Shown here: piece by piece, positions 1 to 64,000 of the stretch
Numbering within the stretch: the stretch's first letter is position 1
Layout of the letters: each line of letters starts with the position of its first letter
From: Candidatus Cryosericum hinesii
GTDB taxonomy: Bacteria; Caldisericota; Caldisericia; Cryosericales; Cryosericaceae
NCBI RefSeq assembly: GCF_003570985.1
Contig: NZ_QXIW01000011.1
Location: 1 to 64,000, forward strand
Reading direction: 5' to 3'
DNA: 64,000 nt
Notes under the pieces: model-generated
Told to the model about the DNA's origin: nothing
Seen by the model: only the letters and a program-made list of their open reading frames with translations
The model's database searches: none
Made by a program: the position numbers and the translations under genes

Positions 1-33
1 GGTTGGTCCTACTTTGTCTCCACCATCTCCGGT

Positions 34-297
34 CTAGGAGAGGCAGACCGGGCTCATCGTCGATTCAACAATGGTGTCCGGTATGGCGGTCAATTCCGCA
101 GCCAGACCCTGCAGCTGCTCCTTCTCGCCGTCGACGATGAGTGAAATCACATTCAGGCCGTGGTCCCCATAGGGCAATCCCAGGCGCCCGATGATAAGAT
201 CTCCATGGTTGGTGAGTATCTGGTTCACCTTCGGGGCCGTCGTTTCACGCTTGCTGATGATGATGGCAATAACTCCAACATGCTTCGTGCTATCCAT
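34..297 (-). CDS. [FeFe]-hydrogenase system regulator, TM1266-type
   Basis: An 87-residue ACT/NikR-C-like protein of the family annotated as iron-only hydrogenase system regulator, whose founding member is TM1266. These small ferredoxin-like-fold proteins usually sit beside [FeFe] hydrogenase or maturase genes; their ligand and mechanism are not settled. The sequence begins MDSTKHVGVIAII and has the typical RLGLPYGDHGLNVISLIVDG core (about residues 39-58). The start at 297 is chosen because GGGAGG lies 7 bases upstream, whereas longer readings run into the hairpin after hydA. It is the last visible gene of the leftward hydrogenase cluster. Family assignment is firm; the regulatory role is inferred from family and neighbourhood. 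Confidence 0.85.
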   Translation of the reverse strand: MDSTKHVGVIAIIISKRETTAPKVNQILTNHGDLIIGRLGLPYGDHGLNVISLIVDGEKEQLQGLAAELTAIPDTIVESTMSPVCLS

Positions 298-329
298 TGA
301 CGTACCTCCCCTCGCTCCTCTGGAGCGCT

Positions 330-358
330 GGAGGCGTCCGTTCGTGGCGGACGCCTCC
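330..358 (-). terminator. Hairpin between hydA and the regulator gene
   Basis: A perfect 11-bp inverted repeat (GGAGGCGTCCG / CGGACGCCTCC) with a 7-base loop, 13 bases after the hydA stop and before the ribosome-binding site of the TM1266-type gene. There is no U tract, so it may only partly terminate or may stabilise the hydA mRNA end. Confidence 0.6.
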
Positions 359-371
359 ATGTCTTACCGTT

Positions 372-2150
372 CTACTTGCAGCTACGATCGCAGTACTCGG
401 TATGCAACAGATGGTGTGCCTTCTCGCTATTGGGCTCACCCAGGAAGTCCTTGTAGATCGTGGTGATCTCCGGGTTCTCATGCGACTTACGGATCGGCTT
501 ACCTGCATCCTCCCGGTAGATGGCCTCCGCACGCCTCTTCTTAATATCCGGATTCTTCGAAATAGGTTGCCCACCGCCACCGAGGCAACCACCAGGACAG
601 CACATGATCTCGATGAAGTGATAGGGAGACTCACCCTTCTGAACCTGTTCCATAAGTACACGCGCGTTTCCTAGTCCGTTAGCCACGGCGACCTTCAGAA
701 TCGTCCCGTCGATGTCGATATCAGCACTCTTGATACCCTCAAGTCCACGCACATCCTCGAAGTCAAGCTTCGCCAGCGACTTCTTCGTGAGGACTTCATA
801 GGCAGTCCGCAATGCAGCTTCCATAACGCCACCCGTGGCCCCGAAGATAACGCCCGCACCCGAGGATTCACCCAGCGGTTTGTCAAAATCTTCATCCGGG
901 AGGTTTGCAAAATCGATGCCCGCTTCGCGGATCATCTTCGCCGCCTCGCGAGTCGTCAGGACACAATCGACGTCTTTGAACGCCTCCTCGTCCTTCAGTC
1001 CCATCTTCTCCTGCCAGTAATGGAAAGCCGTCTTCATCTCAGGCCGTTCCTTCTCGAATTTCTTGGCAGTGCATGGCATCACGGACACGACGACGATCTT
1101 CCTCGGATCGATCCCCATCTTCTCGGCCCAATACGTTTTCGTCACCGTACCAAACATCTGTTGAGGCGACTTGCAGGTAGAAACGTGGTCCAGCACCTTT
1201 GGGAAGAACGTCTCTACGAATTTGACCCAGCCCGGTGAGCAAGAAGTGATCAGCGGTAGCGTGCCTCCGTTCTTGATACGCCCGATAAGCTCGAATCCTT
1301 CCTCCATAATGGTCAGGTCCGCCGAGAAGTCAGTGTCAAAAACCTTGTCAAAGCCAAGACCCCGGAGCGCGGCGGTCATCTTGCCAGTCGCTTGTGTCCC
1401 ATCAGGCATACCAAACTCCTCACCGATGGCAACACGTACCGCCGGAGCTGTCTCGACAACCACGACCTTGTCCGGATCTCCCAGCGCCTTCCATACGTCT
1501 GGAATCTCGCTGCGCTCGGTGATGGCACCAGTCGGGCAAACAAGCAGACACTGTCCACAGTTCACACACTCGACGTTCCCCAAGCCTTCGTCCAGGAATG
1601 TTGAGACTGTGCTGTTTGAACCACGTCCCATGATATCGATGGCATAGACAGACTGCACCTTGGCACACACATTTACGCATCGCCTGCAGAGCACGCACTT
1701 GTTGGGGTCGCGTACCAGTGACAGTGAAGTGTTGTCAATCGGCAGCCACTCTGTGCTGGTTCGCGGAAACTCCACTTCCCGCACACCCAGCTCGGACGCC
1801 AGCTCACGGAGATCGCAGTTCTGACTCCTCTCACACGTGAAGCAATCCTTCGGATGATTGGCCAGCAGCAACTCGACATTGAGCTTTCGGGCCTCACGGA
1901 CGCGCGCAGTATTGGTCCAGACCTCCATGCCCTCATTGACCTTCACTACACACGCGCGCTGAAGGTTGCGGGCACCCTTCACCTCAACGACACAGATGGC
2001 GCATGCACCTTCTTCGCTGATTCCCTCAAGGTAGCAGAGAGTCGGCACATCGATCTTTGCATAGTCCCTGGCAGCCTTCAGGATTGTCGTCCCTTCCGGC
2101 ACCTGGTAGTCCCGTCCATTGATTTTCAGGTTTAGCATTCTCGTCTCCAT
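372..2150 (-). CDS. hydA: [FeFe] hydrogenase catalytic subunit HydA
   Basis: Catalytic subunit of a multimeric [FeFe] hydrogenase (592 residues; related HydA proteins are about 575-645). In order: an N-terminal plant-type [2Fe-2S] domain (Cys in CYLEG, GACAIC), a His-ligated [4Fe-4S] site (HPKDCFTCERSQNC), two [4Fe-4S] motifs (CVLCRRCVNVC, CVNCGQCLLVC), then the H-cluster domain with all three signatures: TSCSPGW, MPCTAKKFE and MCCPGGCLGGGG. The C-terminal small-subunit-like tail is intact. ATG at 2150 has GGAGG 6 bases upstream; another ATG at 2138 is possible. It lies 18 bases after hydB. With hydB and hydC beside it, an NADH- and ferredoxin-linked (electron-bifurcating or confurcating) soluble enzyme is expected; bifurcation is inference. 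No hydE, hydF or hydG maturase is in the window. Confidence 0.95.
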   Translation of the reverse strand: METRMLNLKINGRDYQVPEGTTILKAARDYAKIDVPTLCYLEGISEEGACAICVVEVKGARNLQRACVVKVNEGMEVWTNTARVREARKLNVELLLANHPKDCFTCERSQNCDLRELASELGVREVEFPRTSTEWLPIDNTSLSLVRDPNKCVLCRRCVNVCAKVQSVYAIDIMGRGSNSTVSTFLDEGLGNVECVNCGQCLLVCPTGAITERSEIPDVWKALGDPDKVVVVETAPAVRVAIGEEFGMPDGTQATGKMTAALRGLGFDKVFDTDFSADLTIMEEGFELIGRIKNGGTLPLITSCSPGWVKFVETFFPKVLDHVSTCKSPQQMFGTVTKTYWAEKMGIDPRKIVVVSVMPCTAKKFEKERPEMKTAFHYWQEKMGLKDEEAFKDVDCVLTTREAAKMIREAGIDFANLPDEDFDKPLGESSGAGVIFGATGGVMEAALRTAYEVLTKKSLAKLDFEDVRGLEGIKSADIDIDGTILKVAVANGLGNARVLMEQVQKGESPYHFIEIMCCPGGCLGGGGQPISKNPDIKKRRAEAIYREDAGKPIRKSHENPEITTIYKDFLGEPNSEKAHHLLHTEYCDRSCK

Positions 2151-2168
2151 GAAGTCCCTCCGGGTCAA

Positions 2169-3953
2169 TTACTCTTTGCGGATCGCACCAAAACGACAGA
2201 TTTCATAGCAGGAGCCACACTTGATGCACTTGCTCTGGTCGATTACGTGAACTTTCTTGACCTCGCCGGTGATAGCGTGTACGGAGCACTGTCGTGCACA
2301 TGCCGTGCACCCAACGCACTTGTCAGCCGTGACGGAGTATGTCAGCAGATGCTTGCACACATGCGCCGGACACTTCTTGTCGTATATGTGGGCACGGTAC
2401 TCATCTTCATAAAACCTGATCGTAGAAAGGACCGGATTGGGAGCCGTCTGTCCAAGCCCGCACAGCGACGTATCTATGATGCACTTGCCCAGCTTGGTCA
2501 GCTTCTCGATATCGCCATCCTTGCCCTTGCCATCGCAAATCTGTTCCATCATGTGAAACATCTGTCGAGTCCCTTCGCGACACGGCGTGCACTTCCCGCA
2601 CGACTCATCGACCGTGAACCCAAGGTAGAACTTGGCGACATCAACCATGCAGCTGGTCTCATCGAGAACGATGAGTCCGCCCGAGCCCATGATGGTCCCG
2701 ATCTCCTTGAGGGTGTCATAGTCGATCGGCATATCCAGATAATCCGGGGTGATGACTCCTCCCGACGGACCTCCAGTCTGGGCAGCTTTGAACTTCTTTC
2801 CGCCCGGGATGCCTCCGCCAATGTCAAAAACAAGCTCGCGCAGTGTCGTACCCATCGGCACTTCGACGAGACCAGTGTTCTGTACCATGCCTGCCAAGGC
2901 AAAGACCTTTGTACCCGGACTCTTGGCAGTACCTACACTCCGGAACCATTCCGCCCCATTTGTGATGATCTGAGGTATGTTGGCATACGTCTCGACGTTA
3001 TTGATCAGTGTTGGCTTGTTCCACAACCCGGACTGGGCAGGGAACGGAGGCTTGATGCTCGGCGTTCCACGCTTGCCCTCAATGGAGCGCAGGAGAGCGG
3101 TCTCCTCGCCACAAACGAACGCCCCGGCTCCGATACGGATCTCAATGTCGAAGCTGAACGATGTGCCCAAGATATTCCGTCCAAGGAACCCGTATTCGCG
3201 CGCCTTGCCGATCGCATACTCAAATCGCTCGATGGCAAGCGGATACTCCGCACGGACGTACATATAGCCCTGCTCTGCGCCGATTGCATATCCTGCGATC
3301 GCCATCGCCTCGATGATGGAGTGTGGGTCTCCTTCGAGCACGCTGCGATCCATGAAAGCGCCTGGGTCACCCTCGTCCCCATTGCAGACCACATATTTGG
3401 GTGAGCCCTGCGCTGCACGCGTAGCCTTCCACTTGAGACCGGTCGGGAATCCAGCTCCACCACGTCCACGCAAGCCGGAGTCGAGAACAACGCCGATAAT
3501 ATCGTCGGGCGTCATCTCAAGTGCCTTGCCAAGGGCGAAGTATCCGTCCCGAGCGATGTACTCCTCGATAGAAAGAGGATCGATGACACCACAGTTGCGG
3601 AGGACACGCTTCACCTGACGCGTGTAGAAGGGAATATCACCGCTGGTCTGAGCCTTTTTCTCGCTGGTCGGCTCACTGTACAGCAACTCGCTGACAGTAC
3701 GACCCTTTACAAGGTGCTCATTTACGATGAGGCCCGCGTTCTCGACCGTGACCTTCTGATAGAACGTCCCCTCGGGATACACGACAACGATCGGGCCCAG
3801 GTCACATGCTCCCATGCACCCGGTCTCGATGACTTGTACCTCATCCTCGATACCATTTTTCTTCAGTTCATCGACCAGAACGTCTTTGACGCTCTTTTCG
3901 CCACTCGTGATGCAGGCGCCGCCTGCACAGACCAACAGCTGATTTCGTATCAT
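2169..3953 (-). CDS. hydB: Hydrogenase NuoF-like flavoprotein subunit HydB
   Basis: FMN- and NAD(P)H-binding subunit of the hydrogenase (594 residues, usual size for HydB). Residues about 1-80 form a thioredoxin-like [2Fe-2S] domain (CAGGACITSG, GCMGACDLGP). The NuoF core follows, with the glycine-rich GLRGRGGAGFPTG, NGDEGDPGAFMDRS, an SLBB segment and the N3-type cluster motif CGKCTPCREG plus a later Cys in SLCGLG. The C-terminus adds a two-[4Fe-4S] ferredoxin module (CVGCTACARQC, CIKCGSCYEIC). This domain order is the one seen in bifurcating HydABC and related enzymes. It is in the same leftward operon as hydA and hydC. Confidence 0.95.
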   Translation of the reverse strand: MIRNQLLVCAGGACITSGEKSVKDVLVDELKKNGIEDEVQVIETGCMGACDLGPIVVVYPEGTFYQKVTVENAGLIVNEHLVKGRTVSELLYSEPTSEKKAQTSGDIPFYTRQVKRVLRNCGVIDPLSIEEYIARDGYFALGKALEMTPDDIIGVVLDSGLRGRGGAGFPTGLKWKATRAAQGSPKYVVCNGDEGDPGAFMDRSVLEGDPHSIIEAMAIAGYAIGAEQGYMYVRAEYPLAIERFEYAIGKAREYGFLGRNILGTSFSFDIEIRIGAGAFVCGEETALLRSIEGKRGTPSIKPPFPAQSGLWNKPTLINNVETYANIPQIITNGAEWFRSVGTAKSPGTKVFALAGMVQNTGLVEVPMGTTLRELVFDIGGGIPGGKKFKAAQTGGPSGGVITPDYLDMPIDYDTLKEIGTIMGSGGLIVLDETSCMVDVAKFYLGFTVDESCGKCTPCREGTRQMFHMMEQICDGKGKDGDIEKLTKLGKCIIDTSLCGLGQTAPNPVLSTIRFYEDEYRAHIYDKKCPAHVCKHLLTYSVTADKCVGCTACARQCSVHAITGEVKKVHVIDQSKCIKCGSCYEICRFGAIRKE

Positions 3954-3977
3954 TGCGTTTTCCCTTCTCCCCTTGGG

Positions 3978-4346
3978 CTAGATGTTCTCCCGCTTGATGA
4001 CCAGATCAGCCACGACATTGCCACCCTGGACGTGCTCGCGGACAATCCTGCGCGCGTTCGCATCGTTGACGTCGCCGTAAATAACTGCAGGCTGGTCCTT
4101 CATGGCTACTTCGACTGTTGGCTCCTTGTCGCAGAGTCCCATGCAACCAGACTGAACAACCTTGACGTCATGGATATCCGCCTTCTCGAGCTCTTCGATG
4201 ATGGCCATGAGGGCGTCCTTCGCCCCAGCTGCAATGCCGCATGTTCCCATTGCAACGATGACCTTGCCTCTCTCCTTGGCCTGGCGAAGATCCATCTCCT
4301 TGAGAGTCTGTTCCTTGATGCGTTTCAGCTCTTCTAGTGATTTCAT
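3978..4346 (-). CDS. Thioredoxin-like [2Fe-2S] ferredoxin, hydrogenase accessory subunit
   Basis: A 122-residue protein with an N-terminal helical stretch and a thioredoxin-like ferredoxin fold. The four expected cluster cysteines are in GTCGIAAGAK and SGCMGLCDKEP. It belongs to the same fold as the HydB N-terminus and HydC C-terminus but stands alone. Similar genes lie between the NuoE- and NuoF-like genes of several anaerobe hydrogenase operons, where the protein is counted as a fourth subunit (HydD). Here it is 31 bases from hydB and 24 from hydC, so co-expression is very likely; whether it is a stable subunit cannot be told from sequence. Confidence 0.88.
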   Translation of the reverse strand: MKSLEELKRIKEQTLKEMDLRQAKERGKVIVAMGTCGIAAGAKDALMAIIEELEKADIHDVKVVQSGCMGLCDKEPTVEVAMKDQPAVIYGDVNDANARRIVREHVQGGNVVADLVIKRENI

Positions 4347-4370
4347 CCTTTCCTCCCGATTCTCCCGAGG

Positions 4371-4871
4371 TTAAGCGTACTTATTGAGCAACGTGGCGAC
4401 CTTCTCGGGCGTGGAACGCCCGTACGTGTCCTTGTCGATAACGACGACTGGGGCAAGACCACAGGCCCCGACACAACGAACAAGATCCAGACTGAACCGA
4501 CCGTCTTGAGTGGTCTCGCCGGCCTTGATGCCCAGGGTCCTCATGACCTTCTCATAGACTGCATTCCCGCCTCGCACATAGCAGGCCGTGCCAAGGCACA
4601 CAGTGACAGTATGACGTCCCTTCGGAACACGCGAGAAGAAGTGGTAGAAGGTGACGACACCGTAAACCGTGGAACGCGGTACATTCAGTCTGCTGGAGAC
4701 GAACTCGAGCACTTCATCGGGGAGATACCCGAAGATCTCCTGGGCATAGTGCAAGACATTGATGAGGCTACCTTCCGGAGTTGCCAACTCACCGATGTAC
4801 GCGTCGAGTGCATCAAACTGTTTCTTCAGCTCGGGGTTCTCTTTCAGATGGTCTTCCAGATTCATCCTCAT
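4371..4871 (-). CDS. hydC: Hydrogenase NuoE-like subunit HydC
   Basis: A 166-residue NuoE/24-kDa-type subunit that carries one [2Fe-2S] cluster and pairs with the NuoF-like HydB. An N-terminal helical bundle is followed by a thioredoxin-like domain with the C-x4-C and C-x3-C pairs (CLGTAC, CVGAC) and the family pattern VYGVVTFYHFFSR. The ATG at 4871 is preceded by AGGAGG at 7 bases. It is the first intact gene of the hyd operon; the pseudogene at 4912-5247 lies directly upstream, under the same putative promoter. Confidence 0.95.
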   Translation of the reverse strand: MRMNLEDHLKENPELKKQFDALDAYIGELATPEGSLINVLHYAQEIFGYLPDEVLEFVSSRLNVPRSTVYGVVTFYHFFSRVPKGRHTVTVCLGTACYVRGGNAVYEKVMRTLGIKAGETTQDGRFSLDLVRCVGACGLAPVVVIDKDTYGRSTPEKVATLLNKYA

Positions 4872-4911
4872 ACACGTTCCTCCTGTAGAGACTTTTCACT
4901 CACGGGCATCA

Positions 4912-5247
4912 TCAGACTGCCATGACGAGGTCGTCGGGTGTGTTTACATTGAAGAAAGACATCAGTTTTTTGTCATACCGCATGACAAACTGCCTGTCGA
5001 TAGCACCAAAGATCAAGAGTGCCACAAGAACTGGCCAAGCCATATTGAAGAAGTACACTAGCACACAATTGCGCAGGACTCCTCGCCAGGAAGATCGGTG
5101 ACAGCAGGCGGACAAGGCAATAAGACTGTTTCTCGTAAACAGCTCGGCTCCAGCGAGCACAGCTAATCGTCTGAAGCTGAGTCCGACCTTCCTCTCTCCG
5201 CTGGTCATCGCCAGTTCAGCGATTTTCGCAGGCAAAAGACACTCCAA
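4912..5247 (-). pseudogene. Remnant: formate/nitrite-transporter fragment joined to a MobA C-terminus
   Basis: A 111-codon reading frame beginning with TTG behind a perfect AGGAGG (7-base spacing). Residues about 4-30 (LLPAKIAELAMTSGERK...) resemble the N-terminus of FocA/NirC formate-nitrite transporters. Residues about 33-80 (AGAELFTRNSLIAL, then WRGVLRNCVLVYFFN) resemble the FocA segment GADLFT...WGQLAKNWLNVYFGN. About 60 residues between the two are missing. The last 20 or so residues (LMSFFNVNTPDDL) match the C-terminal signature of MobA, the molybdopterin-guanine nucleotide transferase, not a transporter. The frame therefore looks like two gene remnants fused by in-frame deletion, at the head of the hydrogenase operon. 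It may still be translated as a leader. Similarities are recognised from memory of the families, not by search. Confidence 0.6.
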
Positions 5248-5629
5248 CGCAGTGCCTCCTTTTTTCCCCCATACACGTATGAGGTATTGACGGACATTCC
5301 TACCAACACAGATACGAATACCCGGATTCCGTCACTAATTTCATGGTAACATGTGAATTGTATAACAGGATAGGATGAAGTCAAGACACTGCTCTACACT
5401 ATGCTGGCCATGGATTCAACCGTTCGGGAAAATCGGCAGGAGCTGTGGTAGACCTGGAACAACAGTTCAGGAAATCGGTTTGATACGACGCGCAATCAGT
5501 GAGGATGGGGCTCCGCTTATTACGGCTGTTACGAACTGCGGCCAGCCGAACAAGAACCGGATGAACGCTGCCGCAGCCACAGGCAATTTCGTCAGCGTCC
5601 CGACAATAACGCCAAGGTTGCGACCAAGG
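5248..5629. other. Gene-free stretch upstream of the hydrogenase operon
   Basis: No supported gene on either strand. It holds the putative leftward promoter at 5357-5384. A plus-strand frame (5375-5656) and a hydrophobic minus-strand frame without a good start (about 5480-5655) are both too weak to call. The stretch may contain further decayed sequence from the same formate-related locus as the pseudogene. Confidence 0.5.
5357..5384 (-). promoter_or_regulatory. Putative sigma-70-type promoter of the hyd operon
   Basis: Reading leftward: TTGACT (5384-5379), 16-base spacer, TACAAT (5362-5357). It lies about 110 bases upstream of the pseudogene start and is the best promoter match before hydC. 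Confidence 0.55.
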
Positions 5630-6655
5630 CTACTGCTTCGTAAGAGCTACTGCTGAAAGCAACCGCTCAAGAGCTACCAGCGCACTGCTGGTGAGCCCTT
5701 TTTTCGTTTCATACTCGATTTCCTCGAGACGCTCCAGCAACGCCTCGAGTTCACGCAGCTTGATATGACTTGCCGCTGTCAGAAGAGCACTTAGCGTATA
5801 ATCGTCGAGGTATTGATGCTGGGTGCGCAGGCACCAGGCCCTGAGGTCGGCCTTGGGCCGGTTCGACTTCGACACGAGCTTTGCGTTCAGCAACCGTACA
5901 AACCCGAGTTCCACATCATAGAGAATGGTTGTATCCGTCGCCCCGGAAGCTGACAGGTCATAGAGTGCTGTCGCCGCACGGTCGTACTTCCTGAGAGAGA
6001 TTGCCTCGACGAGATCAGCGGCCGCCGCAATATGGCACCGGGGCACGACCTCACGGACATCTGCGACCGTGACGGCTACACCGGTATACGCAAGAAGTTT
6101 GTCGATCTCGCTTCGCATAAGGAAGAAACTGCTTGCCGTCCGCTCCATGAGCTCGTGGACCGCCTGGTCCTCTATTGCACGTCCGTCGAACCGCTTCTTG
6201 ACCCAAGAGCGCACCGCAGTCGGGGGCACGGCGTAGCTGGTAATCACATACGCCTTTTTCAGCAGCTCTGAAGGAACTTTGACGGGGTCCGCAAATATGA
6301 CAATGGTGGTACTGCCAGACAGAAACAGGGGGGCCATAGTACCCAGACGTTTGGCCCCCTTGTCTTCGAGACCGTTGATGACGAGAACCTTGCGCCCTGA
6401 CCCGAAACTCTCGCTACCGAGGAACTCGCGGATACCGTCCACGTTGTCGTCGCTACCCTCAAATTCGGCATAATCGAAGGCCCGGAAAGCTTCTGCTACC
6501 AGTGAACGCGCTGCCTCTTTCGCCTGTGGAACGAAATAGTCGTCTCCGGGCGCGAAGACATAGAGCGACGCAGGCTTCTTACCCCTGAGGCTTGTGAGAC
6601 CCTCAGTCACTGAGATCTCGTTGGAGCCTGACGTGTATCCCTTGGCTGCAGCCAT
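5630..6655 (-). CDS. holA: DNA polymerase III delta subunit
   Basis: A 341-residue protein with the HolA layout: an N-terminal P-loop-like fold without a working Walker A (SLYVFAPGDDYFVPQAK), a central AAA+ region (KVLVINGLEDKGAKRL) and a helical C-terminal collar domain. The delta subunit opens the beta clamp in the clamp-loader complex. Size is normal (about 320-350). ATG at 6655 begins 10 bases after the asnS stop and is preferred over an upstream TTG inside asnS; the GGGAG there is close to the ATG, so translational coupling is likely. It is the last gene of the coaD-asnS operon. Confidence 0.88.
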   Translation of the reverse strand: MAAAKGYTSGSNEISVTEGLTSLRGKKPASLYVFAPGDDYFVPQAKEAARSLVAEAFRAFDYAEFEGSDDNVDGIREFLGSESFGSGRKVLVINGLEDKGAKRLGTMAPLFLSGSTTIVIFADPVKVPSELLKKAYVITSYAVPPTAVRSWVKKRFDGRAIEDQAVHELMERTASSFFLMRSEIDKLLAYTGVAVTVADVREVVPRCHIAAAADLVEAISLRKYDRAATALYDLSASGATDTTILYDVELGFVRLLNAKLVSKSNRPKADLRAWCLRTQHQYLDDYTLSALLTAASHIKLRELEALLERLEEIEYETKKGLTSSALVALERLLSAVALTKQ

Positions 6656-6665
6656 TGCTCCCGGT

Positions 6666-7949
6666 CTATGGATAGATCTTCTCAAGCAAGCGAGGGAACG
6701 GGACTGTTTCCCGCACGTGCGGCAGCTTGCAGATCCATGCTACTGTCCGCTCGACACCAAGACCAAACCCGCTGTGCGGGACCGATCCGTACTTGCGGAG
6801 ATCCAGATACCATTGATAGTCTGCTTCAGCAAGCCCCTCGGCATGAACCCGTTCGAGAAGCAACTCGTAGTCGTCTTCGCGCTGCCCGCCTCCGATGATC
6901 TCGCCGTATCCCTCTGGAGCCAGCAGGTCAGCACACAGTACCGTCTGCGGATTGGCAGGGTTTGTCTTCATGTAGAATGCTTTGAACGATTTCGGGTAGC
7001 TGTGCACAAAAACAGGTCGTTCGAACTGGTTCGAGATGAGCGTTTCCTCGTCCCCACCGAAATCGTCGCCCCACTGTATCGGCGAACCGGCTTTCTGCAG
7101 GAGCTTCACTGCCTCATCGTAGGAAATGCGTGGAAACGGTGTAGCTATCTTTTCCAGCGGAGAAAGATCCCGCTCGATGATGGCAAGCTCCTCTTTACGC
7201 TTCTCCAGGACCTGCTGCACAATGTACGTGACGAATTTCTCCTGAACATCGCAATTCTGCGACCAATTGCAGTACGCCATCTCGGGCTCGACCATCCAGA
7301 ACTCGGTCAGGTGGCGGCGCGTCTTGGACTTCTCGGCGCGAAACGTGGGACCAAAGCAGTAGACTCTTCCAAAAGCCATGGCCGTCGCTTCGTTGTACAA
7401 CTGGCCGCTCTGCGACAAGTAAGCGGGTACGCCGAAATAGTCAGTCGAGAACAGGGTCGAAGATCCTTCGCAGGCATTGGCGGAAAGGATGGGGGCATCC
7501 ATGAGCAGGAAGCCGTTGTCATCAAGGTAGTCACGGATACTCTTGACGATCGTGGCGCGTATGCGCATGATCGCCCACTGGCGCTTCGAGCGAAGCCAGA
7601 GGTGCCGGTTACTCATCAGGAAATCGACGCCGTGCTCCTTGGGCGTAATCGGGTAGTCTACAGCCGTCTGATGGACCTCGATCTTCTGAACATGCATTTC
7701 GTGACCGCCTGGAGCCCGCTCTTCGGCATGGATCACACCGGTGATACTGATGCTGCTCTCCTGCGTGAGGTGGCGCACCGCCTCAAATGTCGACTCGTCG
7801 ATGTCACTCTTGGCGACGACACACTGCATGATGCCGCTGCCGTCCCGAACGAGGACAAATGCTACTTTCCCGCTGCTGCGGCTGTTGTAGACCCAACCAT
7901 TGATGGTCTGGACCTGCCCGACGTAGTCTGCTGCCTTGTCGATGTACAT
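6666..7949 (-). CDS. asnS: Asparaginyl-tRNA synthetase
   Basis: Class II synthetase of 427 residues, the normal length. The N-terminal OB fold (VQTINGWVYNSRSSGKVAF) is followed by the catalytic core: motif 2 region with AFGRVYCFGPTFRAEKS and TEFWMVEPEM, and motif 3 GFGLGVERTVAW ending in VPFPR. The combination of AsnRS-type motif 3 and the absence of an AspRS GAD insert supports Asn over Asp. ATG at 7949 has GGAGGAG about 8 bases upstream and starts 2 bases after yceD. Confidence 0.96.
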   Translation of the reverse strand: MYIDKAADYVGQVQTINGWVYNSRSSGKVAFVLVRDGSGIMQCVVAKSDIDESTFEAVRHLTQESSISITGVIHAEERAPGGHEMHVQKIEVHQTAVDYPITPKEHGVDFLMSNRHLWLRSKRQWAIMRIRATIVKSIRDYLDDNGFLLMDAPILSANACEGSSTLFSTDYFGVPAYLSQSGQLYNEATAMAFGRVYCFGPTFRAEKSKTRRHLTEFWMVEPEMAYCNWSQNCDVQEKFVTYIVQQVLEKRKEELAIIERDLSPLEKIATPFPRISYDEAVKLLQKAGSPIQWGDDFGGDEETLISNQFERPVFVHSYPKSFKAFYMKTNPANPQTVLCADLLAPEGYGEIIGGGQREDDYELLLERVHAEGLAEADYQWYLDLRKYGSVPHSGFGLGVERTVAWICKLPHVRETVPFPRLLEKIYP

Positions 7950-7951
7950 GG

Positions 7952-8413
7952 TTATTTCTCCTCCAGCAATTTCTGATGCGGACACACCATCGAGTTCAGG
8001 TTTACCCCGCATTCGGGGCATAGCCCTTTGCAATCTTCTTTGCACAGTGGAAACTCCGTGACTTCGATGAGCAGGTGCTGGCGCACCACATCGGAAACAT
8101 CGAGTACGTCCGACTCAAGCGCAAACACGTCTTCTTGATCAGGATCATCTTCCCCATTGAGAAGATATGTTTCATTGACGTCGAACTCGACATCCTCCAC
8201 GACCGGATCCAGACACCTTACACAGGGCTGACTTACCCTCGCACTGAACGCCCCGGAGAACTGATAGCCGATTCCGAGATTGCTCAAGGCGAACTGTCCT
8301 GTCACTGGCTCAAGAAGCGTAACTCCAGGAAGATCTCCGACCGAGGTTTCCTCGAACGCGAACGATTGACTGCTCCCTTGCTCAATGTTCAGTTTCTGGA
8401 GTTCGAGTCTCAT
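7952..8413 (-). CDS. yceD: YceD/DUF177 family protein
   Basis: A 153-residue protein of the DUF177 family, linked in other bacteria to 23S rRNA or ribosomal large-subunit accumulation. It shows the four family cysteines as two pairs: CVRC in the middle and CKGLCPECG near the C-terminus. The gene normally precedes rpmF (L32); here asnS follows instead and no rpmF is present nearby. The start overlaps the end of the coiled-coil gene by 32 bases and has its own GGAGGAG site. Confidence 0.85.
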   Translation of the reverse strand: MRLELQKLNIEQGSSQSFAFEETSVGDLPGVTLLEPVTGQFALSNLGIGYQFSGAFSARVSQPCVRCLDPVVEDVEFDVNETYLLNGEDDPDQEDVFALESDVLDVSDVVRQHLLIEVTEFPLCKEDCKGLCPECGVNLNSMVCPHQKLLEEK

Positions 8414-8870
8414 CGTTGTTCTCCTCCACGTGAAACTGCATCTCCGACGCCTTAACGGTCTCAGCCAATTTCATCAAAATCTGCTCCAACTGTTCCAGCA
8501 TCTTGAGTGAGTAGTCGTCAGCCTGCTGTTCAGCGGTTTTTCGCGCGGCCACAACCTCCGTCATCATGCGCTCCCGCTCGGCGGCAGCGGAACGTACGAT
8601 TTCGTTGTCTGCAACCAAGTCGTCGTGCGAGTGTTGACCCTCTTCTATCATTCGGCCGCACTGTCGCCTGGCATCAGCCATCAGGGCGTCACGCTGCTCC
8701 AGCAGGGCATACGCATTGCGGACTTGCTCCGGAAATGCCGTACGGAGATGTGCAACTGCATCTGCCAATTCCTCGTCCTTGATGAGACGATACCCCAGCA
8801 ACCTCGGGCTCCGCTCCCTCACCTGATCGATGCGGTCGATGATATCCTGCAGCGTAAGCTTCTCAATCAT
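8382..8870 (-). CDS. Coiled-coil protein downstream of coaD
   Basis: A 162-residue, mostly helical and charged protein. The N-terminal part (MIEKLTLQDIIDRIDQV, then DEELADAVAHLRTAFPEQ) matches proteins found right after coaD in many Clostridia-like genomes and loosely named 'ATPase' or V-type ATPase subunit H-like. A long coiled coil covers about residues 60-150 (MIEEGQ, AAAERERMMTEV). No enzymatic motif is present; function is unknown. ATG at 8870 has GGGAGGAAC upstream and overlaps the coaD stop by 8 bases. Confidence 0.75.
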   Translation of the reverse strand: MIEKLTLQDIIDRIDQVRERSPRLLGYRLIKDEELADAVAHLRTAFPEQVRNAYALLEQRDALMADARRQCGRMIEEGQHSHDDLVADNEIVRSAAAERERMMTEVVAARKTAEQQADDYSLKMLEQLEQILMKLAETVKASEMQFHVEENNDETRTPETEH

Positions 8871-9363
8871 GCGTTCCTCCCTTGGCCCGAGACAGGCCGA
8901 GCACAATCCTGTCTGCAACACTCGCAGGCACCAAGTCACGAATGTCCCCGCCTCCTTCGTACATCTGTTTGATGAGTGTAGAGGAAACGAAGAAATGCTC
9001 TTGCGAGCTCATGAGATAGATGATATCTACATTTGGGTCGAGATGCTTGTTCGCCCAGGCGAACTGTACTTCATAATCAAAGTCCGACACGGGCCGCAAC
9101 CCGCGCAGCATGATATTTGCGCCCACGCGCTTCATGAAATGGACAACCAGATCATTGAAGCCTTCCACTACGACATTCGAGATATGCCGTGTTGCGCTGC
9201 GGGCCATGTCCACGCGCTCGTCGAGCGACCAGATTGGAGCCTTATACGCTATGCCGGCCACGCCAACAACGAGCCGGTCGCACAAACGCGCTCCACGCTC
9301 AATGATGTCGACATGTCCTCTGGTGACCGGGTCAAACGTGCCCGGATAGACGATTATATCCAT
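8863..9363 (-). CDS. coaD: Phosphopantetheine adenylyltransferase
   Basis: CoaD makes dephospho-CoA from 4'-phosphopantetheine and ATP. The protein (about 166 residues) has the nucleotidyltransferase signature YPGTFDPVTRGHVDII at its start, RGLRPVSDFDYEVQFA in the middle and SSTLIKQMYEGGGD near the end. Alternative starts exist at 9372 (ATG three bases after GAGG) and 9381. It appears to be the first gene of the coaD-yceD-asnS-holA run. Confidence 0.93.
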   Translation of the reverse strand: MDIIVYPGTFDPVTRGHVDIIERGARLCDRLVVGVAGIAYKAPIWSLDERVDMARSATRHISNVVVEGFNDLVVHFMKRVGANIMLRGLRPVSDFDYEVQFAWANKHLDPNVDIIYLMSSQEHFFVSSTLIKQMYEGGGDIRDLVPASVADRIVLGLSRAKGGTHD

Positions 9364-9408
9364 ATGTCCCATAGACCTCATCTTCAAGTGTAGTCAAAAG
9401 GCGCCCGA

Positions 9409-9444
9409 TGAAAAGAAAAAGAGGGGCGCCTTTCGGCGCCCCTC
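9409..9444 (-). terminator. Intrinsic terminator of the amino-acid ABC operon
   Basis: A perfect 10-bp stem (GAGGGGCGCC / GGCGCCCCTC) with loop TTTC, followed in the leftward direction by a T-rich run (TTTTTCTTTTC). It is the clearest U-tract terminator in the window and lies 19 bases after the stop of the ABC ATPase gene. Confidence 0.88.
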
Positions 9445-9462
9445 CTCATGATATTGGCACAT

Positions 9463-10224
9463 TCAGGCCAAGAGCACCTTGCTCAGAAAACTCTGTGTAC
9501 GCTCCTGCTGAGGATGCTCAAATACCTCAGAAGGAGATCCGGACTCAATGATGAGTCCCTGATCCATAAAGATGACACGGTCCGCAACTTCCTTCGCAAA
9601 ACCAATCTCATGTGTGACCACAATCATTGTCATGCCCTCGTCTGCAAGTTTGACCATCACGTCGAGGACCTCATGGATCAACTCCACGTCAATGGAGGAC
9701 GTCGGCTCATCGAACAGCATGAGCTTCGGGTGCATGGCAAGCGCACGCGCTATGGCCACCCGTTGTTGCTCACCACCACTCATCTGAGCAGGCTTGTGAT
9801 CAGCACGATGCGACAGACCGACCTTCGCCAGAAGTTCCATTGCCTCAGTCTCAGCCGTTTTTCGAGCCACCTTCTTGACAGCGATAGGCCCCAGAGCGAC
9901 GTTCTGAAGAGCGGTAAGGTGAGGAAACACGTTGAACTGCTGAAACACCATGCCGATGTCTTCTCTCAGTCTGCGAATGTCATACTTGCCTGACTCGACG
10001 AGCTTGCCGTCGAATGTTATGCGGCCAGCAGACGGGGGCTCTATCCAATTGATGCACCTCACCAGTGTACTCTTGCCAGAACCTGAGGGACCCATCAACA
10101 CAAGCCGTTCCTTGAAATCCATGTCGAAGCTGACTCCCTTGATGACTTCGAGAGAGCCGAACGACTTGTGCAACTCGTCGACGACGAGCAGCTTCCCCTG
10201 TGATACCATCGTGTCGCCAGTCAT
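9463..10224 (-). CDS. Polar amino-acid ABC transporter ATP-binding protein
   Basis: GlnQ-type ATPase of 253 residues. Walker [11 protein letters not shown]-loop at [10 protein letters not shown], signature SGGEQQRV and Walker [13 protein letters not shown] are all present, followed by the H-loop VTHEIGFA. It would power the adjacent permease and binding protein. The start at 10224 lies next to the permease stop (1 base between), with AAGG upstream; a second ATG at 10209 is possible. Confidence 0.93.
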
Positions 10225-10225
10225 C

Positions 10226-10870
10226 TCACTCTACCTTCTTTTCGAGATTTCGGGACCACTGCATGACCGGCGTGGTCATGATCAAGTAGATGATTGCTGC
10301 ACCGATGTACGGCGAGAAGACATTGTACGTGCGGGCGCCGATAATCTTCGCCTTGAAGAGAAGATCCTCCATCGAGATGAAGGCGACCAGGGAAGTATCC
10401 TTGATCAACGCCGCAAACTCATTGGCAAGCGGCGGCAGAACTCGCCGGAACGTCTGCGGGAGGATAACGTGGCGCAGTGTCTGCGCCTGACTCATACCCA
10501 GCGAGAAAGCAGCTTCAGACTGTCCCTTGGGGATCGACTCGACGGCGGAACGGAATACCTCGGCAATGTAGGCAGCGTAGCACACTGCAAGGGAAACCGC
10601 GGCGGCGGGGAACTGAGGCAGGTTCAGTCCTATCCTCGGGAGAGCATAGTACACGATGAGAATCAGCAGCAAAGCCGGCGTCCCGCGCACGGCCTCGATG
10701 TAGACACGCGTAATGGCGCCGATGACCCTTCCCCCAAACATGTTCAACAATCCCACCAGCAACCCAGCGACAGTCGCAAAGATCATCGAGACGACCGTGA
10801 GCGAAAGCGTAGTCCATGCACCTGCCAGGAGGAACGGCAAGTTTTCGAAGATGATCGACCACTTAAACAT
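10226..10870 (-). CDS. Polar amino-acid ABC transporter permease
   Basis: A 214-residue HisM/GlnP-type membrane subunit with about five membrane helices. The EAA loop shows as [21 protein letters not shown], and the substrate-path element [14 protein letters not shown] is typical of the family. Only one permease gene is present, so the transporter is probably a homodimer. It sits 24 bases downstream of the binding-protein gene. Confidence 0.93.
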
Positions 10871-10894
10871 TTTCCGTTACCCCGACCACAACTG

Positions 10895-11680
10895 TTATTT
10901 GGGCAGGTATGGCGGGCTGGCAAAGAAGTACTTTTGGTAGAGACTCGCGTACGTTCCATCCGCAACCGCTTTGCGGAGGGCCGCATCGATGTCGCTCTTG
11001 AGTTGGGTGTCATCTTTGCGCACGGCGATGCCATACACCTGTGTCAGGTCCTGACCGGCCATTGAAGTGGTATCGAGAACTTTCAACTCAGTATGGGCAC
11101 TGGCATAGGTCGTGCACACAGGATAGTCGTTCACCACAGCGTCGATCTTGCCATTCTCGAGGTCCAGGGTAGCAAGCTGGATGTCGGGGTAGGAGTTGAC
11201 CTTCACCCCAGTGATCAGCTTGGCATCAATCTCACCTGTCGTACCGGTCTGAACGCCGACCGTCTTTCCCACAAGATCCTCGGGTTTGGTGATAGTGTTC
11301 TTGGCGGGGTTGTACATGATGCCCATGTCCGCCCTGTAGTAAGGAATGGAGAAGAGGACCTCCTTCTCGCGGTCGGCGGTGATCGTCATGGCGGCGCATA
11401 CTGCATCGAACTTCTTTCCCTGCAGGGCAAGGAGAAGCCCATCAAAAGCCCCGCTAGTCAGGTTGCTGGTCTTGCCCATCTTCACTGCAATGGCTTCCAT
11501 CAGTTCGACGTCAAACCCTGTGGGCTTGTTGTTCGCATCGGCGTACTCGAATGGCGCATACGTCGGGTCCGTCCCCCAGTTAAGTGTCCCGGTCTTAGCC
11601 TTGCACCCTGTCGACACCGTGACAATCACTGCAGCAACTACTATCAAGACGACAATACGGGCAAACGCTGTCTTCTTCAT
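10895..11680 (-). CDS. Polar amino-acid ABC transporter substrate-binding lipoprotein
   Basis: A 261-residue SBP_bac_3 protein. The signal peptide ends in the lipobox VSTGC (Cys 26), so the protein is probably lipid-anchored. Family patterns GTDPTYAPFEY and GFDVELMEAIAVKMG are present. It heads the operon with the permease and ATPase. Codons for 91 residues in the middle are 91% identical in DNA to the orphan binding protein at 12755-13591, while the flanks are only about 46% identical in protein; see the repeat entries. The bound amino acid cannot be named. Confidence 0.93.
   Translation of the reverse strand: MKKTAFARIVVLIVVAAVIVTVSTGCKAKTGTLNWGTDPTYAPFEYADANNKPTGFDVELMEAIAVKMGKTSNLTSGAFDGLLLALQGKKFDAVCAAMTITADREKEVLFSIPYYRADMGIMYNPAKNTITKPEDLVGKTVGVQTGTTGEIDAKLITGVKVNSYPDIQLATLDLENGKIDAVVNDYPVCTTYASAHTELKVLDTTSMAGQDLTQVYGIAVRKDDTQLKSDIDAALRKAVADGTYASLYQKYFFASPPYLPK
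11117..11389 (-). repeat. Converted segment, copy 1 (inverted relative to copy 2)
   Basis: A 273-base segment inside the first binding-protein gene that differs from 13082-13354 (opposite strand) at 24 positions by direct codon-by-codon comparison, that is 91% identity, with one unbroken identical run of 58 bases. Protein identity inside is 86/91; just upstream it falls to about 31/67. Confidence 0.9.
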
Positions 11681-11733
11681 CCTTTCTCCTCCTGCATGAT
11701 TCAGATTTCTGGCAACCGTCCACTGAGCGAGCC

Positions 11734-11773
11734 ACCCTATATTGCACTGCGAAAAACAGTGCTACCCTATACT
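11734..11773. promoter_or_regulatory. Direct repeats in the divergent binding-protein/small-membrane-protein region
   Basis: ACCCTATA occurs at 11734-11741 and again at 11764-11771, 30 bases apart. Between them lies a 6-bp hairpin GCACTG/CAGTGC. The second copy contains a TATACT -10-like box. CCCTATACTT recurs at 12642-12651 before the orphan binding protein. The arrangement may be promoter elements, operator sites or both. Confidence 0.4.
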
Positions 11774-11775
11774 TT

Positions 11776-12030
11776 GTGCAATCCCCAAAGAAAGTAAAGC
11801 ATGGAAGGGAGACGGCTCATCTGGCGAGCGCAGCAGGTATTGTTCTCGTCCTGGTCGTCTGCGCTGCCTTTATGGGAGCTTTTGTCATGCACCTCGTTGG
11901 CAAACCAGTGGGTTGGTCAGTTTTGGCGGTTATTGGGGGTATGAGTACCCTGGGCTTGGCTGGTCTGAGCTTCATCGCGGATATTGCTGAGACTCATGCA
12001 AAGCGACCGCATCACAAGGAGGGACATTGA
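11776..12030 (+). CDS. Small two-helix membrane protein
   Basis: An 84-codon frame with two predicted membrane helices (about residues 20-44, AGIVLVLVVCAAFMG, and 48-66, WSVLAVIGGMSTLG) and a polar His-rich tail. No family is recognised. The stop TGA overlaps the carbonic-anhydrase start (TGATG), which supports translation and coupling. The start is doubtful: GTG at 11776 has no ribosome-binding site and lies right behind a TATACT box; a CTG at 11821 with AAGGGAG nine bases upstream is an alternative. An ATG at 11802 is in another, non-hydrophobic frame. Confidence 0.6.
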   Translation: MQSPKKVKHGRETAHLASAAGIVLVLVVCAAFMGAFVMHLVGKPVGWSVLAVIGGMSTLGLAGLSFIADIAETHAKRPHHKEGH

Positions 12031-12563
12031 TGTCCGGGATTCTGCGTACGTTCAACGGAACGACTCCGACCGTAGCCTCCACGGCATTTGTCGCAGATAC
12101 GGCTGTTCTGATAGGAGATGTGACCATTGAGGAGGGAGCCAGCATCTGGTATGGGGTAGTCCTCCGTGGTGACATTGCACCCATCGTCGTGCACCGAAAT
12201 GCGAACGTCCAGGACAACGTGGTAGGGCATGTAGATGTCGACGTCCCTCTCATTGTCGGCGAAGGTGCCACTGTCGGCCACAGCGCCGTCTTGCACGGCT
12301 GTACAATCGGCCACCACTCCATGGTGGGCATGCATGCCACCGTGCTCACGGGAGCCACTGTCGGTGACGAGGCAGTGGTAGCCGCAGCAGCCCTGGTTCC
12401 TGAGAACAGGGTCGTACCTGCCCGGTCACTCTCAATGGGTGTTCCTGCACGCGTTGTTCGATTACTTGCTGACGAGGAGATACAGAAACTCCATCGTCGA
12501 GCCGACGACTACATCAGATTAGGCGTGATGGCCAGGACAGAATCTGAACAGAAACGACCCTGA
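12030..12563 (+). CDS. Gamma-carbonic anhydrase family protein
   Basis: A 177-residue left-handed beta-helix (hexapeptide-repeat) protein of the YrdA/PaaY/CamH group. Hexapeptide turns run from about residue 15 to 135, and metal-ligand-type histidines appear in VVGHVD and TVGHSAVLHGCTIGHH, as in zinc-binding members. A C-terminal helix follows. Members may hydrate CO2, but many have no proven activity. ATG at 12030 is preceded by AAGGAGG and is coupled to the small membrane gene by the TGATG overlap. Confidence 0.88.
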   Translation: MSGILRTFNGTTPTVASTAFVADTAVLIGDVTIEEGASIWYGVVLRGDIAPIVVHRNANVQDNVVGHVDVDVPLIVGEGATVGHSAVLHGCTIGHHSMVGMHATVLTGATVGDEAVVAAAALVPENRVVPARSLSMGVPARVVRLLADEEIQKLHRRADDYIRLGVMARTESEQKRP

Positions 12564-12623
12564 CATCGGACTGACCGGCACCCCGGTCTCCTCATTCTCC
12601 TCATCTTCTCTGCACATTTCTCC

Positions 12624-12650
12624 TTGCATTTTCTGACTCGTCCCTATACT
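12624..12650 (+). promoter_or_regulatory. Putative promoter of the orphan binding-protein gene
   Basis: TTGCAT (12624-12629), 15-base spacer, TATACT (12645-12650), about 105 bases before the start codon. Confidence 0.5.
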
Positions 12651-12754
12651 TCACCCAACCAATGCTACCGGCCAATCAGCCGAAGAGCCCCCTGGTAACG
12701 ACCCGATGAATGTCGTGCCGTATCTTCATACCCTGGTAACAAGGAGAGTCAGAC

Positions 12755-13591
12755 ATGAGCAAAACTCGTACATCACGGTGGGGTGCAGTCTTCACTATTG
12801 CACTCGTTTCATCTCTTCTCGTCCTCACGGGCTGTGGATCCGCAGCCACCTTATCTGACCTGAAGCGCGTCAAGCAGGATGGTATTCTGACTGTCGGCAA
12901 CGATACAACGTTCGCTCCGTTCGAGTTTGTCGACAGTACAAACAAGCCGACAGGTTTTGACATCGACCTCATTAACGCCGTCGCCCAGAAGCTTGGGCTG
13001 AAAGCGGACATCGTGACCACCGCCTGGGACGGCATCATCCCTGCCCTCCAGACACAGAAGTTTGAGATTGTCATCTCGTCCATGACGATCACCACAGACC
13101 GCGAGAAGGAGGTCAGCTTCTCTATTCCCTACTATCGGGCGGACATGGGCATTATGTACAACCCGGCCAAGAACACTATCACCAAACCCGAGGATCTTGT
13201 GGGAAAGACGGTCGGCGTTCAGATTGGCACGACAGGCGAGATTGATGCTAAGTTGATCCCCGGTGTGAAGGTCAAATCCTACCCCGACATCCAGCTTGCC
13301 ACCCTGGACCTCGAGAATGGCAAGATCGACGCTGTAGTGAACGACTATCCAGTCTCCGCTTACTATGCGAAGGACTCGCCGACGCTCACAGTCATTCGTA
13401 TGCTCAAGGTGAACAACCTTGGCCTCCCCACCCAGTACTACGGCATAGCCATGCGCCTTGAAGACAAGCAACTGAAGGCCGCTGTCGACCAGGCCCTGCG
13501 AGACCTTGTCAAGGATGGCACGTACGACACCATCTACGCCAAATGGTTCGGAGGAACACCCGACTTCCATCCAGGAGACCAGAAGTCCTGA
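12755..13591 (+). CDS. Orphan polar amino-acid substrate-binding lipoprotein
   Basis: A 278-residue SBP_bac_3 protein with signal peptide and lipobox VLTGC. Typical motifs are VGNDTTFAPFEF and GFDIDLINAVAQKLG. AAGGAGAG precedes the ATG. No permease or ATPase follows; the gene is closed by a strong hairpin. It may share the permease/ATPase pair at 9463-10870, whose own binding protein it resembles. The middle 91 residues are nearly identical to that protein, while N- and C-terminal ligand-cleft regions differ, so it may bind a different amino acid. Confidence 0.92.
   Translation: MSKTRTSRWGAVFTIALVSSLLVLTGCGSAATLSDLKRVKQDGILTVGNDTTFAPFEFVDSTNKPTGFDIDLINAVAQKLGLKADIVTTAWDGIIPALQTQKFEIVISSMTITTDREKEVSFSIPYYRADMGIMYNPAKNTITKPEDLVGKTVGVQIGTTGEIDAKLIPGVKVKSYPDIQLATLDLENGKIDAVVNDYPVSAYYAKDSPTLTVIRMLKVNNLGLPTQYYGIAMRLEDKQLKAAVDQALRDLVKDGTYDTIYAKWFGGTPDFHPGDQKS
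13082..13354 (+). repeat. Converted segment, copy 2
   Basis: Partner of 11117-11389 on the other strand: 273 bases, 24 differences, same reading frame, bounded by abrupt loss of similarity on both sides. The two copies are inverted repeats about 1.7 kb apart. Confidence 0.9.
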
Positions 13592-13613
13592 CATCTCGAC
13601 TGAAGTTTCCCTG

Positions 13614-13660
13614 AGTTCACGCCCCGCCGTACTCATCCAGGGTACGGCGGGGCGTGAACT
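13614..13660. terminator. Bidirectional hairpin between convergent genes
   Basis: A perfect 19-bp inverted repeat (AGTTCACGCCCCGCCGTAC and its complement) around a 9-base loop, 22 bases after the orphan binding-protein gene and 18 bases beyond the stop of the ABC-2 permease on the other strand. It can serve both directions; neither side has a U tract. Confidence 0.75.
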
Positions 13661-13678
13661 ACCAAGCTTCCTCCTGGT

Positions 13679-14491
13679 CTAGAATGCAGTAGTCACATCG
13701 ATGTAACCCTTTCGCTGAGCCTGGCGACTACCGAAAAAGACCAGAACCCACCCGAGCGCAAACAGGACCGCTGCCGACAGGGCAACTCTTCCCAACAACT
13801 GGAACGTCGACATGTCAGAGAGAAAACTGGTAAGGATCTTCCCCGAGATTGCCCGGCGCATGAGTTCGATGAACGGACTCATTGGGACGAACTCCGCGAT
13901 CTTTGCAAACACCGCTGGGAAAGCAGTTGGAGGAAACAGCGCCCCACTCAGTACGAACAAGCCCCCAAAGAGTGCGTCGACGACGTCGACATCCAGTTTG
14001 ATCGTCAGGAGGAACACTGAAGCCACGGCCAACCCCAGGCCGGCAGCCACAAGATACCCGAGGATAGCGCCCGCTATGAGGTAACCCCAGTTGGGGTGGA
14101 ACGGCAGACGCAGTACAGGGATAAGCCAGCACAGATTGATGATGATTCCTGCGAGTGCGATAAGATACCGAGTTGCGGCACGGCCGCACAAGTAGGTCCG
14201 GTATGAGGTGCTCGACAGGAAGATGTACTTCAGCGTCTGGTAGTGTTCTCGGTCATCGTGGACACTAAACGCCATATCGAAGAACACCATGCTCAGCGAG
14301 TAGTAGAAAATGGTCCCGTAGAGTGCGTATGGGAGCAGCCCCGTCTTCTGGCCGAAGACCCCATACAGGATGATGACCGCGAGAAAACTGCCGATCGGAT
14401 ATGCCGCAAGATAGAGCAGCCACACCCACTTCTTTGTCCAGTTGCTCTCGATCTGCAAGCCAATATACATGGAAGCAAGGAAACCCTTCAT
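13679..14491 (-). CDS. ABC-2 type exporter permease (second)
   Basis: A 270-residue integral membrane protein with six predicted helices and the ABC-2 layout (LSMVFFDMAFSVHDDREHYQTLKY before the third helix; FVLSGALFPPTAFP near the fifth). ATG at 14491 overlaps the stop of the preceding permease (TGATG), so the two are translationally coupled. Together with the ATPase they form a DrrAB-like export system. The substrate is unknown. Confidence 0.85.
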   Translation of the reverse strand: MKGFLASMYIGLQIESNWTKKWVWLLYLAAYPIGSFLAVIILYGVFGQKTGLLPYALYGTIFYYSLSMVFFDMAFSVHDDREHYQTLKYIFLSSTSYRTYLCGRAATRYLIALAGIIINLCWLIPVLRLPFHPNWGYLIAGAILGYLVAAGLGLAVASVFLLTIKLDVDVVDALFGGLFVLSGALFPPTAFPAVFAKIAEFVPMSPFIELMRRAISGKILTSFLSDMSTFQLLGRVALSAAVLFALGWVLVFFGSRQAQRKGYIDVTTAF

Positions 14492-15306
14492 CACTGCCAC
14501 CTGAGCGTCAGGCGCGCATCGCGCCTGGCCTTGTACTCGACAGCCCGCAGCGCCCACGATGCGATGAATACAAACACAACACCCAGTCCGATGAGGATGA
14601 GCAACTCCCAGCGCCAGTCCAGCACCTTCACTGTAAACGAAGGCACCAGTAGCTGTCTCAGTGCGTCAAGTCCAAGTGTTGTCGGGATGAGTGCCGCGAT
14701 CCCGACCAGGCCCAATCCCAGGAATCGGGCGGGAAAGTAGGATCCTGAGAGAACGTTCGTCGGTTCCATGACGAGATCGGCAGTGCGCCATGCGTCGCGC
14801 CCATGGTAGAGAAACAGCGACGAGAACACGATGCCCAGCCCATACATGGAAAACAGGGTCACAAGGAAAACGAGCAAGGCCAGGGGCAGGTGCAGAACCG
14901 TGAACTGCACTTTGAACACAGCGATGCCAAAAAACAGCACCGCCAGAGAACGGAGCATCGTATGCATGGCGCCGCCGACGGACAGACCGACGAGAAAGGC
15001 GGACAGTGGGGCGGGGCTCACAAGCATCAGCTCAAGGTTCCCCATTTCCTTCTCCCAGTACAACTGCGTCGCAACACCCCATAGAACGTTCATAAAAAAG
15101 GGAGTCATGAATCCTCCCAGCACTACCAGTCCGGTGAACTCAGAGCCGGTGCCAAGCGTCCGGTAAAGGTAAATGTAAGTCGTCATCGTGAAGAAACCAC
15201 CCAGAACACTCGCCACGACCCAAGTCGCCTCGCGCATCTGTCCAAAAATGCGCACGTAGGCGCGCGCGTTGAGCGTCCTAAGAAACAGGAGAAGCTTCTT
15301 CTTCAT
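14491..15306 (-). CDS. ABC-2 type exporter permease (first)
   Basis: A 271-residue ABC-2 membrane protein with six helices. The cytosolic segment YWEKEMGNLELMLVSPAP is typical of DrrB-like permeases, and LSGSYFPARFL marks the conserved loop before the last helices. The gene overlaps the ATPase by 29 bases and the next permease by 1 base. GAGG lies 7 bases before the ATG. Confidence 0.87.
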   Translation of the reverse strand: MKKKLLLFLRTLNARAYVRIFGQMREATWVVASVLGGFFTMTTYIYLYRTLGTGSEFTGLVVLGGFMTPFFMNVLWGVATQLYWEKEMGNLELMLVSPAPLSAFLVGLSVGGAMHTMLRSLAVLFFGIAVFKVQFTVLHLPLALLVFLVTLFSMYGLGIVFSSLFLYHGRDAWRTADLVMEPTNVLSGSYFPARFLGLGLVGIAALIPTTLGLDALRQLLVPSFTVKVLDWRWELLILIGLGVVFVFIASWALRAVEYKARRDARLTLRWQ

Positions 15307-16282
15307 CTTCGAACCTCTTGCCCACCATCTTGAGAAACGCGTCTTCCAGAGTGGGCTCGAGTTTGCGCATGTACTCGAGGGTTGCCCCCTGCCCTGCCAG
15401 TGCCGTGATGAGACGGGCGATGTCGCTCTCGTGCATCAGATGTGCGACAAGCATTGGACTCTGCGTCACCTTGTCGGAACCAAGCACGAGATCGTTCCCC
15501 TCCCCCATGGATGCAGTGATATGGTCAAGCTGGTCCCCGTCGAGCCGATCGACCGTAATCTCGTAGTGCGCCCTGCTGTCCAGATCCTGCTTAAGTTGTG
15601 ATGGAGCTGCGTTCGCAAGAATGAGCCCGTGGTTGATGATAGCCACGCGCGAACAGAGTTCATCGGCTTCTGCCATGTAGTGTGTTGTCAGAATGACCGA
15701 GCGTTCCGGCTTCTCCCGAACCCAATCACGCACGATGTTGCGGATAATGACACTCGCCTCGACATCGACGCCAAGCGTCGGCTCGTCAAGGAACAGAACC
15801 TTGGGGTCGGTGACGAGACCACGCACCAGATTGACCTTCTGACGCATGCCGGTGGACAGGCGGTTCATCTGCTGACGCCTGCTGTCCCACATGCCGACGA
15901 CCTTGAGGTATTCCTCGATCCGGGCACGTGCCACATGCGTCTCCATGCCGTAGAACTGACTGAACATCCAGAGCTGCTCTTCAACCGTGAGAATGCCATA
16001 CCCCGAGGTCTCGCCCCCGGAAATAAGGCTGATGAGCGGACGTACATGAGTATAGTCCTTCTCGACGTCGAATCCGGCCACAGTAACGCGCCCAGACGTA
16101 GGAAGCAGCAATGTCGACATGATCTTGATGGTCGTCGTCTTGCCGGCGCCGTTCGGGCCCAGAAGACCGAAGATCTCGCCATATGAGACGTCGAAGCTGA
16201 CACCCCGCAGCGCGTGGAAAGGTGCCGTGCCCCTGCGGTTGAAGACACGACTGAGGTTCTCTACTTGAATAGCTGTATGCAT
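15278..16282 (-). CDS. ABC-2 type exporter ATP-binding protein
   Basis: A 334-residue ATPase of the DrrA/CcmA type. Walker A GPNGAGKTT, signature LSTGMRQKV, Walker B VLFLDEPTLGVD and the H-loop TTHYMAEADELC are all in place. A C-terminal extension of about 100 residues follows, usual in this exporter group. ATG has GGAGGTAGCACTGT in front. It is the first gene of the three-gene exporter operon; a promoter is seen about 250 bases upstream, leaving a long untranslated leader. Confidence 0.92.
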   Translation of the reverse strand: MHTAIQVENLSRVFNRRGTAPFHALRGVSFDVSYGEIFGLLGPNGAGKTTTIKIMSTLLLPTSGRVTVAGFDVEKDYTHVRPLISLISGGETSGYGILTVEEQLWMFSQFYGMETHVARARIEEYLKVVGMWDSRRQQMNRLSTGMRQKVNLVRGLVTDPKVLFLDEPTLGVDVEASVIIRNIVRDWVREKPERSVILTTHYMAEADELCSRVAIINHGLILANAAPSQLKQDLDSRAHYEITVDRLDGDQLDHITASMGEGNDLVLGSDKVTQSPMLVAHLMHESDIARLITALAGQGATLEYMRKLEPTLEDAFLKMVGKRFEDEEEASPVS

Positions 16283-16604
16283 ACAGTGCTACCTCCAGAA
16301 CGAGTGTGGGGAAAAGCGAACTGTATGGCAGGGGAGATTACTGACGGACTCTGTGAGAGTCAGTGACTGAGGAATTGACGGTCCTGCGTTTACTATGGCA
16401 AACTCTTGTCTGCAGCTTGTCCAATCAACGGCGCCCCTGTCATCAGTTGATGCAAATCCTGTTCTCTGTCATTGTCCTGCCTCCACATGCACGAATGTCT
16501 ATACGCGCCCTCAAAGCCTGATTTTGAGACTATACCAGAGCGTATCTGTTTTGTCAAATGGTTGTATCTCGCATGAGTAGCGAGCCATCCGGTTCTCAGG
16601 GACA
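16283..16604. other. Long leader region of the exporter operon
   Basis: No gene is supported. It contains the promoter at 16529-16557 and, nearer the ATPase gene, an imperfect hairpin around 16340-16364 (ACTGAC...GTCAGT). The leader of about 240 bases is unusually long for this window and could carry post-transcriptional control, but no known riboswitch is recognised. Confidence 0.4.
16529..16557 (-). promoter_or_regulatory. Putative promoter of the exporter operon
   Basis: Reading leftward: TTGACA (16557-16552), 17-base spacer, TATAGT (16534-16529). The -35 box is a perfect consensus. Confidence 0.65.
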
Positions 16605-16647
16605 CCGAAAGCCGCCCGGTCCCTTCTCGGGAAAAGGCGGCTTTCGG
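16605..16647 (-). terminator. Hairpin after the ferredoxin:disulfide reductase gene
   Basis: A perfect 12-bp stem (CCGAAAGCCGCC / GGCGGCTTTCGG) with a 19-base loop, about 20 bases downstream of the leftward reductase stop. No U tract follows. Confidence 0.65.
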
Positions 16648-16666
16648 CAACAATAATATTTTCAGG

Positions 16667-17167
16667 CTACATGAAACGCTCGAAACGCTCCTTGCCAGCC
16701 TTGCAGACTGGACAGACCAGCGGAGGCTGCGGCCTTGCGCACAGGTATCCACAAACCCTGCATCGCCAGACCGGAAACGCGAGCCCGGCCACATGCACCT
16801 GTTCCATCTCCCCCGGGTGCGCAGTTGGCCCGCCGACCGGACGCCGGTCCGGAATGGAGGTTGCGGTCTTCTCACCACGACTGATTTCGGGCGAGACATA
16901 CAGTGCGCAGTAGCAGGCGCCGTATTCGTCGAGGTCAGTGTCTCGGTAGTCACACGGACAGACGAGGTCGACATCCCGTTCCCTCACTCCTGACGCCAGA
17001 CGGCAGGGACAGGCGCGATATCCGTAGCGTGCCTCGTTCTCCAGCAGGCCCCGGACCAGATCCCTGGCAAAAGCGTCGTCAGGGTTGACAGAGTATCCTG
17101 CCTCCCGTGCTTCGAGGGCCAGTCTCTCCCAGACTTCGGCGACACGCTCGTCCGGTATTCTGCTCAT
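16667..17167 (-). CDS. Ferredoxin:disulfide reductase (FTR catalytic domain fused to rubredoxin-like domain)
   Basis: A 166-residue fusion. Residues about 15-105 form the catalytic chain of ferredoxin:thioredoxin reductase with the motif order CPC-x14-CPC-x12-CYC; the plant enzyme has CPC-x16-CPC-x8-CHC, so the catalytic-region histidine is tyrosine here. Residues about 130-166 are a rubredoxin-like knuckle pair (CRVCGYLC, CPVCKAG). Similar fusions are the ferredoxin:disulfide reductases of methanogens, where the Fe-S site takes electrons from ferredoxin to reduce a disulfide in two one-electron steps. The start overlaps the glutaredoxin gene by 4 bases (ATGA), so the glutaredoxin-like protein is the likely partner. 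Confidence 0.88.
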   Translation of the reverse strand: MSRIPDERVAEVWERLALEAREAGYSVNPDDAFARDLVRGLLENEARYGYRACPCRLASGVRERDVDLVCPCDYRDTDLDEYGACYCALYVSPEISRGEKTATSIPDRRPVGGPTAHPGEMEQVHVAGLAFPVWRCRVCGYLCARPQPPLVCPVCKAGKERFERFM

Positions 17168-17451
17168 TCAGCCGCGAGTTCTCGAATCTTGTCTTCCTGG
17201 AAACCTACGACACAATCCTTGTCATCCAGGACGATGGTCGGAAACGAGCACGCTGGGTTCCATTTCAGAACCTCCTGCTTGGCCAGTTCCTTGTTTCCAC
17301 CCTCCTGGTCGTCGACATCGACGTAGTCATAGCCCACGCCCAGTTCCTGCAGCAGTGCCTTCGTCTTGCGACACCAGCCACAGGTCGTCAGCGTGTAGAG
17401 GAAGACCTTATGCTTGTTGTGTATTCCTTCGACATGTTTGGGTTCCAACAC
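17164..17451 (-). CDS. Glutaredoxin-like protein
   Basis: A 95-residue thioredoxin-fold protein with the redox motif TTCGWCRK (Cys-Gly-Trp-Cys) near residue 24 and the cis-Pro segment CSFPTIVLDD near residue 71. It probably shuttles electrons from the co-encoded ferredoxin:disulfide reductase to target disulfides. GTG at 17451 is used because AAGGAGGACACA precedes it directly. It overlaps the reductase gene by 4 bases. Confidence 0.9.
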   Translation of the reverse strand: MLEPKHVEGIHNKHKVFLYTLTTCGWCRKTKALLQELGVGYDYVDVDDQEGGNKELAKQEVLKWNPACSFPTIVLDDKDCVVGFQEDKIRELAAE

Positions 17452-17478
17452 TGTGTCCTCCTTGACGCAGATAAATGA

Positions 17479-18507
17479 CTAAGCGTGCAACAATGATCTG
17501 AAAATCTCGACGGTCTCGTGACACTCATCGGTCGTCACATCGTGGTGCGTGACCAGCCGGACCGTAGTCGGCGTGACGGCATTGCACAGAACGCCTTTCT
17601 CCTGGAGCGCGGCTACGAACGACGGTGCATCCTGACCACTTGCGCTGACGTTGACCATGGCCATGTTGGTTTCGGTTTCAGACGGGTCAGTTCCATACCC
17701 GATCCCGGCGAGCTCGCTCGCGAGGAGTTTTGCGTTCGCATGGTCCTCCGCCAGTCTGTCCACCATCGTCTCAAGCGCTACAATACCCGCAGCCGCCAGA
17801 ATACCGACCTGACGAAGTCCGCCTCCCAGGCGCTTTCGGTTCTTACGTGCCCGTTCAATATAGTCTCTGGACCCCACGAGCAATGATCCGACAGGAGCAC
17901 ACAAGCCTTTGGAAAGACAAAACATGACTGAATCGGCGTAGGATGCCCACACATCCGGTGTGATACCGGAAGCGATCGATGCATTGAAGATCCGCGCTCC
18001 ATCCATGTGCACGGCAATGCCGCGCTCTCGCGCCTCTGCCGATATCTCACGCACATACTCGATGGGCCATACCTTGCCCCCACCTCGATTATGCGTGTTC
18101 TCGATGGCAATAAGGGATGTCCGGGGAAAGTGAATATTGCTGGAGTCACGAATGGCATGCTTGACGTCATCAGGATCCATGACGCCCCGCTTGCCTGGGA
18201 TCTGCCGAGCCTGAACGCCCGACAGCATCGCAATGTCACCGACCTCATAGTAGAAGATGTGGCTCTCGGCTTCCGTAATAAGCTCGTCCCCGCGCTGCGT
18301 GTGCGTCATGATGGCGACCTGATTTCCCATCGTACCCGAACACACGAACAGACCAGCCTCCTTGCCCAGCATTTTCGCACCCAGGTCTTCCAGTCTGACG
18401 ACAGTAGGGTCCTCCCGATAGACATCATCGCCGACCTCAGCCGTCGCCATGGCATCCCGCATGGCTTGTGTAGGCTTCGTGACAGTATCAGAACGAAAAT
18501 CGATCAT
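17479..18507 (-). CDS. ltaE: Low-specificity L-threonine aldolase
   Basis: PLP enzyme that cleaves L-threonine or allo-threonine to glycine and acetaldehyde. The 342 residues follow the family throughout: [10 protein letters not shown] at the start, [11 protein letters not shown], the substrate loop [21 protein letters not shown] and the PLP-lysine in [13 protein letters not shown]. Length is usual. It lies between nifU-like and glutaredoxin genes in a run of five leftward genes; why a glycine-forming enzyme is placed there is not clear. Confidence 0.93.
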
Positions 18508-18552
18508 TGTTCCCCTCCAGATGGATTGAGTCCTCTGCGATGCATAGAATAA

Positions 18553-19185
18553 TTAGACATTCTCGACGTTAACCGACTTGACCCCACGAATTTTGCTGAC
18601 GTGCTCGACAATCTCGTTAATCGTCGGGTCCAGGAACTTGTCGTCAGAACCAACGCTGATTTCGACCCTGACCGCACCCTGGTCAATGCCGATGTACTTG
18701 ACCATCTTGAGCGTGATGATATCGACCCCGACTGGCGGCCACAACACATGCTTCAGTTCCTCAGTCACGGTCTTGACGTCAAGCGTGGAATCATAGTCGA
18801 TGCCCTTCATTTCTTTCTTGTACTTGCGAATGGCAGACCGGAGTCCGTCGACAGCGAGAACCGAGCAATGCATTTTGACTGGAGGGAGACCCCCCAGCTC
18901 GTCGGCAGCCTGTTTCCACGTGATCGCCTCAGCCTCATCGATCGTCTTGCCCTTGGCCAAGTCTGTGATGATGGAACCTGTGGCTATATTGGAGGCACAG
19001 CCGTAGGACTGGAATTTCACATCCTCGATACGGTCGGTCGCCTTGTCGATCTTGAGGTAAACCGTGATCTCGTCTCCGCATGCGGGCGACCCTTCAGTGG
19101 CACAGGCGTCGGCATTCTCGATCACGCCGATGTTGTGTGGGTTCTTGAAATGTTCGATGACTTTCGTAGTGTACTTGATTGCCAT
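18553..19185 (-). CDS. IscU/NifU-type Fe-S scaffold fused to a DUF59-like domain
   Basis: A 210-residue protein. Residues 1-125 are an IscU scaffold with the three cluster cysteines in SPACGDEI, SYGCASNIATG and KMHCSVLAVDG and the nearby Asp in place. The last 70 residues (LKHVLWPPVGVDIITLKMV, then a beta-strand GAVRVEISVG and RGVKSVNVENV) resemble the MIP18/DUF59 (SufT-like, FSCA) fold rather than the CxxC-containing Nfu domain; the usual DPE element reads WPP. It lies 9 bases from the cysteine desulfurase gene, its sulfur donor. The scaffold call is firm; the second domain is by fold pattern only. Confidence 0.85.
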   Translation of the reverse strand: MAIKYTTKVIEHFKNPHNIGVIENADACATEGSPACGDEITVYLKIDKATDRIEDVKFQSYGCASNIATGSIITDLAKGKTIDEAEAITWKQAADELGGLPPVKMHCSVLAVDGLRSAIRKYKKEMKGIDYDSTLDVKTVTEELKHVLWPPVGVDIITLKMVKYIGIDQGAVRVEISVGSDDKFLDPTINEIVEHVSKIRGVKSVNVENV

Positions 19186-19194
19186 GGTACCTCC

Positions 19195-20376
19195 TTATTG
19201 CGCAGGCGGCCTGATCGTGCTCTGAGCGCGCAAACGTTCCACGATCGGAACCAGCTTTGCCAGAGCAGTATCGACGTCAGCCTCCGTGCTGTATCGAGAC
19301 AACGTGAAGCGAATCGAGCCATGCGCCTCTTCGTGATTGCGCCCGATCGCCATGAGAATATAGTTCGGTTTCAATGTCGCAGCCGCGCAGGCCGAACCTG
19401 TGTCGACCACGATGTGATCCATGTCGAGGAACATCATGATCGCCTCGCCCTCGATGAACAGGAAACTGTAACACAGATGCGACGCAGCCCTTCCGGCGCC
19501 ATCCGGCCCATTGAGCAAAATATATGGAATGTGCTCACGAATGCCAGTGGCAAGACGGTTCGTGAGGCCAAGCATGTGCTCAACATCTTTGTCGAAGGTC
19601 GCGTACAGCAACTCGACGGCCTTGTCGAATCCTGCAATGCCCATCGTGTTGGGTGTGCCCGGCACAAGCGGAGAATACGACTCCGAACCAAAAGTGATAG
19701 GGCGTATCTTCGTGCCCTTTCGCACGTAGAGGGCGCCAACACCCTTGGGGCCATGGATCTTGTTGCTGGAGAAACTCACCAGATCTGCCTTCACCGCGTC
19801 GACATCCAGTCGCTGCGTCTGTAGTGCACTGGCGAAATCCACATGGTATGGAATCCTGCGGCCCACGTGCTGTGACGCCTCGGCAATGATTGTTCCTGCC
19901 TCGGCAAGAGGTTCGATCGTACCGATCATGTGGTTGACACCCATCAGGCTGACCATCGCCGTGTGCTCATTCAGGACCGAGGAAAGCTGGTCGAGATCAT
20001 ACTTTCCCTCACCATCGACCTTGATGTAGTGAGCCCGGTAGCCTTCCTTCTCCAGTGCCTTGTACACCGCGAGCGTAGCAGGGTACTCGATCTCGCTGGT
20101 CACAATCTCCGGTTTGTCGACTGCCTGCGCCCACGTCGAGCCCCACAGGGCGATGTTGATAGCTTCAGTGCCACTTCCCGTGAACACGACCTCATTCTGC
20201 GACGCTCCAATGGCGGCTGCAAGCCGGTTCTGTGCTCTCTCTACGAGTTCCGCGGCACCAGTGCCGCACTGCGTGAATGCTGCCGGTACCGCGTATTCAT
20301 CAATAGCAGCAGTGCGCATCGCTGCCCAGACCTCAGGCGCGACCATCGTACTGCGAAAGTTGTCAAGATAAATCAT
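19195..20376 (-). CDS. iscS: Cysteine desulfurase (IscS/NifS)
   Basis: PLP enzyme that removes sulfur from cysteine and passes it to the scaffold encoded next. The 393 residues include YLDNFRSTMVAPEV at the start, TGSGTEAINIALWG, the HVDFASALQ region with the PLP aspartate, the PLP-lysine in SFSSNKIHGPKGVG, and the catalytic cysteine in TGSACAAATLKPN near residue 330. The Cys loop is short, as in NifS-like class I enzymes. It is the first gene of the iscS-iscU-ltaE-grx-reductase run. Confidence 0.94.
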   Translation of the reverse strand: MIYLDNFRSTMVAPEVWAAMRTAAIDEYAVPAAFTQCGTGAAELVERAQNRLAAAIGASQNEVVFTGSGTEAINIALWGSTWAQAVDKPEIVTSEIEYPATLAVYKALEKEGYRAHYIKVDGEGKYDLDQLSSVLNEHTAMVSLMGVNHMIGTIEPLAEAGTIIAEASQHVGRRIPYHVDFASALQTQRLDVDAVKADLVSFSSNKIHGPKGVGALYVRKGTKIRPITFGSESYSPLVPGTPNTMGIAGFDKAVELLYATFDKDVEHMLGLTNRLATGIREHIPYILLNGPDGAGRAASHLCYSFLFIEGEAIMMFLDMDHIVVDTGSACAAATLKPNYILMAIGRNHEEAHGSIRFTLSRYSTEADVDTALAKLVPIVERLRAQSTIRPPAQ

Positions 20377-20436
20377 TGCCTACCTCCTTTTCCTGCAGTG
20401 GACAAGAACAGCCTCGAATGCAGGATTTCTTCTTTC

Positions 20437-20463
20437 AGCCTATCACAAACGGGGCAAAGTCAA
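20437..20463 (-). promoter_or_regulatory. Putative promoter of the iscS operon
   Basis: Reading leftward: TTGACT (20463-20458), 15-base spacer, TAGGCT (20442-20437), about 60 bases before the iscS start. No IscR-type operator was recognised. Confidence 0.5.
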
Positions 20464-20488
20464 CACACGAAAAAGCGGTGAATGCGCG

Positions 20489-21427
20489 TCAACGTGCAGA
20501 GTGGTGGTGGCTCAGTATGTTGTACGTACCTCTCATGTCTCTGTAGTGCCGGAGATCAGAACGGGACAGTACCAGCATCTGGCGAACAACATCGGGCTGA
20601 CTGGGATACCGCTCAGCAATTGCACGGTATCCCATGAAGGCCTTGCGTTCGGCTTCCACGACAACGCCGAGTCCCTGGAGCAGAGCACCGTAGTCAAGAA
20701 CCTGTCCTGGCTTCAGAGAAGCGATGGCTTCCCTATGCGGCTCATAGACAACACCCGTATATGCACGGTGCAACTGCTGCAACAGCTGAGCATGGGCAGC
20801 TTCACCGGCTGCGAGCAAGCTGAATGTTGCCTTCAGGCGCCTGTTGGGGGTCATCTCGACAAGCTGCAGGTAGCGAGTACGTACTTCGACCTCATTCTCG
20901 ATTGCATCTTCCAGCAGCTCCTGGAGACTTGTCAGTGCTCCTTGCGCTTCCCGCGCAATGTGTTGTCCGACACGACTTCCCAGCGACCGAAGATACTGCA
21001 GCGCCCGCCACAGGGTGCGAAGACTGAAGACCCCACCAATCGTTCCTCCCTGTCTGACAATGTCATCCTCGAGCTGGGAGATCAGGTCGTCGCCACCGCT
21101 CAAGCGACGCGTCATCACCAGGAATACGGTGACACCTCCGAGATCGACCGAGCGGACAAATCCAGATACCGCAGGCACGACGGCCCCATCCCAGTAGGGA
21201 AAAACGAGAACAAGCCTGTCCCCTCGGACGAACGATACACCGGGGGTGCTCAGTACGCCCAGGTCAAAGCCACGGACTGCCCGCCTCGCTGAACGCTTCC
21301 ATCCAGCAGGTAGAGTACTGAAGCGATCGGTCAGGCCAAAGAGCGGGGCATCCAGTGCCGCCGCTATGCCTTCAGCTACCATTCGAGAATGTCCCATAAC
21401 AGAGTAGAACACCGTCTTCGTTGTCAT
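20489..21427 (-). CDS. Flavodoxin-like domain fused to a rubrerythrin/ferritin-like diiron domain
   Basis: A 312-residue two-domain protein. Residues 1-150 have the alternating strand-helix pattern of flavodoxin (TVFYSVMGHSRMVAEGIA, LVLVFPYWDG, GVTVFLVMTRRLSGGDD). Residues about 170-305 form a four-helix ferritin-like bundle with diiron-type ligands: Glu in IENEVEVRTRY, E-x2-H in AAGEAAHAQ, Glu in VVEAERKAF and D-x2-H in RSDLRHYRD (Asp where Glu is usual). No rubredoxin domain is present. A flavin domain feeding a diiron site suggests reduction of O2 or peroxide in an anaerobe, but the fusion is not one I know, and function is inferred. ATG at 21427 has GAGGAGCAACTCA upstream. Confidence 0.8.
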   Translation of the reverse strand: MTTKTVFYSVMGHSRMVAEGIAAALDAPLFGLTDRFSTLPAGWKRSARRAVRGFDLGVLSTPGVSFVRGDRLVLVFPYWDGAVVPAVSGFVRSVDLGGVTVFLVMTRRLSGGDDLISQLEDDIVRQGGTIGGVFSLRTLWRALQYLRSLGSRVGQHIAREAQGALTSLQELLEDAIENEVEVRTRYLQLVEMTPNRRLKATFSLLAAGEAAHAQLLQQLHRAYTGVVYEPHREAIASLKPGQVLDYGALLQGLGVVVEAERKAFMGYRAIAERYPSQPDVVRQMLVLSRSDLRHYRDMRGTYNILSHHHSAR

Positions 21428-21448
21428 TGAGTTGCTCCTCTGACGCAA

Positions 21449-21480
21449 TCAGCCCACCGCCATTGTAGCCGGTGGGCTGA
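21449..21480 (-). terminator. Hairpin after porB
   Basis: A perfect 11-bp stem (TCAGCCCACCG / CGGTGGGCTGA) with a 10-base loop, 27 bases beyond the leftward porB stop and just before the ribosome-binding site of the flavodoxin-diiron gene. Confidence 0.7.
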
Positions 21481-21506
21481 CGAATACAACGCGAGTCTCA
21501 GGCGAT

Positions 21507-22451
21507 CTAGAACTGGATGCCGGATTCCTCGAGCTTGAGCAGACGGGCCCACTCGTCATCGATCATCTTTTGCATTTCGACGATGACATGTTCGTTCCCA
21601 GGCTTGAACAAATGCCTGAACCGTGTCTGACCCTTGAGGAACTCCTCAATCGGTTTACGGTTGGAGGGCTTGGTGTTGACATGTACGACACCGTTCTCGA
21701 TCTCGTACAGTGGCCAGAAGTTGGTCTCGACAGCCAACTTGGAATACTGCATGGTAAGTGCGGGATCAAAGGACCAATTGGTTGTGCAAGGCTGCAGAAC
21801 CGCAAGAACGGCCGGACCATCAGCATTGAAACCCTTCTGCGCCTTCTTGTACAGGTCCAGCGTGTTGTGAACTGCTGCCTGGCCGACATATGGAATACGG
21901 TGGGCCGCAACAATCTCCACGAGGTTCTTTCTCCACTGCGGCTTGCCATTGCTCACTTTGCCGGCAGGTACCGTCGTTGTACTGGCTCCAAACGGAGTCG
22001 CACCGCTGCGCTGGTTTCCGGTGTTCATATAGCCCTCATTGTCGTAGACAAGGTACATGAACTTGTGCTTGCGCTCGAGCGCCCCGGAGAGAGCCTGGAA
22101 TCCGATGTCATACGTGCCACCGTCACCTCCGACTGCAAGGATGTTGACCTCGCTGTCGATCTTGCCACGGCGCTTGAGCGACCTGTACGCTGACTCGACC
22201 CCCGCTGCTACCGCAGCAGCGTTCTCGAACGTCAGATGCATCCACGGAGTGTTCCACGCGGTGAACGGATAGACTGACGTCGTCACCTCCAGACACCCTG
22301 TCGCATTGAGCACGATGACCGGCTTGTCCGATGCCGCGAGAACAGTCTTGATGAGAGGTCCAATGCCGCAACCAGAACACATCCGATGGCCGGATACAAT
22401 TCGAGCATCAGCACCATCAGTCTTCAAAGCGATTTCCTGCAGTGTAGGCAT
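21507..22451 (-). CDS. porB: 2-oxoacid (pyruvate):ferredoxin oxidoreductase beta subunit
   Basis: Thiamine-diphosphate-binding subunit (314 residues). The cluster and TPP elements are visible: RMCSGCGIG near the N-terminus, NATGCLEV, the TPP-Mg motif GGDGGTYDIGFQ and YDNEGYMNTGNQRSGATPFG. A third cysteine in LQPCTTNWSF completes the expected pattern. The sequence features favour pyruvate over 2-oxoglutarate, but specificity is not proven. It is the last gene of porC-porD-porA-porB. Confidence 0.93.
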   Translation of the reverse strand: MPTLQEIALKTDGADARIVSGHRMCSGCGIGPLIKTVLAASDKPVIVLNATGCLEVTTSVYPFTAWNTPWMHLTFENAAAVAAGVESAYRSLKRRGKIDSEVNILAVGGDGGTYDIGFQALSGALERKHKFMYLVYDNEGYMNTGNQRSGATPFGASTTTVPAGKVSNGKPQWRKNLVEIVAAHRIPYVGQAAVHNTLDLYKKAQKGFNADGPAVLAVLQPCTTNWSFDPALTMQYSKLAVETNFWPLYEIENGVVHVNTKPSNRKPIEEFLKGQTRFRHLFKPGNEHVIVEMQKMIDDEWARLLKLEESGIQF

Positions 22452-22456
22452 GTCTG

Positions 22457-23626
22457 CTACCCCCTCAGTCCGATGTACCGCTGATGCTCCGGATCGAGTT
22501 TGCCGGACAGCAGTTCCTCGAAAACAGATTCAATTTCGGTGGCCATGATGTCGCGGCCACCCAACCCATAGATATAGCTCTGTGTCGTCGGCCTTCTGTC
22601 CAGTTCGAACAGTACGTTCCGTATCTCAGTATACACGGGTGCATAAGCCCCAAAATCCATCGATCGATCGAGGACACCGACGACGGGAACGTCCTTTAAC
22701 GCGTCACGGACCTCAGCATACGGGAACGGACGGAACAGGATCGGTTTGAGCAGACCCACCTTCTTGCCAAGCGCGCGCATCGCGTCAACAGCGACCTTTG
22801 CGGTGCCGGCCGCCGAGTTCAAGACTACAATGACCGCGTCTGCATCCTCGGTCCTGTACGTCTCGAAGAACGGATACTGGTGCCCTGTGATGGCAGACAG
22901 TTCCTTCCCTGCCTCGGCGTACACCTCAAAGACATGCATCATCGCTTCTTCCTGAGCCCGCTTCACCTCAAGCAGGTAGTCGGGCAGAACCATTGCGCCT
23001 ATCGTCCGGACATGCTGCAAGTCGAGCAGCCCCCTGTCCAGAGGGCGGACCCCCACAAACGTTCGAACAGCGGCATCATCGAAGATCTCGACCGGCTCGA
23101 CAGCGTGGCTGGTGATGAACCCGTCCTGGTTGACCATGGCCGGTAGTTGCACCCTCGTGTCTTCGGCGACACGGATGGCGAGCAGCAGGTTCTCGTAGAC
23201 TTCCTGGGCATTCTCACTGAAAATCTGGATCCAGCCGACAGTCGTAACCCCCATGACATCCGAATGATCACAGTGGATATTCAGAGGAGCTGAAATTGTA
23301 CGGTTGACAAGTGGCATGACAATCGGCAACCGCAGACCCGGCGTGGCAGCAACGATCTCCCACATGAGTGCTAGCCCCTGTGACGACGTTGCTGACATTG
23401 CTCGAGCTCCCGCTGCCTCTGCCCCAACGGTTGCCGACATGGCAGAGTGTTCCGACTCGACAGGAACCATCTCTGTATCGACAATTCCATCCGCAACATA
23501 CTTTGCAAACTGTTCAACGATTGGTGTCTGGGGTGTAATCGGATAAGCCACGACAACGTCGGGGTTGATCTGCCGCATCGCCTCAGCAGCCGCCTCAGCA
23601 CCGGTAATTGCTTTCCTGACTCCCAT
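22457..23626 (-). CDS. porA: 2-oxoacid (pyruvate):ferredoxin oxidoreductase alpha subunit
   Basis: A 389-residue alpha subunit that forms the substrate and TPP pyrimidine part of the active site. Family patterns are VVAYPITPQTPIVEQFA near the start, VESEHSAMSATVGAEAAGAR and ATSSQGLALMWE. The start at 23626 is preferred because GGGAGGAAC precedes it; the longer reading is an artefact. It follows porD by 14 bases and precedes porB by 5. Confidence 0.95.
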   Translation of the reverse strand: MGVRKAITGAEAAAEAMRQINPDVVVAYPITPQTPIVEQFAKYVADGIVDTEMVPVESEHSAMSATVGAEAAGARAMSATSSQGLALMWEIVAATPGLRLPIVMPLVNRTISAPLNIHCDHSDVMGVTTVGWIQIFSENAQEVYENLLLAIRVAEDTRVQLPAMVNQDGFITSHAVEPVEIFDDAAVRTFVGVRPLDRGLLDLQHVRTIGAMVLPDYLLEVKRAQEEAMMHVFEVYAEAGKELSAITGHQYPFFETYRTEDADAVIVVLNSAAGTAKVAVDAMRALGKKVGLLKPILFRPFPYAEVRDALKDVPVVGVLDRSMDFGAYAPVYTEIRNVLFELDRRPTTQSYIYGLGGRDIMATEIESVFEELLSGKLDPEHQRYIGLRG

Positions 23627-23640
23627 ATCTGTTCCCTCCT

Positions 23641-23991
23641 CTACAACTTGCAAGAGGCCTGCTCTGCCTCTTCTTCGCGAATCATACTGAGACACTTGGT
23701 CGGACACTCATGGGCGCAGATACCGCATCCCTTGCAGTAGTCGAGGTTTGTCTCCAATCGTACGACTCCTTTGAATAACCGTCCGCCCTTGCCGGCGACT
23801 CCTTCCTCGCTCTTGGTGACAGGAATAGCCATATCTGGGCAGTAGTTCACACAAATCATGCAATGAATACATTCAGAAGCGTTCCAGACAGGACGGAGAA
23901 CACGCCACCCACCGGTTTTATAGCCAAGCGATGTAGCTGCCGGCAATTCCACGCCCAGTTCAAGCTCCTGCCATGTCTTTCTTTCGCTCAT
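23641..23991 (-). CDS. porD: Oxidoreductase delta subunit (2[4Fe-4S] ferredoxin)
   Basis: A 116-residue ferredoxin-type subunit that carries electrons from the TPP site to soluble ferredoxin. Two [4Fe-4S] motifs are complete: CIHCMICVNYCP and CKGCGICAHECP. The first 45 residues hold the PorD leader (GGWRVLRPVWN). It overlaps porC by 4 bases (ATGA). Confidence 0.93.
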   Translation of the reverse strand: MSERKTWQELELGVELPAATSLGYKTGGWRVLRPVWNASECIHCMICVNYCPDMAIPVTKSEEGVAGKGGRLFKGVVRLETNLDYCKGCGICAHECPTKCLSMIREEEAEQASCKL

Positions 23992-24554
23992 TTGAACACC
24001 TCCTCATAGCCCTTTCGGAGCATGCTGATGTTCTTCTGTACCTTCTCTTCGCCTATCTTTGGCAGGAAGTGCTCGCGCAAGACAATCTCCAGCGACTCCA
24101 TCTTGACAACGCCGGTCAACTTCACGAGTGCCCCGAGCATTGGCACGTTCGGCGTGTCCATGCCCAGCAACTCCAGTGAAATACCGGTAGCGTCGACACC
24201 GTACAGGGTTCCATTAAACTGCGCCAGCTTCTTGATCTCAGCGGAGCATACTTTGGTGTTAACGATGAGGATGCCAGTGTCAGGCAACCCCGCTGCAACC
24301 GCAATGGAGCGCATGATGCCAAAATCGAGCACCAGGACGACATCAGGGTTGACAATCGGCTCATGACTCCTGAGCACCTTCTCGGCGATTTTGGTGTAAG
24401 AGACCGTCGGAGCACCTCGACGCTCAGACCCATACTCGGGGAAAGACTGAATGTACTTGCCCTCCCTGAACGCTGCCTCGGCGAGCAACTGGGATCCTGA
24501 CTTGGCTCCCTGGCCCGCTCTGCCATGCATTCTGACTTCGTAGACTTCCTTCAT
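23988..24554 (-). CDS. porC: Oxidoreductase gamma subunit
   Basis: A 188-residue gamma subunit with the N-terminal HGRAGQGAKSGSQLLAEAA motif, followed by YGSERRGAPTVSYTKI and a C-terminal LGALVKLTGVV. In structures of the family it contacts the active-site face of the alpha/beta dimer. ATG at 24554 is preceded by GAGGAGGAAAC; the long upstream extension has no such signal. It is the first gene of the operon. Confidence 0.93.
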   Translation of the reverse strand: MKEVYEVRMHGRAGQGAKSGSQLLAEAAFREGKYIQSFPEYGSERRGAPTVSYTKIAEKVLRSHEPIVNPDVVLVLDFGIMRSIAVAAGLPDTGILIVNTKVCSAEIKKLAQFNGTLYGVDATGISLELLGMDTPNVPMLGALVKLTGVVKMESLEIVLREHFLPKIGEEKVQKNISMLRKGYEEVFK

Positions 24555-24724
24555 GTTTCCTCCTCTTTCCAGAGCTCGATCGCAGATTCGTGGTTCCACG
24601 GCATACGTTCGTGCAGAATGCCCTGCAAGGCTTACAGAGCCACTTCTGGAACCAACCATGCAAAACAGAACTAGCCAGAAGCACACTGTGTCAAACGACG
24701 CCTACCAGCCCTTCCTGCATCAAT

Positions 24725-24753
24725 ATTATAGAATGCGTGGGGGCAAAAAGCAA
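24725..24753 (-). promoter_or_regulatory. Putative promoter of porCDAB
   Basis: Reading leftward: TTGCTT (24753-24748), 17-base spacer, perfect TATAAT (24730-24725), about 170 bases before porC. Confidence 0.6.
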
Positions 24754-24794
24754 TGGAATATCAAGAAACCGTCACAGTCCAGAACACAGTACCA

Positions 24795-24816
24795 CCGACC
24801 TCTCGAGAGGTGTCGG
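24795..24816 (-). terminator. Palindromic hairpin after the lipoprotein gene
   Basis: A 12-bp palindrome CCTCTCGAGAGG (24799-24810) extended by CCGA and TCGG on the outside, 27 bases downstream of the leftward lipoprotein stop. Probable end of the decarboxylase gene run. Confidence 0.5.
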
Positions 24817-24842
24817 ACTCCGGTATCGCGGCCTGCGCGTGC

Positions 24843-25664
24843 CTACTTCCCGATCGCCGACCCAAGCAGTGTCAACTGTTGTTCGAGCCAAGGCACAAAG
24901 GCACCTTTAGCCGTTGCGCCGAGAGCATCCAGGCTGCAGGCAACGATGCCGTTTGACTGCCGACTGACTCCGGTGCTGCCTCCAGGAGCAACATTCACGA
25001 CTACGACCTGGGTCTTCTCTCCGGACCCCCAGTCAGCAACTCTCGAGGCTGCCTCTGCCCCCGAGAGGTCAAGACCCTTCAGTCCCGGCTGAACCACAAC
25101 CCGCAACCCGAAGTCCCCAGCTGCGCTTGACCATGTCGTGTCCTCTGCCAGGAATGCCCTGGTACCAGCACTCCAGACTAGCCGTTTCAGTCGACCATCC
25201 GCCTGGCTACACTGGTCCATGAACACTGCATACCGCGAGTCGAACTGCTCCTTCAGCGCAGGGTACAGGACATCCAGCGTATCGCGCATCAGGCGAGCCA
25301 TATCTGCGGCGTCCCGAAAAGATAGCCATGAACCTTCCAGCGTGTCCTTATCCAAGGCGGCAGAGAGACTGACGAAGCGCACGCCTCCCTGCTCCATCTC
25401 GCTAGACCATGTATCAATAGAGGTTCCGGTCTGAAAAACGACAGCACTCGTGGACACAAGCTCTCGCGCATTCCGGAGAGGTGCTCCGTCGTCCCCGGCA
25501 AGAACCTGAACCTGCAACGCGGTACCAGCGATAGCCTGGGCGATCAGGGCAACCGGCTTGATGGTTCCCGAGATGATCGTGGGCACTACAACGTTGCGTG
25601 GGCCACAACCGGACACTGCCATCGTCACGACCATGGTGCAGGCAAGGATTATCCGAAGCTTGTT
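24843..25664 (-). CDS. TroA/ZnuA-fold lipoprotein without histidine
   Basis: A 273-residue exported lipoprotein (lipobox VSGC). The order of segments after the signal follows metal-ABC binding proteins of the ZnuA/TroA type (TIISGTIKPVALIAQAIAG, then ARELVSTSAVVFQTG, SIDTWSSEM). The metal-binding histidines of that family are absent; the whole mature protein contains no histidine. No permease or ATPase gene is near. GTG at 25664 is chosen because GAAGGAGGCTGGC directly precedes it; the longer reading would start inside that site. It follows the OadG-like gene by about 50 bases and may be co-transcribed with the sodium pump. Function unknown. Confidence 0.72.
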   Translation of the reverse strand, partial: NKLRIILACTMVVTMAVSGCGPRNVVVPTIISGTIKPVALIAQAIAGTALQVQVLAGDDGAPLRNARELVSTSAVVFQTGTSIDTWSSEMEQGGVRFVSLSAALDKDTLEGSWLSFRDAADMARLMRDTLDVLYPALKEQFDSRYAVFMDQCSQADGRLKRLVWSAGTRAFLAEDTTWSSAAGDFGLRVVVQPGLKGLDLSGAEAASRVADWGSGEKTQVVVVNVAPGGSTGVSRQSNGIVACSLDALGATAKGAFVPWLEQQLTLLGSAIGK

Positions 25665-25715
25665 CACGCCAGCCTCCTTCACGAGTCCGCTACTGGCGGA
25701 AACTCGTGTTACCGG

Positions 25716-25850
25716 TTACGCTGAATCGTCCTTTGGAGGGAGCATCCTCAACAAAAGCTTGATGAGACCGTAGAAGATTCCCAGCACGGCAAAGATGAGG
25801 ATATAGCTCACCCCGCTGATGCGCAGACCCTCAGCAACAACAGTATCCAT
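25716..25850 (-). CDS. Small OadG-like membrane subunit of the sodium-pump decarboxylase
   Basis: A 44-residue protein: MDTVVAEGLRISGVSYILI starts it, one membrane helix covers about residues 14-36 (YILIFAVLGIFYGLI), and the tail is short and charged (LPPKDDSA). Gamma/delta subunits of oxaloacetate and methylmalonyl-CoA decarboxylases are single-helix proteins with this orientation, but usually 80-120 residues with a Pro-rich tail. ATG has AGGAGGTAGCC upstream, and the gene lies 9 bases after mmdB, the position expected for a gamma subunit. Identity is inferred from place, size and topology. Confidence 0.7.
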   Translation of the reverse strand: MDTVVAEGLRISGVSYILIFAVLGIFYGLIKLLLRMLPPKDDSA

Positions 25851-25859
25851 GGCTACCTC

Positions 25860-26984
25860 CTATCGTACCAGGGCCAGGATCAAACCTCCTGCAATGATGG
25901 AGGCGATCTGCCCTGCCACGTTTGCCCCAACAGCATGCATGATGATGAAGTTACTGCCATCTTCCTGCTGCGCCATCTTCTGGATGACGCGGGCAGACAT
26001 CGGAAACGCCGATATGCCGCACGCGCCGATCATCGGGTTGATCTTTCGTTTCCGGAACAAGTTGATCAACTTCGCGAAGAGGACTCCACCCGCCGTATCG
26101 AACACGAAGGCAATGAGACCCATCGCGATGATGAGGAGCGTCGTCGGATTCAGGAATTGCTTTCCTCCCATAGACGACCCTATCGTGATGCCCAACAGGA
26201 TGGTCACCAGGCTGGAAAGCTCATTTTGAGCAGTCTTGGAGAGACGCTCCGTTACCCCGGACTCACGCAGCAGGTTGCCAAACATGAGGCTGCCGATCAG
26301 AGCCACGGACATGGGTGCTATGATACCGGCGATAAGCGTGACAGCAATGGGAAAGATGACTTTCACCGTCCTCGATACCTCGTGTTCAGGGTTCTCCATG
26401 TGAATCATGCGCTCTTCGCGGGTCGTGAGCGCCCGAATGATCGGTGGTTGAATAATTGGGACAAGCGACATGTAGGAATAGGCGGCCACGGTGATCGGGG
26501 CCAACAATGCTGGAGCAAACCGCGTAGCGACATAGATCGCCGTCGGTCCGTCGGCTGCCCCGATGATTCCAATCGCAGCAGCTTCTCTGAGACCTGGAAT
26601 GCCCGTAACGCCGGGGATACGCCCGACCAGCAGAGCCAGCATCATCGTAAAGAAGATTCCAAATTGCGCTGCTGCTCCAAAGAACAACATCTCGGGATCC
26701 TGCAGAAGTGGACCGAAATCGATCATTGCTCCCACGCCGATGAAGATGAGGATGGGGAAAAGCTCATTCGTGATACCGCCCTTGAACAAGACGTCCAAGA
26801 AGCCACCACCGACCGCTGACGAAAACGGGATGTTGGCCAGCAGGCAGCCAAATCCCATGGGCAACAAGAGGTTCGGCTCATACTCCTTCTTCACTGCGAG
26901 CCAAATAAGCGCCAGACCGACACCGAACATCGCCCATACACGCCAGTCTGCCATACCCACAATACCACGCAGCAAGTCTGTCAT
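25860..26984 (-). CDS. mmdB: Sodium-pumping decarboxylase beta subunit
   Basis: Integral membrane subunit that decarboxylates carboxybiotin and exports Na+ (OadB/MmdB/GcdB family, 374 residues). Conserved parts include GVGAMIDFGPLL, the cytosolic-half motif GIIGAADGPTAIYVATRFAP with the key Asp, and NPMIGACGISAFPMSARV near the C-terminus. About ten membrane helices are present. It lies after a hairpin that separates it from the biotin-protein gene, so its expression may be partly independent. Confidence 0.95.
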   Translation of the reverse strand: MTDLLRGIVGMADWRVWAMFGVGLALIWLAVKKEYEPNLLLPMGFGCLLANIPFSSAVGGGFLDVLFKGGITNELFPILIFIGVGAMIDFGPLLQDPEMLFFGAAAQFGIFFTMMLALLVGRIPGVTGIPGLREAAAIGIIGAADGPTAIYVATRFAPALLAPITVAAYSYMSLVPIIQPPIIRALTTREERMIHMENPEHEVSRTVKVIFPIAVTLIAGIIAPMSVALIGSLMFGNLLRESGVTERLSKTAQNELSSLVTILLGITIGSSMGGKQFLNPTTLLIIAMGLIAFVFDTAGGVLFAKLINLFRKRKINPMIGACGISAFPMSARVIQKMAQQEDGSNFIIMHAVGANVAGQIASIIAGGLILALVR

Positions 26985-27058
26985 ACGCTACCCCACTTTT
27001 TTTCGAAGTGTGCTTCCTGCAGTCATTGTACCAAACCAGACGAGTTCTCCAAGAATGC

Positions 27059-27098
27059 GGAACACTCCTCGTGAGCCAATGCCTCCGAGGAGTGTTCC
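27059..27098 (-). terminator. Hairpin between the biotin-carrier gene and mmdB
   Basis: A perfect 13-bp stem (GGAACACTCCTCG / CGAGGAGTGTTCC) with a 14-base loop in the 135-base gap. No U tract; it may reduce read-through into the membrane subunit genes. Confidence 0.6.
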
Positions 27099-27119
27099 GA
27101 CCGAGCAGACTACTACCTC

Positions 27120-27521
27120 TCAGGCAAGCTTGAGCAGAAGATCCCCAGTCTTGACAGTCTGGTTGGACTCGACGGCGACTTCCTCGACCGTGCAATCACG
27201 CGGAGCAAGAATCTCGTTCTCCATCTTCATGGCCTCGATGATAAGCAGGGTGTCGCCCTTCTTCCAGGAGCTTCCGGGCGTCGCCATGACCTTCAGGATC
27301 TTGCCGGGCAGAGGCGACTTCATGGCTGTTGCACCGCCTGCCGGAGCAACGGGTATTGGGGCCGCCGGGCTCGCAGCAGGTGCCTGAGCCGACACTACCC
27401 TGGGTGCAGGAGCAGGGGCCGCCGGAGCTGATACTGGCGAATGCCCGGATTTCTGCGCGCCTACTTCTTCTACGTCAACGTCAAACGTCTTGCCATTAAC
27501 GGTGATCCTGTATTTTTTCAT
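27120..27521 (-). CDS. mmdC: Biotin carboxyl carrier protein of the decarboxylase
   Basis: A 133-residue carrier with a short N-terminal segment (KKYRITVNGKTFDVDVEEV), an Ala/Pro-rich linker of about 40 residues and a C-terminal biotinyl domain. The biotinylated lysine is in the intact EAMKMENEI motif. It ferries the carboxyl group from the carboxyltransferase to the membrane beta subunit. Confidence 0.95.
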   Translation of the reverse strand: MKKYRITVNGKTFDVDVEEVGAQKSGHSPVSAPAAPAPAPRVVSAQAPAASPAAPIPVAPAGGATAMKSPLPGKILKVMATPGSSWKKGDTLLIIEAMKMENEILAPRDCTVEEVAVESNQTVKTGDLLLKLA

Positions 27522-27535
27522 GGTCTATCCTCCCG

Positions 27536-27805
27536 TCAGCGCCAGCGCGGCCTGACTGATTGTTCATACAGTGGTCGTCTCCATGCCGCGTTTGCAGGGG
27601 ATAATGACGGTTCTAACTGCTGGAACGACAGTCCCGCAGCAGCCATCGCGCCCAGGACTGCCGCTGCAGAAGCGTCGTCAAGAGTCGACAAATCGGACAT
27701 GAGAACAGAGGTCTCGTTCTCTTCGGCCGCAGCCAATGCAGCTCCTGCAACGACAGCCAACTCCTCGTCGGTCACGTCCTGTCCGTGCAAATCCATGCGA
27801 ATCAT
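27536..27805 (-). CDS. Small subunit-like protein of the carboxyltransferase (epsilon-like)
   Basis: An 89-residue acidic protein between the carboxyltransferase and biotin-carrier genes. The first half is a DEELAVVAGAALAAA helix; the last 20 residues (NAAWRRPLYEQSVRPRWR) are basic with a Trp-Arg motif. This resembles, in size, position and tail, the epsilon subunit of actinobacterial acyl-CoA carboxylases and small unnamed proteins of Mmd-type operons. No motif gives a function. AGGAAGAG precedes the ATG; the spacing to the neighbours is 11 and 14 bases, so it is a real operon member. Confidence 0.68.
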   Translation of the reverse strand: MIRMDLHGQDVTDEELAVVAGAALAAAEENETSVLMSDLSTLDDASAAAVLGAMAAAGLSFQQLEPSLSPANAAWRRPLYEQSVRPRWR

Positions 27806-27816
27806 GATAGCTCTTC

Positions 27817-29364
27817 CTAGAGCGGGATGTTCCCGTGTTTGCGCGTCGGTCGGTCCTCGCGCTTGTTTGCGGCGGCTCTGAAGGAGCGAATGATGCGACT
27901 TCTAAGCTGGGATGGCTCCAAGATGTCATCAACGAGACCTCGTTCTGCGGCCACGTAGGGATTGTAGAGCTTGTCCTTGTAGTCGGCAATGAGCTTCTGA
28001 CGCGTGGCCTCCGAATCTGAAGCCTCGCGGATCTCCTTCGAGAAGATGATCTGGGCAGCGCCATCCGCCCCCATCACAGCGATCTCGGCCGATGGAAGAG
28101 CAAACACGAAATCTGCGCCAAGGTCCCGGGATGACATCGCAATATATGCTCCGCCATATGCCTTGCGGAGGATAACGGTTACCTTGGGCACGGTGCACTC
28201 CGAGAAGGCGTAGAGAAGCTTTGCTCCGTGCCGTATAATACCCCCGTACTCCTGGTCGACGCCCGGAAGGTATCCGCCGACATCCACCAGCGTGAGCAGT
28301 GGAATGTTGAACGCGTCGCAGAAACGAACGAAGCGAGCGGCCTTGTCTGAGCTGTCGATGTTCAGGACTCCTGCCATCGACCTGGACTGATTGGCTACCA
28401 CTCCGACAACTTGTCCGCCCATGTGCGCGAAGCCAACGCAGATCGACTTCGCGAAACCCTCAGCTATCTCAAAGAACTTGCCTTCATCCGCCAGACTCCC
28501 TATGACCTTGCGCACGTCGTACGGCTTGTTCGCTTCCGCAGGGATGATGTCCCCGATTTCCGCCGTGCTTCGATCGATGGGGTCATCGCTGTGCGCCGCA
28601 GGAGCGTCTTCACTGTTGTTCGCAGGCAGATAGGACAGGAGCTCGCGGATCAGCTGGATAGCCTCCTTATCATTGGCTGCCGCCAGGTGAACGTTGCCGC
28701 TCTTCTCGGCATGCACGGTCAGACCCCCAAGTTCCTCGTCTGTGACTTCTTCGCCCGTTACGCTCTGGATGACCTTGGGACCAGTAATAAACATGCGAGC
28801 TTGCTCGGTCATGACGACAAAATCCATGATACCCGGTGAATACACTGCGCCACCGGCACAGGGACCCGCTATCATGGAAATCTGGGGAATGACTCCTGAA
28901 CTGATCGTGTTTCGGTAGAAGATGCTGGCGTAGCCCTTCAGCGAGTCTATTCCCTCCTGGATGCGAGCTCCGCCGGAATCGCTGATACTCACAATAGGGG
29001 CTCCATATTTCACGGCAAGGTCCTGAACATGAGCGATCTTGGCTGCGTGCATCTCGCCGAGTGAGCCCCCTGCGACCGTGAAATCCTGAGAATAGACGAA
29101 GACCAGGCGGCCATCGACGTACCCGTGACCTGTGACCACGCCATCGCCGGGCAATTCCTGCTTGTCCAGACCAAATCCAGTATTCCGGTGACTCACAAAG
29201 ACATTTTCTTCCTGGAATGACCCCAGGTCCAGCAGGAGTTCGATGCGCTCGCGTGCAGTCAGCTTGCCGGCTTCGTGCTGTTTCTTGACACGACCGGGAC
29301 CTCCGCCTGCGATGATCTGCTCTCTTTTCGACCACAAGGTCGAGAACCGTTCATCATTGCTCAT
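27817..29364 (-). CDS. mmdA: Methylmalonyl-CoA-type carboxyltransferase (decarboxylase alpha subunit)
   Basis: A 515-residue carboxyltransferase of the propionyl-CoA carboxylase beta/MmdA family. Both crotonase-like halves are present, with SISDSGGARIQEGID and GPCAGGAVYSPGIMDF in the first, and FNIPLLTLVDVGGYLPG and VILRKAYGGAYIAMSSRDLG in the second. With a biotin carrier and an OadB-type membrane subunit next to it and no biotin carboxylase, a Na+-pumping (methylmalonyl-CoA) decarboxylase is the likely complex. GAGGAGGTAGT precedes the ATG. Confidence 0.93.
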   Translation of the reverse strand: MSNDERFSTLWSKREQIIAGGGPGRVKKQHEAGKLTARERIELLLDLGSFQEENVFVSHRNTGFGLDKQELPGDGVVTGHGYVDGRLVFVYSQDFTVAGGSLGEMHAAKIAHVQDLAVKYGAPIVSISDSGGARIQEGIDSLKGYASIFYRNTISSGVIPQISMIAGPCAGGAVYSPGIMDFVVMTEQARMFITGPKVIQSVTGEEVTDEELGGLTVHAEKSGNVHLAAANDKEAIQLIRELLSYLPANNSEDAPAAHSDDPIDRSTAEIGDIIPAEANKPYDVRKVIGSLADEGKFFEIAEGFAKSICVGFAHMGGQVVGVVANQSRSMAGVLNIDSSDKAARFVRFCDAFNIPLLTLVDVGGYLPGVDQEYGGIIRHGAKLLYAFSECTVPKVTVILRKAYGGAYIAMSSRDLGADFVFALPSAEIAVMGADGAAQIIFSKEIREASDSEATRQKLIADYKDKLYNPYVAAERGLVDDILEPSQLRSRIIRSFRAAANKREDRPTRKHGNIPL

Positions 29365-29417
29365 ACTACCTCCTCAAGATTTCGGCTGGTAAATGAACGC
29401 GACAAACACTCTTTGTA

Positions 29418-29445
29418 AGTATACGGTGTTCATGAAAGCACTCAA
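29418..29445 (-). promoter_or_regulatory. Putative promoter of the decarboxylase operon
   Basis: Reading leftward: TTGAGT (29445-29440), 16-base spacer, TATACT (29423-29418), about 55 bases before mmdA. Confidence 0.6.
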
Positions 29446-29462
29446 CCGACGGCACATGCAAA

Positions 29463-29492
29463 TGTCCCCTGCGGTAAGCGCCACAGGGGACA
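29463..29492 (-). terminator. Hairpin after preA
   Basis: A 9-bp stem (TGTCCCCTG / CAGGGGACA) with a 12-base loop, 18 bases downstream of the leftward preA stop. No U tract. Confidence 0.6.
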
Positions 29493-29510
29493 GAGAGGCT
29501 TGAATCAGAC

Positions 29511-30752
29511 CTAGCGAGTTCCCTTAAATTCGAAGTAGTGGACCTTGCCGTCCAGTTCTTCCTTCATCCGGATAGCATTCACCGGACAGACCTGCATGCA
29601 TTGGCCGCATCCAGGACACTTCTCGGCATCCACAGAGGGCTGCCTCTTCTCGGCATCCCACAGAATCGCTCTATGAGCTCCATCGCTGCAGGCGCGGAAG
29701 CAGTTGCCGCAACCGATGCACTTGTCAAGGTCGATGTCCGAATGAGAGCAAGGCGCGACCAGCTCTTCCTGCCCCTTGATGTTCTTGAGCGCCTTGCCAA
29801 CAATATCCAGCGGCGATGCACATCCCTTACGGTCCAGATAATCTGCAAGACCGCTCTTGAGGTCCCTTATCGTGCCAAACCCATGGTGCATTGGGAGCGT
29901 GCAGAACTGCACGTTGGAAGCTCCAACAGCCATCAGCTCCACCGCGTCACTCCACGAGTAGGCGCCGCCGTTTCCACTGATAGTGATGTCTACGTTGCGA
30001 GCAATCTCTGCAATGGTGCGGAGAGTGAGGGGCTTGATCGCCATGCCTGTCATGCCTGAATATGCCCCCTCGCCAAAGAGAGAGGGGCGTGGTTCAAGTG
30101 TCTCCACATCAACTCCAATCAACGCGGGTACCGAGTTGCTTGCCGTGACACCGTCGACGCCGGCCCGCTTCAGTGCCCTGGCAATTTCGACGATGTCTGT
30201 GACCTGTGGCGTAATCTTGATGAGAATGGGCGTCTCTTCGGCAGCTTCTTTTACCCAGCGTGCAACCTTTTCCGTCGCCTCAACGCTTTGTGCAAGCATG
30301 CGGCCAGGGGCTTCACCCATGCTTCCTTGTGGACAGCTGAAACTGCACTCGACAAGGTCGACGCTGGCCTTCTTGAGCTGCTTCACCAGAGACTGCCAGT
30401 CTTCTTTTTGTGACCCCATGATAGAAGCTGCAATCATCTTGGTGGGGAACATGCGCTTCAATGCTGTAACCCGCTCACAGACCTCGTCGATGTGATATTG
30501 CGAAATGAGGTCGATATTGCCCAACCCCCACAGTTTGTGCGCAGCTGTGCCAAAGGACGACATCATCGGGTATTTCAGATTGACGGGATTGCTCTCGACA
30601 GAAGTAGTCTTGAGGACGACCCCGGCCCACCCGGCCTTCAGTCCGTCAATCGCCATATCAAGCTCGTCCGTCGGCGGAGCCGCAGACAGAATGAAAGGGT
30701 TCTCAAGATGTATGCCCAGAAAATCGTACGAAAGGTCGTGTTCTCGATACAT
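29511..30752 (-). CDS. preA: Dihydropyrimidine dehydrogenase PreA-like subunit
   Basis: A 413-residue FMN TIM-barrel protein of the dihydroorotate/dihydropyrimidine dehydrogenase type with a C-terminal ferredoxin module. Barrel signatures are [38 protein letters not shown] and SGNGGAYSW; the cysteine in the SCPQG loop is the catalytic base type. Two [4Fe-4S] motifs follow ([23 protein letters not shown]). ATG at 30752 overlaps the stop of the partner gene (TGATG). PreA and PreT reduce uracil or thymine with NADH in E. coli; the substrate here could differ. Confidence 0.88.
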
Positions 30753-32017
30753 CACTTGCCTCCTGCCACAAACGCAGCAATCTGCTCCGCCGCTTTCTTG
30801 CCGTCACGCACAGCCTCCACAACAGTTTGAGCACCATGAACGGCGTCGCCGCCGGCATAAACGCCCGGCATGCTGGTCTGCATGTTCTCCGCTGCGCTGA
30901 TAAATCCTGAGGCACTGCGGACAAGACCAGGAAACACATCCTCGTCGATGCGCTGCCCGATAGCCACAACCACGGTGTCGAGTGGTATGATGAAGCTCGA
31001 CCCTGGCAGGGGTTCAAACCTGCATCGGCCGGATTCGTCCTCTCCGCACAGATGAGCCTGAGTGACCTCCAACCCCTCCACATGATCATTGCCAACAACC
31101 TTGTCGGGAATTGCCAGGAACTGATAGGTCACCCCGAGTGTCGTAGCTTCTTCGATCTCCTTCTTGAACGCCTTCAGCTCTTTGATGCCACGACGGTAGA
31201 CCACGGTAACATCTCGTGTCGGGTCTTCCTCGCGGAGCATGGAGGCTACTTCGATCGCGACATTTCCACCACCGATAATCCCTACACGGTTTCCTGCGCC
31301 GCTGATTGTACCGGATTTCATCTTGCGCAGGAGGTCGCGGGCGTGATACACACCGACCAACCCAATACCCTCGACGTTCAGGTCGCTCTCAGAGGGTAGT
31401 CCCGTCGCGACAAAGACCGCGTCATAGTCACCAACCAGAGGCTTCACGTCTGTCACACGCTCACTACGGACGTTCGCAACGAATGAAGACGTCAGGAAAC
31501 GGACCTCCCGATCTTCGACCTCACGCGGATACCGATGTGTGGATACTTCCTGACTGGGCACGCCGCCCACCTGCCGAGCCTCGAACACGTCACACGAGAA
31601 TCCCCGGACCCTCAGCTCGCGGGCACAGGCAAGTCCCGCAGGACCACCACCGACGATGGCAACCTTGCCCAGACTTGGTTCAGGCAGCTCCATACGATCG
31701 GATGGATCAGTCGAGTCTGTTACGAAACGATGCAGCTCCCGAATGCGCAGAGGGGCATCTATCTTCGACCGCGTGCACACGGACTGGCAAAACGCTTCCT
31801 CGGGGCAGATACGGCCACACGTCTCGATGAATGGATGTGCACTCTGCAGAATGGTTCGTGCACCATGCAAGTTCCCACTGCGAATCGACTGTATAAACTC
31901 GGGCACCGGGACGTGAGCCGGGCACTTCACCTGGCATGGCGCATCGTAGCAATAGAGACAACGTTCCGCCTCGATAGCTGCTTGCTGCCGGCTCAGGGTC
32001 TTCTCAAATTCTTCCAT
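30752..32017 (-). CDS. preT: PreT-like NAD(P)H-dependent Fe-S flavoprotein
   Basis: A 421-residue protein of the GltD/PreT family. The N-terminus has the Cys-rich Fe-S motifs ([23 protein letters not shown] and [14 protein letters not shown]), followed by an FAD fold ([14 protein letters not shown]), an NAD(P) fold ([17 protein letters not shown]) and a C-terminal [16 protein letters not shown]. It is shorter than GltD (about 470) because the leader is short. It feeds electrons to the overlapping PreA subunit. AGGAGGAACA precedes the ATG. Confidence 0.9.
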
Positions 32018-32096
32018 TGTTCCTCCTGATTTTCCATGATTGCCGTCAACAACCTGTACAGGTGCCTTGCAGGTTGTCAGGAACCACTTCTCTTGA

Positions 32097-32124
32097 GTTA
32101 TACGCTGATTCTCGGGTTTTCCAA
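32097..32124 (-). promoter_or_regulatory. Putative promoter of preTA
   Basis: Reading leftward: TTGGAA (32124-32119), 16-base spacer, TATAAC (32102-32097), about 75 bases before preT. Confidence 0.5.
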
Positions 32125-32157
32125 CCTCGCCGAACATGGTTAGATCCAGAACAAACA

Positions 32158-32181
32158 GGGGCCGGCCTTTCGGCCGGCCCC
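32158..32181 (-). terminator. Terminator of the opp operon
   Basis: A perfect 10-bp GC-only stem (GGGGCCGGCC / GGCCGGCCCC) with loop TTTC, 22 bases after the leftward oppF stop, followed by TGTTTGTTC. It has the same stem length and TTTC loop as the terminator at 9409-9444. Confidence 0.8.
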
Positions 32182-32203
32182 ATGAGACTTGCCAGAAAGA
32201 TCC

Positions 32204-33178
32204 CTAACTCACAAAGTGGCAGGAAACCATGTGACCAGAACCCATGTCACGCAGCTCGGGCTCCTGCTCAGCGCAGATCGGTTGTGCAATGGGACACCGC
32301 GTTCGGAAGTGGCACCCACTCGGCGGATTCACTGGACTGGGAAGGTCTCCCTTGAGCACAATACGCTGGCGTTGCATCTCAATCCGTGGATCAGGGATGG
32401 GCACTGCCGACAGCAGAGCCTTCGTATACGGGTGCAATGGATGTTTGTAAATATCGTTGCTTTCATCCACTTCGACAATCTTGCCCAGGTACGCCACGAG
32501 CACACGATCACTGATATGCTTGACCATTGCGAGGTCATGGGCAATGAACAGGTATGTGAGTCCCAGGTTCTGCTGCAGATCTTCGAGCATGTTCACAATC
32601 TGGGCCTGAATACTGACATCAAGAGCCGAAATGGGTTCATCCGCAACAATGAACTCCGGATTCATGGCCAGAGCTCGAGCTATGCCGATGCGCTGACGCT
32701 GTCCCCCAGAAAACTCGTGCGGGAACCGGTTGGTGTGTTCCGGATTGAGTCCAACCGTGCGCAACAATTCCTGAACACGCTCTCGGCGCTCGGCCATGGT
32801 TCCAATATTAAAGATGTCCATCGGTTCTTCGATAATGTTTCCTACGGTCATCCGTGGATTGAGCGACGCATAGGGGTCCTGAAAGATCATCTGTAGTTTG
32901 CTGCGAACCTTGCGCATAGCTTCCCGACTCAGAGCACACAGGTTTTCGTCACAATAGGTAATGGTGCCCGCCGTCGGTGCATACAGACCCACGATGGTCC
33001 TGCCGACAGTCGTCTTACCGCAACCCGTCTCACCGACCAGTCCCAATGTTTCGCCGCGACCGACCTCAAACGAAACATCGTCGACGGCCTTCAGACTGGC
33101 CATGTGTCGCGCAAACGGCCCGCCGACATTGATCGCAAAATACTTCTTGAGATGTTCGACCTTGAGTATGGTTTCCAT
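32204..33178 (-). CDS. oppF: Oligopeptide ABC transporter ATPase OppF
   Basis: A 324-residue ATPase with Walker A GETGCGKTT, signature SGGQRQRI and Walker B IVADEPISALD. The C-terminal oligopeptide-transporter extension carries the cysteine cluster CHFRTRCPIAQPIC that binds an Fe-S cluster in related DppF/OppF proteins. ATG at 33178 starts 2 bases after the oppD stop. It is the last gene of the importer operon. Confidence 0.93.
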   Translation of the reverse strand: METILKVEHLKKYFAINVGGPFARHMASLKAVDDVSFEVGRGETLGLVGETGCGKTTVGRTIVGLYAPTAGTITYCDENLCALSREAMRKVRSKLQMIFQDPYASLNPRMTVGNIIEEPMDIFNIGTMAERRERVQELLRTVGLNPEHTNRFPHEFSGGQRQRIGIARALAMNPEFIVADEPISALDVSIQAQIVNMLEDLQQNLGLTYLFIAHDLAMVKHISDRVLVAYLGKIVEVDESNDIYKHPLHPYTKALLSAVPIPDPRIEMQRQRIVLKGDLPSPVNPPSGCHFRTRCPIAQPICAEQEPELRDMGSGHMVSCHFVS

Positions 33179-33180
33179 CG

Positions 33181-34251
33181 TTATCCCACCTTTACAAATC
33201 CAGGAACTGCCGGCGCGGTCGGATGATGGAGAAAACACCGAGCACGGTGCCCTTCTCCGACTGTGACGAGTGGCGGTTCCTGCTCACGGCAGATGTTCAT
33301 GGCGTACTTGCAGCGTGGAGCGAATTTGCAGCCAACAGGAGGCGCCAGCAGGTCCGGAGGACTTCCTTCGATAGGCACCAGACGTTCCCGGTTTTCAGCG
33401 TCGAGGCGCGGAACGGATTTCATGAGTCCCATGGTGTACGGATGCCCCGGTTTTTCATAGAGATCGTAGACGTCCGCTTCTTCGAGTATTCGTCCCGCGT
33501 ACATGACAACCACCTTGTCGGCTATGCCGGCTACGATGGAAAGGTCATGACTGATAATGATGATGCTGGATTTGAGTTTCGCTTTCAACTCCTTCATCAG
33601 TTCCAGGATCTGCGCCTGAACCGTAACATCCAGAGAGGTTGTTGGTTCGTCGGCAATGACCAGCTCCGGACTGCACGAAAGCGCCATGGCAATCATGACA
33701 CGCTGCCGCATGCCACCCGAGTACTGGTGGGGATAGTCACGCATGCGTTCTTCAGGGTTGGGGATGCCCACCAGGGCAAGCATCTCGACGGCCCTCTTCC
33801 AGGCCTCTTCGTTTGTCGCAAGACCATGCGCCACCATGGACTCTGTCATCTGCAAGCCAATGGTCAGCACTGGATTAAGAGAAACCATCGGATCCTGGAA
33901 GATCATGCCAATATGACGGCCTCGCACTTTCATCATAGCATCGCCAGGAAGGCTCAGTAGATCGACCATCCCCTTGTTGGGACCGTCTTTCTCCATCCGG
34001 TCCGGCATTCCCAGCGCTGCACCATCAAACCACACATGCCCGCCCTCAATCCGACCGGGAGGGTTCGGGATGAGGCGCATGACGGACATCATCGTCACTG
34101 ACTTGCCGGAACCGGACTCGCCCACGATGCCGACGACAGAGTCCTTTGGAACGGTCAGAGTCATCTTGTCCACCGCGTGGACAACACCGGCATAGGTGTG
34201 AAAATTGGTCGTAAGATCCTGGATGCGCATTAGAACATTGTTCTCATTCAT
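33181..34251 (-). CDS. oppD: Oligopeptide ABC transporter ATPase OppD
   Basis: A 356-residue ATPase with Walker A GESGSGKS, signature SGGMRQRV and Walker [12 protein letters not shown]. As in OppF, the C-terminus has a cysteine-rich segment ([14 protein letters not shown]). It forms a heterodimer with OppF on the OppB/OppC core. GGGGGTG precedes the ATG. Confidence 0.93.
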
Positions 34252-34261
34252 TGCACACCCC

Positions 34262-35224
34262 CTACTGCCTCAGGCGTGGGTCCAGCGCATCGCGCAGGCC
34301 GTCGCCCAGAAAGTTGAATGCAAACATCGTCAGACAGATCGCGAGTGCTGGAAACAGCACAAGGTAGGGGAATGAACGAATGGCTTCGGTACCATCTGAG
34401 GCAAGAACACCCCAGCTGGCCACCGGCGCGCTGACACCCAGTCCTATGTAGCTGAGAAAAGCCTCGGTGAAGATCGCAGATGGAACCTCCAGCGTCACTG
34501 TGACAATAATGGGGCCCATGGCATTGGGGATCAGGTGCTTGAAGAGGATACGATTGTTCGGGGCGCCGATGGTCTTCGCAGCCAGCGCGAACTCACGTTC
34601 CTTGAGCGACAGAATCTCGCCCCGCACAATGCGCGCCATGGGTAACCAGTAGGTGAGCCCGATGGCGATGAACACATTCACCAGGGGACTGACGCCTTTA
34701 TCCTTGAACAGCACCGTCAGCAGGATAACGATGATCAGCGTAGGTATACCGTACAGGATATCGACGATACGCATCATGATGTCGTCGACCCGCCCTCCAA
34801 AGTAAGCGGAGATTCCGCCATAGGTCACACCAATAAGAAAGTTGAGAGCCGCGCAGACAATACCCACGGCAAGCGAGATGCGCGAACCGTACATGACGCG
34901 TGTCATCTGATCGCGTCCCAGCTGGTCGGTTCCGAAGGGATGTTGCAATGTGGGGGACTGAAACGTATTCTCCAAGTCCTGATCTTCGTAGCTGTATGGT
35001 GACACCATCGGTCCGAAGATGGCGATGACGAACAGGGCGATAATGATCCAGAACCCTACGACGGCCAGCTTGTTGCGGCGAATCCGGCGTATGGCGTCGC
35101 TCCAGTACGTAGTCGGCCGCCCAGTAATCTGTTCCAGCTCTCCAGAATTCTTGGGAGCAGGTACGAATGAACCTGCATCAGGGGTAACGCCTTCCTTGAA
35201 TTGCCATGTAGTCGGTGCAGCCAT
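34262..35224 (-). CDS. oppC: Oligopeptide ABC transporter permease OppC
   Basis: A 320-residue permease with an N-terminal extension of about 40 residues and six membrane helices. The EAA loop lies at KEREFALAAKTIGAPNNRI, and the family segment QHPFGTDQLGRDQMTRVMYG is present. Start ATG at 35224 overlaps the oppB stop (TGATG). A GTG one codon upstream is less likely. Confidence 0.92.
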   Translation of the reverse strand: MAAPTTWQFKEGVTPDAGSFVPAPKNSGELEQITGRPTTYWSDAIRRIRRNKLAVVGFWIIIALFVIAIFGPMVSPYSYEDQDLENTFQSPTLQHPFGTDQLGRDQMTRVMYGSRISLAVGIVCAALNFLIGVTYGGISAYFGGRVDDIMMRIVDILYGIPTLIIVILLTVLFKDKGVSPLVNVFIAIGLTYWLPMARIVRGEILSLKEREFALAAKTIGAPNNRILFKHLIPNAMGPIIVTVTLEVPSAIFTEAFLSYIGLGVSAPVASWGVLASDGTEAIRSFPYLVLFPALAICLTMFAFNFLGDGLRDALDPRLRQ

Positions 35225-36156
35225 CACGACACCTTCCTTTCGACGTAGCGAATACGTGGATCGAGCCAGGCATACGTCAGGTCTACCAGGAAGTTCATGA
35301 ACACCAACAGGGCGCTGTAGAAAATGGTCACGCCAAGGATAACCGTGTAGTCGCGGTCATTGATGCTGGTGACGTAGTAGCGGCCCAGACCCGGGATCGC
35401 AAAGATCTTCTCGACAACAAAACTTCCCGTGAACACCGCCGCGATAAGCGGTCCCAACACGGTAACGACCGGGATGAGGATGTTGCGAAGTGCGTGCCGG
35501 AAAATGACAAGGCGCTCGGAGAGTCCTTTTGCCCGTGCCGTCGTGATGTACTCCTGGCGCAGGACCTCAAGCATGGACGAGCGCACAAGACGTGCTATGA
35601 AAGCAATTGGATAGCCTGCCAGCGTAAAGGCGGGAAGGATGACCTGTCTAACGGAACCCCAGCCAGCAGCAGGTACGAGGTGCAGTCCCAAGGCAAAAAT
35701 GAACATAAGCAATACCGCCATGATGAAGTTCGGGACGGATACGCCCAGGAGCGCAATAAACATCACGAGATTGTCCTGCCAGCCATTCTGTTTGAGTGCA
35801 CCCCAGATGCCCAGAGGAATGCCGATGCCGACAGCAAGAATCACCGCCACCACTCCTAAGATGGCCGACACAGGAAATCCATCGTTGATGATGTTGTTGA
35901 CGGTACGGTCCGTGTACTTGAAACTGGGACCGAGGTTAAACCGCAGAAGGTTCCCCATGTAGTCCACATACTGTTTCCAAAGCGGATCGTCCAAGTGGTA
36001 GCGGGCCTCGAGGTTCTTGATGATCTGAGCCGGCAGCTTCTTTTCGCGGGAGAAGGGTCCCGATGGAAGCAGGCGCATCATGAAAAAGGTAGCCGATGCA
36101 ACAATGAGGATGACAAGAATCATCGAGAGCACACGTTGCAGAATAAACTTGAACAT
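35224..36156 (-). CDS. oppB: Oligopeptide ABC transporter permease OppB
   Basis: A 310-residue permease with six membrane helices. The N-terminal LQRVLSMILVILIV, the extracytoplasmic YHLDDPLWKQYVDYM and the EAA-type loop YITTARAKGLSERLVIFRHA are family features. It follows oppA after a strong hairpin. Confidence 0.93.
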   Translation of the reverse strand: MFKFILQRVLSMILVILIVASATFFMMRLLPSGPFSREKKLPAQIIKNLEARYHLDDPLWKQYVDYMGNLLRFNLGPSFKYTDRTVNNIINDGFPVSAILGVVAVILAVGIGIPLGIWGALKQNGWQDNLVMFIALLGVSVPNFIMAVLLMFIFALGLHLVPAAGWGSVRQVILPAFTLAGYPIAFIARLVRSSMLEVLRQEYITTARAKGLSERLVIFRHALRNILIPVVTVLGPLIAAVFTGSFVVEKIFAIPGLGRYYVTSINDRDYTVILGVTIFYSALLVFMNFLVDLTYAWLDPRIRYVERKVS

Positions 36157-36178
36157 AGGACCTCCATAGATAAGACTG

Positions 36179-36214
36179 GGGGCGGCTCTTCTCTCGAAGG
36201 TGAAGAGCCGCCCC
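36179..36214 (-). terminator. Hairpin between oppA and oppB
   Basis: A perfect 13-bp stem (GGGGCGGCTCTTC / GAAGAGCCGCCCC) with a 10-base loop. In the leftward direction there is no U tract, so it probably acts as a partial terminator or 3' stabiliser that raises the oppA level over the membrane genes. The rightward side has GTTTCTTTTCTTG. Confidence 0.65.
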
Positions 36215-36266
36215 GTTTCTTTTCTTGCCTAGATCGTGTGTACCGTCGTCAAGAGGTTTCTGACAG

Positions 36267-37976
36267 CTATCCCATATAAGCGTTCTTCCAATCGACAAAT
36301 CCCAGCGTCGACTGGTAGAAGTTCTTGACGTGCTTGGTAATGAGCACAGGGTTCGTGTAGAAGTAGATTGGAATAATGGGGTATTCTGTCATGAGGATCT
36401 TCTCTGCAGCATGCAGCGTCGCCATACGTGCCTTCGGGTCAACAGTGGCCTTTGCCTTTGCGATGAGAGCATCATACGTCTTGTTGCTCCAGCCAGTGCC
36501 GTTGTTTCCACCATTGGTGAGCCACATGTCCAGGAACGTGTTGGGGTCCATGTAGTCACCGATCCAGCCTGCACGGGCAACCTGGTAGTTGAGATTGTTC
36601 CGGTCATCCAGGTAGACGCCCCACTCTTCGACCTTGAGGGTGCACGTGATACCAAGGTTCTTCTTCCACATCTGCTGGATCGCCTCGGCGATGGATTGGT
36701 GTGCGTTGGAGGTGTTGAAGAGCAGGGTGAAGGTAGGGAATCCCTTGCCATTAGGATAACCAGCCTGAGCAAGTAGTGCCTTTGCAGTCGCGATATCGTC
36801 GTCCTTGTAGAATGTACCACCAACAGTGCGGAAATCGCTGCCGGCAGCCGCGTCTGCAATGCCATTGGGAACATACGCGAGCGCAGGAACCTGTCCACCC
36901 TTTGTGATGGACGTCACGATGGCCTTGCGGTCGATGGCCAGATTCAAGGCTTTGCGAACGCGGACGTCGTTAAACGGCTTCTTGGTGACATTCATCTGAT
37001 AGTAGTAAGTTCCAAGGTACGGAAGGATTTGTGCATCGCCTGAGGCGACCAGCTTGGGCAACTCAGAGAGGGGTACGGTGGACCCTACATCCATCTGACC
37101 GCTCTGGAACATGGACAGAGCCGTCGACTCATCCGTGACCATAAGGTACGTGATCTTGGTGAGCTTGACAGCGTTCTTGTCCCAGTACGTCGGGTTCTTA
37201 ACAAAGGTCATCTTGTCGTTGTGTGACCATTGCGTGAGCTTGAACGGTCCGTTGGTGACGTAGTTCGTCAGATCGGCGGCCCACTTGTCATTCGTGCTGA
37301 CAACGGCCTTGCAGACCGGCATCAGGGTAGGAAACGCCGTCAGGTTGAGGAAGTAGGCGGTGGGTGACTGGAGGTAAACTTTGAGCGTTTTGGCAGTCAA
37401 TGCCTTGACGCCAACGTTCTTGCTGGGGTCGATCTCTTTCTTCAGATCCGCAACGGGGACGTCCTTGCCCCCCTCTTTCTTTGTAAGAGGATTGCCTTTG
37501 GCATCGACAGCCTGAACATAGTACTTACTGCCGACCTTGATGGAGGTATTGAACGCTTCACCACCATAGATGTAGTAGAGCTGATAGGCGTACACAGCAG
37601 CCAGTTCCGGGCTGAGAGCACGCTTCCAGGCATACTCGAAGTCATACGCGGTGACAGGCGTTCCGTTCGTCCAGAACGCATCACGAAGTGTGAAGATGTA
37701 GGTCTTCCGATCCTTGGAGATCGTCCAGCTCTTCGCGATTGCCGGCTGTGGCATATTCTTGTTGTCGAGGCGCGTCAACCCGTCAAAGGTCTGCAGCATG
37801 ACGTTGGCTTCCGGAATGCCCTGTGAAACGGCTGGATCGATCGTAGCGGGCTCAGTCCCCAGGTTGTACGTTACCTCTTGGGCAACTGCTGCTTTTACTG
37901 ACGGTACAACAGAGACTCCACCAAAGAATGAGACCAGGAATACCGCTATCAAGACAAGTGACAGTGCTTTCCTCAT
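36267..37976 (-). CDS. oppA: Oligopeptide-binding protein OppA
   Basis: A 569-residue SBP_bac_5 protein with a classical signal peptide (MRKALSLVLIAVFLVSFF, cleavage near SVKA), not a lipobox. Conserved parts are the start GTEPATIDPAVSQG, the domain signature PVTAYDFEYAWKRALSP and PFNDVRVRKALNLAIDR. It delivers peptides to OppBCDF. First gene of the operon; it has its own promoter and a following hairpin. Confidence 0.93.
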   Translation of the reverse strand: MRKALSLVLIAVFLVSFFGGVSVVPSVKAAVAQEVTYNLGTEPATIDPAVSQGIPEANVMLQTFDGLTRLDNKNMPQPAIAKSWTISKDRKTYIFTLRDAFWTNGTPVTAYDFEYAWKRALSPELAAVYAYQLYYIYGGEAFNTSIKVGSKYYVQAVDAKGNPLTKKEGGKDVPVADLKKEIDPSKNVGVKALTAKTLKVYLQSPTAYFLNLTAFPTLMPVCKAVVSTNDKWAADLTNYVTNGPFKLTQWSHNDKMTFVKNPTYWDKNAVKLTKITYLMVTDESTALSMFQSGQMDVGSTVPLSELPKLVASGDAQILPYLGTYYYQMNVTKKPFNDVRVRKALNLAIDRKAIVTSITKGGQVPALAYVPNGIADAAAGSDFRTVGGTFYKDDDIATAKALLAQAGYPNGKGFPTFTLLFNTSNAHQSIAEAIQQMWKKNLGITCTLKVEEWGVYLDDRNNLNYQVARAGWIGDYMDPNTFLDMWLTNGGNNGTGWSNKTYDALIAKAKATVDPKARMATLHAAEKILMTEYPIIPIYFYTNPVLITKHVKNFYQSTLGFVDWKNAYMG

Positions 37977-38028
37977 TGAATAGCCTCCCTTTTTGCAACA
38001 CGATTTGTCGCTCGCGCGACACGTTGTA

Positions 38029-38056
38029 ATGGTATCAAATGGCGGGGAAAATACAA
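38029..38056 (-). promoter_or_regulatory. Putative promoter of oppA
   Basis: Reading leftward: TTGTAT (38056-38051), 16-base spacer, TACCAT (38034-38029), about 55 bases before the start. The untranslated leader includes a small hairpin TGTCGC/GCGACA. Confidence 0.5.
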
Positions 38057-38103
38057 GGGCGTGAGACCGACCGCTCCAAACCTTTCCCAGTCAACACTAC
38101 TGC

Positions 38104-38142
38104 ATACAGAAGCGCCGGTCGTCGTGACCGGCGCTTCTGTAT
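38104..38142 (-). terminator. Hairpin after the SPFH gene
   Basis: A perfect 17-bp stem (ATACAGAAGCGCCGGTC and complement) with a 5-base loop, 15 bases downstream of the leftward stop. No U tract. Confidence 0.7.
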
Positions 38143-38156
38143 ACAGTTGATTCCAG

Positions 38157-39119
38157 CTACTTGCCCTTCGCTTTTGAAACCAGCGGAGCAGGCTCTGAAG
38201 AAACATCCTTGAAGAGCTCCTTGATAGTGCCAAGACTCCCCAGGAGAGCACTGCTCTCGTATGGCAGGAACACCTTGTTGGCTGGGTTTGCGCTGATGGC
38301 TTCAAGCGTCTCCATGTACTTCAGCGCCAGAACATCCTGGGATGCACCGCCCTCGTGGATACCCTGGAAATACGCAATCGTCGCTTCCTTGCGAGCATTG
38401 GCGACAGTGATCAACGCTTGCCCCTCGCCCTCAGCACTGAGGATCCTCTGCTGCCGATCGCCCTCGGCACGAAGGATCGCAGCCTGCTTCTCTCCCTCTG
38501 CCTTGTTGATCTCGGCTTCCTTTTGTCCCTCAGCTTCGAGAATGACGGCACGTTTGGTACGCTCCGCCTTCATCTGCCGCGTCATGGCCTCGAGGATCTC
38601 GGCCGGTGGGTTCACTGACTTGATTTCCGCACGCGTGACCTTAACACCCCATGGGTCAGTGGCGACGTCGACAATCTGAGTCAGCTCGTTGTTGACATTC
38701 TCGCGCGAGACCAGAAGCTCATCGAGATTCAGACTGCCCGAGATGTTGCGAATCGACGTCATCGTCAGCTTGAGGATGGCTTCGTTGAGATTGCGCACCT
38801 CATAGACTGACTTCACTGGATCAGTAAGATAATAATAGAGAACGATGTCGATGCTCGTAGGTACGTTGTCTTTTGTGATGACAGCCTGAGGTGGATAGTC
38901 CCATGCCTGTTCCCGTAAGTCAACGACCGCTCTCACACTGTCGAGGATCGGGATCAGGAAGTGCAGGCCGGGTTTCAGCTCCCGGCTGAATTTTCCGAGA
39001 CGTTCGACGATGACAGCAGTGCTCTGACGCACGATGATGATGTACCGCAGAGCGAAAATAAGAACAACGACAATGCCAACCACCCACCAGACAATGGACC
39101 AGTTGAACGTTAATGGCAT
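38157..39119 (-). CDS. SPFH/band-7 (stomatin-like) membrane protein
   Basis: A 320-residue stomatin/prohibitin-type protein. One N-terminal membrane helix (about residues 8-28), then the band-7 domain (STAVIVERLGKFSRELKPGL, DLREQAWDYPPQAVITKDN) and a long coiled coil with repeated AEGE/AEGD units (residues about 190-245, for instance EGEKQAAILRAEGDRQQRIL). Such proteins form large membrane rings and organise lipid domains or proteases. The partner NfeD gene is directly upstream, the conserved arrangement for this family. Confidence 0.92.
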   Translation of the reverse strand: MPLTFNWSIVWWVVGIVVVLIFALRYIIIVRQSTAVIVERLGKFSRELKPGLHFLIPILDSVRAVVDLREQAWDYPPQAVITKDNVPTSIDIVLYYYLTDPVKSVYEVRNLNEAILKLTMTSIRNISGSLNLDELLVSRENVNNELTQIVDVATDPWGVKVTRAEIKSVNPPAEILEAMTRQMKAERTKRAVILEAEGQKEAEINKAEGEKQAAILRAEGDRQQRILSAEGEGQALITVANARKEATIAYFQGIHEGGASQDVLALKYMETLEAISANPANKVFLPYESSALLGSLGTIKELFKDVSSEPAPLVSKAKGK

Positions 39120-39128
39120 GTATACCTC

Positions 39129-39557
39129 CTATTCCTTTCTCACAGTCAACGTGACACCCTCGATCGAGACGACAACAACCTTGTCACCAACAGCGGCCAC
39201 GGCTGCCTCGTCATTAAGAATGGCTCTCCATGTCGTACCTTTGAGCGCCACGCGTCCCGCACCACCAGCTGAGATAGCCATGACAGTGCTTGCCGTCTTA
39301 CCTAGCATTTCTTCAGTATTCGTTCGCATCTTGGAACCACCCCTCAACAAACGTGAATTGATGTAGCGCCCAACGAGTGCCATGAGCGCAAACGATACCA
39401 GGAAGAACATAAGGAACTGCACTGACGTGTTGAACCCGGCCCAGCAGAATAGGAGCGCAGCGAGGGCCCCACCCGAAAACCAAACCAGTAAGTAGTACGG
39501 AAGGAAGGCGTCTACCACGGCACAGACGACTGCCATCGTTATCCAGAAACCAATCAT
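39129..39557 (-). CDS. NfeD-family membrane protein
   Basis: A 142-residue protein with three or four N-terminal helices (residues about 3-75) and a C-terminal OB-fold (about 85-142: GKTASTVMAISAGGAGRVAL). NfeD proteins are encoded with SPFH proteins and are thought to support membrane microdomain function. ATG at 39557 is used because GGGGAGGTGTTC lies right in front; a GTG two codons upstream would start inside that site. Confidence 0.88.
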   Translation of the reverse strand: MIGFWITMAVVCAVVDAFLPYYLLVWFSGGALAALLFCWAGFNTSVQFLMFFLVSFALMALVGRYINSRLLRGGSKMRTNTEEMLGKTASTVMAISAGGAGRVALKGTTWRAILNDEAAVAAVGDKVVVVSIEGVTLTVRKE

Positions 39558-39605
39558 GAACACCTCCCCGTAACGGAAACTCCTTCGTCGCGTAGTACTG
39601 CTGTC

Positions 39606-39633
39606 ATTCTAGTGCCATGCATGCGCAGTTCAA
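39606..39633 (-). promoter_or_regulatory. Putative promoter of the nfeD/SPFH pair
   Basis: Reading leftward: TTGAAC (39633-39628), 16-base spacer, TAGAAT (39611-39606), about 50 bases before nfeD. Confidence 0.55.
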
Positions 39634-39674
39634 TAGGGTGGCAAACGACTCGCGTGAGCGAACGCAAATGCCCG

Positions 39675-41795
39675 CTACAGTTTCTTCAGCTGGGCGTACT
39701 GCGCGGCCAGCTTCTTGATGCCAACCTTCTTGAAATCAATGACGGTGAACTGATCGTTGCCGTCATAGAACACCTCCAGAACTTTCCCGGTGCCGAAAAT
39801 ATTGTGCATGACCATGTCGCCCTCGATGAGTTCGGGCCGCTCGCGAGACGATACTCCGGCAACCTTCTCCCTGGTCAGTTCCATCTCCTTGATGAAACGC
39901 GATGGCTCCTGGAATCCCGAGCCGTAGTAGCTGGTACGCTGCGTACAGTACGTTATTGCGAGTTCCTTGCGCGCGCGTGTGCATGCCACGTAGAACAGCC
40001 GTCGCTCTTCTTCGATGTCGGCGCTGCTGTCCAATGCCCGGCGGTGGGGAAAGACTCCTTCCTCGGCACCGATGACGAACACGTCGCTGAACTCGAGACC
40101 CTTGGCCGAGTGCGCCGTGATGAGCAAGACCCCTTTTCCCGTGCCTGGCTTCATGCTGTCCTGGTCCTGTATGAGCGCCACCTGCGACAAATAGGCCCCC
40201 AGCGAGCAGTCCTCACTCATCCTGTCGAACTCATCGACAGTGCGCATGAACTCCCCAAGATTTTCGCGTCTCGACTGCCGTTCGAAGTCGCCTTCCTCAC
40301 CTTCGTCGCTGTATTGTTCAAGAAGTCCCGATGAGGCAAACACGAGGTTGGCCGCACTGATCGCCGACTCGCCCGCCGCGCCGATGTGCACGATGAGATC
40401 GACAAATGCCTCCAGCTTGTCCCTGGTCTTGCCGGCCTTCGCCTGTCCGACCCATTCGGGCAATGCCGTGAACCACGACGTGCCATGGTCGACCGCCAGC
40501 TGCTTCAGTTCGGAGAGGCTCTTGTCGCCGAACCCCCGGGAAGGCCGGCTCACTGCTCGCTCGAACGCAAGGTTGTCGCTGGGGTTGAAACCAAGCCGGA
40601 GATATGCGAGAACGTCCTTCACTTCCTGCCGTTCATAGAACTTCAATCCACCGACAATCTGATATGGGATATTCGACGCAAGCAGGGCTTCCTCGATGAC
40701 ACGAGACTGGCTGTTCATCCGATAAATGACCGCCATGTCTCGAGGGTCCGCACCGCCCCGGACCAGGGCATCGATGCTCGAGGCGACGAAGCTAGCTTCT
40801 TCCTCCGGTGTCAGAGCTTCGAATAGACGCACAGGAGTACCTGCTCCGTTGTCCGTCCAGAGCTTCTTCACGAAACGCGTCCGATTGCGTGCCACCAGGG
40901 CATTCGCCGCGTCGAGGATGGACTGCGTCGACCGATAGTTTTGCTCAAGCTTGACGACTGTCGCGCCCGGATAGTCCTTTGCGAACCCAAGAATGAGCTT
41001 GCTGTTAGCGCCACGGAATGCATAAATACTCTGATCGTCGTCACCGACAACCGTGACGTTACCGTGCATCTTCGAAAGCCGCTTGACCAGTTCGTACTGC
41101 ATTTTGTTCACATCCTGGTACTCGTCCACCAGAACATGCTCGAACTTCGAGCTGTAGTACTCCTCAACCTCGGGACACTTGTCGAACAATCGGATGACCA
41201 ACGCAATGAGATCGTCGAAATCCAGCAGATTCCCTTGCTGGAGACGCTTCTGATAGAGCTTATAAACAGTCGCCGCCGCCTTCTCGATGTAGCTGTAACC
41301 ATAATCAGAGAGCTCTTCGGGACCAACTAGATTCGACTTCGCATCGGAAATGCGATAAACGATCTTCTGAGGCTCGTAGGTCTTCGGGTCCATGTTCAAC
41401 TCTTTGAGGACCTGTCGTACAAGACGTGTGCGGTCGTCTTCGTCGATGATGACGAACCTGTTCGTGTAGCCCAGCTCAAGTTTCTCGATCTGCTCTCTCA
41501 GGATACGGCCGCAGAGTGAGTGAAACGTGCCGATCCAAAGTCCCTTGCGGGAGAGGTCGGCGCCAATGAGCGCGTCGACGCGCGAGCGCATCTCGCCTGC
41601 TGCCTTGTTGGTAAACGTGACGGCCATGATGTGCGATGGGGCAATACCACGCTTGGTGATGAGATATGCGAGCTTATAGGTGATGACTCTGGTCTTGCCC
41701 GAGCCCGCTCCCGCAAGAACGAGGCAGGGACCCTTGCATTCCTCGACAGCCCTGAGCTGCTGTGGGTTGAGGTCTCCCTGGAAATCCAAAGGCAT
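39675..41795 (-). CDS. pcrA: UvrD/PcrA-type DNA helicase
   Basis: A 706-residue superfamily 1A 3'-5' helicase. Walker A AGAGSGKTR (near residue 30), motif II LVDEYQDVNKMQ, motif III VGDDDQSIYAFRGA, motif IV LEQNYRST and motif VI FYVACTRARKEL are complete. The C-terminal Tudor-like tail (GDMVMHNIFGTGKVLEV) is the RNA-polymerase-binding part in PcrA and UvrD. Size is normal. It overlaps the upstream membrane-protein gene by TGATG. Roles in repair and replication restart are known for the family. Confidence 0.95.
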   Translation of the reverse strand: MPLDFQGDLNPQQLRAVEECKGPCLVLAGAGSGKTRVITYKLAYLITKRGIAPSHIMAVTFTNKAAGEMRSRVDALIGADLSRKGLWIGTFHSLCGRILREQIEKLELGYTNRFVIIDEDDRTRLVRQVLKELNMDPKTYEPQKIVYRISDAKSNLVGPEELSDYGYSYIEKAAATVYKLYQKRLQQGNLLDFDDLIALVIRLFDKCPEVEEYYSSKFEHVLVDEYQDVNKMQYELVKRLSKMHGNVTVVGDDDQSIYAFRGANSKLILGFAKDYPGATVVKLEQNYRSTQSILDAANALVARNRTRFVKKLWTDNGAGTPVRLFEALTPEEEASFVASSIDALVRGGADPRDMAVIYRMNSQSRVIEEALLASNIPYQIVGGLKFYERQEVKDVLAYLRLGFNPSDNLAFERAVSRPSRGFGDKSLSELKQLAVDHGTSWFTALPEWVGQAKAGKTRDKLEAFVDLIVHIGAAGESAISAANLVFASSGLLEQYSDEGEEGDFERQSRRENLGEFMRTVDEFDRMSEDCSLGAYLSQVALIQDQDSMKPGTGKGVLLITAHSAKGLEFSDVFVIGAEEGVFPHRRALDSSADIEEERRLFYVACTRARKELAITYCTQRTSYYGSGFQEPSRFIKEMELTREKVAGVSSRERPELIEGDMVMHNIFGTGKVLEVFYDGNDQFTVIDFKKVGIKKLAAQYAQLKKL

Positions 41796-42391
41796 CAGGC
41801 GGCCCCGCCGACAGTCATCGTCAAAAGCACCAGGACGCCAAGCCCGAGCAGCGTCGGGAGGAGGTAGAGAATCAGTGCCTTCGCTGTGTTCTTCTCATAG
41901 AAGAACCGGACCGCCAGGACTCCCATGACGAACACATACAGGATAGCTCCATAGGCAAAGACGTCGAGAACGATACCACTTGCGACACCGACCATGAGTA
42001 TCCCGATCACACGCAGAACCGCTCCCACCAGCCCGGAAAAACTGAGAGCAACATACATGCGCGAAGCCGCAGTGCGCTTCCACACAAGTTGCGCCACGGC
42101 GTCAATGACAACGACCGACAACATCACCAGAACGAAGGGCTCGGTCACAAACGTCCAGAACGTCCCTGGAGCTTGTTGTGCCTGGGTAACAGCGTTTGTC
42201 ATCTGGCTTGTGAGACCAATGGACTTCAGGAGGCCGACGATATCCATGAGGCGGAAACTCATCGCATCGATGACGCCTGTCAGCAGCAAGGCAATCAGGG
42301 CCGCGAGTACTGACGGATGCTCACGAATCCGGCGCATACCCTCGGCGGGGCGTCTCACAAACAGGAACAGCAGATCGATGAAATATCCCAC
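41795..42391 (-). CDS. Yip1-like five-helix membrane protein
   Basis: A 198-residue integral membrane protein whose N-terminus (FIDLLFLFVRRPAEGMRRI) is the amphipathic leader seen in bacterial Yip1-domain proteins, followed by five helices. GTG at 42391 is the start: AAGGAGATAGAC lies in front, whereas the longer reading has no site. Function in bacteria is unknown. It is coupled to pcrA by overlap, which may only reflect shared transcription. Confidence 0.75.
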   Translation of the reverse strand: MGYFIDLLFLFVRRPAEGMRRIREHPSVLAALIALLLTGVIDAMSFRLMDIVGLLKSIGLTSQMTNAVTQAQQAPGTFWTFVTEPFVLVMLSVVVIDAVAQLVWKRTAASRMYVALSFSGLVGAVLRVIGILMVGVASGIVLDVFAYGAILYVFVMGVLAVRFFYEKNTAKALILYLLPTLLGLGVLVLLTMTVGGAA

Positions 42392-42473
42392 GTCTATCTC
42401 CTTTTCATGTGCAGCAACTATCAGAAGGTACACCCGGCAGACATCTACGTGCCTGTCACGGAGCGTGTATTTC

Positions 42474-42501
42474 AGTATACCGAGGAACCGGCCCCAGCCA
42501 A
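42474..42501 (-). promoter_or_regulatory. Putative promoter of the Yip1-like gene and pcrA
   Basis: Reading leftward: TTGGCT (42501-42496), 16-base spacer, TATACT (42479-42474). Confidence 0.5.
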
Positions 42502-42533
42502 CGGTGACCACCACTGCCGGTCGTCACACCTTG

Positions 42534-42561
42534 TTGACGCGCCGCAAGCTGGGCTCATACT
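42534..42561 (+). promoter_or_regulatory. Putative promoter of the small membrane protein
   Basis: TTGACG (42534-42539), 16-base spacer, CATACT (42556-42561), 33 bases before the GTG start. It forms a divergent pair with 42474-42501. Confidence 0.5.
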
Positions 42562-42593
42562 AAAAAGACGAGCAGGCGCATCGGAGGTGCCAA

Positions 42594-43037
42594 GTGCTGT
42601 TCGACACGATCCTCGTCATATCAGCAGCGATCATTATCGCCCAGAACCTGTTTTCCAAGCAGGGAAAGATTGGTATATCCCTTCTGGCAATCGGCTTGTC
42701 TGCACTCCTGACAGCCTCGCTTACGCCGTATTACATCAGCTTCATCAGGCTCCCGAATCAAGGCCTTGCTACTGTCGCCTATTACATTGTAACCTATCTG
42801 CTCTTGTACGTTCTGATTGCCGTTCCCGCCGTCATCCTCTCATCGATCATCAAGATCGCCATCGCAGGACTTCTGTTGGGATTGGTGACGCATCTTCTGC
42901 CCGTTTCCCTCTCGGCTGGTCTCGTGAGCAAGAGCCGCATCTATCCCCTGATGACACCCCTGTTTGCCAGACTCCCTCCGATCAATGTCCAAGATCTGGG
43001 AAGCTGGCTCCACAATCTACTGCCCGGAAACCACTAG
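42594..43037 (+). CDS. Small four-helix membrane protein (CvpA-like topology)
   Basis: A 147-residue hydrophobic protein with about four membrane helices at residues 2-16, 27-45, 61-85 and 86-105, and a loop rich in Pro near the C-terminus. The layout and the Leu/Ile-rich helices resemble CvpA/colicin V production proteins, but no signature is strong enough to be sure. GTG start with GGAGGTGCC 7 bases upstream. It precedes guaB by 123 bases, with a separate promoter for guaB between. Confidence 0.65.
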   Translation: MLFDTILVISAAIIIAQNLFSKQGKIGISLLAIGLSALLTASLTPYYISFIRLPNQGLATVAYYIVTYLLLYVLIAVPAVILSSIIKIAIAGLLLGLVTHLLPVSLSAGLVSKSRIYPLMTPLFARLPPINVQDLGSWLHNLLPGNH

Positions 43038-43067
43038 GAGGCTCCGAGATTGTCTCACAGTCCCTCG

Positions 43068-43096
43068 TTGACAACCGGCCCGGCACCCGCTAGGCT
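43068..43096 (+). promoter_or_regulatory. Putative promoter of guaBA
   Basis: TTGACA (43068-43073), 17-base spacer, TAGGCT (43091-43096), 64 bases before guaB. No guanine riboswitch is recognisable in the short leader. Confidence 0.55.
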
Positions 43097-43106
43097 GTAT
43101 TGATAG

Positions 43107-46153
<3,047 letters not shown>

Positions 46154-46203
46154 AGCCGGGGCAGCAATCGCACTACAGCCTGCTTGACGATCATATCGCC
46201 TCT

Positions 46204-47760
46204 TCAGATGTCGGGATACCCGGTTATCCGCTGAATTTCGCGATACAGCGGCTGTAGCGAGGGATAGATGCGCTTGTAGACGCGCGTGTACAGTTCGTGG
46301 TAAACACGGACCGCTTCAGGACGTGGAAGAAAGGTACTGTCCCAGTGAACCATCTGCTTTGCCGCCTCTTCATGGGTAGCATAGACGCCGATCCCAACGA
46401 AACCGTTGATGGCAGCGCCCAGACCCGATGTCTCATACGTCTCGCTCCGCACGACCGGCCGGTTGAACAGGTCTGCAGTGATCTGGCAGATGGCGTCACT
46501 CTGCGAACCCCCTCCTGACACCATGACCCGGTTCACCTTCCGCCCGCTCTTGCGCTCAATGCTTTCGACTCCTTCGAGCAGGGCATAGCCTATGCCCTCG
46601 ATGATTGCTCGGTAGATGTGCGCCCTTGTGTGCACGTCGCCAAACCCGATCATGGATCCTTTGGCCTCGGGCATCTTCAGGCCGGGACCCCAGTACGGTT
46701 GAAGCATGAGTCCCTGAGATCCGGGGGGTATGTCCTCAAGATGCTCGTCAAGCACTACTTCGGGAGGAACGCCACGTTCCTTTGCTTCGAGGGCCTCACG
46801 CTCCGCGAACTCCTTCTTGAACCAGGACACCATCCAGTAGCCGCGAAACACCGCGATCTCAGGATTGTAGCTGCCCTTGACGCTGGCCGGATACGGCGGC
46901 ATGAACGGGATCGTCTCGTAGTACCTGCGCGACGTCGTTTGGGCAGTCGCGGTCGTGCCAAAGCTCAGACTGATGCTCGTCTCGTCGACACAGCCCACGC
47001 CCAGCGTCTCGCATCCTTTGTCGGAACCGGCCGCAATGATCGGTGTCCCCTCGGGGATGCCGGAGTCATGCGCCGCGTCCGCTGACACTGTACCCATCTG
47101 CCCACCGGCATCCACAAGTTCGGGCAGCTGGTCCCGACGTGCCCTGAACATGTGCCACCGCCAGCTGTTGTCACTGCGGGGCCAGTTGCGTGCGGGATAG
47201 TCGAACGGGATGTGACCTATCTGCGAGGCCACCGAGTCGACGTAGCGTCCTGTCAGTCTATAGCAAAGATACCCCGAAAGGAGTAACCACTTGCTCGTTC
47301 GGGTCCATGCCTCGGGCTCGTTCTCGACCATCCAGTTGTCTTTGCCCTGACGTCGCGTGATCTCTGCAGCAAGTGTCATACCTGTGACTCTGAATTGCAG
47401 CCGATCCACGAGAGGCATCGGGTCGTCGCAACGAGCCATGCGCTGATCCAGCCACGTGATAGCGGGCCGCACGGGGATGCCGTCGGCGTCCACGGCAACG
47501 ACGGTGTCACGCTGCGTGGTCAGCGCGACAGCTCCAATACGACTCCACAGTTCAGGCGCGTCTTCCCGCAGTCCCTGCACTGCCAGGCACGTATCGCGCC
47601 AGTAGTCTTCGGCCTTGTGTTCAGCATATCCGGGTGCCGGCGACAAGTAGGGCTCGAATTCCACCTTGTGTTTAGCCACCAGGTGTCCGTCATCATCGAA
47701 CAGCAGACCTCGGACGCTTTGCGTGCCACAATCAATCGCCAAAACGAGACGGTCTCCCAT
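46204..47760 (-). CDS. FGGY-family carbohydrate kinase
   Basis: A 518-residue sugar kinase. The phosphate-1 motif LVLAIDCGTQSVRGLLFD, the loop TTQRDTVVAVD, AAGSDKGCETLGVG and the adenosine motif VMVSGGGSQSDAICQITADL are conserved. It resembles xylulokinase and erythritol-type kinases; the exact sugar is not clear and no isomerase or sugar transporter lies beside it. ATG at 47760 has GGGAGGATTGCG upstream. It follows the pyrophosphatase gene by about 50 bases in the same direction. Confidence 0.88.
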   Translation of the reverse strand: MGDRLVLAIDCGTQSVRGLLFDDDGHLVAKHKVEFEPYLSPAPGYAEHKAEDYWRDTCLAVQGLREDAPELWSRIGAVALTTQRDTVVAVDADGIPVRPAITWLDQRMARCDDPMPLVDRLQFRVTGMTLAAEITRRQGKDNWMVENEPEAWTRTSKWLLLSGYLCYRLTGRYVDSVASQIGHIPFDYPARNWPRSDNSWRWHMFRARRDQLPELVDAGGQMGTVSADAAHDSGIPEGTPIIAAGSDKGCETLGVGCVDETSISLSFGTTATAQTTSRRYYETIPFMPPYPASVKGSYNPEIAVFRGYWMVSWFKKEFAEREALEAKERGVPPEVVLDEHLEDIPPGSQGLMLQPYWGPGLKMPEAKGSMIGFGDVHTRAHIYRAIIEGIGYALLEGVESIERKSGRKVNRVMVSGGGSQSDAICQITADLFNRPVVRSETYETSGLGAAINGFVGIGVYATHEEAAKQMVHWDSTFLPRPEAVRVYHELYTRVYKRIYPSLQPLYREIQRITGYPDI

Positions 47761-47811
47761 CGCAATCCTCCCTTCCAACCGGGTCCGGCGGACCCGGAGC
47801 CACTATGCAAA

Positions 47812-49452
47812 CTATGCGTACCGCGACAAGACCTCGGCCACGGGCGGAATGAAGTCCTTCTTGCGAGAAAGCACTCCATCCAGGACGGCATGGCCATTTT
47901 CCATACGCACGTCAAACGCTTCTTCAAACGCCTCGACAGGCCCGGCGACGATCAGATATGATCTTCTGCTCAGAGGATCCGTGGCCAGAAATGCCACCAT
48001 AGCGAGTCCCATGCGTGACCGCACATCCCGCATCGCCTGCTTGAATTCCGACTCCCGTTCCCGAATATGGTCAAAGGAAAACACGACAGCCTGAGAGACG
48101 CCGATGCGCGTGTCAAAGAGGTCAACTTCCTTGAAGTCCCGCATCAGAACCTCTGTCGCGGGAAGATCCTTGAACATCACGGAACCGTTCTGAAGCAGCT
48201 CGAGGCCATATGCTTCCGCGTCGATGCCAATGGTCGCCGCCAGTCGCCGCACGGCGCGGACGTCCTTTGGCGTGGTTGTCGAGAGGTTGAGGTTCATCGT
48301 GTCCGAGAGAATGCCCGATATCAGGAGCCCGGCCACCGACTTCGGCATGAACACCCCGTTCTCCGTACACAGCTCAGCAACAATCGTGCACGTGCTCCCG
48401 ACCGGCTCGTTGTGGAAGTAGATGGGGCGGAAGGTGGAGATATCTCCAACACGGTGATGATCGATGATCTCGAGGATATCGGCCTCCTCCACGCCATCGA
48501 CAGCCTGCAATGTCTCATTGTGGTCCACGAGGACAACCTTTTTTCGCGAAAACCGGATGAGGTCGGAACGGGTCACAATGTTCACCGGATGATGCAGTGC
48601 ATCAAGAACCACGGCACAACGGGCGGACGAGTCAAGCACCGCCTTCTTTGCTCTCTCCAGCGTATCTGTCATACTTAGCAAGGGGACGGTGCCTTCCATG
48701 AATGCAGACACCGGAATCGATGACCAGAGAGCCCGCAGCGCCTGTGTCACTGTCATGTCCGTCTCGAGAACAAGGTTCAGGTGGGACGGCCACTGTGCCT
48801 CGGTTTGTGCCATAGCGGCGGTGCCAGTGACAATCAGGGTGGAAGCGGCCGAACACGCCGCCAGGACGCCCTGGGAGGGTATCCCGTCAGAGATGATAAT
48901 GGTGACATCCTCAGATCCCGGCGCAAGACGCCCCACCGAACCGGTGACAACAAGCAATTGCCCCTTCAGCTCCGCGGATTCGCTGGTATGGAGGACGATC
49001 CTGGCTGACAGCTGTCGCACGAGGGTGTCGAGTTCCACCGCATAAGGAAGGACGTCGGCATGCTCAAGCTGGTCGGCGTACGCGGTGGCAATATCGACGG
49101 CATCCACGACACCTCGTACAACCAGTGCATCGTCGACGACCGGGAGCGAATGGATATGGTTCTCCTTCATGAGAATGGCGGCCTTCCCGACGCGGGTGGA
49201 GGGAGCAACTGTCACAAGACGCTTCCGGGGAATGTCCTGAACCTGTGGCATCAGTGATCTCAACAGCGGCGGCACGCGGAACCCGAAGCGCTCCAGGACA
49301 AAGCGGGTCTCATCGTTGAGGTCTCCTCCACGAACAGCGGTATAGACGCGGGAAGGGTCCGTCCGATTCTTGTAGAACGCGTAGCCAAGGGCAGAGCAGA
49401 TGGAATCCGTATCCGGATTCTTGTGTCCGGTCACAATGACTCTCTGTCGCAT
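47812..49452 (-). CDS. ppaC: Manganese-dependent (DHH family) pyrophosphatase with CBS-DRTGG regulatory insert
   Basis: A 546-residue family II inorganic pyrophosphatase of the nucleotide-regulated type. The first DHH part holds GHKNPDTDSICSALG, then about residues 65-305 contain CBS segments around a DRTGG-like domain (GVVDAVDIATA, IVTRSDLIRF), then the rest of the catalytic domain (ILEIIDHHRVGD, SGILSDTMNL) and the DHHA2 domain. CBS-type enzymes are inhibited by AMP and ADP and activated by ATP or diadenosine polyphosphates. The start is 1 base after the acetyltransferase stop. It may compete with the membrane pyrophosphatase for PPi. Confidence 0.93.
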   Translation of the reverse strand: MRQRVIVTGHKNPDTDSICSALGYAFYKNRTDPSRVYTAVRGGDLNDETRFVLERFGFRVPPLLRSLMPQVQDIPRKRLVTVAPSTRVGKAAILMKENHIHSLPVVDDALVVRGVVDAVDIATAYADQLEHADVLPYAVELDTLVRQLSARIVLHTSESAELKGQLLVVTGSVGRLAPGSEDVTIIISDGIPSQGVLAACSAASTLIVTGTAAMAQTEAQWPSHLNLVLETDMTVTQALRALWSSIPVSAFMEGTVPLLSMTDTLERAKKAVLDSSARCAVVLDALHHPVNIVTRSDLIRFSRKKVVLVDHNETLQAVDGVEEADILEIIDHHRVGDISTFRPIYFHNEPVGSTCTIVAELCTENGVFMPKSVAGLLISGILSDTMNLNLSTTTPKDVRAVRRLAATIGIDAEAYGLELLQNGSVMFKDLPATEVLMRDFKEVDLFDTRIGVSQAVVFSFDHIRERESEFKQAMRDVRSRMGLAMVAFLATDPLSRRSYLIVAGPVEAFEEAFDVRMENGHAVLDGVLSRKKDFIPPVAEVLSRYA

Positions 49453-49453
49453 G

Positions 49454-50554
49454 TCAGCTACTCGTTTCGCCCTGGACGACCTGGACCGCTTCGGGCCCTG
49501 GAGACGCCTGCATGTCCCCGGCAGTCTGGGCCGACCGCTCCGAGCGGAGAGCCAGGTTCGTCCTGCAGAGTGTCGTCCACTGGAACTTGTACGGTTCTTC
49601 GCCTCGCATGAAATCGAGCTCGTGGCATCCCTCGCGAAATGACTGCTCTGCAAACGATACCAGCACGATGCGCCCAAGCGAGTAGTCTGCGTACGTAGGG
49701 TCGTACTGAGTATTCCACGTATACACAACTCCCTGCCACTGGTACCCGAGCATGAATGCGAGCAGTGCGTTCCCGCTCCTGAGCTCTCCTACGCGCAGCT
49801 GGTTTCGCCGGCCCATGAGTGGAAGCACTTCTCGAAGGAACTCCTGGTCTGGATGGTTGAGGAACGGGCTCCGATGGCCGTCGGCCGACTGGCGCTCACC
49901 AGACAATGCGACAACCTCGTCCACAAATGCGTTGTCGACCTCTCTGCGATCGGCGTACCGCAGCTCCAATCCCTCTATACGCCCATTGCTACGACTGTTC
50001 CATCTGTTCAGCTTGTTCCGAACCTCATGCCGAAATCCCTTGCCCATTGTGGCATAAAATGCCTCCCAGCCGCCTTCGATGGGCAGGTACGGGCATTGCA
50101 CGGTCGTCTGCCACACTGCAGGGACACTGCCCTCCTCGCGAACCCCATCCAGAAAGCCTCTACTCGGGGACTCCGCACGGATCTCCTCGAGGTCCATCCC
50201 GTCCCATGACAAACGAAGGTCCAGCAGGGCTGAGACAAGGGCTTCAGTCACGTCCGAACGATCCCGGGGAGTAATGAAGTCCGCGTAGTCCGACAGCCCC
50301 TGTCCCAGGAAATGCAGGTCCCTGGGTTCCGTGGTCCCATTGCCAACATACAGCGGAGCAAGGCCAACAGGCACGCCGTCTTCGTATGCTGCAATGAGCA
50401 GTAGTCGCCTATCCGCACCAAAGTACTTCCACCACGTGAACAGCCATTCGAACGTCGAATGACATGTATTAGCGGCACTCTGCACGACTATCCGGTTCCA
50501 GAACGGTTCCAGCAGAGCAAACGCAGAGCTGTCTTCGATGAGCCTCGTTTCCAC
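49454..50554 (-). CDS. CelD/BioF2-like GNAT acetyltransferase
   Basis: A 366-residue protein with the FemAB/CelD-type double GNAT fold. Typical pieces are the N-terminal STFEWLFTWWKYFG, the internal FYATMGKGFRHEVRNKLNRW and the C-terminal YSLGRIVLVSFAEQSFREG with LDFMRGEEPYKFQW. Members act on cell-envelope polysaccharides or amino sugars; substrate unknown. GTG at 50554 is chosen over the upstream ATG at 50641 because AGGAAGGACTTCT lies directly in front and because family members start there. 1 base from ppaC. Confidence 0.8.
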   Translation of the reverse strand: METRLIEDSSAFALLEPFWNRIVVQSAANTCHSTFEWLFTWWKYFGADRRLLLIAAYEDGVPVGLAPLYVGNGTTEPRDLHFLGQGLSDYADFITPRDRSDVTEALVSALLDLRLSWDGMDLEEIRAESPSRGFLDGVREEGSVPAVWQTTVQCPYLPIEGGWEAFYATMGKGFRHEVRNKLNRWNSRSNGRIEGLELRYADRREVDNAFVDEVVALSGERQSADGHRSPFLNHPDQEFLREVLPLMGRRNQLRVGELRSGNALLAFMLGYQWQGVVYTWNTQYDPTYADYSLGRIVLVSFAEQSFREGCHELDFMRGEEPYKFQWTTLCRTNLALRSERSAQTAGDMQASPGPEAVQVVQGETSS

Positions 50555-50717
50555 AGAAGTCCTTCCTCTCAGTCCTGGCATGTCATTCTCAGAGCAACAG
50601 TCACGCTGCTGCCAGATATGGCGCGGGTTCACAGTTACCATGGTAGACTAGCGCCTACGTATCAGTACAGTATACATGAGAATCATGCGCGCCACACCAC
50701 TGCAAGGGGGAATGCCT

Positions 50718-51371
50718 GTGTTTGACCTATACCTGTTCGACCTTGATGGAACGCTTGTCGACACACGTCGCGACATTGCCGAGGCTGTCAACCATGTCCT
50801 TCAGCTGCACGCCCGTCCTGTTGCCGACCTCACCACAGTCGTCTCATGGGTGGGGGACGGACTGGACGACATGATGATGCGAGCCTTCCAGACTGACGAA
50901 CGGGAGTTCGTGGGGGAGCTGGTGGGCGAATTCCGCTCCTACTACATGGATCACTGTACTGACTTCTCGTACGTCTATGAAGGTTGCTCTGAGACACTCA
51001 CATCGCTCCAGGAACGGGGAACCCATCTGTCAGTATTGACCAACAAACCACAGGATCTCTCGCTGGAAATTCTGCGACACCTCGGGATCCTCCAGTTCTT
51101 CGACCGTGTCGTCGGTCCCAGTGACGCAGACCTGCGCAAGCCAAACCCGTCCAATCTCGTGTCCCTGGTACGTGACATCGGCACCAGCAAGGACAGAACG
51201 CTCATGGTTGGGGACTCCCGGAACGACATTCTTGTAGCTCGCAACGCCGGTGTGGCTTCGTGCGGCTGCACATTCGGCTACATCGGACGCGATGCACTGC
51301 TTGAGCTCGATCCCACCTACCTTATCGAAACCTGGCCTGGGCTTCTGCTACTGGCAGACTCAACCAATTGA
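50718..51371 (+). CDS. gph: HAD-family phosphatase, phosphoglycolate phosphatase-like
   Basis: A 217-residue HAD hydrolase with motif I FDLDGTLVDT, motif II SVLTNKPQDL, a motif III lysine in DLRKPNP and motif IV MVGDSRNDILVARNAG, plus a four-helix cap. Gph/PpaX-type phosphatases remove phosphate from 2-phosphoglycolate or pyrophosphate; the substrate is open. GTG at 50718 is taken because AAGGGGG lies 7 bases upstream; the ATG at 50712 is too close to that site. Confidence 0.85.
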   Translation: MFDLYLFDLDGTLVDTRRDIAEAVNHVLQLHARPVADLTTVVSWVGDGLDDMMMRAFQTDEREFVGELVGEFRSYYMDHCTDFSYVYEGCSETLTSLQERGTHLSVLTNKPQDLSLEILRHLGILQFFDRVVGPSDADLRKPNPSNLVSLVRDIGTSKDRTLMVGDSRNDILVARNAGVASCGCTFGYIGRDALLELDPTYLIETWPGLLLLADSTN

Positions 51372-51484
51372 AGATTGCGCCTGCCGAACTACAATAATGC
51401 CGTCAGTTCTGGAACGTGCCGCCCCGGGACTCCGGGGTTTCTTGCTATGATGAGCGTCCGCACGCGGGCGGGAGGAATACGATT

Positions 51485-53077
51485 ATGCGGCATGAAGACA
51501 CAGCACTGCTCCATGTCAGGGTCATGTCGTCGCTGGACGGATGGTGGAAACAGACAGGCGACGCCCTGTACTTGAGGAATGGGATCATCGAGCGTATCGG
51601 AAACACTGCCGACATCCGGGAAATGGCCTCCAGCACGAGTGCACAGGTCCTCGACTTTTCCGGCACACCTGGAGCGACATGCTATCCGGCATTCATGGAC
51701 TCTCACCTGCATCTTGATCTGTACGGCTTCTCGCTCCTCCATGTGAACCTCAATGGTGAGACCTCACTCGACGGCGCCCTGGAACGGATCCGGTTGGCCG
51801 GGAGACCGGACAACGGTACCTGGATCTGCGGCGATTGCTGGGACGACGAACTCTGGTCCGACAGCCCACATCGGCGCCAGCTGGACGATCTCTACCCAAA
51901 TTCGCCGGTAGTCCTCAACCGTAAGGATTATCACTCGCTCTGGCTCAACACGGCCGCTCTCAAGGCGGTTGACCTGTGGAATTCCCGCCCGTTTGGCTCT
52001 GACCTCGTTCCTTGTGACGCAGACGGCCCTACCGGCATCGTCCGCGATGCCGCTCAGGACTGGGCCTTTTCCCGCATTCCCGCCCCCCGGCTCGACGAAC
52101 GGTTCGCTGCACTTCACAGCGCCATCAGCAAACTGCTCTCGATGGGATTTGCCTCATGCTGCAGCATGGATTATGACATTTTTCCGGAACTCCAGGCACT
52201 GATCCCTGCCATGAGCGACGAACCTCGCATCCGGATTTGGCAGGCCGTCGGCCTCGACAACCTCGACGCGGCTGTCTCGCTCGGGCTCCGGTCTGGTTTC
52301 GGCTCAGACTTCCTCCGAATCGGCGGCATCAAGGCCTTCGCCGACGGCTCACTGGGTTCCCGGACTGCGTACATGGAAGAGCCGTGGCCAGGAACACCCG
52401 GCAACCATGGCTACCACACCTACGAATCCGTGAACTGGCTGGCCGATCGATTCCGCAAGGCAAACGAGAACGGCTTGTGGGTATGGGTCCACGCCATAGG
52501 CGACAGGGCGAACAAGGAGATACTGGATGCGTTCGAACAAGCCGGCGTCGCCGCCTCCAAGGGGCATGCCCACCACCGCATAGAACACGCCCAGTTCCTG
52601 CACGCCGAGGACGTGGAACGCTTTGCCAACCTTGGGATCGCAGCGTCCGTTCAGCCCTCGCACCTCGACCTCGATATCGGCAAGCTGAAGACCGTCTTCC
52701 CCACGCCGCATCCTCGTTCATATGCCTTCAGGTCATTGCTCGACAGCGGCGTAGAACTGGACTTTGGATCCGACGCACCCGTAGAAGACCCGGACGCACT
52801 CAAGGGCATCGCGTTCGCGGCATTCCGGACACGGGCAGGCGAACTTCCATATCAGAGCGAGCAGTGCGTCAGCGTGCAGGACGCACTTATTGCATACACC
52901 GTAGCACCTCAGAACTCTGTAGGCCTTTTCGGACAGCGGGGCAATCTCGCAGAAAGGCAAGACGCAGATATCGTTGTCCTGTCGAGAGATATCCTGGGAG
53001 ACAACGAACCGCTGGCTCTCCGGTCGACTCAAGTCCTCGCCACGATCGTGGCAGGCGACCTCGCATTCAAAGCCTGA
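51485..53077 (+). CDS. YtcJ-like amidohydrolase
   Basis: A 530-residue metal-dependent hydrolase of the amidohydrolase superfamily (YtcJ/LAF3 type). Metal ligands appear as DSHLHLD (HxH), HAIGDRANKE, HHRIEHAQF and SDAPVEDPD; the GGIKAFADGSLGSRTAY segment is a family hallmark. Substrates of most members are unknown. ATG at 51485 has GGGAGG about 9 bases upstream, ruling out the longer reading. A clear terminator follows. Confidence 0.88.
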   Translation: MRHEDTALLHVRVMSSLDGWWKQTGDALYLRNGIIERIGNTADIREMASSTSAQVLDFSGTPGATCYPAFMDSHLHLDLYGFSLLHVNLNGETSLDGALERIRLAGRPDNGTWICGDCWDDELWSDSPHRRQLDDLYPNSPVVLNRKDYHSLWLNTAALKAVDLWNSRPFGSDLVPCDADGPTGIVRDAAQDWAFSRIPAPRLDERFAALHSAISKLLSMGFASCCSMDYDIFPELQALIPAMSDEPRIRIWQAVGLDNLDAAVSLGLRSGFGSDFLRIGGIKAFADGSLGSRTAYMEEPWPGTPGNHGYHTYESVNWLADRFRKANENGLWVWVHAIGDRANKEILDAFEQAGVAASKGHAHHRIEHAQFLHAEDVERFANLGIAASVQPSHLDLDIGKLKTVFPTPHPRSYAFRSLLDSGVELDFGSDAPVEDPDALKGIAFAAFRTRAGELPYQSEQCVSVQDALIAYTVAPQNSVGLFGQRGNLAERQDADIVVLSRDILGDNEPLALRSTQVLATIVAGDLAFKA

Positions 53078-53101
53078 GCACGGGAGAGCTTGCATAGCAG
53101 A

Positions 53102-53123
53102 AGGCCCCGCTCACGCGGGGCCT
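53102..53123 (+). terminator. Intrinsic terminator after the amidohydrolase
   Basis: A 9-bp stem (AGGCCCCGC / GCGGGGCCT) with loop TCAC, followed by CGTTATTTT. Confidence 0.85.
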
Positions 53124-53156
53124 CGTTATTTTGCACGAACGTTCCGATTGCGATAC

Positions 53157-53675
53157 TCAGTGCTCGGTTCCACGACCCGGTTTGCGATAGTAGAGCCACA
53201 TGACCAGGCCCAGCAACCCAGCAAGAACAACAAACCACACGACTCTGCCGAGGCGGATGGGGTTTGCCTTGGTCGAACCAGGCGTCAGAACCGTCACGCT
53301 CACGGCGTGGATGTCGGTCTCTCCCTCGTGCTGGGCACACACACGGTGGAAGACACCGGTGATGAGCACGATGTCTCCGACCGTACGGTAGTCCTCCGTA
53401 CGCGAGATAACAGGCATGGCCACGCCCTTTGGCACAAACACGCCCATGGCGGTGTTGTTGCCATCCGACAGGTTCATCCACGTGCCGTCCTCGCGCACCA
53501 TCAGATCTTGTAATACCTCTCCCTTGAACGATACAGTCTGCCCGTCCCACTTGTAGGAGTTTTCCACAAGTTCATTCGTCGACAGCAGGGGCGGCTGCAC
53601 GGCGCTTGCCGAAACAGGGGCGACAATCAGAACCGCGAGCGCCACGATTGTCAGAACAGCACAGAGTTTCTTCAT
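53157..53675 (-). CDS. Exported OB-fold protein with C-terminal membrane anchor
   Basis: A 172-residue protein: signal peptide (MKKLCAVLTIVALAVLIV, Ala-rich cleavage near SASA), an OB-fold-like domain of about 90 residues (GQTVSFKGEVLQDLM, TWMNLSDGNNTAMGVFVP) and a membrane helix near residues 145-162 with a basic tail. The domain would lie outside the cytoplasm. No enzyme motif is seen. The start overlaps the trkH stop (ATGA), so it is probably made with the potassium channel; a functional link is inference. Confidence 0.78.
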   Translation of the reverse strand: MKKLCAVLTIVALAVLIVAPVSASAVQPPLLSTNELVENSYKWDGQTVSFKGEVLQDLMVREDGTWMNLSDGNNTAMGVFVPKGVAMPVISRTEDYRTVGDIVLITGVFHRVCAQHEGETDIHAVSVTVLTPGSTKANPIRLGRVVWFVVLAGLLGLVMWLYYRKPGRGTEH

Positions 53676-55195
53676 ACGGCCGCCTTCCTGACTCTCATAC
53701 TCCGGAAGCTCGTGGCGATGAACCCGAACAGGGTAAACACGGACAGGAACTCCAGACGTCCCATCCACATTTCCAGCATGTACACGATTTTCAGCAACGT
53801 GGGCATGCTAACCTGTGTCACTCCGCACGATAATCCAGTGTTGCTGCCAGCCGACACGGACTCGAAGAACGCATCTACCATGGGATATCCGTAGGCCATG
53901 CCAACGATGGCGCCAACAACGTAGATGAGGACATACAGGACGACGATGACTGCCGCGCCCTTGACCACGCTGTCGGTGAGTGTGTTGTCATGCAAATGAT
54001 GATAATGACCCGTAACGACAGCACGCTCGGGGGACAGGAGCTTCCTGATATCGGTTGCTATGCCCTTGACGATGATGCCCATGCGCAGCCCCTTGAACCC
54101 TCCACCGGTCGAAGCAGCGCTCGCGCCGATAGCCATGGCGATGGTCGTCGCAAGCATGCCTAGAGGGCCCCATTCGCGCACAAACGTCCGCGCATAGATG
54201 TTCGACTGGCCAGTCGTCGTATGGCCCGATATGAGCTGAAAGAATCCGCGCCGGAACAATGCCACGGCATTTGGATACACGCCTCGCTGCATGAGTGCCA
54301 GACACACGAGAGAAAACGTCGTGAGCACGGTGATCGTGAACGAGACAATCTCCACGTTGCGAAGGATCTCCCTGCGGTTTCCAGTCCAGACGGCGTAGTG
54401 CAGGGCGAAGTTGAATGAACCCAGGATGAAAAAAACCATGCTGGCGATTTCCATAGCACTGCTGTGGTAATACAGCATGTTCTGACTATAGGGGGCAAAG
54501 CCGCCGGTACTCCAGGCGGACATGAAGATGTACGCGCCGTGAAAGAATGCAAGATATGGCTTGATGCCATTCGCCATGGCGATGAGTCCGAGGACAACAG
54601 TGCCCACGCCCAAATAGATAAGGGAAATGCGCCAGATGAGGACTGCAATATGCCGGACGTTGGGCTCGAGTTTCTCTTCCTTGCCTTCGCCGACCATGAT
54701 CTTGAAGGCACCCCCCGTGGAACCAATCAGGAACGTCAGAGCCAGCACGACGATCCCTTGACCGCCGACGTACGTCAGGAGATGGCGCCACATGTTCAGT
54801 CCCTGGGAAATGTGATCCAGGTCCTGCAGGAGAAACATGCCCGTCGTCGTGTACCCGCTCATTGTGTCGAAACATGCATCGAGGAACGACTTAGAGTGTC
54901 CGCTCAGCATGTAGGGAACGCCGGAGAGCATCACCGCGACCAACCACGATCCCGCAGCAATGACCATCGCATGGGTAAGTCCCGGGATGTTCTTCGTACG
55001 AGAGATGAGTGCCAAGACGTATCCGACGAGCAGTGTGAGTGCAACGGAAATGGCAAAATCCAGAGCGGAGGCCCATTCACGAAAAACAAGGCTGGTCACC
55101 GTCGGAATGACCATCAGCAGACCGACACCGATGGTGACGAGACCGGTATAGTATCCTATGATACGAAAGTCTTCTCTCCAGACCCTGCGAATCAT
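53672..55195 (-). CDS. trkH: Trk/Ktr-type potassium uptake protein TrkH
   Basis: A 507-residue ion-translocating subunit with four fused membrane-pore-membrane repeats. The filter glycines lie in SGYTTTGM, AWSTGGFAP, SGHTTTGQS and VSAGSNTGLSC, one per repeat. Two extra N-terminal helices are typical of TrkH rather than KtrB. It works with TrkA-type cytosolic rings, encoded just upstream as two separate proteins. Confidence 0.93.
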   Translation of the reverse strand: MIRRVWREDFRIIGYYTGLVTIGVGLLMVIPTVTSLVFREWASALDFAISVALTLLVGYVLALISRTKNIPGLTHAMVIAAGSWLVAVMLSGVPYMLSGHSKSFLDACFDTMSGYTTTGMFLLQDLDHISQGLNMWRHLLTYVGGQGIVVLALTFLIGSTGGAFKIMVGEGKEEKLEPNVRHIAVLIWRISLIYLGVGTVVLGLIAMANGIKPYLAFFHGAYIFMSAWSTGGFAPYSQNMLYYHSSAMEIASMVFFILGSFNFALHYAVWTGNRREILRNVEIVSFTITVLTTFSLVCLALMQRGVYPNAVALFRRGFFQLISGHTTTGQSNIYARTFVREWGPLGMLATTIAMAIGASAASTGGGFKGLRMGIIVKGIATDIRKLLSPERAVVTGHYHHLHDNTLTDSVVKGAAVIVVLYVLIYVVGAIVGMAYGYPMVDAFFESVSAGSNTGLSCGVTQVSMPTLLKIVYMLEMWMGRLEFLSVFTLFGFIATSFRSMRVRKAAV

Positions 55196-55198
55196 AGT

Positions 55199-55336
55199 CT
55201 AGCGCCCCACGAAGAACAGCCAGGAGATGAGAAACGCGACCCCGATGAGGCCACCTGCAAACGCAACCTCGGTGAGCATCCCCAGGAGGCCACGACGGAG
55301 AGATGTTATACGCTTCGTTCGAGTTCGTTCGTCCAT
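55199..55336 (-). CDS. Single-helix microprotein between trkA and trkH
   Basis: A 45-residue frame starting MDERTRTKRITSLRRGLLG, with a very basic N-terminus and one membrane helix (about residues 24-42, VAFAGGLIGVAFLISW). The start has AAGGGAC about 9 bases upstream and overlaps the end of the upstream trkA-like gene by 31 bases; the stop lies 3 bases before the trkH gene. Spacing and coding context support translation. It recalls small accessory subunits of other K+ pumps (KdpF) by place and topology only. Confidence 0.6.
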   Translation of the reverse strand: MDERTRTKRITSLRRGLLGMLTEVAFAGGLIGVAFLISWLFFVGR

Positions 55337-56001
55337 GACACTTGTCCCTTCCCGAATACTCGCCTGAACTGTTCTTCCGCCTCAGGAGCCACGAGGCCGA
55401 CGACGATGTCACCCGCATTCAACACGCTGGCTCCCCGCGGGAAGATCACCTCACCCTCATGTATGATGGACACCACGACACACCCAGTGGGCCACGTCAG
55501 TTCCCTCAAGGTCTTTCCTGTCACAGGAGACTCACCGGCGATCTTCAGTTCGACGAGAGTCGCCTTACCCTTGCCCAGTGACACAAGGGGGATCATGTCA
55601 TTGACAATGATGCCTTCTTCGATAACCGTAGCAAGGATGTTTGTCGAGTTGAGGGCAAAGTCTACACCGAACTTCTGGAAGATGTCCTCGTTGCGGGGGT
55701 CGTTGATACGAGCCGTCGTCAGCGGAACATTGAACCGCACCTTGGCAAGCTGACACGCCACCAGGTTGTCAGCATCATCCCCCGTCACCGCGGCAAACCG
55801 GTCGGTCTTCTCGATACCGGCGTCGATGAGAGCGCCCAAGTCGCAGCAGTCGCCGTTGATGACAAGCGCCTTTCCCCAATCCGACAATGCCTCACAAGCT
55901 TCTGCATTGTGCTCGATAACAGCAACGTCATGCCCCTTACCAACAAGCAAATGAGCAAGATAGGACCCGACCTTTCCTCCGCCTGCAATAATAATATACA
56001 T
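55306..56001 (-). CDS. trkA: TrkA-like potassium channel regulator (second copy)
   Basis: A 231-residue RCK/KTN protein. The Rossmann start IIIAGGGKVGSYLAHLL binds NAD or a nucleotide; the pocket acid follows in VAVIEHNAE. A C-terminal RCK_C lobe runs from about residue 145 (LVELKIAGESPVTGKTLREL). It controls TrkH gating. AGAGGTAGAACC precedes the ATG, 4 bases after the other trkA-like gene. Confidence 0.92.
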   Translation of the reverse strand: MYIIIAGGGKVGSYLAHLLVGKGHDVAVIEHNAEACEALSDWGKALVINGDCCDLGALIDAGIEKTDRFAAVTGDDADNLVACQLAKVRFNVPLTTARINDPRNEDIFQKFGVDFALNSTNILATVIEEGIIVNDMIPLVSLGKGKATLVELKIAGESPVTGKTLRELTWPTGCVVVSIIHEGEVIFPRGASVLNAGDIVVGLVAPEAEEQFRRVFGKGQVSWTNELERSV

Positions 56002-56005
56002 GGTT

Positions 56006-56662
56006 CTACCTCTCATTCAGATGGAAGATCGCGCTGACCCTTGGAAGGTCCGATACGTGCAGCGCCACCAGCAATTGATCATTATCGGCGAGAACGTCGG
56101 TTCCTTTAGGAAAAGTCGTGGTTCCATCACGCGTGAGCGAGATGACCTTGAAGTCGTCCAGAGCCTCGATTTCAGCTATCGTTGTTGCCGGGATCCCGGG
56201 GTGAAAGGGCACTTCGACCAGCTCAATACCACCACCGGGCAGGATGAAGTGACTTTCCTCGTTACGGATCATGAACTTGCTGTAGATAATGTTGGCAGCT
56301 GACGTTGTTGGACAAACCGTCTCGAGACCGAGAGCCCTGTAGGTCTCCCCCTTGACAGGATCGAACACACGGGCAATCACCATGGGAACCTTGAAAATGG
56401 TCTTGGCGACCTGCGCGGCCATGATGTTCATGTTGTCCCCGTCAGTCACTGCAGCGAAACCATCCGCATGCTCAATCCCTGCGGACTTGAGTACCTCGAT
56501 GTCGAATCCAACTCCGGTGACAGTAGCTCCATTGAACTCGTCGCTGAGCCGACTGAAGTTGCCTGGATTGCGGTCTACCACGGCCACGTCATGGCCTTCT
56601 TCCGAGAGCTTTGTGGCAAGCTGAGCGCCAAGGCGCCCACAACCAACGATAATAATATACAT
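56006..56662 (-). CDS. trkA: TrkA-like potassium channel regulator (first copy)
   Basis: A 218-residue RCK/KTN protein with IIIVGCGRLGAQLATKL at the start, VAVVDRNPGNF and a RCK_C lobe from about residue 140. Two unequal single-unit TrkA proteins in a row differ from the double-unit TrkA of E. coli (about 458 residues) and suggest a hetero-ring. The ATG at 56662 has AAGGAG 9 bases upstream; an earlier ATG lies on top of that site. Confidence 0.92.
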   Translation of the reverse strand: MYIIIVGCGRLGAQLATKLSEEGHDVAVVDRNPGNFSRLSDEFNGATVTGVGFDIEVLKSAGIEHADGFAAVTDGDNMNIMAAQVAKTIFKVPMVIARVFDPVKGETYRALGLETVCPTTSAANIIYSKFMIRNEESHFILPGGGIELVEVPFHPGIPATTIAEIEALDDFKVISLTRDGTTTFPKGTDVLADNDQLLVALHVSDLPRVSAIFHLNER

Positions 56663-56712
56663 GACAAACATCTCCTTGCGAATCCTTGAAACGGACTCAT
56701 CACAAAATGTTG

Positions 56713-56740
56713 ATTATAGGCATCTCTCAGCCGACGTCAA
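56713..56740 (-). promoter_or_regulatory. Putative promoter of the trk operon
   Basis: Reading leftward: TTGACG (56740-56735), 16-base spacer, perfect TATAAT (56718-56713), about 50 bases before the first trkA. Confidence 0.65.
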
Positions 56741-56811
56741 GGCACCCAAGCTCCATTCTTGGGGATTTCTTCGCATTACCAGAGGAAACCCATCCGCCGG
56801 CTCCTGCATTG

Positions 56812-56840
56812 TTGCAGGCTCAGTGCAACAGTGCTACCAT
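56812..56840 (+). promoter_or_regulatory. Putative promoter of the fused-permease ABC operon
   Basis: TTGCAG (56812-56817), 17-base spacer, TACCAT (56835-56840), 34 bases before the start codon. Confidence 0.45.
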
Positions 56841-56874
56841 GAGCCACGCACATTTGTCGTCATGAGGGGACATC

Positions 56875-58728
56875 ATGCAGGAACCGGTCGAAAACCAACT
56901 CATCGAGACGAGTCCGAGAGGAAGTCGTCCGCGCCCCAGGCGAGCGGCGTCCCCGATGGTGTGGGGTCAGTCAGGCGCCGTCATGGCACTCTACCACAGC
57001 GGAGCGTTGGCTGACATCGTGATTATTCTGGGGATCCTCGGTGTTTTCTACGGCATTACTCAGGTCGGTCGCGAGTGGGCGGGAGTTCTGAGACCCACGG
57101 TGGTGATCGACCTCTCGTTCCGTGCGTTGCCGCGGTACACACTCTTCTCGCTGGTCCGAGGATTGGCTGCCTACTGCATCTCCTTCCTCTTCACTATTGC
57201 ATATGGATACTGGGCGGCCAAGGACCGGCTGGCCGAGAGATTGCTCGTCCCCATTCTGGACATCCTGCAGAGCATCCCCGTCCTGGGGTTCATGCCAGGC
57301 GTCGTGCTGGCACTGGTATCCGTCTTCCCCAACAGCAACACTGGACTGGAACTTGCTGCAGTATTCATGATCTTCACGGGACAGGCATGGAATATGACCT
57401 TCAGTTTCTACAACTCTCTCAAGTCCGTACCAGAGTACCTCCAAGAGGCCGGGACCATCTACCACTTCAACTGGTGGCAACGTCTCACTCAGATCGAGAT
57501 GCCCTACAGCGCTGTCGGCCTCATCTGGAACAGTATGATGAGCATGGCTGGTGGATGGTTCTTTCTCATGGTCACCGAAGCATTCCAACTGGGCAACAGG
57601 GATTTCAGACTGCCCGGCATCGGGTCCTACATGTCGGTCGCCGTTGAAAAGGGCAACGTGCCTGCCATGATCGCAGCGGTTGTCGCCATGGTACTGATGA
57701 TCGTTGCCCTGGACCAGTTGGTGTGGCGACCAACCGTTGTCTGGGCACAGAAGTTTCGTATCGAAGACACGAGCCAGGAAGAGTCGATGGACTCATGGTT
57801 CCTGGACCTCCTCCATCACTCGCATATCCTCCGCTGGATCGGCGCTGCAAACTCCTCCGTCGGCCACGCGTTCGGCAGCCTGATTTCGCGGCTTGTCCGG
57901 CACGTCCCTCGCAACATACCTGACAGATCTCCAGTTGCCTCTGCACCCGCTAGGCATGGAGTGCAAAACCGTCCTTCGTTTTCCGTCGTCTTTGCTCGAG
58001 TCCTGTTCTTCCTGTTGGCAGCCGGACTGGCCTTCGCCCTTGCTCAGGTCGTCCGCCTCCTCATATCGGTTCGCATCGATGAATGGTTGCGCCTGCTGAG
58101 AAGTGATCTCCTGACTCTGGCACGCGTAACCACGGCCATTGCCCTGGGGACCCTGTGGGCCTTGCCCGTGGGCTTGCGCATTGGACTCTCGCCAAAACTA
58201 TCAAGGATCATGCAGCCGATCGTTCAAGTCGCGGCATCGTTCCCGGCACCGATGCTGTTCCCGGCCGTGATCCTCCTGCTGGCTCTACTCAGAGTCAATA
58301 TAGGCTTCGGCAGTGTCGTGCTCATGTTGCTCGGCACACAATGGTACATCCTGTTCAATGTTATTGCCGGTGCACAGGCCATTCCCTCCGACCTCAAAGA
58401 GGCGGCTGCCAGCTATCGTATCACGGGCAGGCAACGCTTCTGGACGCTGTACCTGCCAGCCATATTTCCCTACCTCGTGACAGGCTGGGTGACAGCGACA
58501 GGTGGAGCCTGGAACGCCAGCATCGTCGCCGAGATTGTGACGTTCCGTGGTCAGACTCTCAGGGCGCAGGGGATCGGATCTGTCATCAGTGAGGCCGCGT
58601 TCGGCGCCAAATTCGCCGAACTGGCCGCTGCAATCCTCATCATGTCGCTGACCGTCGTGCTCATCAACCGCTTCGTCTGGCGCAGATTGTACGCCGTCGC
58701 CAGCACTCAGTATAACCTCAGCAAGTAG
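56875..58728 (+). CDS. ABC transporter permease, two permease domains fused
   Basis: A 617-residue protein with two complete binding-protein-dependent permease modules (about residues 80-290 and 390-610), each with an EAA-type loop: VPEYLQEAGTIYHFNWWQRL in the first, PSDLKEAAASYRITGRQRFW in the second. The type is that of NitT/TauT/SsuC permeases (nitrate, sulfonate, bicarbonate). GAGGGGACATC precedes the ATG. The ATPase gene follows by 10 bases. There is no binding protein in the operon or anywhere near. Confidence 0.88.
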   Translation: MQEPVENQLIETSPRGSRPRPRRAASPMVWGQSGAVMALYHSGALADIVIILGILGVFYGITQVGREWAGVLRPTVVIDLSFRALPRYTLFSLVRGLAAYCISFLFTIAYGYWAAKDRLAERLLVPILDILQSIPVLGFMPGVVLALVSVFPNSNTGLELAAVFMIFTGQAWNMTFSFYNSLKSVPEYLQEAGTIYHFNWWQRLTQIEMPYSAVGLIWNSMMSMAGGWFFLMVTEAFQLGNRDFRLPGIGSYMSVAVEKGNVPAMIAAVVAMVLMIVALDQLVWRPTVVWAQKFRIEDTSQEESMDSWFLDLLHHSHILRWIGAANSSVGHAFGSLISRLVRHVPRNIPDRSPVASAPARHGVQNRPSFSVVFARVLFFLLAAGLAFALAQVVRLLISVRIDEWLRLLRSDLLTLARVTTAIALGTLWALPVGLRIGLSPKLSRIMQPIVQVAASFPAPMLFPAVILLLALLRVNIGFGSVVLMLLGTQWYILFNVIAGAQAIPSDLKEAAASYRITGRQRFWTLYLPAIFPYLVTGWVTATGGAWNASIVAEIVTFRGQTLRAQGIGSVISEAAFGAKFAELAAAILIMSLTVVLINRFVWRRLYAVASTQYNLSK

Positions 58729-58738
58729 AGGAGGCCCC

Positions 58739-60034
58739 ATGGAAGACTCTGTGCAACAGCCTGTCCTGCTCTCCAGTGAAAACGTCACTCAGCGTTTCCC
58801 GATGCCCAACGGAAACATGGTGACCGTTCTGGACAATATCAGCATGGATATCCGGAAGGCAGAAATCATCTGCCTCATCGGCCCTTCGGGCTGTGGCAAG
58901 TCGACATTTCTGCGCATCCTGGCGGGTCTCATGCGGCCCACGAGCGGCAAGGTGTTCGCCCGTGGCAAGGAAATGACAGGCCTGACCCCGGGTGTCGGCA
59001 TGGTTTTCCAGATGTTTGCCCTCTTCCCGTGGATGACCGTGAGCGAAAATATCCAGTCCGTCCTCGTCCCTCTGCAACTCCAACGTGAAGAAGTGCAACA
59101 CCGTGTCAGCACCGTGATCAAGATGGTCGGCCTCGAGGGCTTCGAAGAAGCGTATCCACGCGAGATCTCGGGCGGCATGAAGCAGCGCGTGGGCATCGCG
59201 CGCGGTCTTGCGGTACAGCCTGAGCTATTGTTCATGGACGAGCCGTTCAGCGCAGTGGACGCCTTGACCGCGGAGTCGCTCCGCACAGACTTGGTCGACA
59301 TCTGGGATGAAGCCGAAGGTCAACCGGCATCCATCGTCATGGTCAGCCACGATATCAAGGAAGTCGTCTATATGGCCGATCGCATCGTTGTCTTCTCGGC
59401 GAATCCAGGGCGCATCCGTACAATCGTCCAAAACAAGCTGGCACGACCTCGCGACTATCGGACTCCGGATTTCCTGGCGATGGTCGACTACCTCCACGAC
59501 ATCATTACGACGAACGAACTGCCCGACACGCCTCCTGCAGCTGTGACCACTCCCTCGCAACCCGTATTCGAACCACTTCCGCCCGTCTCGTCGAGTGACG
59601 TTGTCAGTTTCGTCGAATACCTCGGCTCGCATGGCGGTCAAGGTGACGTCTTCGTCCTCGCTCACGAATTCGGCAAGGAATTCAGTGATCTGATCAACAT
59701 TGTTAAAGCTGCTGAGATGCTGGATTTCATCGACACGCCGAAACGGCGCACCGTGCTGACGCCCCTCGGACACCGCTTCGCGGACATGGGCACTGAGGAC
59801 CAGAAAGTCGTCTGGAAACAGCAGATCCTGACGCTCAGTATCTTCAAGACCATTCACGCGGAGGTTCAGGCTTCCCGGAATGGCAGCATGCTCGACGACG
59901 AGGTCCAGGACCGCCTGGCAGAGCTGCTGCCCAACGAAAACCCAGAGTTTACCTTCGCGACCTTCATCAACTGGGCCCGTTTTGGCAATCTGCTGGCATT
60001 CGACGAGGATTCGGACGAAGTGTCGTTGCAGTAG
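58739..60034 (+). CDS. NitT/TauT-type ABC ATPase with C-terminal AAA-associated domain
   Basis: A 431-residue ATPase: Walker A IGPSGCGKSTFLRILAG, signature SGGMKQRVGIARG and Walker B LLFMDEPFSAVDALTAE in the first 250 residues. The last 160 residues (about 280-431: SSSDVVSFVEYLGSHGGQG, then TPLGHRFADMG) form the AAA-associated C-terminal domain of NrtD-like ATPases, probably regulatory, with a winged-helix-like pattern. It pairs with the fused permease. Confidence 0.88.
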   Translation: MEDSVQQPVLLSSENVTQRFPMPNGNMVTVLDNISMDIRKAEIICLIGPSGCGKSTFLRILAGLMRPTSGKVFARGKEMTGLTPGVGMVFQMFALFPWMTVSENIQSVLVPLQLQREEVQHRVSTVIKMVGLEGFEEAYPREISGGMKQRVGIARGLAVQPELLFMDEPFSAVDALTAESLRTDLVDIWDEAEGQPASIVMVSHDIKEVVYMADRIVVFSANPGRIRTIVQNKLARPRDYRTPDFLAMVDYLHDIITTNELPDTPPAAVTTPSQPVFEPLPPVSSSDVVSFVEYLGSHGGQGDVFVLAHEFGKEFSDLINIVKAAEMLDFIDTPKRRTVLTPLGHRFADMGTEDQKVVWKQQILTLSIFKTIHAEVQASRNGSMLDDEVQDRLAELLPNENPEFTFATFINWARFGNLLAFDEDSDEVSLQ

Positions 60035-60058
60035 AGCCACTATCACGCCATAGCTAAC

Positions 60059-60088
60059 ATGGCCGTGAGGCTCTTGCCTTCCGGCCAT
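60059..60088 (+). terminator. Hairpin terminator after the ABC ATPase
   Basis: A 7-bp outer stem (ATGGCCG / CGGCCAT) around a 16-base loop, followed by TTTGTG. Confidence 0.5.
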
Positions 60089-60124
60089 TTGTGAAGACGT
60101 CTTACTGATTGTCGACCGTGCCGC

Positions 60125-60148
60125 CCTATCATGAGATAGGAGGTACAC
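60125..60148 (+). promoter_or_regulatory. Hairpin touching the ribosome-binding site of the PII-like gene
   Basis: CCTATC-ATGA-GATAGG (60125-60140) forms a 6-bp stem whose right arm shares bases with the AGGAGG ribosome-binding site (60138-60143), 5 bases before the ATG. It could dampen or tune translation. Confidence 0.4.
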
Positions 60149-60535
60149 ATGAATCTACTGGTCGTCGTACTGAATCATGAGGAACATCTTCGGACGCTCC
60201 TGGAGAAGCTCCCCGAGATCGACGTACGTGGAGCAACTGTGATCAGCAGCACTGGTATGGGACAGTTGCTGGCCGCCGCCGACGTCCCCATCTTCTCAAC
60301 GCTCAGCAAACTGCTGTCGGGCGCCAGCAACCGGGTGGAAAACTACACTGTCTTTTCAGTAATCCGGACAGAGGAGACTCTTGAAAACGCTATCGCTCTT
60401 GTCCACGAGATCGCTGGCGACCTCAAGGATGTCGGCAGTGGTATCCTGTTTGTCGTTCCTGTTGCCAGAGTTGAAGGACTCGCTGCGCCTCTATCTGCCG
60501 GGAGCGTGAAATCCACGGGAGAGCAGCATTCATGA
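60149..60535 (+). CDS. PII-like protein paired with a cation antiporter
   Basis: A 128-residue ferredoxin-fold protein. The order NLLVVVLNHEEHLRTLLEKL, DVRGATVISSTGMGQLL and the end GSGILFVVPVARVEGL matches PII-superfamily proteins that lack the classical T-loop uridylylation site (no YRGAEY). Such PII-like proteins sense nucleotides or small anions and act on a neighbour transporter. The stop overlaps the antiporter start (ATGA), as SbtB and SbtA do in cyanobacteria; control of the antiporter is inferred. Confidence 0.75.
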   Translation: MNLLVVVLNHEEHLRTLLEKLPEIDVRGATVISSTGMGQLLAAADVPIFSTLSKLLSGASNRVENYTVFSVIRTEETLENAIALVHEIAGDLKDVGSGILFVVPVARVEGLAAPLSAGSVKSTGEQHS

Positions 60536-61758
60536 ACGTCATTCTCTCCCTTGCGGTCTTCGTCGGTCTGGGAGTGGTCCTGGCTTGTGTGCTGAAACGG
60601 TTCGGATCTCCCGAGGTGCTGAGCTACATCCTTGCTGGACTTGTTATCTCGGTCTGTCTGGCCCGATTTCTGCCAAAGGGGTTCATCAGCGCCGGTGACA
60701 CGGTTGGGACAGTCGCCTTGGGTTTCATCGCGTTCGAGATCGGCGATACGTTCCGGCTCAAGAACGTGCGTGAAGTGGGCTCCAAGGGCCTCTGGCTATC
60801 GGTAGTCCAGGCTGTCTTCACCTATGCCGTCGTCTTGTTGGGGTTTCTTGCTACGGAAGCGCTGCACATCACCCATCTGCCCGATCCCATGCCCGTAGCT
60901 CTCTTCCTTGCTTCCACGGCAGCCGCAACGGCTCCTGCCGCAACCTTCATGGTCGTCCAGGAGTACCGCGCCAAGGGACCTCTGACCAATTACCTGCTGA
61001 TGGCTGTCACCTTCGACGATGCAGTCGGGATCATCCTCTTTGACATCAGTGTGGTCATCATGCGCATTATTCTCCGTGGCGGACCCCTGCACGTATCAGA
61101 GATGATCCTTGGTCCTCTTCGTGAAATCGGACTTTCATTGCTCATCGGAGCCGTGACCGGTGCGATCATGGTTGTGATGTCAAGATGGTTTCGCTCGAAG
61201 TCCGAGCGTCTGCTCCTCGCGATCATGATTGTCCTGGCAACCGTCGGCTTCAGTCAAGTCTTGAGCGTTTCATCCCTGCTGGCATGCATGGTAACGGGAA
61301 CGCTCTTTGCCAACATGGCGGTCGACCCAACAAGCACCTTCGCCAGCGTCGACACCTGGACAGTCCCACTGCTTCTCATGTTCTTTGTGTTTTCGGGAGT
61401 CGACATCAATCTGGCACTGCTCCCGAAGTTTGCCGTTGTCGCCTTGTGTTATGTCATCCTGCGCAGTTTCGGAAAGATCTTCGGCTCCTGGGCAGGCGCC
61501 CGGATGGTCAAGGCTCCCACCACTGTCGCGAAATACCTGGGGTGGGCGATGCTACCTCAGGCCGGTGTTGCAATAGGATTCGCAGTGATAGCCCGTTCCA
61601 TCTTCCCTGAGCTGTCCTATCTGTCCACAATTGTCCTCGCAATCGTAATCGTTTTCGAAATCGTCGGCCCATTGGCCGCGAAACGCGCGCTCTTTGGCTC
61701 CAGGGAAGTCGCTCCAGAGTTCCTGAAGCCATCGGAAAAAGCGACAACTCCCTCGTGA
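60532..61758 (+). CDS. CPA2-family cation:proton antiporter
   Basis: A 408-residue integral membrane protein with about 12-13 helices, of the NapA/KefB (CPA2) type. The helix pair around FMVVQEYRAKGPLTNYL and VTFDDAVGIILFD carries the DD-type ion site, and PQAGVAIGFAVIARSIFP near residue 340 is the second conserved unwound helix. No KTN or TrkA domain follows, so regulation may come from the PII-like protein. Na+ or K+ selectivity is open. Confidence 0.88.
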   Translation: MNVILSLAVFVGLGVVLACVLKRFGSPEVLSYILAGLVISVCLARFLPKGFISAGDTVGTVALGFIAFEIGDTFRLKNVREVGSKGLWLSVVQAVFTYAVVLLGFLATEALHITHLPDPMPVALFLASTAAATAPAATFMVVQEYRAKGPLTNYLLMAVTFDDAVGIILFDISVVIMRIILRGGPLHVSEMILGPLREIGLSLLIGAVTGAIMVVMSRWFRSKSERLLLAIMIVLATVGFSQVLSVSSLLACMVTGTLFANMAVDPTSTFASVDTWTVPLLLMFFVFSGVDINLALLPKFAVVALCYVILRSFGKIFGSWAGARMVKAPTTVAKYLGWAMLPQAGVAIGFAVIARSIFPELSYLSTIVLAIVIVFEIVGPLAAKRALFGSREVAPEFLKPSEKATTPS

Positions 61759-61800
61759 TCTAGCGTCTGTAGTCACCAAACGAAACTGCTCAGATGGGTT

Positions 61801-61828
61801 AGCGCCGGCTGTTCACGTATCCGGCGCT
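61801..61828 (+). terminator. Intrinsic terminator after the antiporter
   Basis: An 8-bp stem (AGCGCCGG / CCGGCGCT) with a 12-base loop, followed by TCTGTCGTTCTTT. Confidence 0.65.
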
Positions 61829-61916
61829 TCTGTCGTTCTTTCCTGACCAGCCGTCGCAGCACCCTGGAATCATCCAGCTCGCTGGTACGGTGCCAGCGAT
61901 CCACCTCCATGCCGGG

Positions 61917-61943
61917 TTGACAGACGGTGCGCACTCGTATAAT
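61917..61943 (+). promoter_or_regulatory. Putative promoter of the membrane pyrophosphatase gene
   Basis: TTGACA (61917-61922), 15-base spacer, TATAAT (61938-61943). Both boxes are perfect consensus, the best in the window, suggesting strong expression. The leader is about 80 bases. Confidence 0.7.
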
Positions 61944-62030
61944 GACAAGGTATTGGTGTGCTGGTCGGGGTCTCCAATGTTGCTTGTCGAATAAGGGCTC
62001 TCCCCAGAAGCCAGCCGTCGGAGGCACGAA

Positions 62031-64000
62031 ATGAAGTTACTCATCATTCCTGTCGTGGCTGGTCTTACCTGCATTGGAGCCGCACTCTATCTGTTCCTCA
62101 GGCTAAGAGCAGCCAAGATCTCCTCACCGAAAATGAGCGAAATCGGCAGCTACATTGCTATTGGAGTCCGAGCGTACCTTTCTCGCCAACTCCGGGCGAT
62201 TCTGCTCGTCACTCCTGTCGTAGCAATCATTCTGGGCTTCACGCTGAACATTTGGATCGCAGTGACATTCGTGCTTGGCGTCTTCACCTCGCTGATCACG
62301 GCGTACATGGGCATGAGCGCGTCCACCCGTGCTAACGTCAAGACCGCCGACGACGCGACCCGGTCGGTGAACACGGCGTTCCACACGGCTGTCTTCGGTG
62401 GATCCATCATGGGTTTCTCGATCACGGGATTCAGTCTTGTCGTACTGTCGGTACTCTATCTGCTGTTCAAAGATCCAAACCCACTCGTCGGCTTTGGATT
62501 TGGCGCCAGTCTCGCGGCCCTCTTTGCCCAGATCGGTGGAGGTATCTATACCAAGGCAGCCGACATCGGAGCCGATCTCGTCGGCAAGGTCGAGGCGAAT
62601 ATTCCTGAGGACGACCCACGCAACCCGGCTGTTGTTGCTGATCTCGTCGGTGACAACGTAGGCGATTGTGCCGGCAGAGGCGCAGATTTGTTCCAGACGT
62701 TCTCCGACGATATCGTGACCGGAATGGTCGTTGCCCTCACGCTGGTCCCCAAGTACGGAGGCGCCGTGCTCTTCTTCCCCATGCTCCTCCAGTCGGCCGG
62801 CCTTGCTGCTTCGATGCTTGGCGTCCTCTCCATACGGTTCTTCGACCGAAGCAAGCCTGAGACCGCCTTCTACTGGGGCATGGCTGTGACCACCGTCTTT
62901 GCGGTGCTCGGCTCCTTCCTGGTCAGCCATTTCCTGGTTCACGACATGGCGCTCTTCATCGGCACCTGTCTGGGAGTTGCAACCACCCTTGTGTCTTCGA
63001 TCATCACCCGGTACTACGCGGGCTCCTCAGGAAAACCGGTCCACGACATTGCCGAAGCATCCAAGCGCGGCGTGGCGCTCAACGTCATCACAGGGCTATC
63101 GGCTGGCCTGCAGAGTCCACTGGGATCCATCGTGATGATTGTCATTGCTGTCGCTGCGGCATACTTCATCTCGGGCGGTTCGCTTCTGGCAATCGTCGCT
63201 GTCAACATCGGTACCGACTTGCTCATCGGCTACATCATGACAGCCGATGCCTTCGGTCCGATCATCGACAATGCCTCAGGTATCGCAGAGATGTCAGGGG
63301 CGCACGAGCAGATCGTGCACTCACTGTCACAGCTCGATTCAGTCGGCAACACCATGAAGGCGACGACCAAGGCCTATGCCATGTCATCTGGCACAGTGAC
63401 TTCATTTGTCCTGTTCTCGACGTACTTCTCCATTGTCGGTCTCAAGACGATGAACGTGATGGAGCCCTACTCCATTGCATTTATCCTCCTCGGCATCTGC
63501 CTTCCGTACCTCATCAGCTCACTGACCATCGGCTCGGCAGCCAAGACGGCGATGCTCATGGTCGACGAAGTCCGCCGCCAGTTCAGGACCATACCCGGCA
63601 TCCTGAAGGGCGAGGCTATGCCAGACTATGCGACCTGCATCGACATCTCGACACGCAACGCTCTCAAAGAGATGATCCTTCCAGGTGTCATCAGCATCGC
63701 GGTGCCGATTTTCGTGGGACTGGTGTTCGGTCACTGGGCGCTCGGTGCACTCCTCATCGGAGCAGTACTTAGTTCAGCTTTGCTGGGGCCATTCTTCAAC
63801 AACACGGGCACCGCCTTCGACAACGCAAAAAAGCTCATCGAAGACAGTGGACGCAAGGGGTCCTTCGAACATCAGGCGGCCGTTGCTGCAGACACGGTCG
63901 GCGATCCGCTCAAAGACGTGGCAGGACCTGCTCTGCTCATCTTCATGAAGCTGATCGGCATGGCAGCCCTGCTCATCGCAGGCATCAAACCGTTGTTCTA
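62031..64000 (+). CDS. hppA: Membrane-bound proton-pumping pyrophosphatase (cut by window end)
   Basis: Couples PPi hydrolysis to H+ export. ATG at 62031 (GGAGG 6 bases upstream) opens a frame of 656 whole codons that reaches the window edge. Hallmarks are GGGIYTKAADIGADLVGKVE, the acidic run IPEDDPRNPAVVADLVGDNV, and the C-terminal AAVAADTVGDPLKDVAGPAL. The region equivalent to the K+-switch reads GNTMKATTK, with Lys and Thr where K+-dependent enzymes have Ala; this predicts a K+-independent, H+-type enzyme. The last two visible bases, TA, could begin a stop. Only a few residues, if any, are missing. Confidence 0.95.
   Translation, partial: MKLLIIPVVAGLTCIGAALYLFLRLRAAKISSPKMSEIGSYIAIGVRAYLSRQLRAILLVTPVVAIILGFTLNIWIAVTFVLGVFTSLITAYMGMSASTRANVKTADDATRSVNTAFHTAVFGGSIMGFSITGFSLVVLSVLYLLFKDPNPLVGFGFGASLAALFAQIGGGIYTKAADIGADLVGKVEANIPEDDPRNPAVVADLVGDNVGDCAGRGADLFQTFSDDIVTGMVVALTLVPKYGGAVLFFPMLLQSAGLAASMLGVLSIRFFDRSKPETAFYWGMAVTTVFAVLGSFLVSHFLVHDMALFIGTCLGVATTLVSSIITRYYAGSSGKPVHDIAEASKRGVALNVITGLSAGLQSPLGSIVMIVIAVAAAYFISGGSLLAIVAVNIGTDLLIGYIMTADAFGPIIDNASGIAEMSGAHEQIVHSLSQLDSVGNTMKATTKAYAMSSGTVTSFVLFSTYFSIVGLKTMNVMEPYSIAFILLGICLPYLISSLTIGSAAKTAMLMVDEVRRQFRTIPGILKGEAMPDYATCIDISTRNALKEMILPGVISIAVPIFVGLVFGHWALGALLIGAVLSSALLGPFFNNTGTAFDNAKKLIEDSGRKGSFEHQAAVAADTVGDPLKDVAGPALLIFMKLIGMAALLIAGIKPLF

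Follow-up and report, generated by a model that had tools for sequence, protein, structure and literature searches.

A flavodoxin domain fused to a ferritin-like four-helix bundle is encoded between pyruvate:ferredoxin oxidoreductase and Fe-S assembly genes in Candidatus Cryosericum

A fusion of a flavin-type domain with a diiron four-helix bundle was confirmed as real in Candidatus Cryosericum (Caldisericota), a genus of permafrost and sediment bacteria. The gene, designated gene X, lies in the window analysed here, the first 64,000 nucleotides of contig NZ_QXIW01000011.1 of Candidatus Cryosericum hinesii, which belongs to an assembly of 1.94 Mb that is 80% complete. The positions of gene X, its domains, predicted ligands and neighbours are listed in Table 1. 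Chance or an assembly artefact as the source of the gene was excluded by 12 orthologues with a dN/dS of about 0.2. An antisense ORF of 263 codons lies opposite gene X (window positions 20501–21292, plus strand) and was judged to be non-coding, as both selection and domain matches favour the minus strand. Gene X brings two known domains together in a new combination that is confined to the genus, and the interpretation of its product in a preliminary description, as an O2- or peroxide-reducing enzyme in which FMN takes the place of rubredoxin, is plausible and partly supported.

Table 1. Gene X, its parts and the surrounding genes (window positions).
Feature	Position	Strand	Basis
Gene X, flavodoxin–ferritin-like fusion, 312 aa + stop	20489..21427	(-)	Intact ORF; orthologues in 12/15 genus genomes
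Flavodoxin domain, residues 1-138	21014..21427	(-)	Model secondary structure, Foldseek, stand-alone homologues matching PF12682
Putative FMN phosphate-type loop SVMGHS (S/T-x-x-G-x-S/T), residues 9-14	21386..21403	(-)	Conservation among orthologues
Linker with predicted helix, residues 139-166	20930..21013	(-)	Helix 143-162 in model
Ferritin-like four-helix bundle, residues 167-300	20528..20929	(-)	PF02915/COG1633, 2fzf, model
Helix A ligand E179	20891..20893	(-)	Aligns with Glu of relatives, core-facing
Helix B ligands E209xxH212	20792..20803	(-)	Alignment with relatives, core-facing
Helix C ligand E260	20648..20650	(-)	Invariant among orthologues
Helix D ligands D291xxH294	20546..20557	(-)	Alignment with relatives, core-facing
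Conserved hairpin between porB and X	21450..21489	(-)	z -2.98
porB, pyruvate:ferredoxin oxidoreductase beta subunit	21507..22451	(-)	
porA	22457-23629	(-)	
porD, ferredoxin subunit	23641-23991	(-)	
porG	23988-24551	(-)	
nifS-type cysteine desulfurase	19195..20376	(-)	
nifU-type Fe-S scaffold	18553..19185	(-)	

A Pfam search with the N-terminal half of X alone gave no convincing match to any flavodoxin family. The profile of the orthologues matched stand-alone proteins of 160–172 amino acid residues from other phyla (E-values down to 1.7e-16), and these homologues match Flavodoxin_4 (PF12682). In the AlphaFold2 model the N-terminal half showed alternating strands and helices in the five-strand order of flavodoxins, and a Foldseek search with the model returned flavodoxins, FMN-bound flavoproteins among them; the TM-score for 4j8p was 0.73 on the target. 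The flavodoxin-like character first claimed for this half is thus borne out, and since homologues, model and Foldseek all give a flavodoxin, the preliminary description's own counter-case, an N-terminal half devoid of a flavin-binding fold, does not apply. In the FMN-type loop S9 and G12 are invariant and S14 is present in 10 of 11 sequences, and the domain may bind FMN. The linker that follows diverges faster than both flanking domains. Another Foldseek match, Ava_4496 (PDB 3fse, E-value 3.6e-5), likewise combines an alpha/beta domain with a ferritin-like domain, but its alpha/beta domain is DJ-1/PfpI-like and not a flavodoxin. The mean pLDDT of the model was 79, with values of at least 90 in most of the bundle and of 52–66 in parts of the flavodoxin domain, and the pTM of 0.52 makes the relative placement of the two domains unreliable.

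The C-terminal half was above the Pfam cut-off for PF02915 (E-value 9e-7 with the whole protein and 7.6e-8 with this half by itself). A profile of eleven orthologues matched PDB 2fzf, a stand-alone ferritin-like protein of Pyrococcus furiosus, with an E-value of 1.1e-7, and the model of X superposed on this structure with a TM-score of 0.77 on the target (Foldseek). Stand-alone COG1633/PF02915 proteins of this type share with X the bundle fold and the positions of the E, ExxH, E and ExxH residues, but they have no flavodoxin domain. The six candidate ligands of X (E179, E209, H212, E260, D291 and H294) aligned with these residues in six PF02915 relatives and in the rubrerythrin of the same genome, the helix-D carboxylate being Asp (DxxH) in X and Glu (ExxH) in the relatives. 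When the direction of each ligand was measured against the local hydrophobic moment, the ligands themselves being left out of the computation, all six pointed at most 42 degrees from the local hydrophobic face; by this indirect test they face the core of the bundle and do not point away from it, against the second counter-case of the preliminary description. The ferritin-like half with Glu, ExxH, Glu and DxxH ligands therefore stands as originally read, and the bundle may bind iron.

In agreement with what had been noted at the outset, X has neither a rubredoxin nor a beta-lactamase domain. There is no Cys anywhere in the protein and hence no rubredoxin Fe(Cys)4 domain, which is a usual but not universal feature of rubrerythrins, and no metallo-beta-lactamase diiron domain was found, PF02915 being the sole family to reach its cut-off. 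X resembles classical rubrerythrins, which carry a C-terminal rubredoxin, in the fusion of a PF02915 bundle to an electron-transfer domain, but in X this domain is of the FMN type and N-terminal, and helix C has no second Glu. This residue (ExxE) was present in the rubrerythrins inspected, as EHYE in the one from the same genome, whereas helix C of X reads E260-RKAFMG-Y, with no Glu at positions 261–266. In rubrerythrin the second helix-C Glu is part of a redox-dependent movement of iron that is linked to the preference for peroxide. Strictly speaking, X should thus not be termed a rubrerythrin, and chemistry with O2 or iron may also be possible.

Twelve of the 15 genomes of the genus carry gene X, and the order porB-X-nifS was found in all 12 carriers, that of genome G035 being pieced together from two contigs. 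Among the named near relatives of the gene, that of C. septentrionale shares 90% identity, that of C. terrychapinii 88% and that of C. odellii 86%, and further ones were found in Caldiserica MAGs from lake sediment and water. In two genomes without X, G028 (97% complete) and G029, porB and nifS adjoin with about 210–230 bases between them; no trace of this porB or of X was found in G031. In the midpoint-rooted tree of PorB and NifS, the genomes G028, G029, G026 and G035 form long, deep branches, and since X is present in the deep pair G026/G035 and absent from both G028 and G029, we infer an ancestral X gene and at least two losses as the simplest account.

No such fusion was found among about 370 bacterial genomes of some 317 other genera, in which each half occurs separately, the PF02915 survey being read among the strongest matches listed. 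None was found in the phylum with the best matches to the flavodoxin half, and viral contigs and plasmids contained no relative of X. Long ORFs of other genomes with a match to one half were read, and none proved to be a flavodoxin fusion: L088 is a flavodoxin ORF that has been extended too far, L089 looks like a chance match, and L103–L108 are mostly rubrerythrins or another diiron enzyme. L087 (positions 1473–2429, minus strand, genome G322) is instead a single ORF of 318 amino acid residues in which a HAD/FCP1-type phosphatase-like region with a DLDGTL motif comes after a ferritin-like domain. A flavodoxin-rubrerythrin fusion was not found in the open-access literature searched.

Over 45 pairs from the ten closer orthologues, dN/dS is 0.18 in the flavodoxin half and 0.23 in the ferritin half, which indicates purifying selection of no great strength on both. 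In these ten orthologues five ligands never vary, and the sixth, E209, is changed once, to Lys, in L039 of genome G032 (positions 2200–3135). The ligand set is damaged in three of the 12 orthologues, the other two being the most divergent: L043 of G026 (positions 10001–10924) has K179, D209, Q212 and Q291 and keeps E260 and H294, and L044 of G035 (positions 10001–10936) has lost both helix-D ligands, D291 and H294. The ORF is open in all three. Identity to the divergent pair is 55–57% in the flavodoxin half versus 37–45% in the diiron half. Most of the genus thus seems to make use of the diiron site, which its outlying members seem to have given up. The better conservation of the flavodoxin half, the decay of the ligands in divergent orthologues with the ORF still open, and the position of X beside porB in every carrier genome would fit a protein that serves Por chiefly as a flavodoxin electron carrier and whose bundle, with an optional metal site, is a module for dimerisation or redox sensing. 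This is unlikely, as ligands that hardly change among the ten closer orthologues speak for use of the site in that group.

The location of X between Por and Fe-S genes was described correctly from the start, with four por genes on one side and nifS-nifU on the other. The por genes (G, D, A, B), X, nifS, nifU and the genes for a beta-eliminating lyase, a glutaredoxin-like protein and an FtrB-like protein all run in one direction. The FtrB-like (ferredoxin-thioredoxin-reductase-like) domain is fused to a rubredoxin-like end (16667–17167, minus strand) and overlaps the end of the glutaredoxin-like gene, another fused redox pair. The hairpin between porB and X, present in a single copy in the genome, contains a promoter-like pair, TTGTAT-N16-TACAAT, of which the second hexamer falls within the loop; since the hairpin is kept in all the genus members checked, with or without X, it probably acts as a terminator for por or as a shared promoter rather than as an element of X itself. 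A promoter-like stretch (TTGACT...) is also conserved before nifS, including in G028, and with such stretches before both X and nifS the genes of this row are not necessarily co-transcribed. No Rfam match was obtained in 16000–26000. The genome also encodes a rubrerythrin of the ordinary kind, and an ORF of 400 codons in it carries the flavodiiron domain, so that X would be an addition, neither a replacement nor the sole defence.

The constant position of X directly upstream of nifS-nifU, its ferritin-like ligand set without the rubrerythrin-specific Glu, and the weak hits that some orthologues give to ferritin-like families associated with encapsulins would suit iron handling for Fe-S assembly, in which the bundle would oxidise and hold iron and the flavodoxin domain would reduce it, releasing Fe(II) to NifS-NifU. 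This role is distinctly unlikely, as nifS has a conserved promoter-like upstream region of its own, retained in G028 without X, and adjoins porB without X in two genomes, and nothing points to a cage. No match to the encapsulin family PF04454 was found in the genome (assembly 80% complete), a further point against this role, and the reading of X as encapsulin cargo was dropped. An NrdI/NrdF-like role, in which the flavin would make superoxide or peroxide that is channelled to the dimetal site and builds an oxidised cofactor for another reaction, as the same pair of folds does in class Ib ribonucleotide reductase (PMC6754362), where a flavodoxin-like protein serves a ferritin-like dimetal site for cofactor activation rather than turnover but the two are separate proteins, is highly improbable, since the bundle of X belongs to PF02915 and not to the other ferritin-like family, that of NrdF (X had no Pfam or NCBIfam match to NrdI or NrdF), and the neighbourhood indicates no substrate or partner.

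The proposal that X is a soluble FMN-diiron oxidoreductase of H2O2 or O2, which takes electrons from Por or from a Por-reduced carrier and protects oxygen-sensitive enzymes, is the likeliest of the readings and is given an even chance. The flavodoxin domain would accept the electrons from either donor, these would pass from FMN to the diiron site within one polypeptide or oligomer, the six-ligand site of COG1633 type would reduce H2O2 or O2, and their removal would protect the oxygen-sensitive enzymes. A precedent for the fused donor is HydR, an [FeFe] hydrogenase-rubrerythrin chimera that joins a diiron site of the rubrerythrin type to its electron donor and acts as an H2O2 reductase (PMC11926857), although the donor there is a hydrogenase containing Fe-S clusters and the rubredoxins are kept. 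Flavodiiron proteins, in which FMN and a diiron centre work together (PMC6033852), are the precedent for the pairing of flavodoxin domain and diiron site, but there a beta-lactamase fold holds the diiron site.

The reductase reading is supported by the flavodoxin fold and its stand-alone homologues, by the matches to PF02915 and 2fzf, by the six ligands, which match those of the relatives and face the core, by the retention of both halves and by the fixed gene order. It is weakened by the loss of ligands in the divergent pair and the E209K change, by the better conservation of the flavodoxin half, by the missing second helix-C Glu, by the two genomes of the genus with no X between porB and nifS, by the rubrerythrin and flavodiiron protein that the genome already has, and by the unreliable domain arrangement in the model. 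As to the original idea of FMN replacing rubredoxin in an O2 or peroxide reductase, its two halves, ligand set, absent domains and oxygen-sensitive neighbours (in all 12 carriers) were upheld; the lack of the Glu that would be the seventh ligand and the three damaged ligand sets speak against X as a simple rubrerythrin with FMN in place of rubredoxin. More tentatively, and with the balance somewhat against it, X may represent a class of diiron oxidoreductase not described before, which would draw its power from pyruvate by way of Por and whose ferritin-like diiron site would receive electrons directly from an FMN domain, in effect a flavodiiron protein with a four-helix bundle as its scaffold.

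To our knowledge, this permafrost lineage of Candidatus Cryosericum is uncultured. The orthologue series, with full, damaged and missing ligand sets, provides natural controls. If the proposed reductase function is true, X would be an independent answer, on the rubrerythrin fold, to the problem solved by flavodiiron proteins, the delivery of flavin electrons to a diiron site, and would be part of how this lineage survives oxygen after thaw.
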